A stretch of DNA of 64,000 nt. Origin: an uncultured Chitinophaga sp. GTDB lineage: Bacteria > Bacteroidota > Bacteroidia > Cytophagales > Cyclobacteriaceae. The stretch is taken from positions 186,001-250,000 of the forward strand of contig CABHOK010000007.1 in NCBI GenBank assembly GCA_902168205.1, written 5' to 3'. The notes below the pieces were generated by a model, which saw only the letters and a program-made list of their open reading frames with translations, was not told the origin of the DNA and made no database searches. Below are positions 1 to 64,000 of this stretch, one piece after another. Numbering within the stretch: position 1 is the first letter of the stretch; every line of letters begins with the position of its first letter. The position numbers and the translations under genes are program-made.

Positions 1-1
1 C

Positions 2-679
2 GATGAAAATAACATCAGCGTTTCCAACCATATTTTGGATCTCGCACTAAAGTCACAGTCCGAGGCGAAAACTGTGGTATACTTCTCGGACACGAAAAGT
101 GTTTTGGCAGTTATTGCTATTGCTGATAAAATAAAATCGACATCTAAAGCCGCGATCAACTCTCTTCAAAAGAAAGGAATTGATGTGTACATGCTGACTG
201 GCGATAATGAACAAACCGCAAAGGCAGTGGCAAGTCAGGTCGGACTGAAACATTACAAAGCGGAAGTATTGCCTTCAGACAAAGCTCAATTCGTGAAAGA
301 ACTCCAGGCCAAAGGTAAAGTTGTTGCAATGGTTGGTGACGGAATCAATGATTCACACGCTCTTGCGGAAGCCGATGTAAGTATCGCGATGGGTAAAGGT
401 TCTGACATTGCTATGGACGTGGCCAAAATGACTTTGATAACATCAGACCTTCAGTCCATTCCAAAAGCATTGAACCTATCAACCAAGACCGTGATGGGAA
501 TAAAACAGAATCTTTTCTGGGCGTTCATCTACAACGTCATCGGTATTCCAATCGCTGCAGGAGTGTTGTATCCGGTAAACGGTTTCTTACTTGATCCGAT
601 GATTGCCGGTGCTGCAATGGCCATGAGTTCCGTAAGCGTGGTTGGCAATAGTTTAAGATTGCGATCTGCTAAAATATAA
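2..679 (+). CDS. copA: Cu(I)-translocating P1B-type ATPase, C-terminal part (CopA-like)
   Basis: The reading frame is open to the left edge, so the gene starts outside the window and only about 225 residues are seen. They cover the end of the P/N domains and the last two membrane helices. Visible motifs are MLTGDN, the hinge motif GDGINDSHAL (His where many family members have Pro) and the GSDIAMDVAKMTL stretch. The tail has the two hydrophobic segments of TM7-8 (NLFWAFIYNVIGIPIAAGVLYP and the MIAGAAMAMSS region), typical of CopA. The family pumps Cu(I)/Ag(I) out of the cytosol. The two HMA genes downstream fit a copper role. The phosphorylation motif and CPC motif lie outside the window. Confidence 0.93.
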   Translation, partial: DENNISVSNHILDLALKSQSEAKTVVYFSDTKSVLAVIAIADKIKSTSKAAINSLQKKGIDVYMLTGDNEQTAKAVASQVGLKHYKAEVLPSDKAQFVKELQAKGKVVAMVGDGINDSHALAEADVSIAMGKGSDIAMDVAKMTLITSDLQSIPKALNLSTKTVMGIKQNLFWAFIYNVIGIPIAAGVLYPVNGFLLDPMIAGAAMAMSSVSVVGNSLRLRSAKI

Positions 680-687
680 ACCTCTTG

Positions 688-717
688 AAAGCCTGGCTAA
701 GTCGTCAGGCTTTTCAT
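688..717 (+). terminator. Rho-independent terminator after copA
   Basis: A perfect 8-bp inverted repeat (AAAGCCTG / CAGGCTTT) with a 10-nt loop begins 8 bp after the stop codon and runs into a short T-rich tract. It probably ends the copA transcript, separating it from the reductase that follows. Confidence 0.7.
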
Positions 718-802
718 TTATAACATTCTTGGAATAGTATAAATCAAACAGGGTATAGTGCAACAGAGATCGCGCATGCACCAATTAATTTTGATTCATC
801 AA

Positions 803-886
803 ATGAAATCAAGTGCAAAAATAGCGGTTCTGGTTTTGGGCGTTGTAGTCGCTGCAGTTTGTGCTATAACGATACTAGTTCCGTAA
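803..886 (+). CDS. possible 27-aa membrane micropeptide
   Basis: An ATG-started frame encodes MKSSAKIAVLVLGVVVAAVC followed by AITILVP. This is a short basic N-terminus and then one hydrophobic segment of about 20 residues. It ends 11 bp before the reductase ATG at 898, so translation could be coupled. It has the form of a leader or single-pass membrane peptide, but there is no homology support and chance is possible in a 220-bp gap. No function is assigned. Confidence 0.35.
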   Translation: MKSSAKIAVLVLGVVVAAVCAITILVP

Positions 887-897
887 AATCCTCGCTC

Positions 898-1946
898 ATG
901 GAATTACAAGTTTTACGCATTTCAAAACCCACAGACGATTCTGTTTCAGTATGGTTTAAAAGGGATTCAAACCTGATCAGTTATATATCTGGTCAACATG
1001 GTATTTTTTCTTTCTCAATCGGTGAAAAGCGATTTAATCGCACGTACTCCTTTCACACCTCTCCACAGGTTGACGATGAAGTAGCGATCACTGTCCGGCT
1101 GTTGAAGGTGGATTCGTATCAAACTTTCTGGCGAACACCTCACATGACGAAATAAAAATTGAACTTGAAAAGATCGAAGGAGGATTTACGCTTGAACCGT
1201 CTCAAGATGTAAAGCGCCATCTGATTATGTTTGCCGGTGGCAGTGGCATCACTCCTATTTTTTCAATGATTCGTTCTTTGCTGTACGGTGAACCAAGATC
1301 AACAGTGTCATTGATCTATTCGAATAAAACATATCACAAAATCATATTCAATAGAGAGCTGAATACTCTGCAAGCTGAATTTCCAAAGCGGCTGAGAGTA
1401 TATCATGTCATCACCCAAGATGACAATATTCCCGCTGAGTTCCCGGTCTTTTACAAGGGAAGGCTTTCGAAGCTGATTGCAAAGAAAATCCTCAAGACGA
1501 TCCTAGCCGAAGCGAATTATCACGTTGAATATTATCTCTGCGGGCCACATTCATTCATGCAGCTGATTGAGGAAGTCATTCGGTCGGTTAGCGAGGATCA
1601 TTTGAAAATACACAAGGAACATTTCTTTATTCCAAATCAAGAGCCAGTCTTTGATCCCACTGTTTTTCCTGATCGCGAAATTATCCTTCACGTAAAGAAT
1701 GAAGAACGACTTCTCACTGTAAAAAGTGGAAAATCAATCTTGCAGGCGTCACTCGAAAGTGGAATTCAGGTGCCATACTCCTGCATTGAAGGTCAATGCG
1801 GCACCTGCCGGGCGAAGCTGATCAGTGGCGAAGTTAAGCTAAGGAAAAATCATATTCTGACGGAAGACGAGCTAAAGGATGGACAGATTCTTCTTTGCCA
1901 GGGATTTCCTGCTTCTGATGGAATTACGATCCGAACCAGCTTATAA
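898..1946 (+). pseudogene. Ferredoxin-NADP reductase-like flavoprotein with C-terminal 2Fe-2S domain (PaaE-like), frameshifted
   Basis: Two frames together make one protein. The first (ATG 898, stop near 1155) carries the FAD-binding barrel with RTYSFHTSP. The second carries the NAD(P)-binding FAGGSGITPI motif and a plant-type 2Fe-2S domain with cysteines spaced C-x4-C-x2-C and a distal C in LLCQGF. Between about 1101 and 1226 the second frame reads VEGGFVSNFLANTSHDE, exactly the family sequence expected to follow VAITVR, so a single base appears missing near position 1099-1100. Members pass electrons from NAD(P)H through FAD to the Fe-S cluster. The gene is either inactivated or affected by a sequencing error; the open remainder suggests a recent event. 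A more upstream TTG start at 859 is possible. Confidence 0.85.
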
Positions 1947-2024
1947 TTATATAAATCGTCCCAGCTATAATATAAAGCAAAAAGACCCCTCCGGACGTTT
2001 ATTTACATAGAAAACATAACGAAT

Positions 2025-2237
2025 ATGGAAACGATAAATCTGACGATACCGAATATGAAAAGCCCGCATTGCCAAATGACTGTAACGAATACGGTAAAAG
2101 GCCTCGGGGGAAATGTGAAGTCGATTGCTCCTACTAAGGCTGAAATTGAACTGACGAACGGCCTCACAAAAGAAGCTGTTGTCTCCGCCATTCAAAAAGC
2201 GGGATACAATGTTGTAAATGGAACTCTTAATTCATAA
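2025..2237 (+). CDS. HMA-domain metal-binding protein with one metal-site Cys missing
   Basis: This 70-residue protein is a single heavy-metal-associated domain (beta-alpha-beta-beta-alpha-beta). The metal loop reads MKSPHCQMTV, so the usual CxxC is SxxC with only the second Cys left. Related Bacteroidetes proteins often have a GMxCxHC type loop. It lies 5 bp upstream of a second HMA gene with an intact site, so the two are probably cotranscribed. The protein may bind metal with one Cys plus His, act as a dimer, or have lost copper binding. Confidence 0.85.
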   Translation: METINLTIPNMKSPHCQMTVTNTVKGLGGNVKSIAPTKAEIELTNGLTKEAVVSAIQKAGYNVVNGTLNS

Positions 2238-2242
2238 ATAAA

Positions 2243-2449
2243 ATGGAAACATCTAAATTCAAAACAACGATAAAGTGCTCAGGATGCGTGGCAAAAGTAA
2301 CTCCCTTCCTGAACGAAGCCTTAGGTGAAGACAACTGGGAAGTTGATTATAACAATCCTTCAAAAGTGTTGACTGTCGTTGGTGAAAAAGACAACGCCAA
2401 AGTTATTCAAGCGGTTGAAAAGGCCGGGTATAAAGCAGAGGCGATTTAG
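2243..2449 (+). CDS. HMA-domain copper chaperone-like protein
   Basis: This 68-residue single-domain protein carries an intact CSGC metal loop (KCSGCVAKV) near residue 13. Its overall form matches small cytosolic copper chaperones that hand Cu(I) to P-type ATPases such as the CopA ending at 679. It follows the SxxC paralogue by 5 bp and is followed 20 bp later by a strong terminator, so it is the last gene of this unit. Confidence 0.88.
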   Translation: METSKFKTTIKCSGCVAKVTPFLNEALGEDNWEVDYNNPSKVLTVVGEKDNAKVIQAVEKAGYKAEAI

Positions 2450-2469
2450 TTTGATCTTACTCTATTGTT

Positions 2470-2500
2470 AAGGTCGTGGATGTACTCCACGACCTTTTTT
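2470..2500 (+). terminator. Strong rho-independent terminator
   Basis: An 11-bp perfect stem (AAGGTCGTGGA / TCCACGACCTT) with a 5-nt loop is followed by a run of T. It sits 20 bp after the HMA gene stop and closes the first transcription unit. Confidence 0.92.
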
Positions 2501-2615
2501 GTTTTGTATAAGGTCAGAAATAATGACAAAAATCATGATTTTAAGTGTAGAAAAGTCACGCCCATGATCAGGACCTATTCCAATATTTGCTTATTGTTAA
2601 TAAAACACACGAACT

Positions 2616-3086
2616 ATGAAACAAAAATCAATTCTTATGATAATGCTGATGTTATTCGCATTTTCATTTGTTCATGCTCAGGAATCTCAAAAAAGAGAAA
2701 TGCCTCCGAAGCACAGAGGCATGCACCCACGTCTGCAGGCCGATGGTATTGTGGTTGACGATAATGGAAAGACACTTGGATCTATCAAGAACGGCAAAGT
2801 ATGCGATGAAACGGGTAAGGTCATTGGCGTAATTTCCGCTCATGGAGATGTTACAACGGCTAGCGGCAAGAACATCGGCAAGATTCAAAAAGATGGTAGC
2901 TATAAGTCAATGAAAGGTCACGTGGTAACGACCGATCCCGATGGCGTTGTAAAAGTAGCTGGGAAAGAAGTTGCAAAAGTTGAAGCTGGATATAATGACA
3001 AATCTCATGGCTGCGCCCTCCATTGTTTCTTCAGTGCTGAAAATGAAGATGCAAAAGAAATAGACAAGGACATCAAAAATCAGTAA
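2616..3086 (+). CDS. Secreted repeat protein resembling the 5-fold beta-flower family
   Basis: This 156-residue protein has a Sec signal peptide ending FSFVHAQ (residues 1-21). It then carries four or five short repeats of the form GK-x-IG-x-I-x-x-DG (GKTLGSIKNG, GKVIGVISAHG, GKNIGKIQKDG). It ends with GCALHCFF and an acidic tail. The repeat rhythm and the Cys/Phe-rich end recall the small 5-fold beta-flower proteins of Bacteroidetes; I recognise this from memory and it is not certain. The two Cys near residues 132-136 and several His and Met could bind metal in the periplasm. It is the first gene of the second transcription unit. Confidence 0.7.
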   Translation: MKQKSILMIMLMLFAFSFVHAQESQKREMPPKHRGMHPRLQADGIVVDDNGKTLGSIKNGKVCDETGKVIGVISAHGDVTTASGKNIGKIQKDGSYKSMKGHVVTTDPDGVVKVAGKEVAKVEAGYNDKSHGCALHCFFSAENEDAKEIDKDIKNQ

Positions 3087-3135
3087 TGGAACCCATTCAA
3101 CCAGACGCCTCTTTTTCCAATTTACTGATAAGATC

Positions 3136-4011
3136 ATGCAGAACAGACAAACACCATTTGAGATCACAAAAGCCAATGGCGAAAAGTCCGTCTTCGATCC
3201 AAAAAAACTTTTCAATTCGCTGACACGGTCCGGAGCCGATGAGACACAGGCTCACGAGATCGTTGATGCAATCACCTCAGAACTTTATCCAGGCATTGCG
3301 ACAAAGAAAATTTACAAAAGAGCATTTAGCCTGCTTAAAGAACACTCACGATTCCTTGCTGCACGATATAACCTGAAGAACGCTATCATGATACTTGGCC
3401 CATCGGGCTACCCGTTCGAAAGATTTATTGGAGAACTATTAAAGTATCAGGGCTATAAGGTTGAAGTCGCAAAGATTGTTTCGGGTAAGTGTGTCAATCA
3501 TGAAGTAGACGTCATCGCTGAAAAGGATAACCATCACTTCATGATCGAATGCAAATATCACAATCAACCCGGAACGGTAAGTGATGTTAAGATTCCGTTA
3601 TACATTCAGTCGCGATTCCTTGATGTGGCCGAGCAATGGAAAACACTTCCAGGTCACGCAAACAAATTTCACCAAGGCTGGGTGGTAACTAACACCCGAT
3701 TTACATTAGATGCCATTCAATATGCCAATTGTGCCGGGTTAAAACTGCTTGGCTGGGACTTTCCTGCAAAAGGAAGTCTTAAAGATCTTATCGATTCATT
3801 AGGACTTTATCCAATCACAACGCTCACATCACTGACGTTGACAGAAAAGAAATTACTCCTTGAAATGAATCTTGTGCTTTGTCACGAACTCCAAAGAAAT
3901 GAAAATGTTTTGGCTCAAATCGGAACAAAACCCGCCCGAATCAAAACGGTGCTTGAGGAATGTCTCAATCTATGTGAGCGAGCTAACCAAAGCGTTCTCT
4001 CCTACTCATGA
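3136..4011 (+). CDS. ATP-cone domain fused to PD-(D/E)XK (Mrr-like) nuclease
   Basis: This 291-residue cytosolic protein has two parts. Residues about 7-85 form an ATP-cone (ITKANGEKSVFD followed by a helical bundle), the allosteric adenine-nucleotide-binding domain known from ribonucleotide reductase and NrdR. Residues about 90-200 form a restriction-endonuclease-like fold: GYPFERFIGELLKYQGY, then D125 in EVDVIAE and E138-x-K140 in MIECKYH, a complete catalytic set. The remaining C-terminus is helical. The stop overlaps the next ATG by 4 bp, so it is coupled to the P-type ATPase. Function is unproven; the domains suggest DNA cleavage or processing controlled by ATP or dATP. Confidence 0.85.
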   Translation: MQNRQTPFEITKANGEKSVFDPKKLFNSLTRSGADETQAHEIVDAITSELYPGIATKKIYKRAFSLLKEHSRFLAARYNLKNAIMILGPSGYPFERFIGELLKYQGYKVEVAKIVSGKCVNHEVDVIAEKDNHHFMIECKYHNQPGTVSDVKIPLYIQSRFLDVAEQWKTLPGHANKFHQGWVVTNTRFTLDAIQYANCAGLKLLGWDFPAKGSLKDLIDSLGLYPITTLTSLTLTEKKLLLEMNLVLCHELQRNENVLAQIGTKPARIKTVLEECLNLCERANQSVLSYS

Positions 4012-6548
4012 ATACAGAGACTATCATAGCGTCAGATCAACCTACTCAGAAAGAGGATTTTGTTAATGGGCTAACTGAAAGCGAAGTTCTCCGACTACAA
4101 AATAATTTCGGCTTCAACAAGATTGAAACTGAGAATCATCATTCAGTTTGGAAAATCCTTTTTGGTCAATTCAAATCACCGATTGTTTATATACTGCTCT
4201 TCGCTGCAGCAATGTCGTTCTACTTCAATGAATGGCTTGACGGAATAGCAATTCTTGTTGTCATTTTTATTAACGCAGCAATTGGATTCTACATGGAATT
4301 CCAGGCAGACCGATCAATGGAGGCGCTGCAAAAACTTTCTGTCGTATTGTCAAAAGTTATTCGTGACGGCAGCTTAAAAGAGATCAACTCCGAGCAGATC
4401 GTTCCAGGAGACCTTGTGTATCTGGAGGCCGGTGACATCATTCCTGCGGATGGGAAAATCATAAAGTTATCTCGGTTGCTCGTTAATGAATCAGCCCTTA
4501 CAGGGGAATCCGTTCCTGTGGAGAAGAATATATCGAGCGGATCGCCATCAGACGTGTCAGCTCAGCTCCTGTTTAAAGGGACCTTCGTTACTAATGGCAA
4601 CGCAACCTACCGGATCACATCCATCGGGATGAAGACAGAACTCGGTAAGATTGCCAGTATGGTTCAATCTGCAAGTCAGGCTGCAACACCATTGGAAAAG
4701 AAGCTAGAGAGCTTCACCAAAAAACTTATACAGATCACAGTGCTTCTGGTATTGATCATCTTTGTTGCCGGGTGGATCGCTGGAAATGATATTATTGAAA
4801 TGCTGAACACCGCCATCGCTTTGGCAGTTGCCGCAATACCTGAAGGCCTTCCCATTGTTGCAACGCTTGGACTCGCCCGTGGTATGCTTAAGATGGCGAA
4901 GCATAATGTGATTGTGAAAAAATTATCAGCTGTAGAAACTTTGGGTGGCACTAGCGTTATCTGCACAGACAAAACTGGCACACTGACTGAAAACAGAATG
5001 ACGGTTGCCTCTATTCAGCCTTCGACTTACCAACAAAAAATAATTGAAGCCTGCGTACTGTGCAATACAGCCAATATAGACCAAGCTACTGAAGTTGGCG
5101 ATCCGCTTGAGATCGCCTTATTAAGGTTTTCAGCAGAACACGTGAGCATTGCTGACATCAGGAGTCGATACATAAAGATTGATGAGGAACCCTTCTCGTC
5201 AGAATCGAAGCGGATGCTCACCCTTCATAAAGACGGCAAAAAATATATTTCAATAGCCAAGGGAGCTGTTGAATCCATTCTAAGCATTTCGTCCAACAAT
5301 GTAAACCTGATTTCGGATTGGAAAACCCAGGCTTTAGAAGAAGCAACTAAGCTGGCATCAGAAGGTTATAAAGTTATAGCAGTTGCATCCAGCGAATGCA
5401 ACGAAGCACGAATTGCAAGTGAGAATTTCACCTATCTCGGAATTATCGGACTAATCGATCCACCCCGGCAAAACGTTGCCGAAGCCATCAGGGAATGTAG
5501 AAGTGCGGGAATTAAAGTAGTTATGATCACCGGTGATCATCCTGCCACTGCAAAAGAGATCGGAAGGCAATTGGGGATTGAATCAACCCAGGTCCTCCTT
5601 GGATCAGAAATGAAGCCCTACGATCAGCTCACCGATACAGAAAAAACAAACTGGCTGAATCAAAGCATCATTGCAAGAGTTAGCCCGGCTCAAAAGCTTG
5701 ACCTTATACGATTGTACCAGGAAAAGAATTTCGTTGTGGGAATGACAGGGGACGGTGTGAATGATGCGCCTGCGTTGAAAAAAGCCGACATCGGAATCGC
5801 CATGGGATTGCGCGGAACTCAAGTCGCCCAGGATGTCGCGGACATGGTGATCAAGGATGACTCCTTCGCCTCCATTGTAACCGCTATTAAACAAGGACGA
5901 ATCATTTTCGACAACATCAGAAAGTTTGTTGTCTTCCTGCTTTCCTGCAACCTCAGCGAATTATTCACGATCGCATTTACAGCAATCATTAATCTTCACT
6001 TTCAACTCTTTCCTTTGCAGATCCTCTTCATCAATCTGGTTACAGACGTGCTTCCTGCTCTCGCACTCGGAATGACTCCAGGAAACAGAAACATCATGAA
6101 GATGGCACCAAAAGATAGCAGTGAACCGATTATTACGAAACCTCTTTGGATCACTATAATATTTTACTCAGTTGTGATAAGCGCTGCGGGCCTTGGCGCA
6201 GTCACAACTAGCCACGTCCTCTTTCACAACGAAGAAGGTTGGAATCCGGAACTCTGCAACAACATACTATTCTTTACACTGATCTGCTCGCAATTGCTAC
6301 ATGTGCTAAACATGAATGCAAAGGGAACAAGCATTTTTAAATCTGAAATCACCCGGAACAAATACGTATGGTATTCAATCATCGTGTGCGCTGTGGTTCT
6401 CATAGGATGTTATGAAATCAGTACTGTGAGGCAAGCCCTTTCATTGTTTCCTCTTACGATTTACGACTGGACAATAATCATCGCATTCAGCTTCGCGGGC
6501 CTTATCATCAATCAGCTAGCGAAGGTATTTAACTTAATTAAACAATAA
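4008..6548 (+). CDS. P2-type (Ca2+-ATPase-like) cation-transporting P-type ATPase
   Basis: This 846-residue protein has the full P2 architecture: an N-terminal cation-ATPase domain, the LVNESALTGES actuator motif, phosphorylation D321 in CTDKTGTLTENRMTV, and the GMTGDGVNDAPALKKADIGIAMG hinge. It also has a C-terminal four- to six-helix cation ATPase domain. TM4 reads AIPEGLP and TM6 reads NLVTDVLPALALG, matching the Ca2+ ligands of SERCA-like pumps. It lacks the CPC-type motif and metal-binding N-terminus of P1B copper pumps. Calcium or another hard cation is the likely substrate. It overlaps the nuclease gene by 4 bp and is followed 4 bp later by the SRPBCC fusion gene. Confidence 0.93.
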   Translation: MNTETIIASDQPTQKEDFVNGLTESEVLRLQNNFGFNKIETENHHSVWKILFGQFKSPIVYILLFAAAMSFYFNEWLDGIAILVVIFINAAIGFYMEFQADRSMEALQKLSVVLSKVIRDGSLKEINSEQIVPGDLVYLEAGDIIPADGKIIKLSRLLVNESALTGESVPVEKNISSGSPSDVSAQLLFKGTFVTNGNATYRITSIGMKTELGKIASMVQSASQAATPLEKKLESFTKKLIQITVLLVLIIFVAGWIAGNDIIEMLNTAIALAVAAIPEGLPIVATLGLARGMLKMAKHNVIVKKLSAVETLGGTSVICTDKTGTLTENRMTVASIQPSTYQQKIIEACVLCNTANIDQATEVGDPLEIALLRFSAEHVSIADIRSRYIKIDEEPFSSESKRMLTLHKDGKKYISIAKGAVESILSISSNNVNLISDWKTQALEEATKLASEGYKVIAVASSECNEARIASENFTYLGIIGLIDPPRQNVAEAIRECRSAGIKVVMITGDHPATAKEIGRQLGIESTQVLLGSEMKPYDQLTDTEKTNWLNQSIIARVSPAQKLDLIRLYQEKNFVVGMTGDGVNDAPALKKADIGIAMGLRGTQVAQDVADMVIKDDSFASIVTAIKQGRIIFDNIRKFVVFLLSCNLSELFTIAFTAIINLHFQLFPLQILFINLVTDVLPALALGMTPGNRNIMKMAPKDSSEPIITKPLWITIIFYSVVISAAGLGAVTTSHVLFHNEEGWNPELCNNILFFTLICSQLLHVLNMNAKGTSIFKSEITRNKYVWYSIIVCAVVLIGCYEISTVRQALSLFPLTIYDWTIIIAFSFAGLIINQLAKVFNLIKQ

Positions 6549-6552
6549 AGCC

Positions 6553-7617
6553 ATGAAAACCCTGTCAAGAAAAGAAAGCTTCCCTGCACCAGCGCAGCAA
6601 GTATTCAAAACAATAGATGACCTTGGCGTCACTGGTATGCACATGACACAATCGTCAGGGATGATGATGGGAAGCAAACTAAATCTTGAATTTTTGACCA
6701 CGAATAAGACAGGACTTGGCTCCCGCTATCGCTGGACGGGCAAGATGATGGGATTGATGATGGATTTTACAGTAGAAGTTACAAAATGGGTCAATGGCGT
6801 AGAGAAAGTTTGGGAGACGATTGGCGAGACAAAGCTTATCATATACTCCTGGTACAGAATGAAACTTCTGCTGAGTGAGTCAAACGGAAATACCGAAGCA
6901 GAACTCTCCATCGCTTATGAAAAACCAAAAGGGTTTATAAATAAAATTTTGTGCTTCCTCCTTGCGGACTGGTATTGTCGATGGTGCCTAAAGAAAATGC
7001 TTGGAGACGCTAAAAAGGCGATTGCAAGTCCACAGCCCAAGCCTTCGCACGCTATGCGCAACATTGCGCTTACAATTGCTCTGCTTTCCCTTATTAATTC
7101 TGCTGCGTTCAGCCAATCCGATAGTAGCGGTGTTTATAAAACATTTGATGACTACAAGCTAAAACGGTTGACGTACGCGATCGACTGCAGAACAGAAAGC
7201 CACAAGATTAAGTCCGATCAATTCGATCATAAGGATGTAGTCCGGGTTATCCACAATGACAGCCTTTTTACAATCCCCAAGTCTGAAATATTTGGTTACA
7301 AGGATTGCAAGGGCGTTGTCTACAGAATTGTCGATGGAAAGAATCATTCCATACTGAATCCATACAGCAAACTTCAACTTTACAAACACGAAGTCAGGGG
7401 TCATAAAAGCACTGCCATCCATTACTATTTCAGCGAGACAATTGACTCAAAGCCTATCCTGCTTACCATTGATAACCTGCATCACTCTTTTCATGATAAC
7501 CAGGAGTTCTTAAAGAAGGTAGATAACACGTTTAGACGCGATGGGCAGCTCTTTAAGTTTGACAGAAAGTCAAAGCAATACATTGTTAGCCAATTATACG
7601 AAAGCACTATCCGGTAA
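6553..7617 (+). CDS. SRPBCC-domain protein fused to a secreted-type domain through an internal signal-like segment
   Basis: Residues 1-155 look like an SRPBCC (START-like/polyketide cyclase) ligand-binding domain without a signal peptide. Then M168 begins MRNIALTIALLSLINSAAFS, a textbook Sec signal peptide in the middle of the protein. The final 165 residues form an unknown domain with SEIFGYKDCKGVVYRIVDGK and FDRKSKQYIVSQLY. That last domain is homologous by eye to the extra C-terminal domain of the CzcA at 39841-43527. Either two genes have fused, giving an inside-SRPBCC/membrane/outside-domain protein, or a second start at 7054 makes the secreted part separately. Confidence 0.75.
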   Translation: MKTLSRKESFPAPAQQVFKTIDDLGVTGMHMTQSSGMMMGSKLNLEFLTTNKTGLGSRYRWTGKMMGLMMDFTVEVTKWVNGVEKVWETIGETKLIIYSWYRMKLLLSESNGNTEAELSIAYEKPKGFINKILCFLLADWYCRWCLKKMLGDAKKAIASPQPKPSHAMRNIALTIALLSLINSAAFSQSDSSGVYKTFDDYKLKRLTYAIDCRTESHKIKSDQFDHKDVVRVIHNDSLFTIPKSEIFGYKDCKGVVYRIVDGKNHSILNPYSKLQLYKHEVRGHKSTAIHYYFSETIDSKPILLTIDNLHHSFHDNQEFLKKVDNTFRRDGQLFKFDRKSKQYIVSQLYESTIR

Positions 7618-7639
7618 GACCCTTTTTTTAAAAACGTTA

Positions 7640-8077
7640 ATGAAGACTAACTATTTCAAGCTCGCTCTTCTGGCTGAAGGAATCATCCTTATAGGGATGG
7701 GAACATATTTCATTTTTTTAAGACCCGCGATGTTGCCGGAAGATTCTATTTATATAGGAACAAATCAGCAAGAAATTATTAAACACGCTCCGGGCATCAC
7801 ACTCTGGCTAGACAAAGTTTTTTCAGTGTTGGGTGGCTACATCATAGCGACTGGATTGCTAATCGCAAACATAGGTGCTATTGAAGATCATAAGCGAAGC
7901 ATCGTGTCATTTGTTGTCCTTTTAGTTGCGGGATCATCGTCCATAGGCTTAATGACAGTAGTTAACTTCATGATCGACTCTGATTTTAAGTGGTTACTTC
8001 TCTCTTTTACGATACCCTGGATCTTCAGCCTGCTCACTTTTTATCGCCCGGAAAGTTCAAAACCGATTATCAAATGA
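7640..8077 (+). CDS. Four-helix membrane protein, unknown function
   Basis: This 145-residue protein has about four hydrophobic segments (near residues 8-27, 60-80, 88-110 and 118-134). It has no recognised family motif. ATG 7640 was chosen because the first helix follows it directly; the frame stays open upstream but only overlaps the previous gene. Its stop overlaps the AMP phosphorylase ATG by 4 bp (8074-8077), so it belongs to the same operon. No function is assigned. Confidence 0.7.
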   Translation: MKTNYFKLALLAEGIILIGMGTYFIFLRPAMLPEDSIYIGTNQQEIIKHAPGITLWLDKVFSVLGGYIIATGLLIANIGAIEDHKRSIVSFVVLLVAGSSSIGLMTVVNFMIDSDFKWLLLSFTIPWIFSLLTFYRPESSKPIIK

Positions 8078-9588
8078 GCACAGGTATGACAAATTCAGAG
8101 AGTCACCTTCTGGTAAAAAACATCGGCATTGATACTTACCGGGAGAATATCATATTCATGCGCTACGATTGTGATGTTTGTCGGTCTGAAGGATTTACTG
8201 CTCTGACACGAGTAATTGTTGCTAACGGAAAAAAGAGCGTGGTTGCCACACTAAATGTGGTCACCTCAGACATCATTGCACATCACGAGGTGGGCTTATC
8301 AACTGAGTGCATGAAACGCCTTGACGTAAAAACAGGTGACACCATTCATATCTCGCATCTTGACCCGATTGAGTCGTTCAAGAAAGTCCGTGGCAAAATG
8401 TATGGAAACAGATTTACCGAAGCCGCGCTTGATGAAATTATCAAAGACATTGTTGCGGGAAGATACTCGAACGTTGAGCTTGCTTCGTTTATAACGGCTT
8501 GTGTCAACAGCAATCTGGATATCAATGAGGTTGTATCACTCACCAAAGCAATGATTGGCAGTGGACTACAACTAGATTGGGGCAAAGAACTAGTGCTCGA
8601 TAAACATTGCATTGGAGGTCTGCCAGGAAATCGCACCACGCCTGTCATTGTGAGCATTATTGCAGCCTGTGGACTTACTATCCCAAAAACTTCTTCACGT
8701 GCTATCACATCTCCGGCAGGAACAGCGGATACGATGGAAACAATGGCTCCCGTTAATCTATCCATTGACCAGATGAGAAAAGTTGTAGAAGCTGAAGGTG
8801 GGTGTATCGCATGGGGTGGCGCGGTTCAGCTCAGTCCCGCTGATGATATAATCATTTCTGTTGAGAAAGCGCTCGACATCGACAGTGAAGGACAAATGAT
8901 CGCGTCAGTACTTTCCAAAAAGCGATCTGCCGGATCTACACATGTTATTATCGATATACCTGTTGGTGACACCGCCAAAGTGCGTACTCAGGAATCCGCC
9001 ACTCAATTGCAGAACCAGTTTCATAAAGTCGGAGCCGCCATTGGGATAAATGTGAAGTCAATCATTACCGATGGCTCACAGCCAATAGGTGCGGGCATTG
9101 GCCCTGCTCTTGAGGCCCATGACGTGCTCAAAGTATTGAAGAACGATCATTTTCATTCTGCTTCTTTAAAGGAACGCTCGGTTTATGTAGCTGGAGCGTT
9201 GCTTGAACTCTCAGGTAAGTGTGTAACTGGCAAGGGCATTGACTATGCTAAGGAGACGTTGGAGTCAGGGAAAGCATACCAAAAATTCATTAGAATCTGT
9301 GAAGCTCAAGGCGGATTCAAGGAACCACCTACAGCACCAAAGCAGTTTGATATTCTTGCTGAAAAATCAGGGAAAGTAGCATCGATTGACAACCGGACAC
9401 TTGCTCGGATTGCAAAGCTTGCCGGTGCTCCAAAGTCACCATCTGCTGGTATTCAGTTTCTGTCTCCACTGGGAAAAACAATTTCAAAAGGTGACCTGCT
9501 CTACACCATTCACGCTGAGTCAGATGGCGAGCTGAGTTATGCGAAGAATTATGCATCGTCAACACACCCTGTCGTAACGATTATATGA
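8074..9588 (+). CDS. AMP phosphorylase / thymidine phosphorylase family protein
   Basis: This protein of about 504 residues has the long form of the pyrimidine/AMP phosphorylase fold: an N-terminal barrel-like domain (ALTRVIVANGKKSVVATLNVV) as in archaeal AMP phosphorylase, then the helical and alpha/beta catalytic domains. Motifs include KHCIGGLPGNRTTP, SSRAITSPAGTADTME and IAWGGAVQLSPADD. AMP phosphorylase converts AMP and phosphate to adenine and ribose 1,5-bisphosphate. The long form argues against plain thymidine phosphorylase. It overlaps neighbours on both sides by 4 bp and directly precedes a PRPP synthetase-like gene. Confidence 0.9.
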   Translation: MSTGMTNSESHLLVKNIGIDTYRENIIFMRYDCDVCRSEGFTALTRVIVANGKKSVVATLNVVTSDIIAHHEVGLSTECMKRLDVKTGDTIHISHLDPIESFKKVRGKMYGNRFTEAALDEIIKDIVAGRYSNVELASFITACVNSNLDINEVVSLTKAMIGSGLQLDWGKELVLDKHCIGGLPGNRTTPVIVSIIAACGLTIPKTSSRAITSPAGTADTMETMAPVNLSIDQMRKVVEAEGGCIAWGGAVQLSPADDIIISVEKALDIDSEGQMIASVLSKKRSAGSTHVIIDIPVGDTAKVRTQESATQLQNQFHKVGAAIGINVKSIITDGSQPIGAGIGPALEAHDVLKVLKNDHFHSASLKERSVYVAGALLELSGKCVTGKGIDYAKETLESGKAYQKFIRICEAQGGFKEPPTAPKQFDILAEKSGKVASIDNRTLARIAKLAGAPKSPSAGIQFLSPLGKTISKGDLLYTIHAESDGELSYAKNYASSTHPVVTII

Positions 9589-10460
9589 ATGCAATTGTAA
9601 TTTCATATCCAGAAAATGAGGCACTCACTGCGAGCATCGCTAAAGGTATCGATGGTAAAATTGGTGAGATTCAAATGAGACATTTTCCTGATGGAGAAAC
9701 GTACCTCAGGCTAGTAACAGATGTATTGGAAAAGCAGGTATATGTTGTGGCCAGCTTACACAGACCAGATGACAAATTTCTATCTCTTGTCTTTTTACTG
9801 CGACTGTTACGAGATGCAGGCGCTGCATCTGTCACGTTAATCGCGCCATACCTTGCATACATGAGGCAGGATAAACAGTTCAGACCGGGTGAGGCTGTTA
9901 CCTCTTCTTATTTTGGCGAAATGTTGTCGCCTTACATTGATAAGTTGATAACTGTTGATCCTCACTTACACAGGAGAAAATCGATGAACGAAATCTATAC
10001 TGCTCCTTGTAAAGTACTGCATGCCTCTCCTGCCATCTCACTATGGATTAAGAACTCAGTCGCAAATGCGGTGCTGATCGGACCAGATTCAGAAAGCGAG
10101 CAGTGGGTGTCACAGGTTGCAAAAGAAGCCGGTACTCCTTATTTCATTTTAAATAAAGAGCGTCATGGTGACAGAAATGTTGACATATCCTTTCCTGAAA
10201 CAAGTGCCTTTCGCGAGCGCACACCTGTGCTTGTTGACGACATCATTTCAACAGCACATACTATGATTGTAACGGTAAAACGATTGTTGGAACTTGGATT
10301 TAAGCAACCAACGTGTGTTGGCGTCCATGCGATCTTTGCCGATAATTCCTTTCAGGAATTGCAGGACGTTGGCGCTGCGCAAATTGTAACTTGCAACACT
10401 ATTGCCCACAGTAGCAACGGTATAGATCTTAGTCCGTTAATCATTGAAGCATTGCAATGA
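9585..10460 (+). CDS. prs: Ribose-phosphate pyrophosphokinase (PRPP synthetase) family
   Basis: This 291-residue two-lobed phosphoribosyltransferase-fold enzyme contains FPDGETYLR, RQDKQFRPGEAVTSSYFGE, TVDPHLHR (metal/ATP site), the catalytic-loop stretch KERHGDRNVDIS, and the PRPP-binding loop VDDIISTAHTM. The canonical loop is VDDMIDTAGT, so Ser and His replace the usual Asp and Gly. The length and RQDKQF form resemble archaeal-type Prs. The usual reaction is ribose-5-phosphate + ATP to PRPP + AMP. Placed just after AMP phosphorylase, it may act on ribose 1,5-bisphosphate or supply AMP; this is inference. Probably not the housekeeping copy. Confidence 0.88.
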   Translation: MNAIVISYPENEALTASIAKGIDGKIGEIQMRHFPDGETYLRLVTDVLEKQVYVVASLHRPDDKFLSLVFLLRLLRDAGAASVTLIAPYLAYMRQDKQFRPGEAVTSSYFGEMLSPYIDKLITVDPHLHRRKSMNEIYTAPCKVLHASPAISLWIKNSVANAVLIGPDSESEQWVSQVAKEAGTPYFILNKERHGDRNVDISFPETSAFRERTPVLVDDIISTAHTMIVTVKRLLELGFKQPTCVGVHAIFADNSFQELQDVGAAQIVTCNTIAHSSNGIDLSPLIIEALQ

Positions 10461-11725
10461 TCAAGAAACTGATAAGCTGGTCGATCAAAAATAAATGGAT
10501 GGTGATCACCATGTATTCCATTATGATCGTCTATGGCATTTACTCGGTATACAATACTCCGGTGGATGCCATTCCAGACTTGTCAGAAAATCAGGTTATC
10601 ATCTACACCGAATGGATGGGCAGAAATCCGCAGATCATAGAAGATCAAATCACCTATCCATTAACATCAAATCTTCAAGGCATTCCAAAAGTTAAAAATA
10701 TTCGTGGTGCCAGCATGTTCGGGATGAGCTTTGTGTTTGTCATCTTCGAAGATGCTGCAGATATCTATTGGGCACGTGCACGAGTACTGGAAAGACTGAA
10801 TTATGCTACGCGTTTACTTCCTCCAAACGTCACGCCTACCCTCGGACCTGACGGAACGGGATTGGGTCATGTATACTGGTATACGCTCGATGCACCCGGA
10901 TATGACCTAGGAGAATTAAGAGCATTACAGGATTGGTATATTCGCTTTGGCCTTCAGACGGTAGAGGGTGTAAGTGAAGTCGCATCGTTTGGAGGTTACC
11001 AAAAACAATATCAAGTTGTGGTTGACCCAACGAAACTTCGTTACCATGGCATTACGATCATGGAAGTGGCTAACAAAATAAAAGAGAACAACAATGAAGT
11101 TGGCGGTCGCAAATTTGAACTCTCAGATATTGGCTACATTATTAAAAGCACCGGATACATCAAGAATATAATTGAGATTGAAAACATTCCGCTCAAAACA
11201 GAAAATACTGTACCCATAACGGTCAAGGATATTGGAACAGTGCAAATGGGAAGCGACTTGAGGTTAGGTATCGTTGATGAAAATGGTGAAGGAGAAAAAG
11301 TAGGTGGCATTGTGATTATGCGGTATGGCGAAAATGCTAAAGAAGTCATCGACCGCGTTAAGACCAAAATTCAAGAAATAAAGAAAGGGCTCCCGGCAGG
11401 AGTCAACATCAAACCAGCCTATGATCGATCCGACTTGATCAATGCAACAATTGACACACTGAAAGAAGCAGTAACGGAAGAAATCATCGTTGTTGCAATT
11501 GTGCTGTTTATCTTTTTACTGCATGTACGGAGCGCCCTCATTGTTGTGATCACAATCCCGGTGTCAGTTCTTTTTGCTTTCATTATGATGAACTGGTTCG
11601 GCATAACATCAAACATCATGTCACTAGCCGGGGTGGCGCTGGCAGTGGGCGATTTGGTTGATGCAGGAATTGTGATGGTAGAAAATGCGATGAAGACTTT
11701 AGGGGGTGAAGCTGAAACGAACTGA
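10457..11725 (+). CDS. cusA: CusA-type heavy-metal RND pump, N-terminal half (copy 1, split)
   Basis: This 422-residue protein corresponds to the first 40% of a CusA/CzcA-type (HME-RND) pump: TM1, the first periplasmic porter domain (DAIPDLSENQV, TLGPDGTGLGHVYWYTLDAPG), and TM2-TM4. It ends just after TM4, which carries the proton-relay Asp in AVGDLVDAGIVMVENA. A normal pump is about 1040 residues. The next gene supplies the rest in another frame. The start overlaps the PRPP synthetase stop by 4 bp, so the pump is translationally coupled to it. Expected role: proton-driven Cu(I)/Ag(I) export from the periplasm. Confidence 0.9.
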   Translation: MIKKLISWSIKNKWMVITMYSIMIVYGIYSVYNTPVDAIPDLSENQVIIYTEWMGRNPQIIEDQITYPLTSNLQGIPKVKNIRGASMFGMSFVFVIFEDAADIYWARARVLERLNYATRLLPPNVTPTLGPDGTGLGHVYWYTLDAPGYDLGELRALQDWYIRFGLQTVEGVSEVASFGGYQKQYQVVVDPTKLRYHGITIMEVANKIKENNNEVGGRKFELSDIGYIIKSTGYIKNIIEIENIPLKTENTVPITVKDIGTVQMGSDLRLGIVDENGEGEKVGGIVIMRYGENAKEVIDRVKTKIQEIKKGLPAGVNIKPAYDRSDLINATIDTLKEAVTEEIIVVAIVLFIFLLHVRSALIVVITIPVSVLFAFIMMNWFGITSNIMSLAGVALAVGDLVDAGIVMVENAMKTLGGEAETN

Positions 11726-13610
11726 TATGGACGAAACTAGAATAGATAAAATTGAAAAATCATCTCAGCTTATCGGTAAAGCTGTGGTGAGTTCTATTCT
11801 TATTACGCTCATCTCGTTCAGTCCTATTCTCTTTCTCGAAGGCCAGGAACACAAGCTTTTCTCTCCGCTTGTATGGACAAAGACATTTGCCATGATTGGT
11901 TCGGGTCTGGTGGCTATCATGCTCGTGCCCGTACTCATGGTATTGTTTCTCAAAGGAAAAGTCAGGCCCGAAAGTAAACACCCGATAAGTAAATTCTTCA
12001 CCTGGATTTATGGACCCGCAATAAGATGGTGTTTGCGATGGAAAAAGGTCACACTTGGACTCGCCCTCGCGTTAGTCCTCGGTAGCATTCCACTAGTTAT
12101 CAATCTGGGGACAGAATTTATGCCTCCTTTGGATGAAGGCTCTTTACTATTCATGCCTGTTACTTTGCCTGATATCTCCAACAATGAATCAAAGCGTTTA
12201 TTACAAGTACAGGATAAAATTATTAAATCGGTTCCCGAAGTTGAGAATGTGCTGGGCAAGGCCGGTCGGGCAAATACTGCAACCGACAACGCTCCTATCA
12301 GCATGATTGAAACAATCATTATTCTCAAGCCACAAGAAGAATGGCGTGAGGGAGTCACAAAAGATGATATCATAAGAGAGTTAAACAGCAAGCTTGCGAT
12401 ACCAGGCGTGATCAACAGTTATACTCAACCGATTATTAACCGGATCAACATGCTGTCAACAGGAATCAGAACAGATGTTGGAATTAAAATCTACGGCCAG
12501 AGCCTCGACTCAATAAATGTACTTGCTCATGAATTCAAGAAACAACTCGAAGGTCTTGAAGGCGTAGCTGATCTTTATGTTGAACCAATTGTGGGTGGCA
12601 AGTATATCGATATCAAGATCCGAAAAGATGAGATTGGGCGGTATGGACTGACTGTGGACGATATAAATATGTTCATTGAAACTGCATTAGGTGGAATGAA
12701 CACAACCACTACCATTGAAGCTCGTCAGCGCTTCCCTGTCAATGTGAGATTTGCCCAAGACTATCGTAACACAATCAATCAAATCAAAAATCTACAAATA
12801 CAAACAGAAAATCTTGGCCCTATCCCCTTGTCGGCTGTTGCTGACGTCAGTGTTACAGAAGGTCCGCCAATGATAAACTCTGAGAACGCTATGCTCCGAG
12901 GGACTCTCCTTTTCAACGTCAGAGGCAGAGATATGGGAAGCACAGTTTCCGAAGCCAAAGAACGACTCGAAAAAGCAGTCAAAAATCTACCTAAAGGTTA
13001 TTATCTGGATTGGAGTGGTCAATATGAAAATCAGGTTCGTGCGCAGAACAGGCTGATGGTGATCATCCCGATTGTTTTATTAATCATTCTGGTTGTGCTT
13101 TACTTTACCTTCAACAGCATGAGAGAAGTGTTGATTGTTTTAAGCAGTATTCCTGTCGCACTTGTTGGCGGGGCATATTCATTACATTTCTTTGAAGTCA
13201 ATTTTTCCGTAGCGGTGGCAGTCGGGTTTATTGCATTGTTCGGCATCGCGGTAGAGACGGGCGTTTTAATGTTGGTATACCTCAACAACTCGCTATACTT
13301 CAAAATAAAAAAACATACTAGCGGACAAATCACAAACGAAATTATTGAAGATGCTATTTATGAAGGTGCGGTTCAAAGGCTCCGTCCCAAATTGATGACT
13401 GTGCTAGTCGATGTTATTGGACTTTTACCCGTGCTCGTAGCTACCGGTGCTGGAAGCGATGTGATGAAACCGATAACCATTCCCTTCGTTTTTGGACTGT
13501 TGACCTCAACGATATTTGTGCTGATAGTGCTTCCTGTGATTTATGCGTATGTGAGGGAACGGGAGTTGGCGAGGTCGGGCAAGCTTGATTATAACCTATT
13601 GGAAGACTAG
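11706..13610 (+). CDS. cusA: CusA-type heavy-metal RND pump, C-terminal half (copy 1, split)
   Basis: This protein of up to 634 residues continues the pump: amphipathic helix, TM5-6 (SFSPILFLEGQEHKLF), second porter domain, and TM7-12. It retains RINMLSTG and GPPMI, matching two of the three CusA copper-site methionines, while RYGLT has Leu at the third. TM10 AVETGV and TM11 RLRPKLMT carry the relay Glu and Lys. GTG 11706 (SD-like upstream) or ATG 11727, one base after the first half stops, could start translation. The reading frame differs from the first half, but the homologous second copy is split at the same place in the same frame, which favours a real two-gene pump. Confidence 0.88.
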   Translation: MKLKRTDMDETRIDKIEKSSQLIGKAVVSSILITLISFSPILFLEGQEHKLFSPLVWTKTFAMIGSGLVAIMLVPVLMVLFLKGKVRPESKHPISKFFTWIYGPAIRWCLRWKKVTLGLALALVLGSIPLVINLGTEFMPPLDEGSLLFMPVTLPDISNNESKRLLQVQDKIIKSVPEVENVLGKAGRANTATDNAPISMIETIIILKPQEEWREGVTKDDIIRELNSKLAIPGVINSYTQPIINRINMLSTGIRTDVGIKIYGQSLDSINVLAHEFKKQLEGLEGVADLYVEPIVGGKYIDIKIRKDEIGRYGLTVDDINMFIETALGGMNTTTTIEARQRFPVNVRFAQDYRNTINQIKNLQIQTENLGPIPLSAVADVSVTEGPPMINSENAMLRGTLLFNVRGRDMGSTVSEAKERLEKAVKNLPKGYYLDWSGQYENQVRAQNRLMVIIPIVLLIILVVLYFTFNSMREVLIVLSSIPVALVGGAYSLHFFEVNFSVAVAVGFIALFGIAVETGVLMLVYLNNSLYFKIKKHTSGQITNEIIEDAIYEGAVQRLRPKLMTVLVDVIGLLPVLVATGAGSDVMKPITIPFVFGLLTSTIFVLIVLPVIYAYVRERELARSGKLDYNLLED

Positions 13611-13718
13611 TTAACCCCAAAAAAGCCGGTTTTTCGTTCAATTTCTTGAAATTCTATAACTCAATAATCCTAAAGTATAAATCCAAAGTCGCAGATTTCC
13701 GTTAGATTTGGGTATTGA

Positions 13719-14126
13719 ATGAAGGCAATCCGTTCCATATCAGCTGTATTGTTAGCCCTCCTGGTGCTGGTTTCATCTACCAGTTTCATGGTCGGGATGC
13801 ATATCTGTATGGGGGAAGTTCAAAACATTGCCCTGTTTGGAAAAGCTGATAGCTGCCAGAAAGAAAAAGCTTTGCCAGCTTGCCACAAGCATATGAAACC
13901 GGCTTGCTGCCAGGATGAGCTTGTTTATCATGAAGGCACTGACTTCAATGGTTCTATCGAACATGTTCACTTCGTTGCTCCTGCTCCGATGGACATTGAG
14001 CAACCTGTTGTTCTTATATCAGAAGTTATTCCAGCTTCACCGCTCGCGCAATTCAAATACTACAACTACGATCCACCCTTGCGATCTTGTGACCTTACGG
14101 TCGAGCATCAAGTTTTCTTAATCTGA
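13719..14126 (+). CDS. HYC_CC_PP-type Cys/His-rich secreted protein
   Basis: This 135-residue protein has a signal peptide (residues 1-24), then MHICMGEVQNIALFGKADSC, ACHKHMKPACCQDE and a Pro-rich tail (YDPPLRS). The H-C...CC...PP layout is that of a Bacteroidetes family that sits in front of metal-efflux operons. It is the first gene of the main copper unit, 100 bp before the second cusA. Conserved Cys, His and Met suggest periplasmic copper binding or sensing, which is not shown. A TAGATTTG sequence at 13703-13710 fits the Bacteroidetes -7 consensus TAnnTTTG, but it is very close to the ATG. Confidence 0.82.
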   Translation: MKAIRSISAVLLALLVLVSSTSFMVGMHICMGEVQNIALFGKADSCQKEKALPACHKHMKPACCQDELVYHEGTDFNGSIEHVHFVAPAPMDIEQPVVLISEVIPASPLAQFKYYNYDPPLRSCDLTVEHQVFLI

Positions 14127-14226
14127 TTTACTGCCATTCGTTTTGAAGAGCATCCTGTTCTTCGTGTAATCGCTTTGTTCTAACGCGATCACAGTAATTA
14201 CTTTTCTACATTCTTCATTTTAAGTC

Positions 14227-15510
14227 ATGATTGAAAGCTTAATATCTTTCTCTCTTCGAAATAGATTCCTGGTGTTGCTTGTTGCAGCCGGATTATTTGC
14301 CTGGGGAGTTTATTCGGTGAAAGAAAATAAAATAGACGCGATACCTGATCTCTCAGAAAACCAGGTGATCGTCTTTACAGAATGGATGGGCCGCAGTCCT
14401 CAGATCATCGAGGACCAGGTGACTTATCCACTTGTGACAAATCTTCAAGGTCTCCCCCAGGTTAAATATGTCCGTGGCGCTTCCATGTTCGGAATGAGTT
14501 TCGTCTATGTAATCTTCAATGATGACACTGAAGTATACTGGGCACGGGAACGCGTACTTGAAAGGCTCAACTATGCTACTCGCCTTTTGCCGGAAGGTGT
14601 CACGCCAACGCTTGGTCCGGATGGAACCGGTGTCGGTCATATACTTTGGTATACCCTTGACGCGCCTGGAATGGATCTTGGTGAACAGCGCGCAATTCAG
14701 GACTGGTATGTAAAGTTCGCACTACAGAATGTTCAGGGCGTCAGTGAGCTTGCATCATTCGGTGGCTTTCAAAAACAATATCAAATCACAGTTGACCCAA
14801 ACAAGCTGAACTACTATAATCTTTCAGCGCAGGAAGTCATTCAATCCATACGGGCAAATAACAATGAAGCTGGGGGAAGGAAATTCGAACAGAGCGATAT
14901 CGGATACATCATTAAGACCACCGGCTATCTCAAGTCGGTAAATGAGATAGAAAACATTCCTGTAAAGACTGTCAATACTGTTCCCGTAAAAGTCCGTGAT
15001 ATTGCTACCGTTCAGATGACAGGTGAAACGCGGCTCGGAATTTTTGATATGAATGGCGAAGGCGAAGTGGTTGGGGGAATTGTTGTGATGCGCTATGGCG
15101 AAAATGCTGATGAAGTTATCACCGCAGTGAAGAAGAAGATGGAGGAAGTAGCGAAAGGTTTTCCGCAGGGCGTGAAATTCAATATTGTTTATGATCGAAG
15201 TGATTTAATACAGGAGTCAATATCGTCCATAAAAACAACGCTGATCGAAGAAATGATCGTGGTATCGATAATAGTTATCATATTTCTATTTCATTGGAGA
15301 AGTGCAGCGAGTATCATCATTCAAATTCCGATCACGATTGCAACAAGCTTTATTCTACTGAATGCTTTTGGCATTACTTCTAACATTATGTCACTCACCG
15401 GAATTGCTCTTGCCATAGGGGTAATTGTCGATAACGGAATTATCATGGCAGAGAACTCTTATAAGAATCTGTCCCATCGGTATTCAGAATTAAACCCGGA
15501 GGATAAGTAA
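14227..15510 (+). CDS. cusA: CusA-type heavy-metal RND pump, N-terminal half (copy 2, split)
   Basis: This 427-residue paralogue of the protein at 10457 is similar along its whole length (DAIPDLSENQVIVFTEWMGR, TLGPDGTGVGH, LASFGGFQKQYQ). It covers TM1, the first porter domain and TM2-TM4, and ends 20-25 residues after the TM4 motif AIGVIVDNGIIMAEN. A TAA follows and the C-terminal half starts 9 bp later in the same frame. An intact GGAGG lies at 15498-15502, upstream of the next start. The split position matches copy 1. Confidence 0.92.
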   Translation: MIESLISFSLRNRFLVLLVAAGLFAWGVYSVKENKIDAIPDLSENQVIVFTEWMGRSPQIIEDQVTYPLVTNLQGLPQVKYVRGASMFGMSFVYVIFNDDTEVYWARERVLERLNYATRLLPEGVTPTLGPDGTGVGHILWYTLDAPGMDLGEQRAIQDWYVKFALQNVQGVSELASFGGFQKQYQITVDPNKLNYYNLSAQEVIQSIRANNNEAGGRKFEQSDIGYIIKTTGYLKSVNEIENIPVKTVNTVPVKVRDIATVQMTGETRLGIFDMNGEGEVVGGIVVMRYGENADEVITAVKKKMEEVAKGFPQGVKFNIVYDRSDLIQESISSIKTTLIEEMIVVSIIVIIFLFHWRSAASIIIQIPITIATSFILLNAFGITSNIMSLTGIALAIGVIVDNGIIMAENSYKNLSHRYSELNPEDK

Positions 15511-15519
15511 CCATTAACT

Positions 15520-17445
15520 ATGAAACTCTTCTCTAGAAAAACATATAACAAAATAGATGATACCGAAAGGCTTCAGATCATTGAGAAATCCTCAAAGCAG
15601 GTTTCGCGTGGTGTGTTCTATTCAACGATTATCATCATAACCTCCTTTCTGCCAGTGTTTATGCTTACTGGTCAGGAGGGAAAGTTGTTTCACCCACTTG
15701 CATACACGAAGACTTTCATCTTACTCGTAGACGCAATATTGGTCGTGACCCTTGCACCAGTCATTATTTCCTTTTTTATGAAAGGAAGATTCAGAGACGA
15801 AAAGCACAATCCGCTTAATCGATTCCTTGAAAGAATCTATGAACCAATCATCCGAACATGCATGAAGTGGCGCAAAACGACTATTGGCGTGAACATCCTC
15901 GCACTACTAATCAGCATACCGTTGATGATTAGTCTTGGTAGTGAGTTTATGCCGCCACTGGACGAACAATCAATCCTATTCATGCCCGTAACGCTTCCGG
16001 ATGTTTCCAACGAAGAGGCAAAAAGAATTCTTCAGGTGCAGGACAAGATCATCAAGTCTGTTCCTGAAGTTGATAAAGTCCTCGGTAAAGCTGGAAGAGC
16101 AAGTACAGCAACCGACAACTCTCCTATCAGTATGATCGAAACAATCATTATGCTGAAACCAAAATCAGAATGGAGGGAAAATATTACCAAGAGTGACATC
16201 ATCAACGAGCTCGATGCAAAGATGCAGATCCCTGGAGTTGTGAATGGTTGGACTCAACCCATCATCAACAGGATTAACATGCTTGCGACAGGAATCAGAA
16301 CGGATGTTGGAATCAAGGTATACGGTCAGAATCTTGATAGCATTGCTGTTGTTTCTGAACGCGTAAAGGCCGCACTTGCCAGTGTTCCAGGAGTGAAAGA
16401 CATATACGTTGATCCGGTAACAGGAGGAAAATATTTAACGATCGATGTTAACAGAGACGCTTTAGGTAGATATGGATTGAGTGTGAATGATGTAAATATG
16501 GTCGTTGAGTCTGCCATTGGCGGTAGTCCCATTGGTCAAACTATTGAAGGCCGTCAGCGCTTCACCATCAGTGTGCGCTTATCACAAGATTATAGAAATA
16601 GCATCGAGCAATTGAAGCGAATTCCAGTGAAGACGCCTTCTCTCGGAACCGTTCCCCTTTCTTCAGTCGCAGATATTAAATTCGAGAATGGCCCTCCGAT
16701 GATCGTATCTGAAAATGCACTGTTGCGTGGCGCTGTCTTATTTAATGTAAGAGACCGCGACCTGGGAAGTACTGTTCAGGAAGCGATCGAAACACTTAAT
16801 AAAAATCTTGGTGGACTTCCAAATGGCTATTACCTGGAGTGGAGTGGTCAGTATGAAAATCTCATTCGCGGAAAGCAGACGCTAATGGTCATTCTGCCTG
16901 TAGTGCTTCTGATCATATTTGTGTCTCTTTACCTCGCATTTCACTCCATCCGGGAGGCGTTCTTCAGTCTTATCACCGTGCCTTTCGCACTGATTGGTGG
17001 TGCATACATGGTGTACTTCTACGGAGTGAATCTTTCAGTCGCAGTGGCGGTAGGTTTCATCGCCTTGTTTGGTATTGCTGTAGAGACAGGTGTTGTAATG
17101 GTCATCTATTTAAACGATGCAATGCAGCAGCTTGTGAAACTGAAAGGCAACTCTAGCGAAACAATTACCCGTGATGAACTCAGAGAATATGTGATTGCGG
17201 GCGCGGCAAAACGACTTCGCCCTAAAATCATGACAGTGTGCGTGGCTCTGTTTGGTTTGATACCGGTGTTGTGGGCGACAGGTGTTGGCAGTGATGTGAT
17301 GAAGCCAATCGTTCTTCCGATGATTGGAGGCGTTCTCACTTCATCAACTCACATTCTGTTGGTTACTCCCCTCATCTTCCTGATGACGAAAGAATATGAA
17401 CTAAGGAAATTCGGAAAACTTGAAGTATATGAAGTTAAGCATTAA
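15520..17445 (+). CDS. cusA: CusA-type heavy-metal RND pump, C-terminal half (copy 2, split)
   Basis: This 641-residue protein holds the pre-TM5 helix, TM5-6 (SFLPVFMLTGQEGKLFHP), second porter domain and TM7-12. RINMLATG and GPPMI keep two copper-site methionines and RYGLS has Leu at the third, as in copy 1. TM10 AVETGV and TM11 KRLRPKIMT carry the relay residues. Pump activity therefore needs both halves, since the TM4 Asp is on the other polypeptide. It overlaps the TolC gene by 17 bp and is followed by the adaptors, so this copy has a complete tripartite set. Confidence 0.92.
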   Translation: MKLFSRKTYNKIDDTERLQIIEKSSKQVSRGVFYSTIIIITSFLPVFMLTGQEGKLFHPLAYTKTFILLVDAILVVTLAPVIISFFMKGRFRDEKHNPLNRFLERIYEPIIRTCMKWRKTTIGVNILALLISIPLMISLGSEFMPPLDEQSILFMPVTLPDVSNEEAKRILQVQDKIIKSVPEVDKVLGKAGRASTATDNSPISMIETIIMLKPKSEWRENITKSDIINELDAKMQIPGVVNGWTQPIINRINMLATGIRTDVGIKVYGQNLDSIAVVSERVKAALASVPGVKDIYVDPVTGGKYLTIDVNRDALGRYGLSVNDVNMVVESAIGGSPIGQTIEGRQRFTISVRLSQDYRNSIEQLKRIPVKTPSLGTVPLSSVADIKFENGPPMIVSENALLRGAVLFNVRDRDLGSTVQEAIETLNKNLGGLPNGYYLEWSGQYENLIRGKQTLMVILPVVLLIIFVSLYLAFHSIREAFFSLITVPFALIGGAYMVYFYGVNLSVAVAVGFIALFGIAVETGVVMVIYLNDAMQQLVKLKGNSSETITRDELREYVIAGAAKRLRPKIMTVCVALFGLIPVLWATGVGSDVMKPIVLPMIGGVLTSSTHILLVTPLIFLMTKEYELRKFGKLEVYEVKH

Positions 17446-18682
17446 GATTTCGACTTTGTTAACTGGACTCTTGTTGGGCGTGACCGCAGCATCCAGTGCG
17501 CAAGTGATAACCCTGGACAGCGTTCTCCTACTGATCGATAAGCGCAATCCTATGTTGCAGGAGTATGACAACAAGGTCAAAGCACTGAATACGTATGCTG
17601 AAGGAGCCAAAAGTTGGATGGCTCCGATGGTTGGAGCAGGAACATTCATGACTCCCTATCCAAACCAGATGCTGATGGACGAAAGAGACAAGGGTTCGTG
17701 GATGTTCTCAGTCGAGCAGGAGATCAAGAACCCTTCGAAGCTCAACGCAAATAAGAGATACCTGTCATCAAAGGCATCGGTTGAAGTTCAGAATCGTTCC
17801 GCACAATTCAATCAACTTAGAAGCGAAGCTAAAATGATGTATTACCAATGGCTTGTGGCTGAACAAAAGCTGAACATCCTGAAAGAGAACGAACGCATTA
17901 TGGAGTTAATGCTAAAACTCGCCCGAATCAGGTATCCCTACAATCAGGGAAGTCTCGGAAATATCTACAAAGCGGAAGGCAGACTCAGTGAGGTTCAGAA
18001 CATGATTCAGATGACAAACGGATCTATTGAAGAAAGCTCCTTTAGACTAAAGAGCCTGATGAACATCCCGGCTGAAACGCAAATCATGATTGACACGGCA
18101 ACTCAAATCACCTACGAACCTAACCAGGTTATTTACGACACAGCAGCACTCAGCACACAACGTAGCGACATCAGACAGATCGACAAAACCATCGAGGTGA
18201 TGCGATTGAATCAACAATTGCAGCGCTACCAATCAAGACCTGACTTCAAGATAAGATTTGATCACATGCAGCCAATTGGAAATATGCCAACGCAGTTCAC
18301 CGCTATGGCAATGGTTTCCATTCCGATCGCACCATGGTCATCCAAAATGTACAAGTCAGAAGTTAGAGGAATGCAGTACGACATTGAGGCGATGAAGAAA
18401 GGTCGCGAAGCATTATTGATCGAAACGAGGGGAATGCTTGCCGGTATGGCTGCACAGCTGGCACGGATGAAACAGCAACTCGCTAACTATGACACAAAGA
18501 TTATCCCTGCTTTGCGTAAAAACTACCAAACGCTAATGCTCGCATATGAGGAAAACCGTGAACAGCTGCCAATTGTGATCGATGCATGGGAAGCGTTGAA
18601 TATGGCACAAATGGAATACATCGAAAAAAATCAGGAATACTTTAACATGATTGTGACTTATGAAAAAGAATTGGAGAAATAG
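17429..18682 (+). CDS. cusC: TolC-family outer-membrane efflux protein (CusC-like)
   Basis: This protein of about 417 residues has a Sec signal peptide ending TAASSAQ and the long helical repeats of the OEP family. Periplasmic helices are rich in Gln, Lys and Met (MLAGMAAQLARMKQQLANYD). ATG 17429 was chosen over the upstream TTG because the signal peptide begins there. It overlaps the end of the second CusA half and the start of the adaptor. It forms the outer-membrane duct of the copper efflux complex. Confidence 0.9.
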   Translation: MKLSIKISTLLTGLLLGVTAASSAQVITLDSVLLLIDKRNPMLQEYDNKVKALNTYAEGAKSWMAPMVGAGTFMTPYPNQMLMDERDKGSWMFSVEQEIKNPSKLNANKRYLSSKASVEVQNRSAQFNQLRSEAKMMYYQWLVAEQKLNILKENERIMELMLKLARIRYPYNQGSLGNIYKAEGRLSEVQNMIQMTNGSIEESSFRLKSLMNIPAETQIMIDTATQITYEPNQVIYDTAALSTQRSDIRQIDKTIEVMRLNQQLQRYQSRPDFKIRFDHMQPIGNMPTQFTAMAMVSIPIAPWSSKMYKSEVRGMQYDIEAMKKGREALLIETRGMLAGMAAQLARMKQQLANYDTKIIPALRKNYQTLMLAYEENREQLPIVIDAWEALNMAQMEYIEKNQEYFNMIVTYEKELEK

Positions 18683-19964
18683 TTTACTGCTCACAACGAT
18701 GTTGGTGGTAATACTAGCATTGGTCGCATCTTGTAATAAAGGGGACCATGCCGAGCATGCTGACACGTACACTTGCCCGATGCATCCAACGGTTATCTCG
18801 GACAAACCCGGTAGCTGTCCAGTGTGTGGGATGGATCTCGTGCGTAAAGCGCGAGCTGGCGAAGAGGTTGAAATCACAGAGGACCTTTCTAAACTCCTTA
18901 AGTCCCCCAACGAGACTGTCATCGCTACAATTAAAACAATCAAGGGCGAATACAAGTCAATGCCGGTTTCAACTGAAGCGCAGGGCGTAGTCACTTATGA
19001 TACCCGAAACATTTACACGATCCCAACGCGCATTGGTGGACGGTTGGAGAAGGTGTTCCTAAAATATGCGTTTCAACAGGTGCGCAAGGGCCAAAAGGTT
19101 GCTGAGATCTATAGCCCTGAATTGCTTACTGCTCAACGTGAATTAATCTTCTTATTGGAAAACGATTCGGAGAATCAGGCGATCATCGAAAGCGCGAAAG
19201 AACGCTTGAGACTTCTCGGAGCGAATGACTCACAAATCAACGACCTTATTAAAAGCAAAGAGCCAAAGAATACATTCGCCATCTACAGTCCATATGACGG
19301 CTACGTCATCTCCGAGTCACAGCAAACACCTGTTGCTCCGATGACTTCGCAAAGTGCATCAGCATCTACCGGAGGAATGAGCGATGGAATGGGTGGCAGT
19401 ACCACCACGTCATCTCAAACAACTTCTGCCGGTACAAGCACAAGCGATGCCCTTATCCGCGAGGGAAGTTATGTGACTTCCGGACAGACCCTATTTAAAA
19501 TCGTAAATCCCTCGGCATTGCGGGTTGAATTGAACATTGCTTCGACCCTGACTGGCACTGTAAAGAAGGGAGGCAAAGTTATGCTTGATTATGGTGATCA
19601 GCACAGCGATGAGGGAACCATTGACTTCGTGCAACCTTTTTACAACGAAGGACAGGAGTTTCTCACAGTTCGTGTCTATACAAAAGATACAGATCGGCTA
19701 CACATCGGACACTTTGTGAAAGCTGTGATTGAAAGCAACGCGGTTGAAGCGTTGTGGGTACCTAAAGAAGCTGTGCTTGACCTTGGCATCGAAGAAGTTG
19801 TGTTTGTCAAAGAGAAGAATGTCTTCAAGCCAAAGAAAATAGTCACGGGCGTACGGACCGAAAATCAGATCGAAGTTAAACAGGGCCTTTCGTCATCGGA
19901 TGAAATCGCCAGCAACGCGCAATACTTAGTCGATAGCGAAAGCTTCATCAAAACGAATAAATAA
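18660..19964 (+). CDS. cusB: RND periplasmic adaptor (CusB-like) with heavy-metal-binding domain
   Basis: This 434-residue protein has a lipoprotein signal (LVASC near residue 24) followed by the HMBD motif YTCPMHPTV...GSCPVCGMDLV. Then come the membrane-fusion hairpin, lipoyl and barrel domains (NIYTIPTRIGGRLEKVF). It has an unusual insertion of about 45 residues rich in Ser, Thr, Gly and Met (MSDGMGGSTTTSSQTTS, around residues 225-265) in the lipoyl/barrel region. It is the first of two tandem adaptors. It should link CusA to TolC and may deliver Cu(I) through the HMBD. Confidence 0.9.
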   Translation: MKKNWRNSLLLTTMLVVILALVASCNKGDHAEHADTYTCPMHPTVISDKPGSCPVCGMDLVRKARAGEEVEITEDLSKLLKSPNETVIATIKTIKGEYKSMPVSTEAQGVVTYDTRNIYTIPTRIGGRLEKVFLKYAFQQVRKGQKVAEIYSPELLTAQRELIFLLENDSENQAIIESAKERLRLLGANDSQINDLIKSKEPKNTFAIYSPYDGYVISESQQTPVAPMTSQSASASTGGMSDGMGGSTTTSSQTTSAGTSTSDALIREGSYVTSGQTLFKIVNPSALRVELNIASTLTGTVKKGGKVMLDYGDQHSDEGTIDFVQPFYNEGQEFLTVRVYTKDTDRLHIGHFVKAVIESNAVEALWVPKEAVLDLGIEEVVFVKEKNVFKPKKIVTGVRTENQIEVKQGLSSSDEIASNAQYLVDSESFIKTNK

Positions 19965-19965
19965 G

Positions 19966-21189
19966 ATGAAACGCATTTTAATAATATCATTCTTTAGCCT
20001 TGCAGTACTTGCTTGTTCGCAAGAAAAGCAAGGAGATGAACATGCAGCGCACGATCACGCCAAGGAAGAAAGCACTGCAAAAAAATACACATGCCCCATG
20101 CACCCGAATGTGGTTCAGGATGGGCCTGGTAAATGTCCGGTCTGCGGAATGGATCTCGTTCCTAAAACCGCTAGCGCCACTACTTCATCAGACGATCTGA
20201 TGCTGACAGACAGTCAAATAAAACTGGCTAACATCACAACTCAGAAAGTTTCGATTCAATCCATTGGGCAAACAGTTGTAGTCAATGGAAGGCTTGCCGA
20301 AAATGAAGATCTATCGCAGGTCGTCAGCAGCAGGGCTGCCGGGAGAATCGAAAAACTATTTGTAAAAGAAACCGGTCGCACGATTCAAAAGGGTGAACCG
20401 CTCTATGAATTGTACAGCGAAACATTACTTACGCTTCAACGCGAATTTCTTCTTGCCAAAGAGCAATATGATGCACTTGGATCAACTGAGACACGATACA
20501 AATCATTTCTAGATGCTGCAAGGAGAAAGCTACTGCTGTACGGACTCACCAATGCGCAGGTGGAAGAACTCACAAAGAATAAGAATGCGCAAAACCGGAT
20601 TACGTTCCTGTCTCCCGCTTCTGGAATAGTTACGGAGATTTCAGTTTCAGAGGGTCAATACGTGTCGGAGGGCGGATCATTAATGCGCATCGAAAACATC
20701 GCCAACCTATGGCTTGAGGCCGAGCTGTATCCAAGCGAATCTACGATTGCAAAGGTTGGCGATAAAATCAATGTCAGAGTAAGCGGATTCGAAAACCAAC
20801 CTGTTGAGGCAACGGTGACTTTCTTCAGTCCCGAGTTTCGCGCCAATACACAGATCATGTCTATGAGAGCTTCGATTTCAAATCCAACACTGGCATTCAA
20901 GCCGGGCATGCAGGCGCAAGTGTTCTTCAGTCACTCAAGTAAGAAAGCTTTGTCCCTACCGGTTGATGCTGTCATCCGCGATGGCAAGGGTACACATGTT
21001 TATGTGCAAAGAGGGCATAACACATTCAGGCCGCAGATGGTGAAGACCGGCATTGAAGATTTTGAGAAAGTTGAAATCACCGAAGGCTTAACGGAAGGTG
21101 ACACGGTGGCAATAACTGGTGCATACCTCTTGTATAGTGAAATCATTTTGAAAAAAGGAACGGACCCCATGGCAGGTCATTCTCATTAA
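19966..21189 (+). CDS. cusB: RND periplasmic adaptor (CusB-like) with heavy-metal-binding domain, second copy
   Basis: This 407-residue lipoprotein has the lipobox LAVLAC, a His-rich stretch (HAAHDHAKEE), HMBD YTCPMHPNV...GKCPVCGMDLVPK, then the adaptor domains, ending GHSH. It is separated by 1 bp from the first adaptor. Unlike that one it has no Ser/Gly/Met insertion. Two adaptors for one pump could form a heterohexamer, or one may serve the first CusA copy, which has no adaptor of its own. Confidence 0.9.
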   Translation: MKRILIISFFSLAVLACSQEKQGDEHAAHDHAKEESTAKKYTCPMHPNVVQDGPGKCPVCGMDLVPKTASATTSSDDLMLTDSQIKLANITTQKVSIQSIGQTVVVNGRLAENEDLSQVVSSRAAGRIEKLFVKETGRTIQKGEPLYELYSETLLTLQREFLLAKEQYDALGSTETRYKSFLDAARRKLLLYGLTNAQVEELTKNKNAQNRITFLSPASGIVTEISVSEGQYVSEGGSLMRIENIANLWLEAELYPSESTIAKVGDKINVRVSGFENQPVEATVTFFSPEFRANTQIMSMRASISNPTLAFKPGMQAQVFFSHSSKKALSLPVDAVIRDGKGTHVYVQRGHNTFRPQMVKTGIEDFEKVEITEGLTEGDTVAITGAYLLYSEIILKKGTDPMAGHSH

Positions 21190-21194
21190 TAATT

Positions 21195-21317
21195 ATGAAA
21201 GAGTGCTGTAAAGATGCATTTGAAAAGCCATCGCTATGGCGGAAATGGAAATCACGAGCGATTTATATCGTGATCGTAATCCTTCTTGCCTTCATTACAT
21301 GGAGCCAATTTAACTAG
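21195..21317 (+). CDS. 40-aa membrane protein with Cys-Cys motif
   Basis: The frame encodes MKECCKDAFEKPSLWRKWKS followed by RAIYIVIVILLAFITWSQFN: a CC motif, a basic amphipathic stretch, then one membrane helix. It fills the gap between adaptor (stop 5 bp upstream) and DUF3347 gene (16 bp downstream) in the same direction. The CC pair near the cytosolic N-terminus could bind Cu(I). Homologues of this type in Bacteroidetes copper operons seem likely but I cannot confirm them. Confidence 0.6.
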   Translation: MKECCKDAFEKPSLWRKWKSRAIYIVIVILLAFITWSQFN

Positions 21318-21332
21318 TAATAACCTTAAACA

Positions 21333-21974
21333 ATGAATACAATGAAAATCAGATCAATGTTCTATTCGCTGCTACTAAGTGCAGCTTCACTCACTTTCCT
21401 GGCTAGTTGTTCTGGAAACAAAAAGGATGATCATGCAGGTCATGAGGAACATGTAGCAAAAGATACGACTGAGCACGCCTCAGGTTCTACAGCAGCTGCG
21501 GAATCCACTGAACCTCAATTCGAGGTAGACGCTAGCTTTCAGAATCAGCTTGCTGGTGTTTTCACTTCCTATGTTGAATTGAAAGATGCCTTTGTCGCTT
21601 CTGACGCCAGCAAAGTTAAAGGCGAAGCTAAACAAACTGACGAAGCATTGGCAAAAGTTGATATGAAACTTGTTTCAGGTGCAGCACATAACGATTGGAT
21701 GAACTACCTCACTCCTATTCAAAACTCGCTGAAAGAAATTCAGGCAAGCACTGATATTGAAGCGCAGAGAAAAGCATTCAGCAATCTTTCAGACAATTTA
21801 TATAAAAGCGTGAAAGCGTTCGGCCTTGGTGGCAAAGAAGCATTCTATGAGTTCTGCCCTATGGCTTTCAATAATGAAGGAGCTTATTGGTTGAGCGATC
21901 AGGAGCAAATCAAGAACCCATACTTCGGAGATAAGATGCTGACGTGTGGATCAGTGAAAGAAAAATTGAAGTAA
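21333..21974 (+). CDS. DUF3347 lipoprotein
   Basis: This 213-residue protein has the lipobox LASC around residue 26, a His-rich linker (DDHAGHEEHV), then the DUF3347 helical domain. The domain ends FYEFCPMAFNNEGAYWLS, KNPYFGDKMLTCGSVK. The FCPM and LTCGS motifs are conserved also in the copy at 23463, and similar motifs are seen in C-terminal extensions of some adaptor proteins. A periplasmic copper-binding role is likely from context. An ATG 9 bp downstream is an alternative start. Confidence 0.87.
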   Translation: MNTMKIRSMFYSLLLSAASLTFLASCSGNKKDDHAGHEEHVAKDTTEHASGSTAAAESTEPQFEVDASFQNQLAGVFTSYVELKDAFVASDASKVKGEAKQTDEALAKVDMKLVSGAAHNDWMNYLTPIQNSLKEIQASTDIEAQRKAFSNLSDNLYKSVKAFGLGGKEAFYEFCPMAFNNEGAYWLSDQEQIKNPYFGDKMLTCGSVKEKLK

Positions 21975-21981
21975 TAAATAG

Positions 21982-23448
21982 ATGAAACGCAGAGACTTCA
22001 TAAAACGGACCACCTTATCTGCCCTCACAGCATGGGCTGGATCTTCGATACTAAGCGCTTGTCATACCGAGGAAGATATGATTGGTGAACCTAACTGGAT
22101 TATTGAAGGTTCATTTGACCGGCCTTTGACAATTCCGGCTGTCAGTAACGGAAGCGCATCCTTGAACGCTCAATTCAGTGTTGCTGAATTATTGAAGGGT
22201 CGATCGAGCACAACGCTTTCTTATGCTAACGGTGTGTTGGGCCCTACGATAAAGGCAAACGCAGGTGAAACCGTAAACGTGTCTCTGCAAAATAGTCTGT
22301 CAGAAGAAACCAATATCCATTGGCATGGATTAATCCTTCCTGAAAACATGGATGGTCATCCAAAGGATGTTGCATCGGCTGGCGGGTCAATAAACTATTC
22401 ATTCCCGATCATACAACGTGCAGGAACGTATTGGTATCACCCACATCCACACGGTTTAACAGCAAAGCAAGTCTTTATGGGCCTCGCAGGAATGTTCATT
22501 GTAAATGATCCGGAAGAAGCGGCACTGAATTTACCTTCCGGTGAGTTTGAAGTGCCAATCATTCTGCAGGATAAACATTTCGAGGGAAACAATCTTGAAT
22601 ACTCCCCGAACGATGATGAGATCATGACTGGATACCTTGGTGAGCAGATACTGGTAAACGGACAGCATGCGCCATTTCTTAGTGTTGCATCAACGTGGTA
22701 CAGGCTGCGCATCCTAAATGGCTCTACCGCCAGAGTTTATAATCTGGCACTGACCGGGGGAAAGCAAATGATCATCATCGGGTCAGATGGAGGTCTGTTG
22801 GCATCACCTGAAACAGTCTCCAATGTTCTCCTCGGGCCGGGAGAACGCTTAGACGTACTTATTGACTTCTCAGGTCTTGCAATTGGTCAAGAAATCTACT
22901 TGGTCAGTAACAAGTTCAGTGAGTACAATGTACAGGGAAGACAGAGTTTCAGCTTACTAAAGTTTAAAGTTGAAAGGACTGCGAATTCGAATTTCACATT
23001 GCCCTCGACACTGTCTAACGTTGGCGCTATAAATCCAAGTCTATCAGTAAAGACTCGGTCAATCGACATCGCTCAGACAATTGGTGGTGAAGGCGGACAT
23101 GGAGGAATGGGAAGACACTCGATCAATGGCAAGATATTCGAAATGGACCGCGTTGATGAAACAGTTTCTGCTGGGACAACAGAGATATGGGAGTTCGACA
23201 ACTCAGCGGGAGATGAAATACACCCAATGCACATCCACGGAGTTCAGTTCCAGGTATTGGAAAGAATTGGTGGCCGCAACAAAGTGATCGCTTCTGAAAA
23301 AGGTTGGAAAGATACCATCCTTCTGATGCCGGGCGAGAAAGTCAGATTGATTATGACCTTCCCGAACTACACTGGTGTTTTCGTATTTCACTGCCACAAT
23401 CTTGAACATGAAGACGATGGCATGATGCTCAATTATAAAATAATCTAA
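21982..23448 (+). CDS. Multicopper oxidase (CueO/CopA-type laccase-like), Tat-exported
   Basis: This 488-residue three-cupredoxin enzyme begins with a twin-arginine signal (KRRDFIKRT) and a possible lipobox LSAC near residue 27. The copper ligands are complete: HWHG near 112, HPHPHG near 153, HPMHIHG near 414, and HCHNLEHEDDGMM from 470, whose C/H/M residues form the type 1 site. Such enzymes oxidise Cu(I) to the less toxic Cu(II) in the periplasm. A short Gly/His/Met stretch (GEGGHGGMGRH) lies in the third domain. It sits between two DUF3347 genes. Confidence 0.95.
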   Translation: MKRRDFIKRTTLSALTAWAGSSILSACHTEEDMIGEPNWIIEGSFDRPLTIPAVSNGSASLNAQFSVAELLKGRSSTTLSYANGVLGPTIKANAGETVNVSLQNSLSEETNIHWHGLILPENMDGHPKDVASAGGSINYSFPIIQRAGTYWYHPHPHGLTAKQVFMGLAGMFIVNDPEEAALNLPSGEFEVPIILQDKHFEGNNLEYSPNDDEIMTGYLGEQILVNGQHAPFLSVASTWYRLRILNGSTARVYNLALTGGKQMIIIGSDGGLLASPETVSNVLLGPGERLDVLIDFSGLAIGQEIYLVSNKFSEYNVQGRQSFSLLKFKVERTANSNFTLPSTLSNVGAINPSLSVKTRSIDIAQTIGGEGGHGGMGRHSINGKIFEMDRVDETVSAGTTEIWEFDNSAGDEIHPMHIHGVQFQVLERIGGRNKVIASEKGWKDTILLMPGEKVRLIMTFPNYTGVFVFHCHNLEHEDDGMMLNYKII

Positions 23449-23462
23449 AACCGATAAACAAA

Positions 23463-23978
23463 ATGACTATGAAAAAAACAATAATGATTGCTCTTGTCGC
23501 TCTGGTGAGCTTCGGAGCTTATGCGCAACACGATCATGCAGGCCATGATACCAAAAAATCTGAACAAGGAACGGTAACGTTCAAAGATGAAAAACTTGGC
23601 ACTGCCTACTCACATTACCTTCATTTGAAAGATGCGCTTGTTGCTTCTGATGCAAGTGAAGCGAAAATGGCAGCCAGTGCTTTGCAGACTTCTCTTGGTT
23701 CGGTAAGCAATGGAAAAAAAGCTTCTGACAATGCTGCTAAGATTGCAGCTTCAACAGACTTGGATCAACAAAGAATTGTTTTCTCAGATTTAAGTAACGA
23801 AATGAAAACTTTGGTTAAAGATAGCAAACTAGCCTCTGGGTCGCTGTATGTTGAATACTGCCCAATGGCCAATAATAATCAAGGAGCGTTTTGGTTATCA
23901 AATGAAAAGCAAATCAAAAATCCATACTTCGGTGATGCCATGCTCAAGTGCGGATCAGTGAAAGAAACAATTCAATAA
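23463..23978 (+). CDS. DUF3347 secreted protein, second copy
   Basis: This protein of about 171 residues has a signal peptide ending GAYAQ followed by HDHAGHD. The DUF3347 domain shows LYVEYCPMANNNQGAFWLS and NPYFGDAMLKCGSVKE, the same two Cys motifs as the protein at 21333. It lacks the lipobox of that copy. It is 14 bp downstream of the multicopper oxidase, so it may be a partner or metal donor. ATG 23469 is an equally good start. Confidence 0.87.
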   Translation: MTMKKTIMIALVALVSFGAYAQHDHAGHDTKKSEQGTVTFKDEKLGTAYSHYLHLKDALVASDASEAKMAASALQTSLGSVSNGKKASDNAAKIAASTDLDQQRIVFSDLSNEMKTLVKDSKLASGSLYVEYCPMANNNQGAFWLSNEKQIKNPYFGDAMLKCGSVKETIQ

Positions 23979-23985
23979 TAGCTAA

Positions 23986-24477
23986 ATGTCGATGAAGGCG
24001 AACGGAGGCAAGAAATCAGTTAAGAAACCCGCTAAAAAAAAGGGCAAGCTTGAAGAATGGTTTATAAACATTCTTGCCATCGTTTTACTCGGTGGCGGTT
24101 TGGTAGTCATCGTATATATGACGACACAGATGAGTAGTGAACATAGCAAGGACACAGACCAGTACCTTGCCTCACTACCGTCCCAAAGCGATACGATCAC
24201 CCATAGTAAAATCTGCATGGTGGATGATATCTATCAAGGTGACTACCCTACTCTCTCCGTCCGTCTATCAGCCAATAATTATTACGGCTGCGATGCAAAA
24301 GCAATTCATGAACTATCAAGCAAACAGAATTTAAGGTTTGCGATTGATCCCGTCACGAAACGTAAAGTCGACAAAGGCTCAGCAGTCGTGGGCTTACATT
24401 CCAAAAGAGATGGAAAGGTGCTCTACTTTGAATCGGAAGAGACCTTTACCCAATATCTGAAAACACTAGATGAGTAG
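23986..24477 (+). CDS. Single-pass membrane protein with possible YHS/TRASH-like metal domain
   Basis: This 163-residue protein has a Lys-rich N-terminus (GGKKSVKKPAKKKGK), one membrane helix around residues 28-48, and a C-terminal domain containing ICMVDDIYQG, YYGCD, DPVTKRKVDKGSAVVG and GKVLYFESEETF. The CMV...YYGC...DP...VLYF pattern resembles small YHS/NosL-like metal-binding domains. This is recognition by eye only. The neighbouring copper genes support metal handling. Confidence 0.6.
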   Translation: MSMKANGGKKSVKKPAKKKGKLEEWFINILAIVLLGGGLVVIVYMTTQMSSEHSKDTDQYLASLPSQSDTITHSKICMVDDIYQGDYPTLSVRLSANNYYGCDAKAIHELSSKQNLRFAIDPVTKRKVDKGSAVVGLHSKRDGKVLYFESEETFTQYLKTLDE

Positions 24478-24482
24478 TCCAT

Positions 24483-25133
24483 ATGGCCACACAGAAATAT
24501 ATTCCCGCACTCAAGTATCACTGGCTGACGAAGCTGTATGATCCAATTCTTGACCTTACTATGCCAGAAAGGAAGATCAAATCATACCTGATAGAAAAAG
24601 CTGACTTTAAGCCAGAACAACGCGTACTTGACTTCGGCTGTGGCTCCCTTACATTATCCATTCTTGCAAAACAAACGCACCCGGCAACCGAATTCGTTGG
24701 CGTTGATGTTGACGAAAAAATCTTGAACATCGCAAGGGAAAAAGGAAGACAGGAAGGTGCTAACGTACCTGTGATTCGCTACGATGGCAGCGTTCTTCCA
24801 TTCAAAGATTCAAGTTTTGATCATGTGATGTCAAGCCTGGTATTTCACCATTTGACTACTGAGCAAAAAGCCTCGGCATTGGCGGAAATTAAACGTGTTC
24901 TGAAACCCTCCGGTCAATTACATATCGCTGACTTCGGCTTACCCGCGAATATGTTTCAAAGAGTCGGTTTCTATTTGATTCAATTTCTTGATGGATTCAA
25001 AACCACAACCGGAAGTGTGAAAGGTGTTCTACCTGATTTGATTTTCCGGGCCGGTTTCTTCTGCAAAGAGATAAAGCTTTTTAAAACGGCCTTTGGTACC
25101 GTCAGACTTACCAAATCATTTATCACCAACTAA
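24483..25133 (+). CDS. Class I SAM-dependent methyltransferase
   Basis: This 216-residue protein has the Rossmann methyltransferase motifs VLDFGCGSLTLSIL (motif I), VGVDVDEKIL (motif II), the SLVFHHL stretch and LKPSGQLHIADFG, as in UbiE/Methyltransf_11 proteins. The C-terminal part resembles quinone or small-molecule methyltransferases. The substrate is unknown. The start is 5 bp after the previous stop, so it is in the copper operon, where its role is unclear. Confidence 0.85.
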   Translation: MATQKYIPALKYHWLTKLYDPILDLTMPERKIKSYLIEKADFKPEQRVLDFGCGSLTLSILAKQTHPATEFVGVDVDEKILNIAREKGRQEGANVPVIRYDGSVLPFKDSSFDHVMSSLVFHHLTTEQKASALAEIKRVLKPSGQLHIADFGLPANMFQRVGFYLIQFLDGFKTTTGSVKGVLPDLIFRAGFFCKEIKLFKTAFGTVRLTKSFITN

Positions 25134-25145
25134 ACCTAAACTGTT

Positions 25146-25898
25146 GTGCCTTTTAACAAAAACCTATTCATCCGCAAAATTCACCGATACCTTGGATTGT
25201 TTATCGGCATCCAATTTCTCGGCTGGACAATCAGCGGCCTCTACTTCTCGTGGAATAATATAGATGATGTCCATGGCGATCACATGCGGAAAAATCCTCA
25301 CTTTATTTCGGCTTCTTTTCCGCTTGCATCTCCATCAGAAGCGATCAGTCAATTGAAGTCTGAAAAACCAATAGATTCGATCCACTCAGTTCAACTGATC
25401 AGTATAGTGGGTAAACCATTCTATCAGATCGTCTACTTTTCCAGTCACACCGAAGGCGTTCATCATCATACGCATTACGCATTGGCTGACGGTGCGACAG
25501 GTGCCCTTCGCGGATCACTTACGCAAAGTGAAGCTGTTGAGATTGCAAAAGACAACGTGCTCTCAACTGCAGAAGTTGCTCAAATCGAATTGTTGGAAAA
25601 CACTGATGGTCATCACGAATACCGCGAACGCCCGTTGCCCGCATATGCAGTCACGTTTAAAAATCCTGATTGCACGGTGTATGTGAGCGTTGAAAGAGGA
25701 ACATTTCAAACCATTCGTCACGATCAGTGGCGGGCTTTCGATTTCCTGTGGATGTTTCACACTATGGACTACGCAGGACGTGACAACTTCAATAATTGGC
25801 TACTCAAGGCTTTGTCACTTTTTGGTTTGTTGACCGTATTATCCGGATTCGTCCTATTTGTTGTTTCGTCAAGAACATTAAAGAAAGTAACTAACTGA
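25146..25898 (+). CDS. PepSY-domain membrane protein
   Basis: This 250-residue protein starts at GTG with FIRKIHRYLGLFIGIQFLGWTI, the first helix of the PepSY-associated TM family (HRYLGL pattern), and ends with a second helix (ALSLFGLLTVLSGFVLFVV). The periplasmic region between carries a PepSY-like domain. Relatives include iron-uptake and copper-associated reductase-like proteins. No catalytic motif is seen. Confidence 0.8.
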   Translation: MPFNKNLFIRKIHRYLGLFIGIQFLGWTISGLYFSWNNIDDVHGDHMRKNPHFISASFPLASPSEAISQLKSEKPIDSIHSVQLISIVGKPFYQIVYFSSHTEGVHHHTHYALADGATGALRGSLTQSEAVEIAKDNVLSTAEVAQIELLENTDGHHEYRERPLPAYAVTFKNPDCTVYVSVERGTFQTIRHDQWRAFDFLWMFHTMDYAGRDNFNNWLLKALSLFGLLTVLSGFVLFVVSSRTLKKVTN

Positions 25899-25904
25899 CA
25901 AGCT

Positions 25905-26759
25905 ATGAAATTCATACCCATCTTATCCTTCGCCTTCATTACCTCGCTATCATTCGGTCAGCTTAACCTTCCGAATGCAAGTCCCGATCAAGAGTTCAAG
26001 CAACAAGTCGGTTTTACTGAAGTTCAGGTCAAATACTCAAGACCCAGCGCACGAGGCAGAGCTATTTTCGGTGACCTTGTACCGTATGATCAACTATGGC
26101 GGACAGGGGCTCACGATGCAACCACTATTTGGTTCTCCGACTCAATCAAGATCAATAGTGTAAATATTCCTTCTGACACGTTTAGCCTATTTACTATTCC
26201 TGGCAAAAGTGAATGGACAATCATTTTCAATAAGGTTCCCGAAATGCACGGATCTTCAGACTACGCAGAAACCAATGACCAGTTGCGATTCAAAGTCAAA
26301 TCCGAAAAAGCTCCCAGGTTTTACGAAACGTTTACGATAGAGATTAATGATCTAACCAAAGATGGAGCATTCATTTATTTGCTGTGGGAGAACACGTTGG
26401 TAAAATTCCCGATCCAGGGTTATGCGGACCAAAAGGTAATGGCAGAGATAGCCGACAGGATCAATATTAAGAAAGAGGAAAAACCAAGTCTGTATTATCA
26501 GGCGAGTCTTTACTACTTCAACAACAACAAAGATCTGAATCAGGCTTACGAATGGATCAAGGTCGCGAACGGGAAAACACAAGATGCAGCATACCTTCAG
26601 CTTCAAGCAAAAATAGAAGCATCTCAAAGTCGTATCAGCGAGGCGTTAGCTACGCTAACAAAGTCTACCGAACTGGCCAAAGCTAAAAAGCTAGAACCCA
26701 TCTTGAAGGCAAATGAAAAGCTAGTTCAAGAGTGGACCAACAAAAAATCAAAAAAATAA
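25905..26759 (+). CDS. DUF2911 secreted protein
   Basis: This 284-residue protein has a signal peptide ending LSFGQ, then the DUF2911 domain: VKYSRPSARGRAIFGDLVPY, WRTGAHDATTI and SLFTIPGKSEWTIIFN. A helical TPR-like C-terminus follows (ASLYYFNNNKDLNQAYEWI). DUF2911 proteins are common in Bacteroidetes and have no known function. Its TAA shares a base with the next ATG. Confidence 0.87.
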   Translation: MKFIPILSFAFITSLSFGQLNLPNASPDQEFKQQVGFTEVQVKYSRPSARGRAIFGDLVPYDQLWRTGAHDATTIWFSDSIKINSVNIPSDTFSLFTIPGKSEWTIIFNKVPEMHGSSDYAETNDQLRFKVKSEKAPRFYETFTIEINDLTKDGAFIYLLWENTLVKFPIQGYADQKVMAEIADRINIKKEEKPSLYYQASLYYFNNNKDLNQAYEWIKVANGKTQDAAYLQLQAKIEASQSRISEALATLTKSTELAKAKKLEPILKANEKLVQEWTNKKSKK

Positions 26760-27358
26760 TGAGATCAATATTGTTACTCATCGGTGTCGTCTACTCATTC
26801 TTTGTTTACTCACAAGACATAAAGACTAAGTACGTTGCTGAGCCAACAACGAGCAAAATTGAGTGGACGGGTAAGAAAGTCACTGGCGAACATTACGGTG
26901 AGATCAAACTTGCCTCAGGCGAATTGATCTTTTCAAAACAGAAACTTTCAGGTGGGTCATTTGAAATGGAGATGGCCAGTATTACCTGTACTGACATCAC
27001 TGACGCAAAGTCAAACAAACGACTTGTCGACCATTTAAAATCCGATGACTTCTTTTCTGTCAAGAATTATCCACATTCTCGCTTCACTATAACTTCAGTC
27101 ACCTGTAAGTCAGACAATGAATGTGATATAACCGGGAATCTGACAATCAAAGACAAAACGAATTCAATAACCTTTCCAACCAAACTCCGGAGAGAGAACG
27201 ATACGGTCATTGCCAACGCAACAATGACATTTGACAGAAGCAAATACGATGTAAAATTCGGCTCACAATCTTTTTTTGAAAATCTTGGCGACAAGTTGGT
27301 GTATGACGATGTAGACATCTCAATCACTTTGACGCTAAGGAGCGAAGTACCAAAATAA
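26759..27358 (+). CDS. YceI-family secreted protein
   Basis: This protein of about 199 residues has a signal peptide ending FFVYSQ and the YceI lipocalin-like fold: SKIEWTGKKVTGEHYGEIKL, LVDHLKSDDFFSVKNYPHSRF, ITGNLTIKDKT. YceI proteins bind polyprenoid-like lipids and are often induced by stress or metal. ATG 26759 overlaps the previous stop by one base and directly precedes the signal peptide, so it is preferred to a longer start at 26732. Confidence 0.88.
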   Translation: MRSILLLIGVVYSFFVYSQDIKTKYVAEPTTSKIEWTGKKVTGEHYGEIKLASGELIFSKQKLSGGSFEMEMASITCTDITDAKSNKRLVDHLKSDDFFSVKNYPHSRFTITSVTCKSDNECDITGNLTIKDKTNSITFPTKLRRENDTVIANATMTFDRSKYDVKFGSQSFFENLGDKLVYDDVDISITLTLRSEVPK

Positions 27359-27369
27359 CTGTTAAAGAA

Positions 27370-29511
27370 ATGGAACATCATCAAAAATACACCTGCCCTA
27401 TGCATCCTGAGGTAATCAAGGACGCTCTTGGAAAATGCCCAAAGTGCGGAATGGATCTTGTGCCTGTAAAACCAGCAACGAAAGCAGAACCGAAACACGA
27501 ACATGAGATGCATGCCCATTCGGCAAATGCGCCAAAGCATGATATGTCGAAACATGATCACAAGGCATCGGGTGGACATGCGCATCATGCGGGAATGATT
27601 GATGATTTTAAAAGACGATTCTATATCGTGCTTATTCTCACCATACCGATCATGGCACTTTCGCCTATGATTCAGCATTGGCTAGGTGTCGATTGGATGT
27701 TTCCGGGGTCTGGTTATATACTCTTAGCACTTTCAACGGTTGTGTTTTTTTACGGTGGTTGGCCGTTTCTTCAAGGTCTGATTACGGAGGTAAAATCTAA
27801 ATCTCTCGGAATGATGACGCTGGTTGCTGTTGCAATTACGGTTGCTTATGTCTACAGTGTAGCCATCGTACTTGGCCTTGAAGGAATGGACTTCTTCTGG
27901 GAACTTGCTACCCTGATCCTCATTATGCTTCTCGGTCACTGGATCGAAATGAAATCGATCATGAGCGCGTCAAAAGAACTTGAACTGCTTGTTCAACTTA
28001 TGCCATCGGAAGCACATCTCGTTCATGGCGAACATATCATGGACGTAAAAACAGATTCACTCAAAGCGGGTGACATTATTCTTGTAAAGCCGGGTGAAAA
28101 GATCGCTGCCGATGGAATTATTACAGAGGGGAAAAGCTTTCTTAACGAGTCAATGCTTACAGGTGAATCAAAGCCTGCTGAAAAAGATAAAGGAGACAAA
28201 GTAATCGCTGGATCAATCAACGGTGAAGGGTCGTTGAGAATTCAGGTATCACATGGGACAAAAGATTCTTACTTATCACAAGTCATCAAGCTGGTTCAGG
28301 ACGCGCAGGATGCAAAATCAAAAACGCAATTGCTCGCAGATCAGGCCGCGAAATGGTTAACGATTATCGCTCTCTTATCGGGAACGGTCACATTCATCGT
28401 TTGGCTGATGATCGGTAAGGATCTCGCTTTTGCAATGGAGCGCATGGTAACGGTAATTGTAATTTGTTGTCCGCATGCCTTGGGACTCGCAGTTCCATTA
28501 GTAGTTGCAAGGTCAACAGCAATTTCCGCGCAAAGTGGACTGCTTATAAAAGATCGCACTGCTTTTGAGAACTCAAGAAAAATCTCAATGGTTGTTTTCG
28601 ACAAAACAGGTACGCTGACAAAAGGTGAATTCAATGTAGTGAGGTATGAAAGTCTTGATGGCAAGTCAAACAAAGAACAAGTGCTTGAACTTGCAGCCGC
28701 GCTTGAGCAAAACTCAGAGCATCCAATTGCTACGGGGATCGTGCGAAAAGCTAAAGAACTTAATCTTCGGTCGCCAAAGCTGTCAGATTTCAAAGCAATT
28801 ACCGGGAAAGGAATCGAAGCGAAAGTCGATGGTAATAGTATAAGAGTAGTTAGTCCGGGTTACTTGAAAGAAAACAACATAACAATTGCTCAACCTTCAT
28901 CATCGAAGGCCGAGACAGTCGTATTTGTCTTGTTCAATGACAAAGTGATGGGAGTTATTGCCTTGGCTGATGAGGTCAGGCCTGAGTCAGCTGAAGCAAT
29001 CAAGGTGCTGCATTCCCAAAATATTAAATCCCTTTTACTAACAGGTGATAATAAGGAAGTAGCCAAAGTCGTATCTGAATCTCTAGGCATGGATGGCTTT
29101 ATTGCCGAAGTCCTTCCACATCAGAAACTCGAAAAGATCAAGGAACTACAACAGCAAGGAAACTTTGTCGCAATGACGGGCGATGGTGTTAATGATGCCC
29201 CTGCCCTGGCTCAAGCCGATGTCGGGATCGCTGTAGGGTCCGGTTCTGACATTGCAGCCGAAACTGCTGACATCGTTCTGGTGAACAGCAATCCGAAAGA
29301 CGTTGCGAATCTTATTTTGTTTGGAAAGGCAACTTATAGAAAGATGATACAGAATCTCGCGTGGGCAACAGGTTACAACGTTATTGCCTTACCACTTGCT
29401 GCCGGAGTACTCTACAACGCGGGCATTATGTTGAGCCCCGCCATGGGCGCAGTGCTCATGAGTGTAAGCACAATCGTAGTTGCATTAAATGCTCGAATGC
29501 TAAAAGTATAA
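27370..29511 (+). CDS. copB: CopB-type copper P1B ATPase (CPH motif) with N-terminal HMBD
   Basis: This 713-residue protein begins with the HMBD YTCPMHPEV...GKCPKCGMDLVPV and a His/Met-rich linker (HEHEMHAHS, HDHKASGGHAHHAG). It then has the P1B ATPase core. The ion-channel motif is C367-P-H in ICCPHALGLAVP, which marks the P1B-3/CopB class rather than CPC CopA pumps. Phosphorylation is at D411 (DKTGTLTKGEF), with MTGDGVNDAPALAQADVGIAVG as the hinge. It probably exports Cu(I)/Cu(II) or Ag. The AraC-type regulator starts 6 bp downstream. Confidence 0.94.
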   Translation: MEHHQKYTCPMHPEVIKDALGKCPKCGMDLVPVKPATKAEPKHEHEMHAHSANAPKHDMSKHDHKASGGHAHHAGMIDDFKRRFYIVLILTIPIMALSPMIQHWLGVDWMFPGSGYILLALSTVVFFYGGWPFLQGLITEVKSKSLGMMTLVAVAITVAYVYSVAIVLGLEGMDFFWELATLILIMLLGHWIEMKSIMSASKELELLVQLMPSEAHLVHGEHIMDVKTDSLKAGDIILVKPGEKIAADGIITEGKSFLNESMLTGESKPAEKDKGDKVIAGSINGEGSLRIQVSHGTKDSYLSQVIKLVQDAQDAKSKTQLLADQAAKWLTIIALLSGTVTFIVWLMIGKDLAFAMERMVTVIVICCPHALGLAVPLVVARSTAISAQSGLLIKDRTAFENSRKISMVVFDKTGTLTKGEFNVVRYESLDGKSNKEQVLELAAALEQNSEHPIATGIVRKAKELNLRSPKLSDFKAITGKGIEAKVDGNSIRVVSPGYLKENNITIAQPSSSKAETVVFVLFNDKVMGVIALADEVRPESAEAIKVLHSQNIKSLLLTGDNKEVAKVVSESLGMDGFIAEVLPHQKLEKIKELQQQGNFVAMTGDGVNDAPALAQADVGIAVGSGSDIAAETADIVLVNSNPKDVANLILFGKATYRKMIQNLAWATGYNVIALPLAAGVLYNAGIMLSPAMGAVLMSVSTIVVALNARMLKV

Positions 29512-29517
29512 CTGGCT

Positions 29518-30249
29518 GTGGCAAATCACCTAAAGCTATATTCAGCCCTATCGGTTTTTTTCGGACATAATCTGAAAACAAAAGCGCATGCCCATCATGC
29601 CATGGAAATTGTTATTGCTGTTACTGGTTCGCTGACAATCCATACTGATAAGGTAATTAAGGCGGAAGGTGTAATTATTAAACCAGACATTACTCACAGT
29701 GTTTCGGGAACCGGTTTGATCATTTCAATTCTGCTCGACCCAGAAACCGCTTTATGCAACCATGTTGTTTCTATGCTTGGAAGTAAGAACGTAGTAAAGC
29801 TTGAACCTTCGATCACAGACACGCTCGTTATTCACTTTAAAAATTATTCGAATCGGCATTTTAGCGAAGATGGAATTTGTGAACTCCTCTCAAAGGCTCT
29901 CGCTTCATCAAATATTAACAGTATTAAACTTAATAATCATATTGATCCTAGAGTATCAAACGTCATTGATCTAATAAAAGCTTCCCCGCAAAAATTCGTA
30001 CCGTTTACAACACTCATAAAGGCAAGCGGTGTTTCGGAAAGCCGGCTCATGCATTTATTCAAGGATCAAACCGGAACAACCATTCGGAAATATGCTCTTT
30101 GGTATAAACTTCAACACGCTATTAAACTTCATCTTATGGGGAACAGTTTGAAGCAATCGGCCAACCTATCTGGCTTTGCCGATCCTGCTCATTTTAACCG
30201 GGTGTTTGTGTCGAATTATGGTCTGAATCCGTCCTTAATGCTTAAATGA
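29518..30249 (+). CDS. AraC-family transcriptional regulator
   Basis: This 243-residue protein starts at GTG. The N-terminal half is cupin-like with a His cluster (KAHAHHAMEIVIAVTGSLTI) and KPDITHSV. The C-terminal half, about residues 145-243, is a double helix-turn-helix (FTTLIKASGVSESRLMHLFK and SLKQSANLSGFADPAHFNRVF). It is the only clear regulator in the copper region and lies just after the CopB ATPase. The His cluster suggests metal sensing; this is inference from position. Confidence 0.9.
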   Translation: MANHLKLYSALSVFFGHNLKTKAHAHHAMEIVIAVTGSLTIHTDKVIKAEGVIIKPDITHSVSGTGLIISILLDPETALCNHVVSMLGSKNVVKLEPSITDTLVIHFKNYSNRHFSEDGICELLSKALASSNINSIKLNNHIDPRVSNVIDLIKASPQKFVPFTTLIKASGVSESRLMHLFKDQTGTTIRKYALWYKLQHAIKLHLMGNSLKQSANLSGFADPAHFNRVFVSNYGLNPSLMLK

Positions 30250-30413
30250 GGGCGCGTAGAAAACTATCGCAGTTCTGTTGATTTATCGCCCCAAATGCGC
30301 CTGGCATCCGCTGGGTTTTGTACTCTCCTGCTAACTCACTTGAACGTTTCTGCTGTGCCCTCCCGGCATAATCATTGAAGTTTTAGAGTGGAAAACCACT
30401 AATGATTTTACTT

Positions 30414-31046
30414 ATGAAAAGCAACAGCAAATTTTTTACCGTATGCCTCCTCGCACTATCGGCCGTAGCAATATCCTGCGATGATAGTGACGATGGAGGT
30501 CTGAAAACACAAGCTCATGACGATAACGACATGATGGCAATCATGCACAATATGAGCACTGAAATGAATAACATGACGATGACTAATGATGCAGATCATG
30601 ACTTCGCGATGATGATGAAAATGCATCACCAAGGTGCGATTGACATGGGTAACAAAGAACTTCAAAAAGGGGACGATGCTACGATTAAAGCCATGGCACA
30701 AATGATGATTAGTATGCAGCAGACTGAGATTCAAGAGCTCCAGGCATTCATAGATAGCCATACACCGGTCGCCTCTGCGGAAGGAGAAATGTGGGGGATG
30801 GAAGCAATGGCTGCCATGGAACGAATGGACAATAACGCGGACCTCGAAGTCCTTACCGGTGACGCTGACCATGACATGGCGATACTTATGATCAACCATC
30901 ATCAGAGTGCGATGGATATGGCTCAATCCCTCCTTCACCATGGCCATCATGATCAACTCAAAGAAATGGCTACGAAAATGATCGAAGATCAGTCAAAGGA
31001 AATTGGCGACCTTCAGGCTTGGTTGCTGAACAACAAAAATTACTAG
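30414..31046 (+). CDS. DUF305 lipoprotein
   Basis: This protein of about 210 residues has a lipobox AISC and two copies of the DUF305 unit: DHDFAMMMKMHHQGAIDMG and DHDMAILMINHHQSAMDMAQ. Ferritin-like four-helix bundles of this family are rich in His and Met and are found in copper clusters. ATG 30414 directly precedes the signal peptide; ATG 30402 is possible. A 5-bp hairpin (AGTGG-AAAA-CCACT) at 30387-30400 lies just in front and could affect initiation. It appears to begin a new unit after a 164-bp gap. Confidence 0.88.
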   Translation: MKSNSKFFTVCLLALSAVAISCDDSDDGGLKTQAHDDNDMMAIMHNMSTEMNNMTMTNDADHDFAMMMKMHHQGAIDMGNKELQKGDDATIKAMAQMMISMQQTEIQELQAFIDSHTPVASAEGEMWGMEAMAAMERMDNNADLEVLTGDADHDMAILMINHHQSAMDMAQSLLHHGHHDQLKEMATKMIEDQSKEIGDLQAWLLNNKNY

Positions 31047-31053
31047 AAATTGT

Positions 31054-31560
31054 ATGGAGCATCATCAGCACAAAGATCACAACAAAGGCACAGATCATAA
31101 GAAAGTCATGGATCACACAAAACACTATGTGACCCTTGGAGTGATGGCAATATTATCTTTCATCGCAATGTATATTCTCATGTATGCAATGGTTGATAAA
31201 TACGAAAATGTATTTACAAACTTGAACCAATTTTACATGGCAGCGACCATGACCATGCCTATGCTGATTATTGAAATCCTCCTGATGCGACATATGTACA
31301 TGAACAAGAAACTCAATTTCTCAATCATCGTCATTTGTGCCTTAGCGTTAATAGGCTTCTACTCGGGCACGCGAAAACAAATTGGTGTTTCAGACAGGCA
31401 ATTTTTAAAATCAATGATACCCCATCATGCCGGTGCCATCCTCATGTGTCAGGAGTCTGACCTTAGCGACCCTGAACTCAAGAAATTATGCGAAGAGATT
31501 GTTGCAAGTCAACAAATAGAAATCGATCAAATGAAAGCGAAATTGAACGACTTAAAATGA
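31054..31560 (+). CDS. DUF305 membrane protein
   Basis: This 168-residue protein has a His/Lys-rich N-terminus (EHHQHKDHNKGTDHKK), three membrane helices (about 25-45, 56-78 and 87-103), then a short DUF305-like unit (FLKSMIPHHAGAILMCQESDL). The HH and Met/Cys residues could bind copper on the periplasmic side. The stop overlaps the next ATG by 4 bp. Confidence 0.85.
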   Translation: MEHHQHKDHNKGTDHKKVMDHTKHYVTLGVMAILSFIAMYILMYAMVDKYENVFTNLNQFYMAATMTMPMLIIEILLMRHMYMNKKLNFSIIVICALALIGFYSGTRKQIGVSDRQFLKSMIPHHAGAILMCQESDLSDPELKKLCEEIVASQQIEIDQMKAKLNDLK

Positions 31561-32948
31561 AAACACTACTATATACCCTGTTTTTTTCAGTGATAAGCTT
31601 AACAGCGTTTGGTCAACACGAGCATCATGATCAGCCGAAAAAAGATACAACAAAAACGAAAACTATGGATCATTCCAAAATGGATCATTCAAAAATGAAC
31701 CATAATGAAATGGCGATGGACTCAATGGAAATGCCACCTATGTCCCACTCCTACTCTTTGAATTTACCGATGAACCGAAATGGCTCAGGAACCGGTTGGC
31801 TTCCAGACGCAGCTCCGATGTATGGTTATATGGTGCACTCCAAAAAGTGGATGTACATGTTTCATGGAAATATCTTTATTAGATACAACAACCAGGACAT
31901 AGGCAATAACGGAACACGCGGAGACTCAAAGGTGGATGCTCCAAACTGGTTTATGGCCATGGGACAAAGAAGAGTTGGCATGAAAGGACTCTTTCATTTC
32001 AACGCCATGCTTTCTCTTGATCCAATTTTTGGCGGTGATGGATATCCTTTGCTATTCCAAACAGGTGAAGCTTTCGAAGGTAAGCCGTTAGTAGATCGTC
32101 AGCATCCACACGATCTGTTCTCTGAAATGTCCGTGGCTTATACACAGTCGTTCACAAAGGATTTTGATGCATTCGTTTATTTTGGATATCCTGGGGAACC
32201 TGCCCTCGGCCCTGTTGCATTTATGCATAGGCCTTCCTCGTTGAATAATCCGGACGCTACCCTTGGACACCACTGGTCAGACGCCACACACATAACGTTT
32301 GGAGTTGCAACGATTGGTTTCAGATATAAAATATTTAAGCTTGATGGTTCATTGTTCACAGGCCGTGAGCCGAATGAACATCGGTACGATTTTGATAAAC
32401 CAAGATTTGATTCCTACTCTTATCGGTTGACTGTTAATCCATGCAGGACGCTCTCGATGCAAGTATCCAAAGCTTTCATAAATAGTCCTGAAGAACTCAA
32501 TCCGGATGAGGACATTGACAGAACTACAGCCTCCGTGACTCACTCACTGCCATTGACGGGCGAGAACCACTTCCTGACCTCAAACTTCGTTTGGGGCTAC
32601 AATGACAGCGGACCGGATCATAAAGAAAATTCTTTTACGCTGGAGTCGAATCTTCAACTGGATAGACTAGCTGTATATGGCAAATATGAAAACGTAGAGA
32701 AATCAGCGGAAGAGCTTTCTCTTGATCTTGAAGAGCATGAAATATTTAACATTAGTGCTGTAACACTTGGAGCCAACTACACTATACTACGACAGTTAAA
32801 CACCAATTTTGCCATTGGCGCCCAAGGAAGTATCTTCATGGCAGATGATTCGTTAGATCCGGTATACGGAAAAAATCCAATGTCAGCAGAGGTCTACTTA
32901 CGGATCAGTCCTGCACTCATGAATATGAGCAACATGAAAATGAAATAA
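31557..32948 (+). CDS. Met/His-rich outer-membrane beta-barrel protein
   Basis: This protein of about 463 residues has a signal peptide ending LTAFGQ, then a metal-binding-like repeat region (MDHSKMDHSKMNHNEMAMDS) and a region rich in alternating hydrophobic strands. HPHDLFSEMSVAY, GEPALGPVAFMHRPS and GHHWSDATH occur in it. The shape is that of a porin-like barrel similar to copper-resistance outer-membrane proteins (CopB/PcoB-like by role, not by proven homology). ATG 31557 overlaps the DUF305 stop and is preferred to the longer upstream start. Confidence 0.72.
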   Translation: MKTLLYTLFFSVISLTAFGQHEHHDQPKKDTTKTKTMDHSKMDHSKMNHNEMAMDSMEMPPMSHSYSLNLPMNRNGSGTGWLPDAAPMYGYMVHSKKWMYMFHGNIFIRYNNQDIGNNGTRGDSKVDAPNWFMAMGQRRVGMKGLFHFNAMLSLDPIFGGDGYPLLFQTGEAFEGKPLVDRQHPHDLFSEMSVAYTQSFTKDFDAFVYFGYPGEPALGPVAFMHRPSSLNNPDATLGHHWSDATHITFGVATIGFRYKIFKLDGSLFTGREPNEHRYDFDKPRFDSYSYRLTVNPCRTLSMQVSKAFINSPEELNPDEDIDRTTASVTHSLPLTGENHFLTSNFVWGYNDSGPDHKENSFTLESNLQLDRLAVYGKYENVEKSAEELSLDLEEHEIFNISAVTLGANYTILRQLNTNFAIGAQGSIFMADDSLDPVYGKNPMSAEVYLRISPALMNMSNMKMK

Positions 32949-32950
32949 CC

Positions 32951-33211
32951 ATGACGAAAAAAGAATCCTATTTAGTTGAAGGAATGACTTGTTCAGGTTG
33001 CGAAAGAACGGTTTCAAAAGTTGTTGGCAACATTGAAGGCGTTACGTCTTCCAAAGCGGACTTGAAGTCGTCCACCGTATCGGTTGAATATGACCCCTCT
33101 AAAGTAACAATTGATAAAATCAAGAATGCTGTGAATGGAGTAGGCTATAAATTTGTCGGCCAAAGGCCTGCCGATGGACAGCGCGAGGGAAGTGACGAGG
33201 CAATTTCCTAA
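32951..33211 (+). CDS. HMA-domain copper chaperone-like protein
   Basis: This 86-residue protein has one HMA domain with the classic GMTCSGCERTV loop at about residues 11-21, and a short charged tail. It starts 2 bp after the barrel gene. It is the third small HMA protein of the window and the one closest to a canonical CopZ. Confidence 0.92.
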   Translation: MTKKESYLVEGMTCSGCERTVSKVVGNIEGVTSSKADLKSSTVSVEYDPSKVTIDKIKNAVNGVGYKFVGQRPADGQREGSDEAIS

Positions 33212-33238
33212 TTTAGAAATCTATTAAAACCTGATGTT

Positions 33239-33847
33239 ATGATAATGACCCCACGCTTAAGTAAGGTAATGCTTACTGCACACATCACTTTTTCACTAGG
33301 ATGGTTTGGTACAGTGGCAGCATTCCTTGTGTTATCAATCGCTGGTATTACCGGAAATGAAGAACTCGTCAAAGCCTGCTATCTGGGTATGGATTTGATT
33401 GCGTGGTTTGTTATCCTTCCATTTTGTCTTTGTTCTTTACTAACGGGTTTAAATCAATCGCTCTTTACGCATTGGGGTCTGTTCAAGCATTGGTGGATTG
33501 TCGTGAAGTTAATCCTCACGCTACTTGCAACAGTGGTATTGCTCGTGCATATGCAGCCAATAAGTTACCTGGCTAAAATCGCATCAGATTCTCCCCTCAC
33601 CTTGTCCGAACTAACATCATTACGAATTCGTCTGATAGCTGACGCAGGTGCGGCAATGCTTGTGCTGTTGGCGACTACTACCATCTCTGTTTATAAACCT
33701 TGGGGCAAAGTTCAACTGGTGTTCGCATTACCAAAGTTTCAACCTACTACCAAAAGGCCATTAGGTCTCTACCTTTTAATCGGCTTTATTGCGGTCTTAG
33801 TTCTTTTCATCGTGCTTCACATGATGAATGGAGGTATGCATCACTAG
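33239..33847 (+). CDS. Integral membrane protein (DUF2269-like)
   Basis: This 202-residue protein has four to five hydrophobic helices (about residues 14-34, 50-72, 88-106, 130-148 and 172-196) and the stretch LLTGLNQSLFTHWGLFKHWW. The pattern resembles DUF2269-type membrane proteins, but no catalytic motif is seen. Its stop ends one base before the stop of the convergent zinc ATPase gene, so the two transcripts must overlap. Confidence 0.7.
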   Translation: MIMTPRLSKVMLTAHITFSLGWFGTVAAFLVLSIAGITGNEELVKACYLGMDLIAWFVILPFCLCSLLTGLNQSLFTHWGLFKHWWIVVKLILTLLATVVLLVHMQPISYLAKIASDSPLTLSELTSLRIRLIADAGAAMLVLLATTTISVYKPWGKVQLVFALPKFQPTTKRPLGLYLLIGFIAVLVLFIVLHMMNGGMHH

Positions 33848-35821
33848 CTAAAATTTCATCCTCTGTATTCGAACTGCGTTGAGTATCGCAAGTAACGCCA
33901 CTCCAACATCGGCAAAAACTGCTTCCCACATGGAAGCTACACCCCAGGCACCGAGTGCCATCACAACAATCTTAACTGCGAATGCCAGACCAATGTTCTG
34001 CCAAACAATCTCGTTGGTTGCTTTGCCGATATTAATCGCAGTTACAATCTTCGAAGGCTGATCTGTTTGAATCACAACATCTGCTGTCTCGATAGCGGCA
34101 TCGCTGCCAAGTCCTCCCATTGCAATTCCCACATCACTTATGGCCAGAACGGGGGCATCATTAATTCCATCGCCCACAAATGCCAATGCTTCTTTCTTTC
34201 CCTTCTTAATCTCTTCTACCTTCTCTACTTTGTTCTCGGGCAAAAGATCTCCATAGGCACTATCGATGTTAAGCACCTTAGCAACCTTGTCAACAACAGC
34301 TTGCTTATCTCCACTTAGCATTACTGTTCTAATCTTGAGTGCGTGCATTTGCTGAATTGCCTGCTTTGCATCTTCCTTAATTTCATCTGCTATGGTAATA
34401 TACCCTGCAAGCTTTTTATCAACAGCGACTACCACTACTGTGTCAATAATCTGCTCGACATCTGCGTCAACCGGGATATTAAATTTCCTCAAGAGTTTTA
34501 CATTTCCTGCAAGCACTTCTTTACCATTAACAGTTCCTTTCAACCCGTGGCCTTTAATCTCTTCAAGATTCTCAACGGTTAATTTCTGAGCGCTCTTGAC
34601 ATATTCTACAACTGCGTTTGCAATCGGATGAGTCGATTGTGCTTCAACTGCTTCAACAAGGGGAAGCCATTCTTTTTGACTAAGAAATTTGTCAACAACT
34701 TGTTGAACTTTAAAAACGCCTTTTGTAAGTGTGCCTGTCTTATCCATTACGACCGTGTCTACTCTGGTCATTCTATCTAGATAACTTGATCCTTTAAAAA
34801 GAATCCCATTTCGCGACCCCGCTCCTATTCCTCCAAAATATCCCAATGGTATTGCAACCACCAACGCGCAGGGGCATGATATGACTAAGAATATCAAAGA
34901 ACGATACAGCCATTCACTGAAATTGTAGTCATCGACAAAAAAGTATGGAATCAATGTAAGGCCAACTGCAAGAAAAAAGACAATTGGGGTATAAATCTTT
35001 GCAAATTTTCGGATAAACAACTCGGTTTTGGCCTTCCTGCCTTGCGCGTTCTGAACCAGCGTCAGAATTCTTGCCAGTGAACTATCGTTGAAAAGTTTAG
35101 TGACTTTCAGTTCAACAACCTTCGCTTCATTGATCATTCCTGCAAGTACCGTTTCGCCTTTGTCAATCGATGAGGGTTTACTCTCTCCGGTGAGTGCTGC
35201 GGTGTTGAACGAACTTCCTTCGCTCAGCATCTGACCATCTAATGGAACACGCTCTCCAACTTTGATTTGAATTGTCTCATGTACTTTCACAGACGTAGGA
35301 TCAACAGAAACATAGATACCGTTTCTCAACACTGATGCAGAATCTGGTCGAACATCTAACAGAGCTTTTATGCTGCGTTTCGCTCTATTGACAGCAGCGC
35401 CCTGGAATAATTCACCAATTGCATAGAATAACATTACTGCAACACCTTCGGGATACTCGCCAATATAAAACGCGCCTATCGTTGCAATGCCCATTAAAAG
35501 AAACTCCGTAAATATTTCACCCTTGAATGAAAGTTTGATACCCTTGATAACTACAGGCAATCCTACGGGAATGTATGCCACTGCATACCAAATGAGCCTT
35601 ACCGTTTCGCTGAACCAATCTGGTTTCACCCACGTATCCAATATTAGGCCTATACCCAACAGTACAATGCTTACGATCGCGGCAAGCCACTCATTGTTTA
35701 TCCAACTCTTCTCATCTTTTTCTCCGTGATCGTGATCATGGTCATGAGCTTTTTCGGCTACCTGTTCAACACTGTGGTCGGCAGCTGTTTTTGAATTTAT
35801 ATTCTTAGTTTCTTCTTTCAT
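33848..35821 (-). CDS. zntA: Zn/Cd/Pb-type P1B-2 ATPase (ZntA/CadA-like)
   Basis: This 657-residue protein has a His/Asp-rich N-terminus (KAHDHDHDHGEKDEK) instead of an HMA domain, then the P1B core with ISCPCALVVAIPLGY, phosphorylation motif MDKTGTLTKG and FVGDGINDAPVLAISDVGIAMG. The end pattern and its place in a Czc operon indicate divalent Zn/Cd export from the cytosol. It is the last gene of the - strand metal operon. Confidence 0.93.
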   Translation of the reverse strand: MKEETKNINSKTAADHSVEQVAEKAHDHDHDHGEKDEKSWINNEWLAAIVSIVLLGIGLILDTWVKPDWFSETVRLIWYAVAYIPVGLPVVIKGIKLSFKGEIFTEFLLMGIATIGAFYIGEYPEGVAVMLFYAIGELFQGAAVNRAKRSIKALLDVRPDSASVLRNGIYVSVDPTSVKVHETIQIKVGERVPLDGQMLSEGSSFNTAALTGESKPSSIDKGETVLAGMINEAKVVELKVTKLFNDSSLARILTLVQNAQGRKAKTELFIRKFAKIYTPIVFFLAVGLTLIPYFFVDDYNFSEWLYRSLIFLVISCPCALVVAIPLGYFGGIGAGSRNGILFKGSSYLDRMTRVDTVVMDKTGTLTKGVFKVQQVVDKFLSQKEWLPLVEAVEAQSTHPIANAVVEYVKSAQKLTVENLEEIKGHGLKGTVNGKEVLAGNVKLLRKFNIPVDADVEQIIDTVVVVAVDKKLAGYITIADEIKEDAKQAIQQMHALKIRTVMLSGDKQAVVDKVAKVLNIDSAYGDLLPENKVEKVEEIKKGKKEALAFVGDGINDAPVLAISDVGIAMGGLGSDAAIETADVVIQTDQPSKIVTAINIGKATNEIVWQNIGLAFAVKIVVMALGAWGVASMWEAVFADVGVALLAILNAVRIQRMKF

Positions 35822-35832
35822 TTTTGAAGTTT

Positions 35833-36450
35833 TTAATGGATGAAATAGGATATTAGACCAGTTAACACGAGCGTAATTCCAGTAATTATTCCTGCGTTAT
35901 GTTCAAGTGAATGCCAATTCAATTTAAAGAGCCCTCTATAGGTCAGACGAACCCAAACCACCATGCCTGTCACGGTGACGGCTGTATATAAAAAAGCAAG
36001 CGTTGCTACTTGCGACCAACCATAGGCACCAGCCATCAGGAAGTAAGCTTCTATCTCAAAACAAGGAGAGAAAAACATCGCGATGGCCAGGCCTATTACA
36101 ATTCGGTTTTTTGACATCGGCTTTGTTTCAGCATGTAAATGAAAGTGCTTATGACGATGATGCTGGTATATATAAAATATTCCAAGGGCAATTAAGATCG
36201 ATGAAGCTATTATGTGTGTGAAGCCCATCAGAGTTTCTGAAAGTGTAACACCGAGCAATCCTATCACAACACCAATCATGACTGTGCTGAGTGCATGAGC
36301 CAAGCCAGAAACAAATGTCACCCAGGTTGTTTCTCCAATGCTCCAATTCTCCTTTTTGCTAATTGCAAGAACTGGCAACCAGTGATTGGGTATTAAAGCG
36401 TGTAGAACACTTAAAACTAGACTGCCTGCAATGAGCGTAACCATTTTCAA
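35833..36450 (-). CDS. NicO/RcnA- or UreH-like metal transporter
   Basis: This 205-residue, five- to six-helix membrane protein contains HALIPNHWLPVLAISK and GLAHALSTVM near the N-terminal half. A His-rich loop (HHRHKHFHLHAE) lies between helices 3 and 4. These are features of the RcnA/NicO nickel-cobalt exporters and related urease-accessory transporters. Overlap with the DUF3703 stop at 36447 and its place in the Czc operon support divalent metal export. The exact family (NicO or UreH-like) is uncertain. Confidence 0.75.
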   Translation of the reverse strand: MKMVTLIAGSLVLSVLHALIPNHWLPVLAISKKENWSIGETTWVTFVSGLAHALSTVMIGVVIGLLGVTLSETLMGFTHIIASSILIALGIFYIYQHHRHKHFHLHAETKPMSKNRIVIGLAIAMFFSPCFEIEAYFLMAGAYGWSQVATLAFLYTAVTVTGMVVWVRLTYRGLFKLNWHSLEHNAGIITGITLVLTGLISYFIH

Positions 36451-36818
36451 ACCCTCACATATTGACTTAATATTGCTTTCAAGTCATCGGGTATTTCCAT
36501 CGGCTGCAAAGGCGGAACGTTCGAGCCTCCCGTATTGCCAACAGGAATTTTTCCAACAAATGATTTAATGCCTCCAACCAGCAGCCTTGGAAGCTGACCA
36601 AGTATTTCACGCCAATTCTTAATCTTGAAACCGAATTTCAACATCATCCAGTGAACGGCTGTATGCTCAACTGCCCAAGGCTGCCCAAGGATATGAGCTC
36701 TCTCAAGATGCCGCCATGCAACTTGTAAATTCTCATTGCTCAATTCAGCATAATATTGGGCAAGTTCCGTCCTGTAATGCAGTCTTAAACCCTCAGGCAT
36801 ACTCCAAAACACCTTCAT
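36447..36818 (-). CDS. DUF3703 protein
   Basis: This 123-residue protein has the DUF3703 pattern AWRHLERAHILGQPWAVEHTAVHWMML, with several conserved His and Trp. Members sit in metal-efflux operons of Bacteroidetes and Proteobacteria, but their function is unknown. It overlaps both neighbours by 4 bp. Confidence 0.88.
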   Translation of the reverse strand: MKVFWSMPEGLRLHYRTELAQYYAELSNENLQVAWRHLERAHILGQPWAVEHTAVHWMMLKFGFKIKNWREILGQLPRLLVGGIKSFVGKIPVGNTGGSNVPPLQPMEIPDDLKAILSQYVRV

Positions 36819-37369
36819 ATTGGTTTCCTGTTATAGTTTGAAAATTTATAAATACCATACCACGCAACGGGGGCCAAGACTAACACGCTCAGCATGCCTG
36901 GAAAATAGCCGTATGGTTCGTCTCTGAAAAACGGTAGAACAAAATGCGCTAATTCCGTAATACCCATGGAGGCGAAGAATGTCCAGACAAGATAAATCCC
37001 GAAAGCATATCCATTGCTTGCAAGCCATGGCCCGATAATCCAAGCCCCCACAGAGATTAACACCAAAAGAATGATGGGTATTGAAACAATATCTGGCACT
37101 GGTACTCCAGTCATCTCAGCTAGCTCATCAAAAAAACCAGACACCTTCTCCTCTACCCTATGAAGGAAAAACAATAAAAACGTGAGCCAGTAGATCCACT
37201 TGATCGATTTAAATGGCGCAGTAGTTTGAACAATCAACCAAATCACCATCCCTCCAACGTATCCAATGAAAAATAATACCGCAGGCACAATTCCAAAGGA
37301 AACGTACCCAATTGCGGGAACAGCAATCGTGAAGACGGACGCGATCAATATATCCTTAGCCGATTTCAT
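36815..37369 (-). CDS. HXXEE-domain membrane protein
   Basis: This 184-residue protein has four to five helices and the HxxEE signature (HRVEE at about residues 70-74, after LLFFL). The family is named for this motif and has no assigned function. It overlaps the DUF3703 gene by 4 bp and follows the adaptor gene by 5 bp, so it belongs to the Czc operon. Confidence 0.85.
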   Translation of the reverse strand: MKSAKDILIASVFTIAVPAIGYVSFGIVPAVLFFIGYVGGMVIWLIVQTTAPFKSIKWIYWLTFLLFFLHRVEEKVSGFFDELAEMTGVPVPDIVSIPIILLVLISVGAWIIGPWLASNGYAFGIYLVWTFFASMGITELAHFVLPFFRDEPYGYFPGMLSVLVLAPVAWYGIYKFSNYNRKPI

Positions 37370-37374
37370 GAGTT

Positions 37375-38604
37375 CTAGTGAGCGTGTCCACCTTCTTCTT
37401 CACTGTTTTTCATTTTAGATAGCAAAGCATACGCACCCTTGACAACAATAGATGCAGATCGAAGTTTATCAATCTCATCGGAGCTAACTTCAGTAAAACC
37501 AAGTTCGCTGTTGCCAATCTCAATCGGCTTCATTTCAAAATGCTTTCCCTCTTCATGATGCTCACCCTCTGATTCCCCTTTGTGCTCCTCTTCCTTGTTT
37601 TCAGTAGGTTCGTCCACAGCGATAAACACATATTTCTTGCCTTGATAGTCTATGATCGATTCGTCAGGCAACGCTGGAACTTTAATACCGCCCGTCTCAA
37701 CCACGGCATTTAAATACATCCCCGGCAAAAGCTCTTTATCTTGTTTGTCAATGTGACAATGGATCTGAATCGTTCTGTCGTCACTGATCTCCCGTCCAAT
37801 CAAATAGACTGTAGCTGTTCGTTCTGAAGTTTCATTCGCGAGGGTAAATCGAACCTTTTGCCCAAGCTTAAGTTTCGGAACATCTTTTTCAAATATTATT
37901 AACTCTGCATGCAGATGTTCTGTGTCCACAATTTCAAACAGCACATCTGTAGGGTTAACGAACTTTCCAATATTCACGTTTACTTCAGTTACATATCCGT
38001 TGATTGGCGAAAACAAGTTTATAGAACTTCTCACGTTGCCGGACTCAACTGATGAGACACTTATATTTAACACGTTCAATTTTTCTTTCAGACCATTGAA
38101 TTTCGCCTCCCACGTAGTGAAATTAGACTTTGATTGTTGAAGTGTTTTTTCAGAATTAACGTTCTCTTTTGCAAGACTCTGCTGACGCTCATAGTCGGCC
38201 TTTGCCAACTCAAAATTACTTTTCGCTTCAAGGTAGTCCTGTTGAATCTGTATGAATTCCAAATTTTCAATAGTGCCAATCAATTCCCCTTTTTTAACCC
38301 TCGAGCCTTCGAGTAATGATGTACTTTTCAAAAAGCCACCTAGAGGCGCAGAGATGCTCACAAGTTGTTGTGGCGGAACATCAAGTTTTCCATTTACTTT
38401 AATAGTCCCACTGATCTGTTTATCCTCGATCTTACCCAACGAAACCCCGCCATTTTTCATTTGCGCTTCAGTGAGCTCCACAACGTTCTCCTCATCTTCA
38501 TGATGCTCCTCTGTTTGTGCCTCTTCCGATGAGTCCTTACAAGAAAACATTGCGAGGGCTAAACCAAATGCCAGTAATATTTTTTTAAACTTAAAATTGT
38601 TCAT
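37375..38604 (-). CDS. czcB: RND periplasmic adaptor (CzcB-like)
   Basis: This 409-residue lipoprotein has the lipobox MFSC followed by an acidic/His stretch (EEHHEDEENV). It then has the hairpin, lipoyl and barrel domains (GTIKVNGKLDVPPQQLVSI), a His/Glu-rich loop (EEHKGESEGEHHEEGKHFE) and the end GHAH. It lies 6 bp downstream of czcC. The His-rich loop resembles zinc-binding insertions of CzcB proteins. Confidence 0.92.
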   Translation of the reverse strand: MNNFKFKKILLAFGLALAMFSCKDSSEEAQTEEHHEDEENVVELTEAQMKNGGVSLGKIEDKQISGTIKVNGKLDVPPQQLVSISAPLGGFLKSTSLLEGSRVKKGELIGTIENLEFIQIQQDYLEAKSNFELAKADYERQQSLAKENVNSEKTLQQSKSNFTTWEAKFNGLKEKLNVLNISVSSVESGNVRSSINLFSPINGYVTEVNVNIGKFVNPTDVLFEIVDTEHLHAELIIFEKDVPKLKLGQKVRFTLANETSERTATVYLIGREISDDRTIQIHCHIDKQDKELLPGMYLNAVVETGGIKVPALPDESIIDYQGKKYVFIAVDEPTENKEEEHKGESEGEHHEEGKHFEMKPIEIGNSELGFTEVSSDEIDKLRSASIVVKGAYALLSKMKNSEEEGGHAH

Positions 38605-38610
38605 ATGAAA

Positions 38611-39834
38611 TTATTTGTTCCCGGAAAGAAATTCTATATAAATGATGCTTTGATTTAGGTCGTTGAGTGTTTGCAAATAACTCTCACGAATTGTGATTGC
38701 ACTGCGCAACCCGAATAAGTATTCTGTGTAGCTAATGTCACCACCGCGAAAACCTGCTTGTGATTGTTTCATAATGAGGTCAGCATTAGGCAAAGCAGAT
38801 GTCTTGTAGTATTCAATGCTACTCTTGTTCTTCTGGAAAGATTGAAATGCTTGTTCCAGTTGCGAGGCGAGAACCCTCCTATCGGATTGGTAATTGTTTT
38901 CTGCAATTCTTCTATTATACTCTGCCGCCTTTATTCGTCCCTGATGAGGAGTGAACCAAATCGGAAGTGCAATCCCTACTTGAAATCCACTAAATCTCTG
39001 ACTGCTATTCGCAATTGCTCCTGATTCAGGATCAGTGGTTCCAATAAGCGTTTGATTAAAGTATCCCAGGATAAAATCAGGCGAGGCCTTTGAATTTTGT
39101 AGTTTCTTTTCATTCGCTGCAACCTCGATCTGAGCTCGAGAATATGCCAACGAAGGATTGGAAGAAATCAAGGTAGTGTCGAGAGCAAAGGACACTGAAA
39201 TTTCGCTTAACTCCTTTTCCTCTATGTCTGGAAGTTCAGTCGTATTTAGAAGAGTCCTCAATTGAGCGCGAAACACTACAATGTCAGAAGCAATCTGCCG
39301 CAATCTGTTTTTTGCTTCGTTGCGCTGCGTCTCAGCTGTCGTTTGTTCAAGCAAATTGGTTTCTCCTGACTTATATCGCAAGGAAGCTGCACGATAAAAC
39401 CCTTCGAAGATACTGTCCTGTTGAAGCAAAAGAGTTTGCAGGCTATATGCATGCGCCAGTTGAAAGTAAGTTTGCTTCACCTGTAACACAAGCTCATTCT
39501 CGGTTGATGCCTTTTTCAGTTCCGAAGCAGCAACCAACGAACGGTTCAATCGACCCTGGCTTCCCAATGAAGAAAAGGGAATCGACTGGCTAACGGTAAT
39601 GTTGTTATCATTCTTAGCATAACTATTGTACTGGCCGTACATCATTGAAATCTCAGTCTTCGGCAAGTCAAAAGAAGTCTTCTTCAATTGCCTTTGTCCT
39701 TCAACATCGAGAGTTGCCGACTGCAATGTCAAATTATTTTTCCTTGCAAGCTCTACAGCTTGGTCAAGACTTAGAGTCTGACTGAAAGCCGTACATGTGA
39801 TGAAAAGGCTTATTACTATTATTACAATTCTCAT
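38611..39834 (-). CDS. czcC: TolC-family outer-membrane protein (CzcC-like)
   Basis: This 407-residue protein has a signal peptide ending TCTAFSQ and two OEP repeats with long helices (SLDQAVELARKNNLTLQ at the start). It lies 6 bp downstream of czcA and 6 bp upstream of czcB, so all three efflux parts are cotranscribed. Confidence 0.92.
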   Translation of the reverse strand: MRIVIIVISLFITCTAFSQTLSLDQAVELARKNNLTLQSATLDVEGQRQLKKTSFDLPKTEISMMYGQYNSYAKNDNNITVSQSIPFSSLGSQGRLNRSLVAASELKKASTENELVLQVKQTYFQLAHAYSLQTLLLQQDSIFEGFYRAASLRYKSGETNLLEQTTAETQRNEAKNRLRQIASDIVVFRAQLRTLLNTTELPDIEEKELSEISVSFALDTTLISSNPSLAYSRAQIEVAANEKKLQNSKASPDFILGYFNQTLIGTTDPESGAIANSSQRFSGFQVGIALPIWFTPHQGRIKAAEYNRRIAENNYQSDRRVLASQLEQAFQSFQKNKSSIEYYKTSALPNADLIMKQSQAGFRGGDISYTEYLFGLRSAITIRESYLQTLNDLNQSIIYIEFLSGNK

Positions 39835-39840
39835 ATAATT

Positions 39841-42800
39841 CTATTGAGATGTTTGACAATACAATTGATTCAGTAAAACCATTCCTGTATTCCTGTCTCT
39901 GCTATACAAAGCGGTATAGTTGTTTTTAAAAAATGGTTTTACCTTATTAATAAATTCCGAATTTTCTCCGAAGTCCTTTTTCAGAGGCTGTATCCAAATA
40001 TGATAAATAGGTGACGCGAGATCTTTACTATAAAGGCGTTCTTGCATTGGCCCGCCACCCTTGCGATGCCTGTTGCGCTTTGAATACGTTACAATACACG
40101 AGTCATCTTCAATTTTATAGTAGCCGTACGACTTGAACAATCCACGCTTTCCATAAGCTCTGTATTTAGCACCGTTCAAGACGTATCCGCTGATTTCACC
40201 AAATCGAATAATCTTCTCACCAGATTCGTCTTTATATTTGATTTTTTCGGTGGATGTCACTTTGAATTGATCTTGCCGTACTTGAGCAGAACGTGATGGC
40301 TGATTTTTCAAGAATTCTTCCTGCGTACTAAACAACTTCACACTGTTCTCTTGCGCCATTGCAAAGTTGGTGACCAACATTAACAGTAGAACAGTCACTA
40401 CCTTAGAAGCACGACCGAAGTTTATTCTGTCAAAATAGATATACAAACAGGGCAGAACTATTAAAGTCAAAATGGTCGAACTTATCAACCCACCAATAAC
40501 AACAGTAGCCAAAGGCTTTTGTACTTCAGCTCCTGCACTTGTCGCGAGTGCCATTGGCAGAAATCCCAATGACGCTACCGCAGCTGTCATTAATACCGGA
40601 CGAAGTCGAATCTCTGTGCCTTTCATAACGATTTCATTTAGGTTTGAAAGTCCTTCTTTTCTTAGTCTGTTAAATTCCGCGATTAGAACAATTCCATTCA
40701 ACACCGCCACGCCAAACAAAGCGATGAAGCCAACTCCAGCCGAGATGCTGAATGGCATTCCTCGAAGCAACAATGCGAAGACTCCTCCTATTGCAGCCAT
40801 CGGGATCGCAGTGAAAATCAAAAGAGCTTGCTTGATCGAGTGGAATGTGAAAAACAAAAGCATAAAAATGAGCAAGAGTGCCGCTGGAACTGCTATAGAT
40901 AATCTCGCCTGAGCCTCTTCGAGATTCTCGAATTGTCCACCATATGTTGCATAATATCCAGGGGGGAACTTCACACTATTGGAAATCTTCGATTGAATTT
41001 CTTTCACAATGCTCGAGACATCACGTCCCCTAACGTTGAATGCTACAATGATCCTTCGCTTTGCATCTTCGCGCTGAATCTGGTTCGGCCCGATTTTGAA
41101 TTCGACATCAGCAAGTTGCTTCAACGGAATCTGGTCACCATTCGGACCTGTCACAAACACATTTCGCACGTCTTCGATACTTTGCCGATTCTCAGAGAGA
41201 AGCCTAACAGTAAGGTCGTATCTTCTTTCACCTTCGAACACGAGCCCCGCAGACTGTCCCGCGAATGCGGTATTGATTGCCTGATTTATCTCTTCAATAT
41301 TCATCCCATACTTTGCAACTTCGTCTCGGTTAATATTGATGACAATTTGAGGAAGCCCAGTCACCTCTTCCACATATAAATCTCTCGCGCCATCCACTGA
41401 TCGTACAACCTTTCCGACTTCTTGAGACAAATCCGTTAGCACATCTAAGTCTTCACCAAAAATCTTTATAGCAACATCTTGTTTCACTCCGCTGATTAAT
41501 TCATTAAACCTCATTTGGATGGGCTGCTGAAAACCGAAAGTCACTCCCGGAACATCTTCAAGTGCTTCGCCCATTTCTTCAGCTAATTCTTCTCTGTTTT
41601 TGGCTTTTGTCCATTCCGACTTAGGTTTTAGAATTACCATTAGATCGCATGCTTCAATTGGCATTGGGTCTGTCGGAATCTCAGATGATCCTATTTTTCC
41701 AACCACTTCTTTCACTTCGTCAGGAAATTCTCGGAGCAGAACTTCTGCTGCCTTCGTTGTTGCGTCTACCGTATATGACAGACTACTTCCGGTAAGCACC
41801 CTTGTCTCTACCGCGAAATCACCTTCTTCGAGTGTCGGTAAAAACTCACCTCCCATTCGTAAAAAGAAAATGATGCTAACGATCAAGAGAACTAACGAAG
41901 AAACAATTACAACAAGTTTATGTCGAAGAGCGCCCTGAATAACCGGAGTATAATTCCGATGAAAGAATTCCATCATCTTATCAGAAAAATTCTTTTTGTG
42001 TACTGGGTTCTTGCTGAGGAATAACGCTGACATCATCGGCACGTAAGTCAGCGATAGGATAAATGCGCCAAGGATGGCAAAGCTCACAGTTTGGGCCATA
42101 GGCTTAAACATTTTCCCTTCAATGCCGACAAGGGCCAGGATAGGCAAGTAAACGATCAAAATAATTATCTCTCCAAATGCTGCAGAAGAACGAATCTTTG
42201 ATGCAGATTCATAAACTTCTAAATCCATTTCTTCCTGCGTAAGCCGTTGGGTGATTCTTCTTAATCCCAAGTGGTGCATCGTGGCCTCAACAATAATTAC
42301 AGCACCATCGACAATAAGTCCAAAGTCAATTGCACCGAGGCTCATGAGATTTCCTGACACTCCGAAAACGCGCATCAGTGCAACAGCAAATAACATTGAA
42401 AGGGGAATCACGGAAGCTACAATCAAGCCAGCACGGAAATTTCCCAGAAACAAAACAAGAATAATAATTACAATCAGTGCGCCTTCCACCAAGTTCTTCT
42501 CGACCGTTCCAATTGCCCGGCTTACCAAATCGCTTCGATCAAGAAAGGTGTCGATCGTTACGCCTTCGGGAAGAGTGGACTTAATTTGTTCCATTCTTTC
42601 CTTCACGTTTTTCACAACCGCACTTGAGTTTTCGCCTTTCAGCATTAGTACGATAGCACCTACAACTTCTCCTTCGGCATTGTATGTCATCGCTCCATAT
42701 CTGGTTGCATGACCGAACCTCACCTCGGCAATGTTGCGCACCAAAATTGGAATTCCACTCTTAGTGTTGGTTACTACTATTTTTCCTATGTCTTCAATAG

Positions 42801-43527
42801 ACCCGATCAAGCCAACACTTCGAATAAAGTATGCGTTCGGCTTTTTATCAATGTAAGCGCCACCCGTGTTTTGGTTGTTCTTTTCGAGTGCTGCAAATAC
42901 ATCGCTTACTCCCAGGTTGTAACTCCTCAACTTTTCAGGGTTAATTGAAATTTCATATTGCTTGAGAAATCCTCCGAAACTTGCTACATCTGCAACACCG
43001 GGTGTTCCAAGCAATTGTCTCCGTACAATCCAATCCTGAATCGTCCGTAGTTCCATCGCATCGTACTTCTTTTCAAATCCCTTTTCTGGTCGGATGATGT
43101 ATTGATAAATCTCACCTAATCCTGTTGTTACTGGTGACATTTCTGGCGACCCTACTCCCGGAGGAATTTGGCTTGAGGCAACCGTCAGTCTTTCATTAAC
43201 CTGCTGCCGGGCCCAGTAAATGTCAATCTTATCTTGAAAAACTATGGTAACAACTGACAAACCGAAACGGGAAAAACTTCTTATTTCCTGAATGCCTGGA
43301 ATGGTAGCCATTGTTTGCTCGACAGGAAATGTAACAAGCCGCTCTATATCTAAAGCGGACTGCGAAGGCGCTGAAGTAATGATCTGAACTTGATTATTTG
43401 TTATATCAGGAACAGCATCAATAGGCAATTGGCTGATCGAATACGCACCCCATATAATAAGAGCAATCGTAAAAATTCCGACAACCAGTTTATTTCGAAT
43501 TGAATAATGAATAATCTTATCTAACAT
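39841..43527 (-). CDS. czcA: CzcA-type RND pump with extra C-terminal signal-like segment and domain
   Basis: This 1228-residue protein exceeds the usual length of about 1050. The RND core carries the CzcA TM4 signature GAIDFGLIVDGAVIIVEA, with Asp pairs typical of Zn/Co/Cd pumps, unlike the CusA copies. After TM12 (LPCLYIYFDR) comes VVTVLLLMLVTNFAMAQ, a signal-like helix (about residues 1045-1061). It is followed by about 165 residues with FGEISGYVLNGAKYRAYGK and RDRNTGMVLLNQLY, homologous by eye to the C-terminal domain at 6553-7617. The extension would be on the periplasmic side. It may be a gene fusion, and an internal GTG could also start it separately. Confidence 0.93.
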   Translation of the reverse strand: MLDKIIHYSIRNKLVVGIFTIALIIWGAYSISQLPIDAVPDITNNQVQIITSAPSQSALDIERLVTFPVEQTMATIPGIQEIRSFSRFGLSVVTIVFQDKIDIYWARQQVNERLTVASSQIPPGVGSPEMSPVTTGLGEIYQYIIRPEKGFEKKYDAMELRTIQDWIVRRQLLGTPGVADVASFGGFLKQYEISINPEKLRSYNLGVSDVFAALEKNNQNTGGAYIDKKPNAYFIRSVGLIGSIEDIGKIVVTNTKSGIPILVRNIAEVRFGHATRYGAMTYNAEGEVVGAIVLMLKGENSSAVVKNVKERMEQIKSTLPEGVTIDTFLDRSDLVSRAIGTVEKNLVEGALIVIIILVLFLGNFRAGLIVASVIPLSMLFAVALMRVFGVSGNLMSLGAIDFGLIVDGAVIIVEATMHHLGLRRITQRLTQEEMDLEVYESASKIRSSAAFGEIIILIVYLPILALVGIEGKMFKPMAQTVSFAILGAFILSLTYVPMMSALFLSKNPVHKKNFSDKMMEFFHRNYTPVIQGALRHKLVVIVSSLVLLIVSIIFFLRMGGEFLPTLEEGDFAVETRVLTGSSLSYTVDATTKAAEVLLREFPDEVKEVVGKIGSSEIPTDPMPIEACDLMVILKPKSEWTKAKNREELAEEMGEALEDVPGVTFGFQQPIQMRFNELISGVKQDVAIKIFGEDLDVLTDLSQEVGKVVRSVDGARDLYVEEVTGLPQIVININRDEVAKYGMNIEEINQAINTAFAGQSAGLVFEGERRYDLTVRLLSENRQSIEDVRNVFVTGPNGDQIPLKQLADVEFKIGPNQIQREDAKRRIIVAFNVRGRDVSSIVKEIQSKISNSVKFPPGYYATYGGQFENLEEAQARLSIAVPAALLLIFMLLFFTFHSIKQALLIFTAIPMAAIGGVFALLLRGMPFSISAGVGFIALFGVAVLNGIVLIAEFNRLRKEGLSNLNEIVMKGTEIRLRPVLMTAAVASLGFLPMALATSAGAEVQKPLATVVIGGLISSTILTLIVLPCLYIYFDRINFGRASKVVTVLLLMLVTNFAMAQENSVKLFSTQEEFLKNQPSRSAQVRQDQFKVTSTEKIKYKDESGEKIIRFGEISGYVLNGAKYRAYGKRGLFKSYGYYKIEDDSCIVTYSKRNRHRKGGGPMQERLYSKDLASPIYHIWIQPLKKDFGENSEFINKVKPFFKNNYTALYSRDRNTGMVLLNQLYCQTSQ

Positions 43528-43530
43528 AAA

Positions 43531-43704
43531 TTACCAATGGTGTTTAACAACATGTAAAATCTTTGCAACCAGTCCAGCAAGAACAATGGCACTCAATAAC
43601 CACACTAGAACCTTTGGAAAAAGTCTATTAGTTATTTTTCTCGCCCTCTTCTGTTTTGGAGAAGGAGCATTGAGTTTAATGAGCCTACTTTTGGTACGAG
43701 CCAT
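43531..43704 (-). CDS. Small basic single-pass membrane protein
   Basis: This 57-residue protein has a strongly basic N-terminus (SPKQKRARKITNRLF) and one membrane helix (VLVWLLSAIVLAGLVAKIL), ending HVVKHHW. It stops 3 bp before czcA starts, on the same strand, so it is probably translated with the pump. Small partners of RND pumps exist (AcrZ is one known case), but homology is not claimed. Confidence 0.55.
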   Translation of the reverse strand: MARTKSRLIKLNAPSPKQKRARKITNRLFPKVLVWLLSAIVLAGLVAKILHVVKHHW

Positions 43705-43772
43705 AAGCAGCACTTTTAATGTTGATGAATAAAACAGAAAGACGAATACTTTGACTAAGGACTAGTCAGGAT

Positions 43773-44096
43773 TTAAACAAGCCTTGGTGGCTGCCAGATG
43801 GAATATGATAGTTTATGTACAAACACAGACGAATAAAACTTAACTCGCGCTGATGATTCCGACTGTTCTAAGTTGTAGCTAAGTGTAGCGGGTATTTGCA
43901 CATGTGCGCAGCAGCAACTACAGGTGCAGAATGGCGTACAAAGATCCACTTCACTCGATGAATGGTCATGATCGTTAGCATCCAGAATTGAATAAGACAT
44001 CTTCTGATCATCTACACATATATCAGAGTCATTGCAGGGGTAGGTTGATAACCCGACAATGATAATGACAAGGATGTAACAGACTGCTGCTTTCAT
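43773..44096 (-). CDS. DUF6660-like secreted Cys-rich protein
   Basis: This protein of about 107 residues has a signal peptide (MKAAVCYILVIIIVGLS) and the motif set YPCNDSDIC, NDHDHSSSEVDLC and PFCTCSCCCAHV, the pattern of DUF6660 proteins that sit in front of Bacteroidetes metal pumps. It is the first gene of the Czc operon. The CTCSCCC cluster and the acidic/His stretch suggest metal sensing or buffering. ATG 44096 starts the signal peptide. Confidence 0.8.
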   Translation of the reverse strand: MKAAVCYILVIIIVGLSTYPCNDSDICVDDQKMSYSILDANDHDHSSSEVDLCTPFCTCSCCCAHVQIPATLSYNLEQSESSARVKFYSSVFVHKLSYSIWQPPRLV

Positions 44097-44273
44097 TGAT
44101 TCCGTAAAAATATTAGAAAATACGTGCAATACAGCTGCAAAAGCTGACTTTCTTCGATTTTAAAGGTAAAAAACGCTCCTTGTGCTAAAAATACGGATAT
44201 GTCGTGGTTTCTAAGTGCTACTGAGTTACATGGCGTTCTCGGATTAAGCAACCGACAGGAATTTAAGAAAGGG

Positions 44274-44741
44274 CTACAAGAGCCCTTCATCAGCGAATGA
44301 ATAGTATGCTTCGCTGGTCATGATGATATGATCGAGAACTGAAACTTCAAGGAACCTACCCGCTTCTTTTATCTTCTTAGTAAGATCCATATCAGCCTGG
44401 CTGGGATTAAGATTTCCTGATGGATGATTATGCGATAATATTATCGCACATGCATTGGCTTTGATCGCGGCAACGAAAATCAAACGAGGATCTGCGACAG
44501 TGTGAGTAGTTGTACCTGTTGAAACTTCATAGAGTCCAATGACTTTGTGAGCTCTGTTCAAAAGAAGAACTTTAAATTGCTCTACAAATTCAATTTTGTC
44601 TTCGTCCCAATACTTCCTGAGAACTTCTTGACAATCTTTTGAGCTTGTGATCTTCGGACGTAAAGAAGCTTTTACTTTCGACTTGTAGGATAGCTGAATC
44701 TCTGCTACTTCGAATAATGTTTTTTCATTTGTGCTTTCCAT
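44274..44741 (-). CDS. RadC-like JAB-domain protein
   Basis: This protein of about 155 residues has the JAMM/MPN motif LSHNHPSGNLNPSQADMDLT near residues 99-118 and the RadC-type EQFKVLLLNRAHKVIG and DHIIMT stretches. It lacks the N-terminal helix-hairpin-helix part of full RadC (about 220 residues), as is usual for the short form on mobile elements. Its function is unknown; a DNA-repair role is not established. The ATG at 44741 was chosen; the frame continues upstream through the structured element at 44779-44879 and that part is judged non-coding. Confidence 0.9.
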   Translation of the reverse strand: MESTNEKTLFEVAEIQLSYKSKVKASLRPKITSSKDCQEVLRKYWDEDKIEFVEQFKVLLLNRAHKVIGLYEVSTGTTTHTVADPRLIFVAAIKANACAIILSHNHPSGNLNPSQADMDLTKKIKEAGRFLEVSVLDHIIMTSEAYYSFADEGLL

Positions 44742-44778
44742 AATCATAAGATTTAAATTATGGTGCGCCTCAAATGAA

Positions 44779-44879
44779 GGGTGGCGGATTGTCAAAAGGA
44801 AACGGAATAATTGGAAGGCAGGCCGTAGGCAGGAGCCGTTTATGCCGTAGTCTTTTGACAAGACTCAGCATTGCCACCC
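44779..44879 (-). other. Structured repeat element upstream of the RadC-like gene (copy 1)
   Basis: Nested inverted repeats are visible: GGGTGGC (44779-44785) with GCCACCC (44873-44879), GTCAAAAG (44791-44798) with CTTTTGAC (44852-44859), and AAACGG (44800-44805) with CCGTTT (44836-44841). A related element at 49927-50068 keeps CCGTTTAT, TGCCG and the CAAAAG/CTTTTG arms. Both sit upstream of - strand ICE genes. It could be a 5' leader RNA structure or a DNA site; see findings. Confidence 0.6.
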
Positions 44880-44994
44880 GGAAGTAGGTTAGCGCCAGAA
44901 TTTAAGTCTGATGTGGAAAGTCAAAAACATGTGGAGAAAGTAAGATTGGGGTTACTGTACTACCTAAAGAAATAATTAATTTTTGTGAAATGAA

Positions 44995-45489
44995 TCACCC
45001 TCCATTCGTAACTCGTGATTCAAGATCCTCCAGAGCTTCAATTGTTAGAAGGGATATTCCTCTCAACGAACTTTTAATTGTATCAAACGTTATTGGACGA
45101 TAGTCAAAAATGCCAATTAAGTCTATTTCCTTTTTGCTTTTTGGTTCGCCCAAGTGGACACCACCCATCAAGTGTGCAGATGTTTGAATTATTTCCTTGA
45201 CCGAATAGCAATGTTCCCTATAAGCCTTCCATTCTTCTGCCAAAAATTTCTGCAGTGTTAATGCTGGCTGGTCTTCTCTTCGAAACTTTTTTAACGTCAA
45301 ATAAAATTTAAGCTTAAATCTATAACTTGAATTGACTCGGTCTATCAAGCCGTCCAAAAGCAGCAACCGCAGAAGTCCTGAAGCCTTAATCAACTGATAT
45401 CGATTATTGCTATTCGCCTTTTCACGCAAATCCTTAAGCGAAAGGAGAAATAGTTCTTCATACTTATTTAATCGCGTGGTATTCATCAT
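44995..45489 (-). CDS. Unknown protein coupled to an XRE regulator
   Basis: This 164-residue protein has no recognised domain. It has a helical N-terminus (LLSLKDLREKANSNNRY), KFYLTLKKFRRED, and a segment SAHLMGGVHLGEPKSKKEID. It overlaps the stop of the XRE-type gene by 4 bp (45486-45489), so the two probably work as a pair. Regulator-plus-partner pairs of this kind are often defence or toxin-antitoxin modules, but there is no direct evidence. Confidence 0.7.
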   Translation of the reverse strand: MMNTTRLNKYEELFLLSLKDLREKANSNNRYQLIKASGLLRLLLLDGLIDRVNSSYRFKLKFYLTLKKFRREDQPALTLQKFLAEEWKAYREHCYSVKEIIQTSAHLMGGVHLGEPKSKKEIDLIGIFDYRPITFDTIKSSLRGISLLTIEALEDLESRVTNGG

Positions 45490-46115
45490 TTAGAGTTTTC
45501 GTAATTTTTAATTTCTTCCGCGACCTTCGACAAATCTATTTTTATAATGGTTGCGTTATCCTTAGTGTACACTCTTATTATAAGGATGTCAAAAACTAGT
45601 GGTGGCGTATACTGGCCAACTGGTCTTTTAGTCTCTCCACCAAAAACCCAAAGCCCATTTCTTTCTAATTCCTCGATTTTGGTCTGAAATATTTGCACTG
45701 CTTGACCTCGTTCAGCGTACTCAATTTCGTCCCAAAAGTCGCTGTAATCTTGTAGCTGTTGAAAAAAAGCATGAATCATTTCAAGGTATCCAGGGTCGAC
45801 AATAGTAGATTCGAAATCAAAGTCATAACCATGTTTGCCTCCAATCACATCTACGACCTGTTTCCCGAGTTCAAATCTTGTCAAGAACTCTAAGTCAGAG
45901 TATTGTTTTAATATTCCATCCTCCAAGAGCTCTTTAAAATCAAGTTCAAATACTGAGGCCAAAGATTTAATCGTTTCAATTGATGACTTTCCATCTTTTT
46001 CAATTCGTTGAACTGTTCTTAAACTAAGCCCTGAAAGCTCAGCAAGTTGATCTTGTGACCATCCCTGTTTTTCTCTTAAATCCTTTATTTTTTTTGAATT
46101 TGCTGCTGTTTTCAT
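45486..46115 (-). CDS. XRE-family HTH protein
   Basis: This protein of about 209 residues has an N-terminal Cro/C1 helix-turn-helix (LREKQGWSQDQLAELSGLSL then RTVQRIEKDGKSSIETI, about residues 10-50). A C-terminal domain of about 150 residues is unknown (DIIGGKHGYDFDFES-like region and VYTKDNATIIKIDL). ATG 46115 is used rather than a TTG at 46130. The C-terminal domain may bind a ligand or the partner protein. Confidence 0.82.
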   Translation of the reverse strand: MKTAANSKKIKDLREKQGWSQDQLAELSGLSLRTVQRIEKDGKSSIETIKSLASVFELDFKELLEDGILKQYSDLEFLTRFELGKQVVDVIGGKHGYDFDFESTIVDPGYLEMIHAFFQQLQDYSDFWDEIEYAERGQAVQIFQTKIEELERNGLWVFGGETKRPVGQYTPPLVFDILIIRVYTKDNATIIKIDLSKVAEEIKNYENSK

Positions 46116-46205
46116 TCTTATTCGTTTCAAACAAATATCTGCGTAAATAAGCTAAAAGCAGGCGTCAGCATAGCGACAGATATATGACACCACGGTTCCA
46201 AGACA

Positions 46206-46979
46206 TCACATCGAAGTATTCGATTTCTCATAACTCAAAAACAAGTATTCTGTGATTGTCTTTGCCAGATTAACCGTTAAAATTGCATGTCTCTCATCAA
46301 TTCGATATGTGGTTTTTGAGGGGGCACTACCATGCGAATCGCTGTATATATTTCGCAATCCAGAAACTCCATTGACTATACTAAAAACCCCTGAGAGGAT
46401 TTGGCGCAAATATTCATCCTCGTAGTCACCAGGGGACATTTTGAGAATTCCAGATACAGCTTTGTAGAGTTTTATTAGATTCCCGTCATATTCAACCTTT
46501 TCTTTGGTTTTGGATTCAAGAATGAACATGCAAATCGATTCGATTAAGTTCCTGGAGTTTGTTACCGCACCCTCGAAATCCTTCTCAGCAATTCTTGCAT
46601 TGCATTTTTTAATTTGTTCGTGGATATATTCGAAGGAAATTCGTTCCAGTTCTTTAGCCTCCACTAGCTCGATCGTCTCAATATCAAAATCGGGATAGTA
46701 AATGACTTCATTAATTTCCGGCTCATTATCAAGCAATGGATAAACCAGCAATAGGGCCTTGAATATCTCGTTTTTATCCTCCTTAGAAAGCGAATCAATC
46801 TTTTCTTGAATCTTTGGATGAGATTTAATATGGAATGTGCTTAACCGGGAATACCAACGACTCCCAAACGTACTTGACTCTTCAAGAAATGACACAGAAT
46901 GTCTGAGCAATTCAGCTAAATCGTCCCTGCCCTTATACTTTAGTACTTTTCTCAGTTTTTTTATGTCTAGATCCTCCAT
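46206..46979 (-). CDS. Abortive-infection C-terminal (Abi_C) family protein
   Basis: This 257-residue protein has an N-terminal helical region and a C-terminal domain with NSRNLIESICMFILE, LRQILSGVFSIVNGVSGLRN and IYSDSHGSAPSKTTYRID, then helical EYLFLSY. The RN...SDSHG pattern is that of Abi_C, a HEPN-like group linked to phage exclusion. It could cleave RNA when triggered, which is family inference. It sits in the ICE accessory region beside an XRE pair. Confidence 0.82.
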   Translation of the reverse strand: MEDLDIKKLRKVLKYKGRDDLAELLRHSVSFLEESSTFGSRWYSRLSTFHIKSHPKIQEKIDSLSKEDKNEIFKALLLVYPLLDNEPEINEVIYYPDFDIETIELVEAKELERISFEYIHEQIKKCNARIAEKDFEGAVTNSRNLIESICMFILESKTKEKVEYDGNLIKLYKAVSGILKMSPGDYEDEYLRQILSGVFSIVNGVSGLRNIYSDSHGSAPSKTTYRIDERHAILTVNLAKTITEYLFLSYEKSNTSM

Positions 46980-47074
46980 AAGGCAATATTAATATAGCAG
47001 ATGTTGGCATTAAATCACATTCTTTGAGGCTGTGAGTCAACGTCTTGTGACTTTCAATAAGTCGCCAACATAAA

Positions 47075-47121
47075 ACTAATATCATTAGTTATTATATTTG
47101 ACTATAACCTAATAATATTAG
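47075..47121 (+). promoter_or_regulatory. Pair of inverted-repeat operator-like sites
   Basis: Site 1 is ACTAAT-ATC-ATTAGT (47075-47089). Site 2 is CTAATA-A-TATTAG (47109-47121) and ends 2 bp before the ATG at 47124. Their centres are about 33 bp apart, near three helical turns. They share the CTAAT/ATTAG half-site, so one regulator could bind both, and site 2 would cover the start region of the gene. Confidence 0.5.
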
Positions 47122-47123
47122 TT

Positions 47124-47489
47124 ATGAAGTCAGTCAGAATAGCAAGCACGGTAAAACACATTGAAGAGGCAGATCATAACATTACCCTCTTCCGCATTCA
47201 AGAAATCTTGTCAGAGCATCGATCAATGTTGATTACAGGGTTACTCACGGACCTTCCCACATACCTCCAATTTAAGTTTTATACGAAGGTTGACAAAGAA
47301 ATGCAGGGCATTTTGAGGGATAAGCTTTTTGAATTGTCAAACTCAAAAGTCAACCTCGATCGCTACAATGAGATCGTTGAAGAAATTAAAAAGAACAGCA
47401 GCTATCGCGTGCCGTCATCGGAGTTCTTCAAAGAAATAGACCTGTTACTGGACGCACACTTGAATCCAACGCAACTCCAGCTTATGTGA
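47124..47489 (+). CDS. Unknown helical protein
   Basis: This 121-residue protein is predicted helical, with charged residues throughout (KHIEEADHNITLFRIQEIL, DRYNEIVEEIKKNSS). No family was recognised. It begins next to two operator-like repeats and is followed 9 bp later by another small unknown gene, so the two form a small operon. Confidence 0.6.
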   Translation: MKSVRIASTVKHIEEADHNITLFRIQEILSEHRSMLITGLLTDLPTYLQFKFYTKVDKEMQGILRDKLFELSNSKVNLDRYNEIVEEIKKNSSYRVPSSEFFKEIDLLLDAHLNPTQLQLM

Positions 47490-47498
47490 CATTGCCTT

Positions 47499-47789
47499 AT
47501 GACTATATCAGCAATGGCAGAGTTTATTCGAAAGAATAAACCCGGATTGAATTACCCAGGCGTGCATCAATCTACTGACGAAGGAGTCGTTTTACAGTAT
47601 TGCCGACATGAAATGCATGGCGATGTTCACATCAGTGAGAAACATGTATTTGAATGCTGTGAGAAAGCAGCCAGCTTTAAGGAGTTTATTGAATTGAGTC
47701 GACCATTTGCTAAGACTGATACCGAAGCTTGGAAACGGGAATGGAATAAGCCGCCACCAAGAGGCCGAACACGGAGACGCTTCAGATAA
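47499..47789 (+). CDS. Unknown small Cys/His-containing protein
   Basis: This 96-residue protein has CRHEMHGDVHISEKHVFECCE in its middle (a Cys/His group that could bind a metal) and a basic tail (PPPRGRTRRRFR). It is 9 bp downstream of the previous gene. No family was recognised. Confidence 0.55.
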   Translation: MTISAMAEFIRKNKPGLNYPGVHQSTDEGVVLQYCRHEMHGDVHISEKHVFECCEKAASFKEFIELSRPFAKTDTEAWKREWNKPPPRGRTRRRFR

Positions 47790-47870
47790 GCCACCAATTT
47801 TGTATCTTTATTTATCTTTTTAGCCCATCCGTGTTTCTAAACACCTGGATTGGTGGAAAAAGGAATCAAT

Positions 47871-47909
47871 AGCGGAGAGTACTTCGGACGGAAGGGAATC
47901 CGCTTTTTT
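47871..47909 (+). terminator. Possible rho-independent terminator
   Basis: AGCGGA (47871-47876) pairs with TCCGCT (47899-47904), with a 22-nt loop that itself may pair, followed by a T run. It lies 82 bp after the small unknown gene and in front of the beta-propeller gene. The long loop makes it a moderate call. Confidence 0.4.
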
Positions 47910-47936
47910 GTTGACACAACGTGAAAGTCTTTAACC

Positions 47937-48962
47937 ATGAAATTCAATTTTTTAATCGCACTGCTATTTGCTTTCTTATCTGTATCGAATGCCAGTGCGC
48001 AAACAATGCTTGCTCCGGGTGAACAGCCTCAGATTGCTGTAGACAGCAAAGGCATCATCCGATTGGTTTTCGGACAGAAAGATAAAATCCTCTACGCGAC
48101 TTCCACCGACAAAGGCAAGACATTTTCAAAACCGGTCATCGTTGGTGAAGTAGCTAAGATGCATTTGGGAATGACGCGTGGTCCACAACTAGCAAGCTCT
48201 AAAGACTATTCTATTGTCACCGCCATGGACCAACCAGGAAATATCCATTCGTTCCGGCTCACACACAAGACCGGCAAATGGGAAAAGATATCCAACGTAA
48301 ATGATTCCGATGCTTCTGCACCGGAAGGGCTCATGAGTATTGCAGCTGATGACAACAATAATTTCTATGCTGTCTGGCTTGATCTTCGTGAAAATAGAAA
48401 GAACAACATTGCCTTCGCGTCAATGAGAGCGAACTCAAAATGGACAGCAAATAAATTCGCTTACAAATCTTCTGAGGATCATGTATGTGAATGTTGCAAA
48501 CCATCTATCGCGGTGAAGGGAAGTAACGTTGCAATCATGTTTAGGAACTGGTTGAAAGGATCACGTGATTTATACCTAGTCAATTCATCAAATAGTGGTC
48601 AAAGTTTTTCAGAAGCGCAGAAGCTTGGAAAAGGAACGTGGCCGTTAAAGGGATGTCCAATGGATGGCGGTGGATTGTACGTAGACTCCAAAGGTGAAAT
48701 TCATACTGCATGGCAGCGCGATGGGCAAATATATTATGCGAAGCCAGGTGAACAGGAACAAAAAATTGGTGATGGACGCCATGTTGGAATGGACGGAAAT
48801 TTGGTCACGTGGGAATCTGGATCGGATCTCATAGTCAAACCCATTAACGATGAAAAGCGAAATATTGGTGAGGGCACTGCGCTGAAGGTGGTTGAATTCA
48901 ATGACAAGTCCATACTGGCGATTTGGGAGAAGGATGATCAGATATTGTTCAAGAAGTTATAG
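47937..48962 (+). CDS. Secreted sialidase-like beta-propeller (BNR/Asp-box) protein
   Basis: This 341-residue protein has a signal peptide ending SNASAQ, then repeated propeller blades with Asp-box-like motifs (STDKGKTF, NSGQSF) and IAVDSKGIIRLVF, IAADDNNNFYAVW, YVDSKGEIHTAW at blade starts. A Cys cluster HVCECCKPS lies near residue 182 and KGCPMDGGG near 240. Catalytic sialidase residues are not evident. The Cys cluster and nearby metal island make a metal-linked role possible but unproven. Confidence 0.82.
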   Translation: MKFNFLIALLFAFLSVSNASAQTMLAPGEQPQIAVDSKGIIRLVFGQKDKILYATSTDKGKTFSKPVIVGEVAKMHLGMTRGPQLASSKDYSIVTAMDQPGNIHSFRLTHKTGKWEKISNVNDSDASAPEGLMSIAADDNNNFYAVWLDLRENRKNNIAFASMRANSKWTANKFAYKSSEDHVCECCKPSIAVKGSNVAIMFRNWLKGSRDLYLVNSSNSGQSFSEAQKLGKGTWPLKGCPMDGGGLYVDSKGEIHTAWQRDGQIYYAKPGEQEQKIGDGRHVGMDGNLVTWESGSDLIVKPINDEKRNIGEGTALKVVEFNDKSILAIWEKDDQILFKKL

Positions 48963-48989
48963 CTAAAGGGTGTTGTTACCCTTTAGCTA
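48960..48989. terminator. Bidirectional terminator hairpin between convergent genes
   Basis: A perfect 12-bp inverted repeat (TAGCTAAAGGGT / ACCCTTTAGCTA) with a 6-nt loop overlaps the stop codon of the beta-propeller gene and lies 10 bp before the end of the convergent ArdC gene. It has no long T run but its position suits termination on both strands. Confidence 0.75.
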
Positions 48990-48999
48990 TTGATATTGT

Positions 49000-49878
49000 T
49001 TAATCCTGCAGAACAGGTTCTTCTACCCTATTCATAATAAAATCAGTTGCCTTCTGTGCCAGCGCTGATGCCCTGACGAAAGCTTTGTTATCTTCTCTCA
49101 ACATGTGAGTTAATCGTTCAACCCAGAACTGGATGTAAGCTGCACTGTTGTCTATCGTGTTGTTTGATATTCGAGCTTCCGCACACAGAAAGCATGTTGC
49201 AATCTCTGCAACCAGTTCTTCTTTGCAGTAATCCCTTGAACCGTAAACTGCAGGCTTCATGCAAGTGTCACGATTAAGTCTTGATGTGTGGCCGGTGCTG
49301 TGAGCGAGTTCGTGGAATAGCGTGGCGTAGTATTCATCTGACAGTATGAAATTATCTCGGTTAGGAACCTTCACTCGGTCTTCCATCCAGTTGTAATGAG
49401 GTTGATCACCTCCATGCTCAATCACGGGGCTTGATGGCATATCGTTGATGATGGTCTCACACATTTCAATAGAATCATTGACATACTTGGTCGGAAGTTT
49501 GAGCTTCACTCCTCCTACACAATCGACGTTGAAGACGTTGTAATATCTGAGAAAAGGAATACGTTTGATCTTTTCTTCTTCCGAGAATTCCAACGTCTTC
49601 CAGTAAATGACCTCAATACTCTTCGAACCTTTCTTGATGTATCCACCAAGTTCTTTCACTTGAAGGAATGTTAGGAACAAAGGATATTCAAATTCTGTGT
49701 TGTTCAAGATTAATGCATTGATTCCTCTGTAAGGTTTCTTGCTTACATAATTTCTTGCCGGACCGAAATCATTCCAGGTCTGTTTCCAGGGCATCTTTCC
49801 ATTCTGAAGTTTGTTCATGATCATGTCATTGATCACGTCATACATGTTTTTTCTTTCGCTTGTTGATTTCATACCCAT
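49000..49878 (-). CDS. ArdC-like antirestriction protein with zincin-like domain
   Basis: This 292-residue protein has an N-terminal ssDNA-binding-like domain (GKMPWKQTWN, SKKPYRGINAL, GSKSIEVIYWK) and a C-terminal metallopeptidase domain with HELAHSTGH (about residue 189) and a downstream KEELVAEIATCFLC Glu. This is the ArdC N-terminal/polyvalent metallopeptidase pair found on conjugative plasmids and ICEs. It protects incoming DNA from restriction in the family. It lies at the edge of the transfer region. Confidence 0.92.
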   Translation of the reverse strand: MGMKSTSERKNMYDVINDMIMNKLQNGKMPWKQTWNDFGPARNYVSKKPYRGINALILNNTEFEYPLFLTFLQVKELGGYIKKGSKSIEVIYWKTLEFSEEEKIKRIPFLRYYNVFNVDCVGGVKLKLPTKYVNDSIEMCETIINDMPSSPVIEHGGDQPHYNWMEDRVKVPNRDNFILSDEYYATLFHELAHSTGHTSRLNRDTCMKPAVYGSRDYCKEELVAEIATCFLCAEARISNNTIDNSAAYIQFWVERLTHMLREDNKAFVRASALAQKATDFIMNRVEEPVLQD

Positions 49879-50320
49879 CTTGTTTAAGTGAAACTTTGAT
49901 TTTAGATGGCCATGTCCCCGGGCTTATTCCGGAAAACAAAAGAGAACTCCGCTGACACAAGCTTGCGCCAAAAGGAAAAGGAATATCAATGGGGGTTCCT
50001 GGAATGACAGCAGGAATGCAAGGGGGAAACCGTTTATATGCCGGAAGCTTTTGGCATCAAGTCCGGAAAAAGCCCGAACTTTGGTCGGATAAAAGCAATG
50101 AGTTGCGTCTTGGGTATGTGTCACCTGAATAATGCCTCTTTGAATGGACGCTGATAGCTAATTTTTTTTAACTTAGTATTAGTGTTGATTTCCTAGCCTA
50201 CCTCGATCCACGCTTGTACGCAGATCAATAGCCCATCTGGAATCCAGCCAAAAGATTTGATTTGCAGTCAGACCTGCATGTCGAATTAATTCTATTTACT
50301 TCCAATACACGTTTTTCGTT
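49879..50320. other. Gene-free 442-bp region holding a second structured element
   Basis: The region separates the divergent ArdC and ATPase genes. Its left part holds the structured element at 49927-50068. The rest, to 50320, is AT-rich with no convincing gene and should contain the promoters of both genes. A 66-codon - strand frame inside it was rejected. No repeat array or origin motif was recognised. Confidence 0.6.
49927..50068 (-). other. Structured repeat element upstream of ArdC gene (copy 2)
   Basis: Inverted repeats: TTCCGGA (49927-49933) with TCCGGAA (50062-50068), GCCAAAAG (49967-49974) with CTTTTGGC (50048-50055), and TTCCTG (49996-50001) with CAGGAA (50011-50016). Relative to copy 1 the arm changes from GTCAAAAG/CTTTTGAC to GCCAAAAG/CTTTTGGC, so both sides of one base pair changed and pairing is kept. 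CCGTTTATATGCCG matches CCGTTTATGCCG of copy 1. Confidence 0.6.
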
Positions 50321-52087
50321 ATGAACATCAGCAAAATTGAAATAACTAATGTCAAAGGAATCAGCCATGCAGTTTTTGACCTTGATCTTACTCCAAACAA
50401 GCCAAATATAATGGTTGCCCCAAATGGATTTGGCAAAAGTTCCTTTACAACAGCATTCGAGTCACTAAGACAAAGCAGAATAGAACTCGACTCAAAAAGC
50501 TACCATCGGAATAATCAAGACCATAGGCCCGCGCTGACCATTACTTTGAGCAATGGCGTAACTTTGACCGCTGACGATAACTCGAACGCTATCTCCGAGT
50601 ATTTTGACATCTTCGTTATAAATAATCAAACAGAGCCGAAATCAATTGTTCAACGATTTGGTGGTCGAACTTTCGCAAAAACATCTCTAGACATTCTTCC
50701 TACAACATTAGTTCAAACCATACCAAAACGCGTAGATTTTGATTATTCCTCAGGCAACATGAAATCCACGTTTGGTACCAACGGAGGCAAAATACTGGTC
50801 AATATTTCGAGTCTATTTTCGTGCGCCCAATTATTTCAAAGGATTGAGGAAAACATTGACTTTTCACGATTCGAGTTGAAGGCCTTTCAAGGAGCAATGA
50901 CCGGTGCATTGGCTACCATCAACGAGCAATCAGGAAAGGGTAAAGATGTAAAGACCTGGTGCGAAGAAAACGCATTGCCAATATTTCAAGGATTAGACGA
51001 ATTAAAGAAGTTGGCAAATATCATTCAGTCTTTCGGATTTACTGAAACCCAAACTGAGTTAGATTGCTTTTTCGCAGCTTGGCAAATTAATGAGGTTCGC
51101 GAAAAAATGGGTGCCGACTTCCGAAAGGCATGCAAACATTTGTTCTATCTCGACGAAAAAGAGCACTATACTGAAACAATAGATGCATTTAATCCGGTCA
51201 AAGATAGATTTGATATTCAACCTCGCGTGGAGGGCAACAGTCTTATCATAAACTGGCCAAAGGCACACGAGATATCAAATGGGCAAAGAGATATATTAAC
51301 ATTTATAGCCCTTCTATTTCGGGCAAGAAGGAACTTCAAAAAGAAGGATTGCATTCTAGTTATTGACGAAATCTTTGATTACATGGATGACGCAAATCTA
51401 ATATCGTTTCAATACTACATTTCTACATTCATTGACGGGATGAAAAGGCAAAAGCGTAGAATTTTTCCAATATTATTAACGCATTTAGATCCATTGTTTT
51501 TCAATCACTTTTGTTTTAACGACAACAAAATTAACGTGCATTATCTCAAAACAATTAATATCAAATCGAATCGTCATATTTTGAAGATTATTTACAATCG
51601 AGATGAACCCTCCATTAAAGCAAATGTTGACGCATATTTTTTTCATTTCCATCCAAATATTGACGGCTTGGACTTCAGCGCTGATTTTGCGGCACTCAGA
51701 TTAAACGTAGATTGGGCTAAACCACAGAGCTTTTTGAAGAAAATATTCAGGGAAGTGAGGAGATACCTTTATGAAAATGATGCCTTCGACCCTTTAGCTG
51801 TATGCTTTGGGCTAAGAATTAAGATAGAAGAATTGGTTTATAGCAAAATTCCGGACGCCGAAAACAAGAGAATTTTTATCGAAGAAACTAATGGCACAAA
51901 AAATAAGCTTCATTTCGCCCATGGGATCGGTGTCGATATACCGGAGACCTATTTCTTATTAGCAATCATTTATAATACCTCACTTCACTTATCGGAAGGT
52001 CAAGATGTTTCTCGCCCTTTAGGTTTGAAATTAGAGAATGGAACTATAAAGAAGATGACTAGGAATATTTTCGAAAGAGGTATTTAA
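50321..52087 (+). CDS. Stand-alone ABC-type (SMC/RecF-like) ATPase
   Basis: This 588-residue protein has Walker A VAPNGFGKSSF (about residue 33), a signature-like ISNGQRDIL (about 317) and Walker B CILVIDEIFDYMDD (about 344), followed by a His switch in LLTHLDP. The middle is helical without a long coiled coil. No TOPRIM or nuclease domain is seen at the C-terminus, which has an unknown region of about 180 residues. Such ATPases occur in defence systems, often with a separate effector. No partner gene is adjacent: the next gene is the convergent transfer operon. Confidence 0.82.
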   Translation: MNISKIEITNVKGISHAVFDLDLTPNKPNIMVAPNGFGKSSFTTAFESLRQSRIELDSKSYHRNNQDHRPALTITLSNGVTLTADDNSNAISEYFDIFVINNQTEPKSIVQRFGGRTFAKTSLDILPTTLVQTIPKRVDFDYSSGNMKSTFGTNGGKILVNISSLFSCAQLFQRIEENIDFSRFELKAFQGAMTGALATINEQSGKGKDVKTWCEENALPIFQGLDELKKLANIIQSFGFTETQTELDCFFAAWQINEVREKMGADFRKACKHLFYLDEKEHYTETIDAFNPVKDRFDIQPRVEGNSLIINWPKAHEISNGQRDILTFIALLFRARRNFKKKDCILVIDEIFDYMDDANLISFQYYISTFIDGMKRQKRRIFPILLTHLDPLFFNHFCFNDNKINVHYLKTINIKSNRHILKIIYNRDEPSIKANVDAYFFHFHPNIDGLDFSADFAALRLNVDWAKPQSFLKKIFREVRRYLYENDAFDPLAVCFGLRIKIEELVYSKIPDAENKRIFIEETNGTKNKLHFAHGIGVDIPETYFLLAIIYNTSLHLSEGQDVSRPLGLKLENGTIKKMTRNIFERGI

Positions 52088-52089
52088 AC

Positions 52090-52118
52090 ATAAGGCCCGA
52101 TAAACCGAGCCTTATTTT
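52090..52118. terminator. Terminator between ATPase gene and tra operon
   Basis: A 7-bp stem (ATAAGGC / GCCTTAT) with two further inner GC pairs is followed by TTTT on the + strand. It lies 3 bp after the ATPase stop and 9 bp before the end of the convergent tra operon and may serve both. Confidence 0.7.
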
Positions 52119-52126
52119 AAAACATT

Positions 52127-52927
52127 TTAGATCTTCATCTTTTTTCTAGGTTGTTTTTTTCCACTCGTCAAAGCTTCATCAGGTTCTTCAACTGACGCGC
52201 TCTGCTTCTGTGCTTCCTTTGGCGATGAAACCTCCTTTCCATTATCAACTCTTGGTTCCTTCTTTTCATTCTCCTGGTAGACTTTCTTCAGGTTGGTATC
52301 ATAAATATTGAGCGACTTGAATTGAGGGTTCGCCTCGATGAACATCTTTTCCTCCTTGTCTCCTTTCACAAAAGTTACCTGATGTAGATTACCGCGTTCG
52401 AGAGACTGCGTTAGACGATCACTAGTTGTCTGATCATTGAGCTCTTTGATTGGATGTTTCTTCAACACGTCCTGAAGATTGAAACCGTAGGCTTCGTGGA
52501 TCATTTTGAATTTGTGATTGCCGTGATTGTCTTTTTGATTCCAGTCGATCTGAAGCCACGCGTTGTACTTCTCTCCTTCCTGGTTAGTGAGATCTTTGTT
52601 AACAGATCTTCCATTCAAAAGATTGTATGCCTCTTTAGCAGTTACCCCGCTGTTCTTTTTAATGAAAAATGTCTGCGACTTGTCCTGATCTGCTTTTTCG
52701 CCAGGAAGGGTTGCTGAGTACTTGTTGAAAAAATACATATCAGACTTATCGGACTTGCTAAAGTCAAGCACGTAGTTGACTTTGTCTTTTCCGTATTGAT
52801 TCTCTGTGTGCAGTTGGAATCCATTCTTGCCAGAATTAATTTCCTCCTTAAGCTTGTTGTTCAAGCCCTCACCAAAGCCAAGGTATTTGATACCCTCCTT
52901 CAAAAATTCCAAGTTCTTCGCATTCAT
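52127..52927 (-). CDS. Conserved mobile-element protein (DUF3945/DUF4099-like N-terminus)
   Basis: This 266-residue protein starts NLEFLKEGIKYLGFGEGLNN, a pattern I associate with DUF4099/DUF3945-type proteins of Bacteroidetes ICEs. It has no signal peptide. The tail is long, charged and low in complexity (KEVSSPKEAQKQSASVEEP, then GKKQPRKKMKI), which suggests a disordered region. It overlaps traN by 4 bp and is the last gene of the operon in this window. Function unknown. Confidence 0.65.
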   Translation of the reverse strand: MNAKNLEFLKEGIKYLGFGEGLNNKLKEEINSGKNGFQLHTENQYGKDKVNYVLDFSKSDKSDMYFFNKYSATLPGEKADQDKSQTFFIKKNSGVTAKEAYNLLNGRSVNKDLTNQEGEKYNAWLQIDWNQKDNHGNHKFKMIHEAYGFNLQDVLKKHPIKELNDQTTSDRLTQSLERGNLHQVTFVKGDKEEKMFIEANPQFKSLNIYDTNLKKVYQENEKKEPRVDNGKEVSSPKEAQKQSASVEEPDEALTSGKKQPRKKMKI

Positions 52928-53775
52928 AACTTTTGGTTTAAATTGATTGTTAATAGATGCTTTGATACAGGCAGCATCTTAGCCTTAAGAATATCTTTGT
53001 TGTCAACCTTCAAGGTGAGATGCCTTCCGCCATTCTCTTCAAACAGGTTGATAAGAAGTCTCTTGCCATCAGGGATTGTAAATTTCTTTACAGCATAGAT
53101 TAGCGTAGTGCTCGCATAAGCCTGAACCCGGTCGGATTCGTTTCCTATGAACAATGGAGTGATCTCCGTTTCCTGACTTGAAGTCCTTTTTACCTTTTTC
53201 CGATCACGAATCAAGAACTTCAAAGATTTGATATCATAGCTGATTGAACTTTTGTTTCTGATCTGTATTCGGTAGTAGAGTGTGTTACCATGAATGAATA
53301 TTTCCTGAAGGGAGAAACTCATTTGATACTTGTTATACTGGTCGATCTGACCTGTCACGTACTGCTTGAGTGCCAACTGTGAATCGGCTTTGATGTCGCG
53401 CTCATTCACCGCATCCTTAACAAGTATCAGAGATTGGCTGCCGGTATTTGTAGCAATCGTGATGGCCTGCTCAGAAGGCGTATCGGAATACGTTACTGTG
53501 AATTGATGCAGGACACCATCAGCGGTAATAACCGTCAGGTTTGTCTCTGGAAATTGTTTACGCCCTGCCTTTACCTGTAGAACGTTCTCAACTCCCCTCG
53601 CCTTTTGCGCCAGCACGTCCTGACTTCCACGATCAACTGACGCGATTGAAAAAGGAAAAATTAAACTGGTCGTTTTGCTGTAGGAAATTGAAAGCTTTTT
53701 ATTCTCAACTTCCTGTGCGAACGATGTGCTGACAACCATTACAATGATCGCCCACAATAAAACTGTCTTTGTCAT
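52924..53775 (-). CDS. traN: Conjugative transposon protein TraN
   Basis: This 283-residue protein has a signal peptide ending VSTSFAQ followed by YSKTTSLIFPFSIASVDRG, QKARGVENVLQVKAG, the well-conserved start of Bacteroidetes TraN. This is a VirB9-like periplasmic/outer-membrane component of the transfer channel. It ends 4 bp inside the next gene and follows traM by 24 bp. Confidence 0.93.
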   Translation of the reverse strand: MTKTVLLWAIIVMVVSTSFAQEVENKKLSISYSKTTSLIFPFSIASVDRGSQDVLAQKARGVENVLQVKAGRKQFPETNLTVITADGVLHQFTVTYSDTPSEQAITIATNTGSQSLILVKDAVNERDIKADSQLALKQYVTGQIDQYNKYQMSFSLQEIFIHGNTLYYRIQIRNKSSISYDIKSLKFLIRDRKKVKRTSSQETEITPLFIGNESDRVQAYASTTLIYAVKKFTIPDGKRLLINLFEENGGRHLTLKVDNKDILKAKMLPVSKHLLTINLNQKL

Positions 53776-53799
53776 AAATTTCTAATTTGAATCCGTACT

Positions 53800-55074
53800 T
53801 TAATTGTTCTTGTCCTTGAGAAAAATCTTGTATCCGGCTTTTACAGTCACCTGAATCAGGCGTGTTTTCTTTGTTAGCAAACCTTTCGCTGCCTCTATTC
53901 CTGCGCTTGCTGCCTGAACTTCAATCGAAGGGTCAAGGGAGCCGAGTTGTATATCTTGAATTGCCTGGTTTGATGACTTCTTAGCCGCATCACGAGCAAT
54001 CGCTCCCGGAACATGAATACCTTCCAGTCCATCAATGTCATATACTGTAAGCGATACCGGATAAACAGAATTATCATATTGAATTGACGCGACTTTGATC
54101 GTTAGACGTTCGCCATTCAAGCCACATACACCGTAGACGAAATGATTTTTCGGAATACGAATACCAGAAACATTAATATCCTGAAGTAATTCCATTTTGA
54201 TGACTGAGCCTGAAACAAGATTTTGGTTCCCATAGATTTCAGCTCTGATTGCATTTGCTTCCAACGCAGGCAATACAGATTGTTCAAGTCCATAGAAGCC
54301 GTTTTGTGCGTACATTCCTGGAAGAGTCTGTCCTGAGCCATTATTCCCTAACATTCCAATTTGTTCTTCAACTCCGTTTGGTCGAGTAGCCAGCGCATTG
54401 CTATTTGCTTTTTCAGATTGCGCCAGTCTTGCTTTTACTCGCTCGGGATGTTGGATATCAAGAATTTGATTCAGTACCCCGTTGATCTCCTCCATCTCTT
54501 TGTCTTGAGTGGGATCATTCTGCATCATTTCCATCATACCCTCAAGCCGATCAACATCATTCTGAAGTCCAGCCGTGGAAGACTGCGGAGCTTTTTGGCT
54601 TGCCTGTTTCTTGTTGGTTGCTTTCGTGGCAGGTTTGTCGATCTCCTTCTGCAACTCGGATAACTTCTTGTACACCTTGGCTTCGGTTGCATCTAGCGGC
54701 TCAGTCTTTTCGCCAAGCGAGGCATTGATTCCTCCAACTCTGCGAAGGGAATCACGCTTTGATGTGTCTTGAGTTACCTTGAGCGTAGCTAATCTGAAGT
54801 ACGGATCACTTCGCTTTGCCTGATTAGCTTTAACGGAATCCCTTCTTGCTTTTTGATACAGCGTGAGTTTATCCCACGCATTTCCCTCTTCATCATTAAA
54901 CTTTGCACCAGGTAGCTTAGCGTTCAATCCGATTGACTCTGTAGTCCTGGCTACCGCCTCTCCTTTTCCCCCGCCCAATGCCCAAAAGAACATGGTCATG
55001 AATGGCAATACCAGCATAGGTACCATCATGTAGAACTTTCTCTTTTGAATAAATTTCTGTGAATGCGCTTTCAT
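53800..55074 (-). CDS. traM: Conjugative transposon protein TraM
   Basis: This protein of about 424 residues has one N-terminal membrane helix (FYMMVPMLVLPFMTMFFWAL), a Gln/Lys-rich charged middle and a C-terminal domain with IYGNQNLVSGSVIKMELLQD and IPKNHFVYGVC, as in TraM (VirB10-like scaffold). ATG 55074 was chosen; a TTG 9 bp upstream is possible. It lies between the TraL-like gene and traN. Confidence 0.92.
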   Translation of the reverse strand: MKAHSQKFIQKRKFYMMVPMLVLPFMTMFFWALGGGKGEAVARTTESIGLNAKLPGAKFNDEEGNAWDKLTLYQKARRDSVKANQAKRSDPYFRLATLKVTQDTSKRDSLRRVGGINASLGEKTEPLDATEAKVYKKLSELQKEIDKPATKATNKKQASQKAPQSSTAGLQNDVDRLEGMMEMMQNDPTQDKEMEEINGVLNQILDIQHPERVKARLAQSEKANSNALATRPNGVEEQIGMLGNNGSGQTLPGMYAQNGFYGLEQSVLPALEANAIRAEIYGNQNLVSGSVIKMELLQDINVSGIRIPKNHFVYGVCGLNGERLTIKVASIQYDNSVYPVSLTVYDIDGLEGIHVPGAIARDAAKKSSNQAIQDIQLGSLDPSIEVQAASAGIEAAKGLLTKKTRLIQVTVKAGYKIFLKDKNN

Positions 55075-55085
55075 GTTTTTCAATT

Positions 55086-55580
55086 TTATCTTCTTACACC
55101 TTTCGATTGTGATGGAAGAAAATGAAGCTCTCTTTCATACTCCATCAACTTCTCTTTGGAAATCTGTTTCCAATCATCAGTTTTGTTGTATGCACGTTCC
55201 GAGTATTCAATATCCCGGTTGATGTACACTGCACCCTGATTGTCAACAGCAACATAGAACGATTCAAACTCCCCATCGATCTCACCTTTCATTTTCCCAA
55301 CTGGAGTTAGTTGGTCTTCCGTTGTTCCTCTTTCATCTTCCATAAATATGTCGTAAGGCATAGCAATTTTGTCGGGCTTAAAACCAACTTCAGAATATCC
55401 ATGACTTGAAGAATTAAGAACCAACATCACGCTGACTACAGTGATGCAAATTCCAAACACAACCACTACTGACTTCTGTCTTTGTTTCGGCAGACTATTG
55501 AAGATCTCGTTCAAAGTCTCAACTCTCTTGTGACAAGCGGTCTCAACTTTCCTGAACATTTCCCTGATCATCATAGTCAT
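55086..55580 (-). CDS. Small membrane protein in the TraL position
   Basis: This 164-residue protein has one membrane helix (VVVVFGICITVVSVMLVL, about residues 37-55) and a periplasmic C-terminus (ERGTTEDQLTPVGKMKGEID). It starts inside the traK stop (4-bp overlap) and precedes traM, the place of TraL in related operons. Sequence identity to TraL is not established. Confidence 0.75.
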   Translation of the reverse strand: MTMMIREMFRKVETACHKRVETLNEIFNSLPKQRQKSVVVVFGICITVVSVMLVLNSSSHGYSEVGFKPDKIAMPYDIFMEDERGTTEDQLTPVGKMKGEIDGEFESFYVAVDNQGAVYINRDIEYSERAYNKTDDWKQISKEKLMEYERELHFLPSQSKGVRR

Positions 55581-56194
55581 CGGTTTTCACTTTTGATGTC
55601 TTTATTTTCAAGCGTATTCCACTTCTCAATAAGGAAACCGTGTGGATTGTTATCCGACCTGAGCACGTTTCTAAGAAATCCCTCAGTAACCAGACTTCGA
55701 GTAACGATCGAAGTTGCCCTGATGATTTTCTGCTTGGCGATGCACCTGAAGTAAAATGGATACTGGTCGATATCGACACTTATACTGTCGATTTGAATCT
55801 CCTGACTCACGTTACCGGAAATGATATTAGCATAGTAACTATTCTCTCTAAGATTGTCGTACTGCGTTTGAGCAGTTGCATCAGCCAGGTACAATGCTGT
55901 TTTAATATTGGTTTGAATAACCTTGTCGTCAGGATGAAGCGTGAAGAAATAGTAATGGAACATTCTTACGTGATCACGTGCTTCAACCGGAATGTTGTCT
56001 TTTCGTTCCGCGGAAAAAGCTTCAATAGCTTTGCCATTGGCTAAGATGTAAACCTTTGCTTGTGTCGCCTGAACAACCTGGTAGCTCTTGTAGATTGTAT
56101 AACAGCAAAGGGCGATACATCCAATGATCAGTAAAAATGAAAATGAACGGATGTGCTTAAAAGCATTGTCGATATTCTTGAGTTGTTGAAACAT
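55577..56194 (-). CDS. traK: Conjugative transposon protein TraK
   Basis: This protein of about 205 residues has an N-terminal membrane helix (FSFLLIIGCIALCCYTIY) and a VirB8-like periplasmic domain with HVRMFHYYFFTLHPDDKVI and QYPFYFRCIAKQKIIRAT. ATG 56194 (MFQQLKNIDNAFKHI) was chosen; the upstream extension only overlaps traJ's end region. TraK is part of the inner-membrane transfer complex. Confidence 0.92.
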   Translation of the reverse strand: MFQQLKNIDNAFKHIRSFSFLLIIGCIALCCYTIYKSYQVVQATQAKVYILANGKAIEAFSAERKDNIPVEARDHVRMFHYYFFTLHPDDKVIQTNIKTALYLADATAQTQYDNLRENSYYANIISGNVSQEIQIDSISVDIDQYPFYFRCIAKQKIIRATSIVTRSLVTEGFLRNVLRSDNNPHGFLIEKWNTLENKDIKSENR

Positions 56195-56204
56195 AATAAT
56201 GGAT

Positions 56205-57368
56205 TTAGGTTTTATTTCCAGCCAGCTTCTCGTGCATGTAGTTTGTGCCGTTAACACCGTTATCTGATGATGATCTATTAGTTCCGGAACCGCTTGGATT
56301 TACCACAGAACCTGCGCTGGCCACGACATTACTGACAGTTGAATTTGCCCCGGTCGAAAACATATTGGTTGCTTTGTAGAGCAAAGCATTTGCGCCTCCG
56401 GCATGAACAATGTAATTGGCAATGCTAGGCACGGTGAAATAACCGATGATGCCGATCACCATGAAGATCAGGTACGCGGAGTCAGTTGAACTGAAAAAAG
56501 TATCTCCGTATTGATTTACTTGATTGATGTCGATCTTAAGCATGTTCTCCTGGATCTTGCCGATCATGCTCCCGAAGATGTTTGCAACCGGTAACCAAAG
56601 AAAGATGTTGATGTACCTGGCGAGCCAAACAGTCAGGGTATGATGTAGTCCGTCAAAAACTGAAAGTCCAAAAATCAACGGACCAAGTATCGCCAAAATG
56701 ACGAGGTAAAACGTTCGAATCGTATTGATACAAAGTGCAGCTGCTTGATACAGGACGTGCAGTATCTCAGACATCCATTGCTTAATAGAGTTCCGGAAGT
56801 TGTAGGATGCCTTTGCCATTGCAAAACGGATATCGTTACCTATTCCATCGAGAAACCCTTCCTCGTCTCCTTCAGGATGACTGTAACGATACCATTTAGC
56901 CCGATCACCCTCTCCATCTACGCCTACATACATTTGCCAAAGCGGACTCTTTCTGATCGCTTCCTCTTTTCTCTTCAACAAGTAGGCAACGGAATTATTG
57001 GAGCCATCGATCATCGCTGCCGTCCCCGTCACAGTTGGCGTAAGAACCGAGTTGATGATCGTGAGCACAGTTGGAAACATCAGGATTGCCAGACCGATCG
57101 CGAAAGGCCTCAACAACGGATAGAAATCAATTGGTTCAGCATTGGCAATGTGCCGCCACACTCTAGCAGCTATAAACCACATGGCCGCGAATCCCGCCAA
57201 ACCTCTTCCAATGTCAATCAGCTGAGAACTGAGCGGAATCATCTCATCGTAGAGCGTATCTAGCACGCTTCTGAAGCTTTCTATTTCACCAGCAACCTGC
57301 GCTTGCGAGAGATTAGGCAAGAGTAGTCCAGCACCCACTATCAAAGTGGTCTTAAAATGAATTTTCAT
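56205..57368 (-). CDS. traJ: Conjugative transposon protein TraJ
   Basis: This 387-residue multispan membrane protein has a signal peptide (ending LSQAQ), IGRGLAGFAAMWFIAARVW, RPFAIGLAILMFPTVL, GPLIFGLSVFDG and a Ser/Asn-rich end. TraJ is a VirB6-like inner-membrane channel protein. It follows the second TerB-like paralogue by 11 bp. Confidence 0.92.
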   Translation of the reverse strand: MKIHFKTTLIVGAGLLLPNLSQAQVAGEIESFRSVLDTLYDEMIPLSSQLIDIGRGLAGFAAMWFIAARVWRHIANAEPIDFYPLLRPFAIGLAILMFPTVLTIINSVLTPTVTGTAAMIDGSNNSVAYLLKRKEEAIRKSPLWQMYVGVDGEGDRAKWYRYSHPEGDEEGFLDGIGNDIRFAMAKASYNFRNSIKQWMSEILHVLYQAAALCINTIRTFYLVILAILGPLIFGLSVFDGLHHTLTVWLARYINIFLWLPVANIFGSMIGKIQENMLKIDINQVNQYGDTFFSSTDSAYLIFMVIGIIGYFTVPSIANYIVHAGGANALLYKATNMFSTGANSTVSNVVASAGSVVNPSGSGTNRSSSDNGVNGTNYMHEKLAGNKT

Positions 57369-57379
57369 AAGCTTTTTGG

Positions 57380-58003
57380 TTATTCTACATCATAGAGTTT
57401 TTTCATTCCGCCAACTTCGCTGCTCTCCTTCGCTCTCTGCACAACCAGAACTTGCGTGCTGTTATTGAAGTACCTTAGAAAAGACAACTTGCCTTCGATA
57501 TCGAAATAAATCCGGTCAATGGATTGAATCCTTTCATCATCACTCATCCGAAGCTTGTTTGCCGTAACGATCATCGTCAACTCTTCCAAGTTCCGCAGAC
57601 TTTGCTTAACCAAATAAGAGTAAACTCTCTCCAGATACTTGACCTCATCAGGCGTCAGATTCGGATCGCTTTTAAATCTGTTGAATGCCCTCTTGTATTC
57701 CTTGATGAGCATCGACTGGTACTTGATAATGTCTGGTATCCGCTTGTATTTAGCCACTGACGGATTCACGGCAAACAGTCCGTCAAGAAATACCTGATGG
57801 AGATTAAAATTCCCTTCGGCTATGTCCTTTATCCGATTGTATCCTTTTGTGAGAATTTTATATCCCTTATACATGTTGTCAAGAATCTCCTCCAACTGCT
57901 TCAACTTCTCGTAGTTCAAGATTAATTGAGTGGCCTCTTGTGTTTGGGCGTTTGCTCTTGCTAAAACACAAAGCATTATTGTTATTAAAATGGTCTGTCT
58001 CAT
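57380..58003 (-). CDS. TerB-like secreted helical protein (TraI-region paralogue)
   Basis: This 207-residue protein has a signal peptide ending RANAQ, then all-helical sequence with YKGYKILTKGYNRIKDI, LERVYSYLVKQSLRNLEEL and ending VVQRAKESSEVGGMKKLYDVE. Homologues are often annotated TerB-family, but tellurite resistance is not implied. It is the second of two near-identical-layout genes and is similar to the TraI protein at 58641. Confidence 0.8.
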   Translation of the reverse strand: MRQTILITIMLCVLARANAQTQEATQLILNYEKLKQLEEILDNMYKGYKILTKGYNRIKDIAEGNFNLHQVFLDGLFAVNPSVAKYKRIPDIIKYQSMLIKEYKRAFNRFKSDPNLTPDEVKYLERVYSYLVKQSLRNLEELTMIVTANKLRMSDDERIQSIDRIYFDIEGKLSFLRYFNNSTQVLVVQRAKESSEVGGMKKLYDVE

Positions 58004-58009
58004 AATCTT

Positions 58010-58648
58010 CTATTTTAAAACTAAATCCTCCTGCACCCTTACCTCGTAATCTTCTTTAGCTCTTTGAGCAATCAGGACTTGCGTTGAGTTTGAAAATGAT
58101 TTCGTGAATGTGTACTTGTCTTTCATGTCTACATACAAAGCATCTACCCTCTTTACTCTTTCATCATCCTTCATTTCGAAATCCGAATTACTCAGCACAC
58201 GGTCGAGCTCGTCTAGTGAGAGTTCTGATTCGCGAAGCATATTGGAATAAACGCTTTCCACATATTTCCTTTCTTCGATGGTCAAATACCCGCTTTCGTT
58301 GGCCAGATCTTCCAGTCTGCGAAATTCTACCATAATTCTCTTCTGATATGCGATGATACTGGCTACTTTGGCTGAACCACTTACTGCCGAGTTTACATTC
58401 CGCAAAGACTCCAGGTATTCAATATCCAGATCGAATTTCCCTTCCTTGATATCGCCAACTATGGTTAGTCCCTTGTCAACGATTTTGTATCCCTTCTTGA
58501 GATAGTCCAGGTAAACCTTAAGCGCTGCAATCTGTTGAAGCAGATATTGCTTCTGTGTCTTCTTCTGCCGAAACCATTCATTGAAGGTTTGTGCGGTTGA
58601 TACGTTCACACAGAAAGCGAAAGCAAAAATTAACATGAGCCTATTCAT
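58010..58648 (-). CDS. TerB-like secreted helical protein (TraI-region paralogue)
   Basis: This protein of about 212 residues has a signal peptide ending VNVSTAQ, then KKGYKIVDKGLTIVGDIKEG and VESVYSNMLRESELSLDEL, ending IAQRAKEDYEVRVQEDLVLK. It is a clear paralogue of the gene at 57380 and of the TraI at 58641. ATG 58648 is preferred because the signal peptide starts there. It overlaps the TraI stop by 8 bp. Confidence 0.8.
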   Translation of the reverse strand: MNRLMLIFAFAFCVNVSTAQTFNEWFRQKKTQKQYLLQQIAALKVYLDYLKKGYKIVDKGLTIVGDIKEGKFDLDIEYLESLRNVNSAVSGSAKVASIIAYQKRIMVEFRRLEDLANESGYLTIEERKYVESVYSNMLRESELSLDELDRVLSNSDFEMKDDERVKRVDALYVDMKDKYTFTKSFSNSTQVLIAQRAKEDYEVRVQEDLVLK

Positions 58649-59330
58649 TGGGCAGACCGTAAAGTTTTCTGACAACATCAATCTCATTACCATCCTTGGC
58701 TCTATTCAAACTCAACAGCATGTTTTGAGTATTAAACTGTTTCAGATCGAAGTAATTCTGATCGATCTCGATTGCGGCTTGCTCGATGATTTCGAGACGC
58801 TTTCCATCGGTCATTTGGGTTTTGAAAGAATTGATCACAATTAAAATCTGATCAAGATTCTTAACGCTTTCGTCCATAATACCAGAATAAACCTTGGCCA
58901 TGTACTCCCGCTCATCATCAGTAAAATGTTCATCGTTTTGAACAATGTTCCAGCACCGCTTGTACTCGTCAACAATACGAACCTGCTTGTCCATCACTTG
59001 ACGAACTCGCTGATACATAGCGATAGTGTTCTTTACCTTCCAAAGCTCCTCGTAATAATCTGCATAGAGCTTACGATGCTTTTCAGTCCATTCGGCAATC
59101 TCAGTTAGTTTCAACTCGTTTAACTTATTCTCAAGTACCTTCTGAGCATTTTGCAGCCATATCGTCTTGTTCTGTAACCGTTGGATCATTAGATCAACTG
59201 CTTTGATGACCTTCTTCACTGCTTCTTTAATGATCTTAGCAATTGGAATGGCGGCATCCACCTCAGCGCTTGGCTGGGTTACAAGGACAACCGCCAATCC
59301 CAATGCAAAAAATATCTTAGGTGCTCTCAT
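58641..59330 (-). CDS. traI: Conjugative transposon TraI-like protein
   Basis: This 229-residue protein has a signal peptide (residues 1-27) followed by AIPIAKIIKEAVKKVIKAVD and a helical body with NKTIWLQNAQKVLENKLNEL, MAKVYSGIMDESVKNLDQI and NRAKDGNEIDVVRKLYG. This is the TraI-type protein between TraG and TraJ in Bacteroidetes ICEs, not the relaxase TraI of F plasmids. Two similar genes follow. Confidence 0.85.
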   Translation of the reverse strand: MRAPKIFFALGLAVVLVTQPSAEVDAAIPIAKIIKEAVKKVIKAVDLMIQRLQNKTIWLQNAQKVLENKLNELKLTEIAEWTEKHRKLYADYYEELWKVKNTIAMYQRVRQVMDKQVRIVDEYKRCWNIVQNDEHFTDDEREYMAKVYSGIMDESVKNLDQILIVINSFKTQMTDGKRLEIIEQAAIEIDQNYFDLKQFNTQNMLLSLNRAKDGNEIDVVRKLYGLPNE

Positions 59331-59341
59331 ATATCTATTGT

Positions 59342-61822
59342 TTATGCTGCGTTCCCTAATCGAATATCATTTGCCAATTCTGCAATACCTTTCCGAATGT
59401 CACCATTCCATTTCTTTGCATATTGCTGAACCTTCATCTTCTCCGATTCCTCGGTAGTGTACGCCAGGTATTCTTCAAGAGAAACCTCTGTCGCATACAC
59501 CTTTGATTGCACTCCGGCAAGACTGATAAAAACCTCTTTGTATTTTCGTTTCGGATCGTTGCTTTTGTTGATCGAAAGTATTAGCGCCTTTTCCTTTTCT
59601 GTCAGTCCCAAAAGCTGTTGAATCAGGTCGAACTTGTTTTGGTATTTGCTTTGATCTAAAAGGATCTTGCAATCAGAGTTATTAATGATTGCTTGTTTGA
59701 CCACTGGCGAACTAATGATGTCCTCAACTTCCTGAGTCACCACGATAGCCTCACCGAAAAACTTACGAACTGTTTTGAAGAGGTATTTGATATATTCAGC
59801 CATTCCTTCCTTAGCAATAGCTTTCCAGGCTTCTTCAATCAAAATCATCTTCCTGATACCCTTAAGCTTGCGCATCTTTGAAATAAAAACCTCCATGATA
59901 ATGATCGTCACTACCGGAAACAAAATCGGATGGTCCTTAATGTTGTCAAGCTCAAAAACAATAAAGCGTTCTTTCAGAAGCTCGAGGTTCTCGCGCGCAT
60001 TCAGTAAGTAATCAAACTCACCACCTTTGTAATATGGTCTAAGCACATAAAGAAAGTTCTCTACGTCAAAATCCTTTTCCTTTACCTTGTCGTCTTTGAG
60101 AATGACTACAAACTCATCCCGCAGAAACTCATAGAAGGTATTGAAACACGGAAATAGAGATTTATCGGTTTCGAGGCGCTTATAGTACGTCTGCAATGCG
60201 ATTGACAAGGCGACATACTCTGACCGGTTAAAGGTCTCATCGTCTTTCTTCCAAAGCGCAAGCAACAACGTCTTAATACTCTCTTTCTTCTCGGTGTCAA
60301 GTGTATCGCCATCAGCGATGTAGAATGGATTGAACTTAATTGGGTTTGCCTCGTCATAGGTGAAGTAGTATCCATTCACCAAATCACACAGTCCTTTGTA
60401 GGAATGGCCTACGTCCACGAGCACGATATGTGTGCCTTGTTCATAATACGAACGGACCATGTGATTGGTGAAAAAGGATTTGCCGCTACCGGAAGGACCA
60501 AGAATGAATTTATTCCTGTTCGTGATAATGCCCTTCTTCATGGGTTCATCTGAAATGTCTACATGAACAGGTTTACCTGTCAGCCTATCTCCCATCCTTA
60601 TCCCGACTGGACTAACGGAAGATTGATAATTTGTCTCAAGATTCAGAAAGCATGTCGCCTGTTCAGCGAAAGTGTCAAACGTATCATTCATAGGAAAGTC
60701 CGCCTCGTTGCCTGGAAGTCCTGCCCAGAAAATCTGTGGTGCTCCGTCAGTCTCTTGCTTAGGTGAAGCATCCATCTGAGCCAATGCAGATGAGACCTGC
60801 GTTTTGATTTCCTTCAGGTCCTTCTTGTCCTCCGTCCAAACCAAAACGTTGAAGTGAGCTTTCACTGGTAGTCTTTGCGAAGCAATTGCTTCGTTAAGAA
60901 AATCATTGGTAGCATCTCTACTTATCGCGTTCTCACGTGAGTATGAAGAGAGGGACTGCAACCTTAATCGTTTACTCTCAAGCTGCTTAATTGTCTTCTG
61001 AACATCCTGAATGAAGATGTATTGATTGTAAATGTGGTTGCATGGAAGTAGCTGCCCCAGGTGAGATGCGAATCCAACACTGAACTTTGTCTTGTCAGTC
61101 GAATACTTATCGTAATTGATTCGTGATCCACACAATGAGGGCATGTCCTCGACATCTGCAAGAGCGAACAGCTTGCAATGATCATCGCCAATGAAAATTC
61201 CATCCTTGAAGGAAATGTCCTTTACAACCGGAACCGCTCCCTTTGACTGAAGAAAACAATACTGCTCAAGCAAGCCAACTTCATGCTTGTTGCCGGTGAG
61301 CTCATCATCTTTAATTCTTCTAAGCTTAACAAAACCACTGTCCTGTAAAATTCTTTCAAATTGCCCAACTGTATCGTGAAACTCCTGAAGTTTCTGCTCA
61401 TTGATCGTCTCCTCTGGAACAATATTACGTTTAGTCAAAGTTGAGAACATGGAACTTGAGTCCTTCCGATCGTTCAGCTTCTTTGTCACCATGATGTAAC
61501 ATGTATGATCCAGATACGGGCGCTCATTGAAGAACCGTTCACTGGAGTGAGAGAGAAACGTCAAAATCTTATCATCAAATGCTCCATTCACTTCGCGAGA
61601 ACGAAACCAGTCTTGTTTGTGAAATACTGAGTTCACCGGTAAACACTTGATCGCCTTTACCAAAGCATGATGAAACGATTCATACTCCTGATCTGATAAA
61701 GTGAATATCTCCGGCAATGTTGCCTCAAATGCTACAGTGATATCCCCGCACTTTGAAAGGATACAATCGTTCTCGACCTTGTAAATCGGAAACACTTGAT
61801 CTATATCTACTAAGCCTGACAT
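59342..61822 (-). CDS. traG: Conjugative transposon ATPase TraG (VirB4-like)
   Basis: This 826-residue protein has Walker A FILGPSGSGKSFFTNH around residue 440, Walker B in RKMILIEEAWKAI, and the TraG N-terminal domain (GRMP/ISKCGDITVAFEATLP-like stretch at residues 20-40). It powers assembly or substrate transfer in the conjugation channel. It lies 11 bp upstream of traI and 1 bp downstream of the DUF4133 gene. Length is normal for the family. Confidence 0.95.
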   Translation of the reverse strand: MSGLVDIDQVFPIYKVENDCILSKCGDITVAFEATLPEIFTLSDQEYESFHHALVKAIKCLPVNSVFHKQDWFRSREVNGAFDDKILTFLSHSSERFFNERPYLDHTCYIMVTKKLNDRKDSSSMFSTLTKRNIVPEETINEQKLQEFHDTVGQFERILQDSGFVKLRRIKDDELTGNKHEVGLLEQYCFLQSKGAVPVVKDISFKDGIFIGDDHCKLFALADVEDMPSLCGSRINYDKYSTDKTKFSVGFASHLGQLLPCNHIYNQYIFIQDVQKTIKQLESKRLRLQSLSSYSRENAISRDATNDFLNEAIASQRLPVKAHFNVLVWTEDKKDLKEIKTQVSSALAQMDASPKQETDGAPQIFWAGLPGNEADFPMNDTFDTFAEQATCFLNLETNYQSSVSPVGIRMGDRLTGKPVHVDISDEPMKKGIITNRNKFILGPSGSGKSFFTNHMVRSYYEQGTHIVLVDVGHSYKGLCDLVNGYYFTYDEANPIKFNPFYIADGDTLDTEKKESIKTLLLALWKKDDETFNRSEYVALSIALQTYYKRLETDKSLFPCFNTFYEFLRDEFVVILKDDKVKEKDFDVENFLYVLRPYYKGGEFDYLLNARENLELLKERFIVFELDNIKDHPILFPVVTIIIMEVFISKMRKLKGIRKMILIEEAWKAIAKEGMAEYIKYLFKTVRKFFGEAIVVTQEVEDIISSPVVKQAIINNSDCKILLDQSKYQNKFDLIQQLLGLTEKEKALILSINKSNDPKRKYKEVFISLAGVQSKVYATEVSLEEYLAYTTEESEKMKVQQYAKKWNGDIRKGIAELANDIRLGNAA

Positions 61823-61823
61823 A

Positions 61824-62150
61824 TTACGTTGGATTTGAAAGTTGAATGAAGAGCCTTCTGCTAGCGCAAACCAAATGAGATGGAATGCTTCGCCTTGCGG
61901 CTCTCTTCATGAGACCGTATTGGCCGTACTGATTGCTGATCTTGTAAACGAACATGAACAGCACTGTTCCCAGGATGATGATCAATCCCAGACATAGAAA
62001 CATGTTGACACCGGTGATGTAGAGAATTGAAAACAATATCAATAACACCACGAGTCCTGCGCCAAGGTATCCAATGTACTGAGCCTTCAATCCTTTGAAT
62101 TCGATTGGCTTATTGATACCCTTGTTGATATTGTATACACTGGTTGCCAT
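61824..62150 (-). CDS. traF: DUF4133 protein (TraF-like)
   Basis: This protein of about 108 residues begins YNINKGINKPIEFKGLKAQY and has two helices (YLGAGLVVLLILFSILYI and FLCLGLIIILGTVLFMFVY). It is the DUF4133 TraF-type membrane protein that always sits between DUF4134 and TraG. Its ATG shares one base with the stop of the gene before. Confidence 0.92.
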   Translation of the reverse strand: MATSVYNINKGINKPIEFKGLKAQYIGYLGAGLVVLLILFSILYITGVNMFLCLGLIIILGTVLFMFVYKISNQYGQYGLMKRAARRSIPSHLVCASRRLFIQLSNPT

Positions 62151-62476
62151 TAGATGCCGAAGAATGAACCCAACACCGTAGCCACAATCACCAGGAATAC
62201 ACAGCTTCCAAACCATGCTGCGGCAACTTTACTCGTATCTGGATCACCACTGTTCCATTTCTGATAAACCTTAACAGCGCCAACAAGTCCAACGACTGCG
62301 CCAATAGCATACATAAGTTGAGTTCCAGTATCAAAGTAACCGCGTACCTGAGTCGCGGCTTCATTGATACCCGCATTACCGTCCTGCGCATAGGCAACAA
62401 CGTACGATAAGCAATACACTGACAGAGCCAACAAAAAGGCTCTTCCCCTTCTGATCGTTTTCATTTCACTTTTCAT
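62150..62476 (-). CDS. traE: DUF4134 protein (TraE-like)
   Basis: This protein of about 108 residues has a signal/membrane segment (FLLALSVYCLSYVVAYAQ), then GINEAATQVRGYFDTGTQLM and a second pair of hydrophobic segments (IGAVVGLVGAVKVY and CVFLVIVATVLGSFFGI). The DUF4134 layout is VirB2/pilin-like. ATG 62476 overlaps the end of the preceding gene; ATG 62464 is another candidate. Confidence 0.92.
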   Translation of the reverse strand: MKSEMKTIRRGRAFLLALSVYCLSYVVAYAQDGNAGINEAATQVRGYFDTGTQLMYAIGAVVGLVGAVKVYQKWNSGDPDTSKVAAAWFGSCVFLVIVATVLGSFFGI

Positions 62477-63050
62477 AATTGTTTTTAGTTGTTGATTGAT
62501 GTATAACTTCACCATTAGCACTCAACCACAATGAATTCAATTCTTCGACACTGAAGCTTATGGATTGATTGCCCTTAAAATATTCGTGGATAAAACTGAT
62601 TACCTCCTGCTGAACAGGAGTTCCAGAGAATTCCGGACGTTGTTGAACTAGTCTCCTAATCTTTTCTACGTAAGTCGCCTTGTCTTTTTTCTTTGATGCC
62701 AGATACATGAACACTTCCTCAAGGGCATCCATCAAATCCACACCAGCAGAGTCTGCACGGTTTGCTGCAAGCAGTTCCTCGGGCTGAGATTCAAAACTCA
62801 GCTCTTCGGAAGACGCGATACTTTGTTTTGTTGGAATTTGCTTCCGGACGGAAGTTGAGATACTTCCCATGAACTTACCTTGCGGTAGATTACTTTTAGA
62901 AATGTCAGGCTTTGCTTTAGAGGCAGGCTCGCCTTTAAGCTTCTGAAGGATGTCCCTCGAATAAAAGATTGCAACTGTTATGACGTAGTATCCGGCCGCT
63001 AAGCATCCGACTGCAAACAGATACTCTTGCCAAGAAATAGATTTGAACAT
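62466..63050 (-). CDS. Unknown membrane-anchored protein in the TraD position
   Basis: This 194-residue protein has one membrane helix at the N-terminus (EYLFAVGCLAAGYYVITVAIF), a linker rich in Ser, Pro and Lys, and a helical C-terminus (EEVFMYLASKKKDKATYVEK). No family was recognised. It is the first gene of the transfer operon inside the window, and its start lies just downstream of a hairpin that contains the GGAGG. Confidence 0.72.
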   Translation of the reverse strand: MFKSISWQEYLFAVGCLAAGYYVITVAIFYSRDILQKLKGEPASKAKPDISKSNLPQGKFMGSISTSVRKQIPTKQSIASSEELSFESQPEELLAANRADSAGVDLMDALEEVFMYLASKKKDKATYVEKIRRLVQQRPEFSGTPVQQEVISFIHEYFKGNQSISFSVEELNSLWLSANGEVIHQSTTKNNYEK

Positions 63051-63053
63051 ATG

Positions 63054-63078
63054 ACCTCCGTTTTTGCGTTACGGAGGT
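63054..63078 (-). promoter_or_regulatory. RBS-sequestering hairpin in front of the tra operon
   Basis: On the - strand the leader reads ACCTCCGT-loop-ACGGAGGT, then CAT ATG. The 8-bp perfect stem (63054-63061 with 63071-63078, 9-nt loop) contains GGAGG, which is the Shine-Dalgarno of the ATG at 63050. Pairing would hide the ribosome site and repress the first gene. Alternatively the GGAGG copy could be a chance feature. Confidence 0.6.
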
Positions 63079-63147
63079 AAAGGTGTGATCCGTCAAAAGG
63101 AAATGATACACAGTTGGGTCACAGGTGGGGAAGATTTTCCGAGCTTT

Positions 63148-64000
63148 TTAGATTAAACCTTGACCTTTAGACTTATCCCATTCTTTTATAATGTGCTTAC
63201 GGAATTGGTCATCATTTGCATGCTCCAAAACAATCACTTGTGGCCGAACACCATATTCTTTTTCAATGAGATTAACTTCCTCATCAATCACCCGAAATAT
63301 TTTACGCACCTGCTCAATATTGTCGTCATACATAACTTGATCCTCTTGCTCCATCTGGTCTTTCGAAGCCGTCTTTGGAAAATAGACTTGGCTAGGTTGA
63401 TCAAACATGAGAAAAGTCGGAATCATCGATTTTTTTCTTGAAGACGAAAGATGAAGAAATGAAAGAAATATAGACAGGTGGCAGGCAAGCCAATTCGCGC
63501 CACTACCCATTTCGTCCAGTCGAATCTTTTCGTTATTGTGCAAATGGTAAAAACTTAGATCCTTTAGATCAAAAAAGAAATTGATCGGTTTAAGCTCATC
63601 TTCAAAGTCTAACTTGTTCGCGATTCTGTCCATATTCCTTTTCAAAAGATCTTCGGATGATGAATAAAACTCATCGAGATTATATTTCTTCAACTTTTCC
63701 ATGATTGAAGAAAGTTCTGTTCTCAAATCATTCATTAATGCACGCTCCCCTCCATTGACATTTTCGTTCAAATAGTTTCTAATGGACGATTCGATCACAC
63801 CCCTTTGGAATATAATCTCTTCGCGCTTATTTTTTCCCTCCATAAACTTCTCATCAATTACCGTCAGCTGCTTGATATTTCTACTTAATCGAGCAATGTC
63901 AGAATCCACAACCCGTTTTCTTCCTTTCAAATCATTAATCGTAACAGAATTATCCTTACTATAACCGTGCACCTTTGTCAGTTCGTCAACCAACTTTGCT
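63148..64000 (-). CDS. DUF3732-domain ATPase, C-terminal part (possible ABC-three-component defence protein)
   Basis: The frame is open at the right edge, so the N-terminus is missing. The visible 283 residues have a coiled-coil-like start (DSDIARLSRNIKQLTV), a signature region LDEMGSGANWLACHLSIFLS and a Walker-B-like FLMFDQPSQVYFP, the hallmark of DUF3732 ATPases. This family belongs to ABC-three-component systems associated with defence; the other components would lie outside the window. A 97-bp gap separates it from the tra operon. Confidence 0.88.
   Translation of the reverse strand, partial: AKLVDELTKVHGYSKDNSVTINDLKGRKRVVDSDIARLSRNIKQLTVIDEKFMEGKNKREEIIFQRGVIESSIRNYLNENVNGGERALMNDLRTELSSIMEKLKKYNLDEFYSSSEDLLKRNMDRIANKLDFEDELKPINFFFDLKDLSFYHLHNNEKIRLDEMGSGANWLACHLSIFLSFLHLSSSRKKSMIPTFLMFDQPSQVYFPKTASKDQMEQEDQVMYDDNIEQVRKIFRVIDEEVNLIEKEYGVRPQVIVLEHANDDQFRKHIIKEWDKSKGQGLI

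Follow-up and report, generated by a model that had tools for sequence, protein, structure and literature searches.

Split CusA-type RND pumps in Bacteroidota: paired genes that probably encode the two subunits of one heavy-metal pump

To our knowledge, biochemically characterised efflux RND pumps have a single chain per protomer. The locus analysed here raises the question of whether such a protomer can also be made natively from two chains. It lies in a 64,000-nucleotide stretch of DNA from an uncultured Chitinophaga sp. (the window, meaning the whole stretch analysed), in which a sequence-only reading had noticed two CusA-type pumps, each broken into two genes at the same place. The genes concerned and their neighbours are the following:

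10457..11725, + strand: N half of copy 1 of the CusA-type RND pump, 422 aa, stop TGA at 11723-11725; contains TM1, periplasmic loop 1, TM2-4 and the D405-equivalent proton-relay Asp
11727..13610, + strand: C half of copy 1, 627 aa, alternative start GTG at 11706; contains TM5-12, periplasmic loop 2, the Met triad and the proton-relay Glu and Lys
13719..14126, + strand: small protein of the HYC_CC_PP family, lying between the pumps (NCBIfam NF047658, E 3.8e-18)
14227..15510, + strand: N half of copy 2 of the CusA-type RND pump, 427 aa, stop TAA
15520..17445, + strand: C half of copy 2 of the CusA-type RND pump, 641 aa, start ATG
17420..18682, + strand: TolC-family outer-membrane factor (PF02321); longest open frame, the real start may lie further in
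18660..19964, + strand: CusB-type periplasmic adaptor with HMBD metal-binding domain (PF16576, PF19335)
19966..21189, + strand: second CusB-type periplasmic adaptor with HMBD domain (PF16576, PF19335)

Open reading frames and profile coverage confirmed the two divided pumps. The Pfam ACR_tran profile is covered from position 2 to 418 by the N half and from 420 to 1020 by the C half in copy 1, and from 2 to 415 and 416 to 1019 in copy 2. This coverage is contiguous across the halves, and thus no sizeable stretch was lost or duplicated at the cut. In both window pumps the cut falls within the cytoplasmic loop that joins TM4 to TM5. The halves of copy 2 share one frame and, as first described, are separated by a stop and 9 nucleotides (15510 to 15520). 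In copy 1 the cut stands where it had been placed, but the overlap of the halves proposed for 11706-11725 is probably not real. ATG 11727, 1 nucleotide past the end of the N half, is a more likely start of the C half than GTG 11706, since an ATG at +1 is the first start codon of the frame in the related locus L081. Two further split pairs with the same cut are present in this genome (C7:280001-283134 and C3:147974-151195). Both window pumps apparently belong to one operon, and the tolC gene and two cusB genes immediately downstream complete the gene set of a CusCBA-type tripartite system.

Taken together, the two halves of each pump show whole-length similarity to TIGR00914, which places them in the CusA/CzcA heavy-metal RND family (HME-RND). 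Copy 1 covers positions 1-422 and 435-1040 of this profile (477.6 and 611.6 bits) and copy 2 positions 1-425 and 429-1036 (462.6 and 642.8 bits), so that every window half alone scores under the cut-off of 701.45 bits; in a whole-genome profile search, which reads through stops, the copy 2 stretch reached 1097.7 bits. Where characterised HME-RND proteins are single polypeptides of about 1,040 residues, the window pumps consist of 422+627 and 427+641 residues. The topology of the family, twelve helices and two periplasmic loops, was recovered by hydropathy, with TM1-4 in the N halves and TM5-12 in the C halves (TM1 of copy 1 falls under the threshold used), and the AlphaFold helices of copy 2, four in N and eight in C, agree with it. 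For the halves modelled singly, AlphaFold confidence is intermediate (mean pLDDT 69 and 73) and the fit to CusA only moderate (best TMq 0.56 and 0.64, rmsd 11.3 and 9.6); CusA chains were the best Foldseek matches of both. Membership in SecD/SecF is not indicated, as the cut falls after TM4 and not at the boundary of the 6+6 TM repeats, and the SecDF/SecF profiles gave the N halves only trace matches (E 4.7e-5 to 3e-4) far under the cut-off. The N-terminal tails of the C halves have a mean net charge of +1.44 and a K+R fraction of 0.26, values that lack a matched control; the heads in the copy 1 lineage are short and not basic, and we make no claim of a basic tail acting as a positive-inside signal.

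We looked at the functional residues of CusA in 134 split C rows, of which 126 are distinct, species present in two collections being counted twice. The Met triad M573/M623/M672 is Met, and E625 is kept, in all 134 rows, both window copies included. By these residues the pumps fall in the Cu(I)/Ag(I)-specific CusA branch, with Cu(I)/Ag(I) as their predicted substrate. Also kept are E567, D617 and R669 (134/134), R83 (133/133) and D405 (in the 132 N halves aligned), and the position of K678 is Arg in every one of the 134 rows. For the Met triad, E625 and the proton relay we follow the roles described in PMC8092243; R83, E567, D617, R669 and K678 are needed for transport according to excerpts of PMC11213822 and a reference title in PMC4446572. 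The antiporter relay D405, E939 and K984 is complete in both window copies and, as had been claimed, is divided over two polypeptides, with D405 in the N half and E939 and K984 in the C half. Across the 134 split rows E939 is replaced by Gln in 7 (Glu in 127) and K984 by Ile, Leu or Val in 13 (Lys in 121), so that proton coupling may differ in those lineages. Among the positions of the three transmembrane Met pairs, 403 has no Met in any split row, whereas M486 is kept in 48/134 rows and M501 in 12/134; the full CusA Met relay is thus not retained.

How far the arrangement extends bears on whether it is real. Half-size frames were found in 31/31 phylum-sample matches of at least 55% identity and in 59/63 class-sample matches; outside the split clade, 2/102 phylum-sample matches had short frames (G381:C166, G411:C77), near contig starts. 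The 125 distinct split pairs examined, the window's two among them, are all cut at the same place, 117 in the order N-then-C and 8 in the order C-then-N (L198 and L178, at contig edges, were dropped from the counts, as were a fragment of 571 aa in L200 and an RND gene at a contig edge in L219). The eight C-then-N loci form one sub-clade with support of 99, and their N gene lies 3.6-5.9 kb downstream, past tolC and two cusB genes. Foreign genes also separate the halves elsewhere, a methyltransferase gene in L096 and a 23S_rRNA_IVP gene in L092. Among class-sample genomes, all 53 with a C match had an N match (49 with split pumps, 4 with one-chain pumps only), and four more had an N match without a listed C match: G577 has a one-chain pump, G584 and G601 are cut by contig ends, the latter keeping a piece of the C half at the edge, and in G572 (locus L260) the C half is frame-broken. 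The split is thus present in many independent genomes. Assembly or sequencing errors could in principle have broken one continuous gene per copy with false indels or stops, and many of the relatives are draft assemblies or MAGs. Yet the identical cut recurs in 125 distinct pairs from many assemblies, two complete plasmid records among them, each half has its own start and stop codons, and in eight loci at least three genes stand between the halves. These non-adjacent halves rule out such errors, to which we give practically no probability, and uphold the earlier argument against a random frameshift. The split CusA-type pump is an old, conserved arrangement in many Bacteroidota.

The same loci bear on whether a long chain is nevertheless made, by programmed frameshifting or stop read-through, with the short N product as a by-product. 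Copy 2, whose halves share a frame and are parted by a single stop and 9 nucleotides, would lend itself to this, as would the other pairs among the 16/117 adjacent ones that keep one frame. However, the C half is read in another frame than the N half in 101/117 N-then-C pairs, and the frame relation varies even among the close kin of copy 2, where the gap is 9 nucleotides in the window, 10 in L080, L082 and L083 and 6 in L078. An ATG precedes the conserved region in the C genes of 114/117 N-then-C pairs. Neither process is possible in the eight C-then-N loci or across the intervening genes of L096 and L092. Separated halves with foreign genes between them therefore exclude frameshifting and read-through as a general route to one chain, and we regard this explanation as very improbable.

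In both the C-half and the N-half tree, all sampled split pumps and five re-fused members form one clade (SH-aLRT 100), which spans at least four named orders. Window copies 1 and 2 fall in different supported sub-clades inside it in both trees, and therefore the split is older than the duplication, in agreement with the sequence-only reading. The nearest one-chain kin in the C-half tree are CusA proteins of Geobacteraceae, Chlorobiaceae and Ignavibacteria (L175, L177, L180, L182; joint-group support 85), 53-58% identical to the window halves; the N-half tree does not settle which one-chain kin are nearest. The five nested members that are one chain again suggest that the split itself confers no indispensable function. 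The window also encodes a one-chain RND gene (39841-43527; 20474-24160 in reverse-strand numbering). The trees omit this gene, one-chain rows below 42% identity (best C-half match) and rows at least 93% identical to a retained row of the same kind.

Decay of a pump under loss, with the halves as leftover pseudogenes, could be tolerated where a genome has several pump copies, and the frame-broken C half of G572 fits it. Against this, dN/dS is about 0.02 in both halves where computable (0.013-0.024, in 10/26 half-comparisons); most dS values are saturated and the computable ones, 1.0-3.1, are near saturation, so these estimates are rough. The metal-binding residues are invariant, and a single split clade extends over those orders. 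Both halves, by these estimates, are under strong purifying selection, and selection and residues together contradict the pseudogene reading, which we reject as having next to no chance of being right. A different possibility is that each half is a transporter or regulator with a function of its own, and that the two do not form one protomer. They do lie apart within the gene cluster in eight loci, and SecD and SecF are RND-fold proteins that work in pieces. Even so, the halves jointly cover the CusA profile almost without gap or overlap, divide the essential residues between them, and co-occur in 49/49 class-sample genomes with split C matches. They also evolve in step, the N and C path distances being correlated over 105 split rows (r = 0.905; 0/999 permutations as high), and re-fuse into one chain. 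Independent function is accordingly a very unlikely reading.

We consider it highly probable that both copies are Cu(I)/Ag(I) pumps of the HME-RND (CusA) family built natively of two subunits, with a protomer of N plus C derived from one ancestral cut. At the level of sequence, the earlier proposal of a two-subunit RND pump is borne out by the many split genomes, purifying selection and non-neighbouring halves; the pairing, stoichiometry, substrate and transport of the split pump are what we infer. A one-chain ancestral cusA would have been cut a single time in the cytoplasmic TM4-TM5 loop, which is variable in length and sequence among one-chain kin; a cut there leaves both new termini in the cytoplasm. 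The products would be an N subunit (TM1-4, periplasmic loop 1) and a C subunit (TM5-12, periplasmic loop 2), translated separately, mostly from reading frames that overlap or adjoin. In the membrane, one N would pair with one C as a CusA-like protomer, and three such pairs would give a trimer, an N3C3 heterohexamer, docking on CusB and TolC and working as a Cu(I)/Ag(I) proton antiporter. TM4, the last helix of the N subunit, holds D405 and the metal-relay Met M391, and the C subunit holds E939, K984 and M1009; because the proton and metal relays would thereby cross the subunit interface, neither half alone should transport. The TM4-TM5 loop appears to be a permissive cut site, opened once and re-closed several times in evolution. 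Since the halves are separate and the cluster has two split pumps, one TolC and one adaptor pair, it is conceivable, if unlikely, that N and C of both paralogues mix within trimers or even within protomers. If true, this would be a combinatorial metal pump, with affinity or coupling tuned through subunit exchange.

Compared with known systems, the joined halves are homologous over their full length to CusA, the E. coli HME-RND Cu(I)/Ag(I) pump (TIGR00914; PDB 3k07, 3ne5), and share its Met triad, its proton-relay residues in the window copies, and CusB- and TolC-type partners, here encoded downstream. CusA is one chain whereas the window pumps are two polypeptides, and they differ further in having two adaptor genes in the cluster and in keeping the transmembrane Met pairs only in part. 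The one-chain CusA proteins of Geobacteraceae, Chlorobiaceae and Ignavibacteria are likewise uncut, with a continuous TM4-TM5 linker. The closest precedent is SecD and SecF, an RND-superfamily protein-export machine known both as two chains and as the fused SecDF. There the boundary of two six-helix repeats is the cut (6+6 TM), while the metal pumps described here are cut within the first repeat (4+8 TM). MdtB and MdtC are each full-length. They are homologues from a duplication, unlike the split pumps, which are two halves of one chain, and they supply the inner-membrane part of an RND pump from two genes, as stated in the available part of PMC7015380. In the literature searched, which covers few subscription journals, we recognised no paper describing a split CusA: the accessible text of PMC11213822 mentions one CusA-like protein of Bizionia argentinensis that has the Met triad and does not contain the word "split", and "split into two" in the excerpts of PMC4446572 refers to adaptor roles.

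Concerning annotation, both halves in the two complete plasmid records have their own RefSeq protein accessions and appear as two genes, each under the name "efflux RND transporter permease subunit". Halves that singly score below the CusA cut-off, as those of the window do, and such two-gene listings would inflate pump counts and mask the likely metal specificity. For the family, a natural 4+8-helix split offers a way to ask which chain links coupling requires. Because the proton and metal relays have their two sides on different polypeptides, each side could be mutated or labelled with no need for engineering, and the split pumps would be a natural test of the cooperation between the halves of such pumps.

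The stretch between positions 10457 and 17445 encodes two CusA-type RND pumps (copies 1 and 2), each as two adjoining genes, an N half with TM1-4 and a C half with TM5-12:

10457-11725, copy 1 N half of a CusA-type RND pump
11727-13610, copy 1 C half (alternative start GTG at 11706)
between copies 1 and 2, HYC_CC_PP protein
14227-15510, copy 2 N half of a CusA-type RND pump
15520-17445, copy 2 C half of a CusA-type RND pump
17420-21189, TolC and two CusB adaptors, directly after the split pumps

On the Pfam ACR_tran and NCBIfam TIGR00914 profiles, the N product continued into the C product without overlap, a few to a dozen positions missing between them. Escherichia coli CusA was the best solved relative for both copy-2 halves. 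The AlphaFold models of the individual halves, with mean pLDDT values of 69 and 73, contained the expected helices and gave CusA as their first match, with moderate TM-scores of 0.56 and 0.64. Two further split pairs were located in the same genome (7.3 Mb, 20 contigs) at C7:280001-283134 and C3:147974-151195.

Concerning the gene neighborhood, one TolC and two CusB genes are common to the two split pumps, and 10457-21189 is apparently one operon. Upstream, a pyrimidine-nucleoside/AMP phosphorylase-fold gene and a PRPP synthetase gene (7990-10460) overlap each other by 4 nt and are joined to the copy-1 N half by another 4-nt overlap; relatives of both genes also precede copy-1-type pumps at loci L080, L081 and the apparently re-fused L250, a putative association of nucleotide salvage with this pump lineage. 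A separate one-chain (uncut) CzcA/CusA-like RND gene of 1228 aa lies at 39841-43527 on the minus strand, accompanied by a CusB-like gene (37375-38604). P-type ATPase genes occupy the window start to 679 and 4008-6548, and ATPase-like genes were found, by BLAST only, at 27370-29511 and 33848-35821. Positions 1-43527 look like a metal-handling island.

Split pumps were found in many other genomes. A phylum sample of 395 genomes, searched with the copy-2 C half at E <= 1e-150, gave 133 listed matches, among which all 31 with at least 55% identity had open frames of 635-728 aa; in 100 of the remaining 102 the frame was 913 aa or longer, and two were short and near contig starts. In a class sample of 395 genomes, partly shared with the former, 59 of the 63 matches at E <= 1e-200 were half-size (631-728 aa) and four were long (genomes G454, G460, G530 and G773). 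All 53 class-sample genomes with a C match also had the N half, 49 of them as split pumps and four in one-chain pumps only. Four more genomes had an N match: a one-chain pump with an open frame of 1065 aa (G577), an N match cut by a contig end (G584), a C piece at a contig edge (G601) and a frame-broken C half (G572). Among named genomes, the best 80 of 583 confirmed loci comprised 47 split, 31 one-chain and two cut by contig edges; these 47 belonged to Cytophagales (11), Chitinophagales (11), Sphingobacteriales (11), Flavobacteriales (5) or a lineage with order not given (9). Split members also occur in G247 and G263, filed outside the class within the same phylum. On Mucilaginibacter robiniae and Haliscomenobacter hydrossis plasmids both genes of the pair bear the annotation 'efflux RND transporter permease subunit'. 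The split of an HME-RND pump into two polypeptides is well shown.

Among 125 distinct pairs for which both halves could be located, the gene order was N then C in 117; the other eight had the order C, TolC, CusB, CusB, N, with the halves 3.6-5.9 kb apart. From the N stop to the best-placed C ATG, the 117 N-then-C pairs showed between -23 and +755 nt (median 2), exactly -4 nt in 22 of them. The two frames coincided in 16 and differed in 101. An ATG preceded the conserved region in 114 of these C genes, and only GTG or TTG in three. Genes intervening between the halves encode a methyltransferase (locus L096) and a 23S_rRNA_IVP protein (L092). The new N tails past TM4 (median 14 residues, 7-55) and the new C heads (median 20, 8-32) are too short to hold an intein.

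In the C-half tree (144 rows) and the N-half tree (143 rows), both built with the 'quick' setting, every split row plus the one-chain pumps L202, L225, L235, L242 and L250 formed one clade with SH-aLRT 100, and the 33 other one-chain rows all fell outside. The eight C-then-N pumps were a single clade (support 99). A tree holding the split pumps together without the five one-chain members was rejected (p-AU 9e-7, 50 chosen rows), and the minimum number of split/one-chain changes was five (C half) or four (N half). The simplest history would be a single split, with re-fusion at the tips on three or four occasions. The five nested pumps, one of them (L225) truncated at a contig edge, seem to be natural re-fusions carrying new linkers. 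The sequence-only reading had proposed that the split predates the duplication of copies 1 and 2, and this was borne out because their lineages separate inside the split clade. In the C-half tree these are the copy-1 lineage with 22 rows (100) and the copy-2 lineage with 88 rows (99); in the N-half tree, copy 1 falls in an 8-row group (100) that is distinct from a group of 88 rows (95).

Across 105 split rows, N-half and C-half path distances were correlated with r = 0.905, a value reached in 0 of 999 permutations. Of 26 half-comparisons with close kin, 10 (5 N, 5 C) had a computable dS, at 1.0-3.1, and gave dN/dS values of 0.013-0.024; in the other 16 dS was saturated. That the halves function together as one pump is strongly implied at the sequence level.

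Residue roles in CusA follow PMC8092243 and PMC11213822, in E. coli CusA numbering. TM4, with D405 and M391, ends the N subunit, and E939, K984 and M1009 lie in the C subunit; therefore the relays would have to span two polypeptides. A CusA-like protomer would consist of one N and one C subunit, and a pump of three such protomers. No change was seen in any of the 134 split C rows at the Met triad (M573/M623/M672), E625, E567, D617 or R669, and R83 was kept in 133/133 N rows and D405 in 132/132 aligned N rows; Met occupied position 391 in 131/133 and 1009 in 134/134. Copies 1 and 2 both retain D405, E939, K984 and the triad. Position 403 was never Met, 486 was Met in 48/134 and 501 in 12/134, and K678 was Arg in all 134 split C rows. 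E939 was Gln in 7/134 (alignment rows L226, L228-L231, L233 and L236) and K984 was not Lys in 13/134 (Ile, Leu or Val in L088, L099, L168, L170-L173, L188, L214, L223 and L255-L257), the triad being kept in both sets, where some rows are one record in two collections. The departures at M403, M486, M501, E939, K984 and K678 would speak against a complete CusA-like relay.

No description of a split CusA-type pump was found in the literature searched, whose coverage lay mostly outside subscription journals. Replacement of proton-relay residues with retention of the copper-binding Met triad suggests that energy coupling may be altered in several split lineages.
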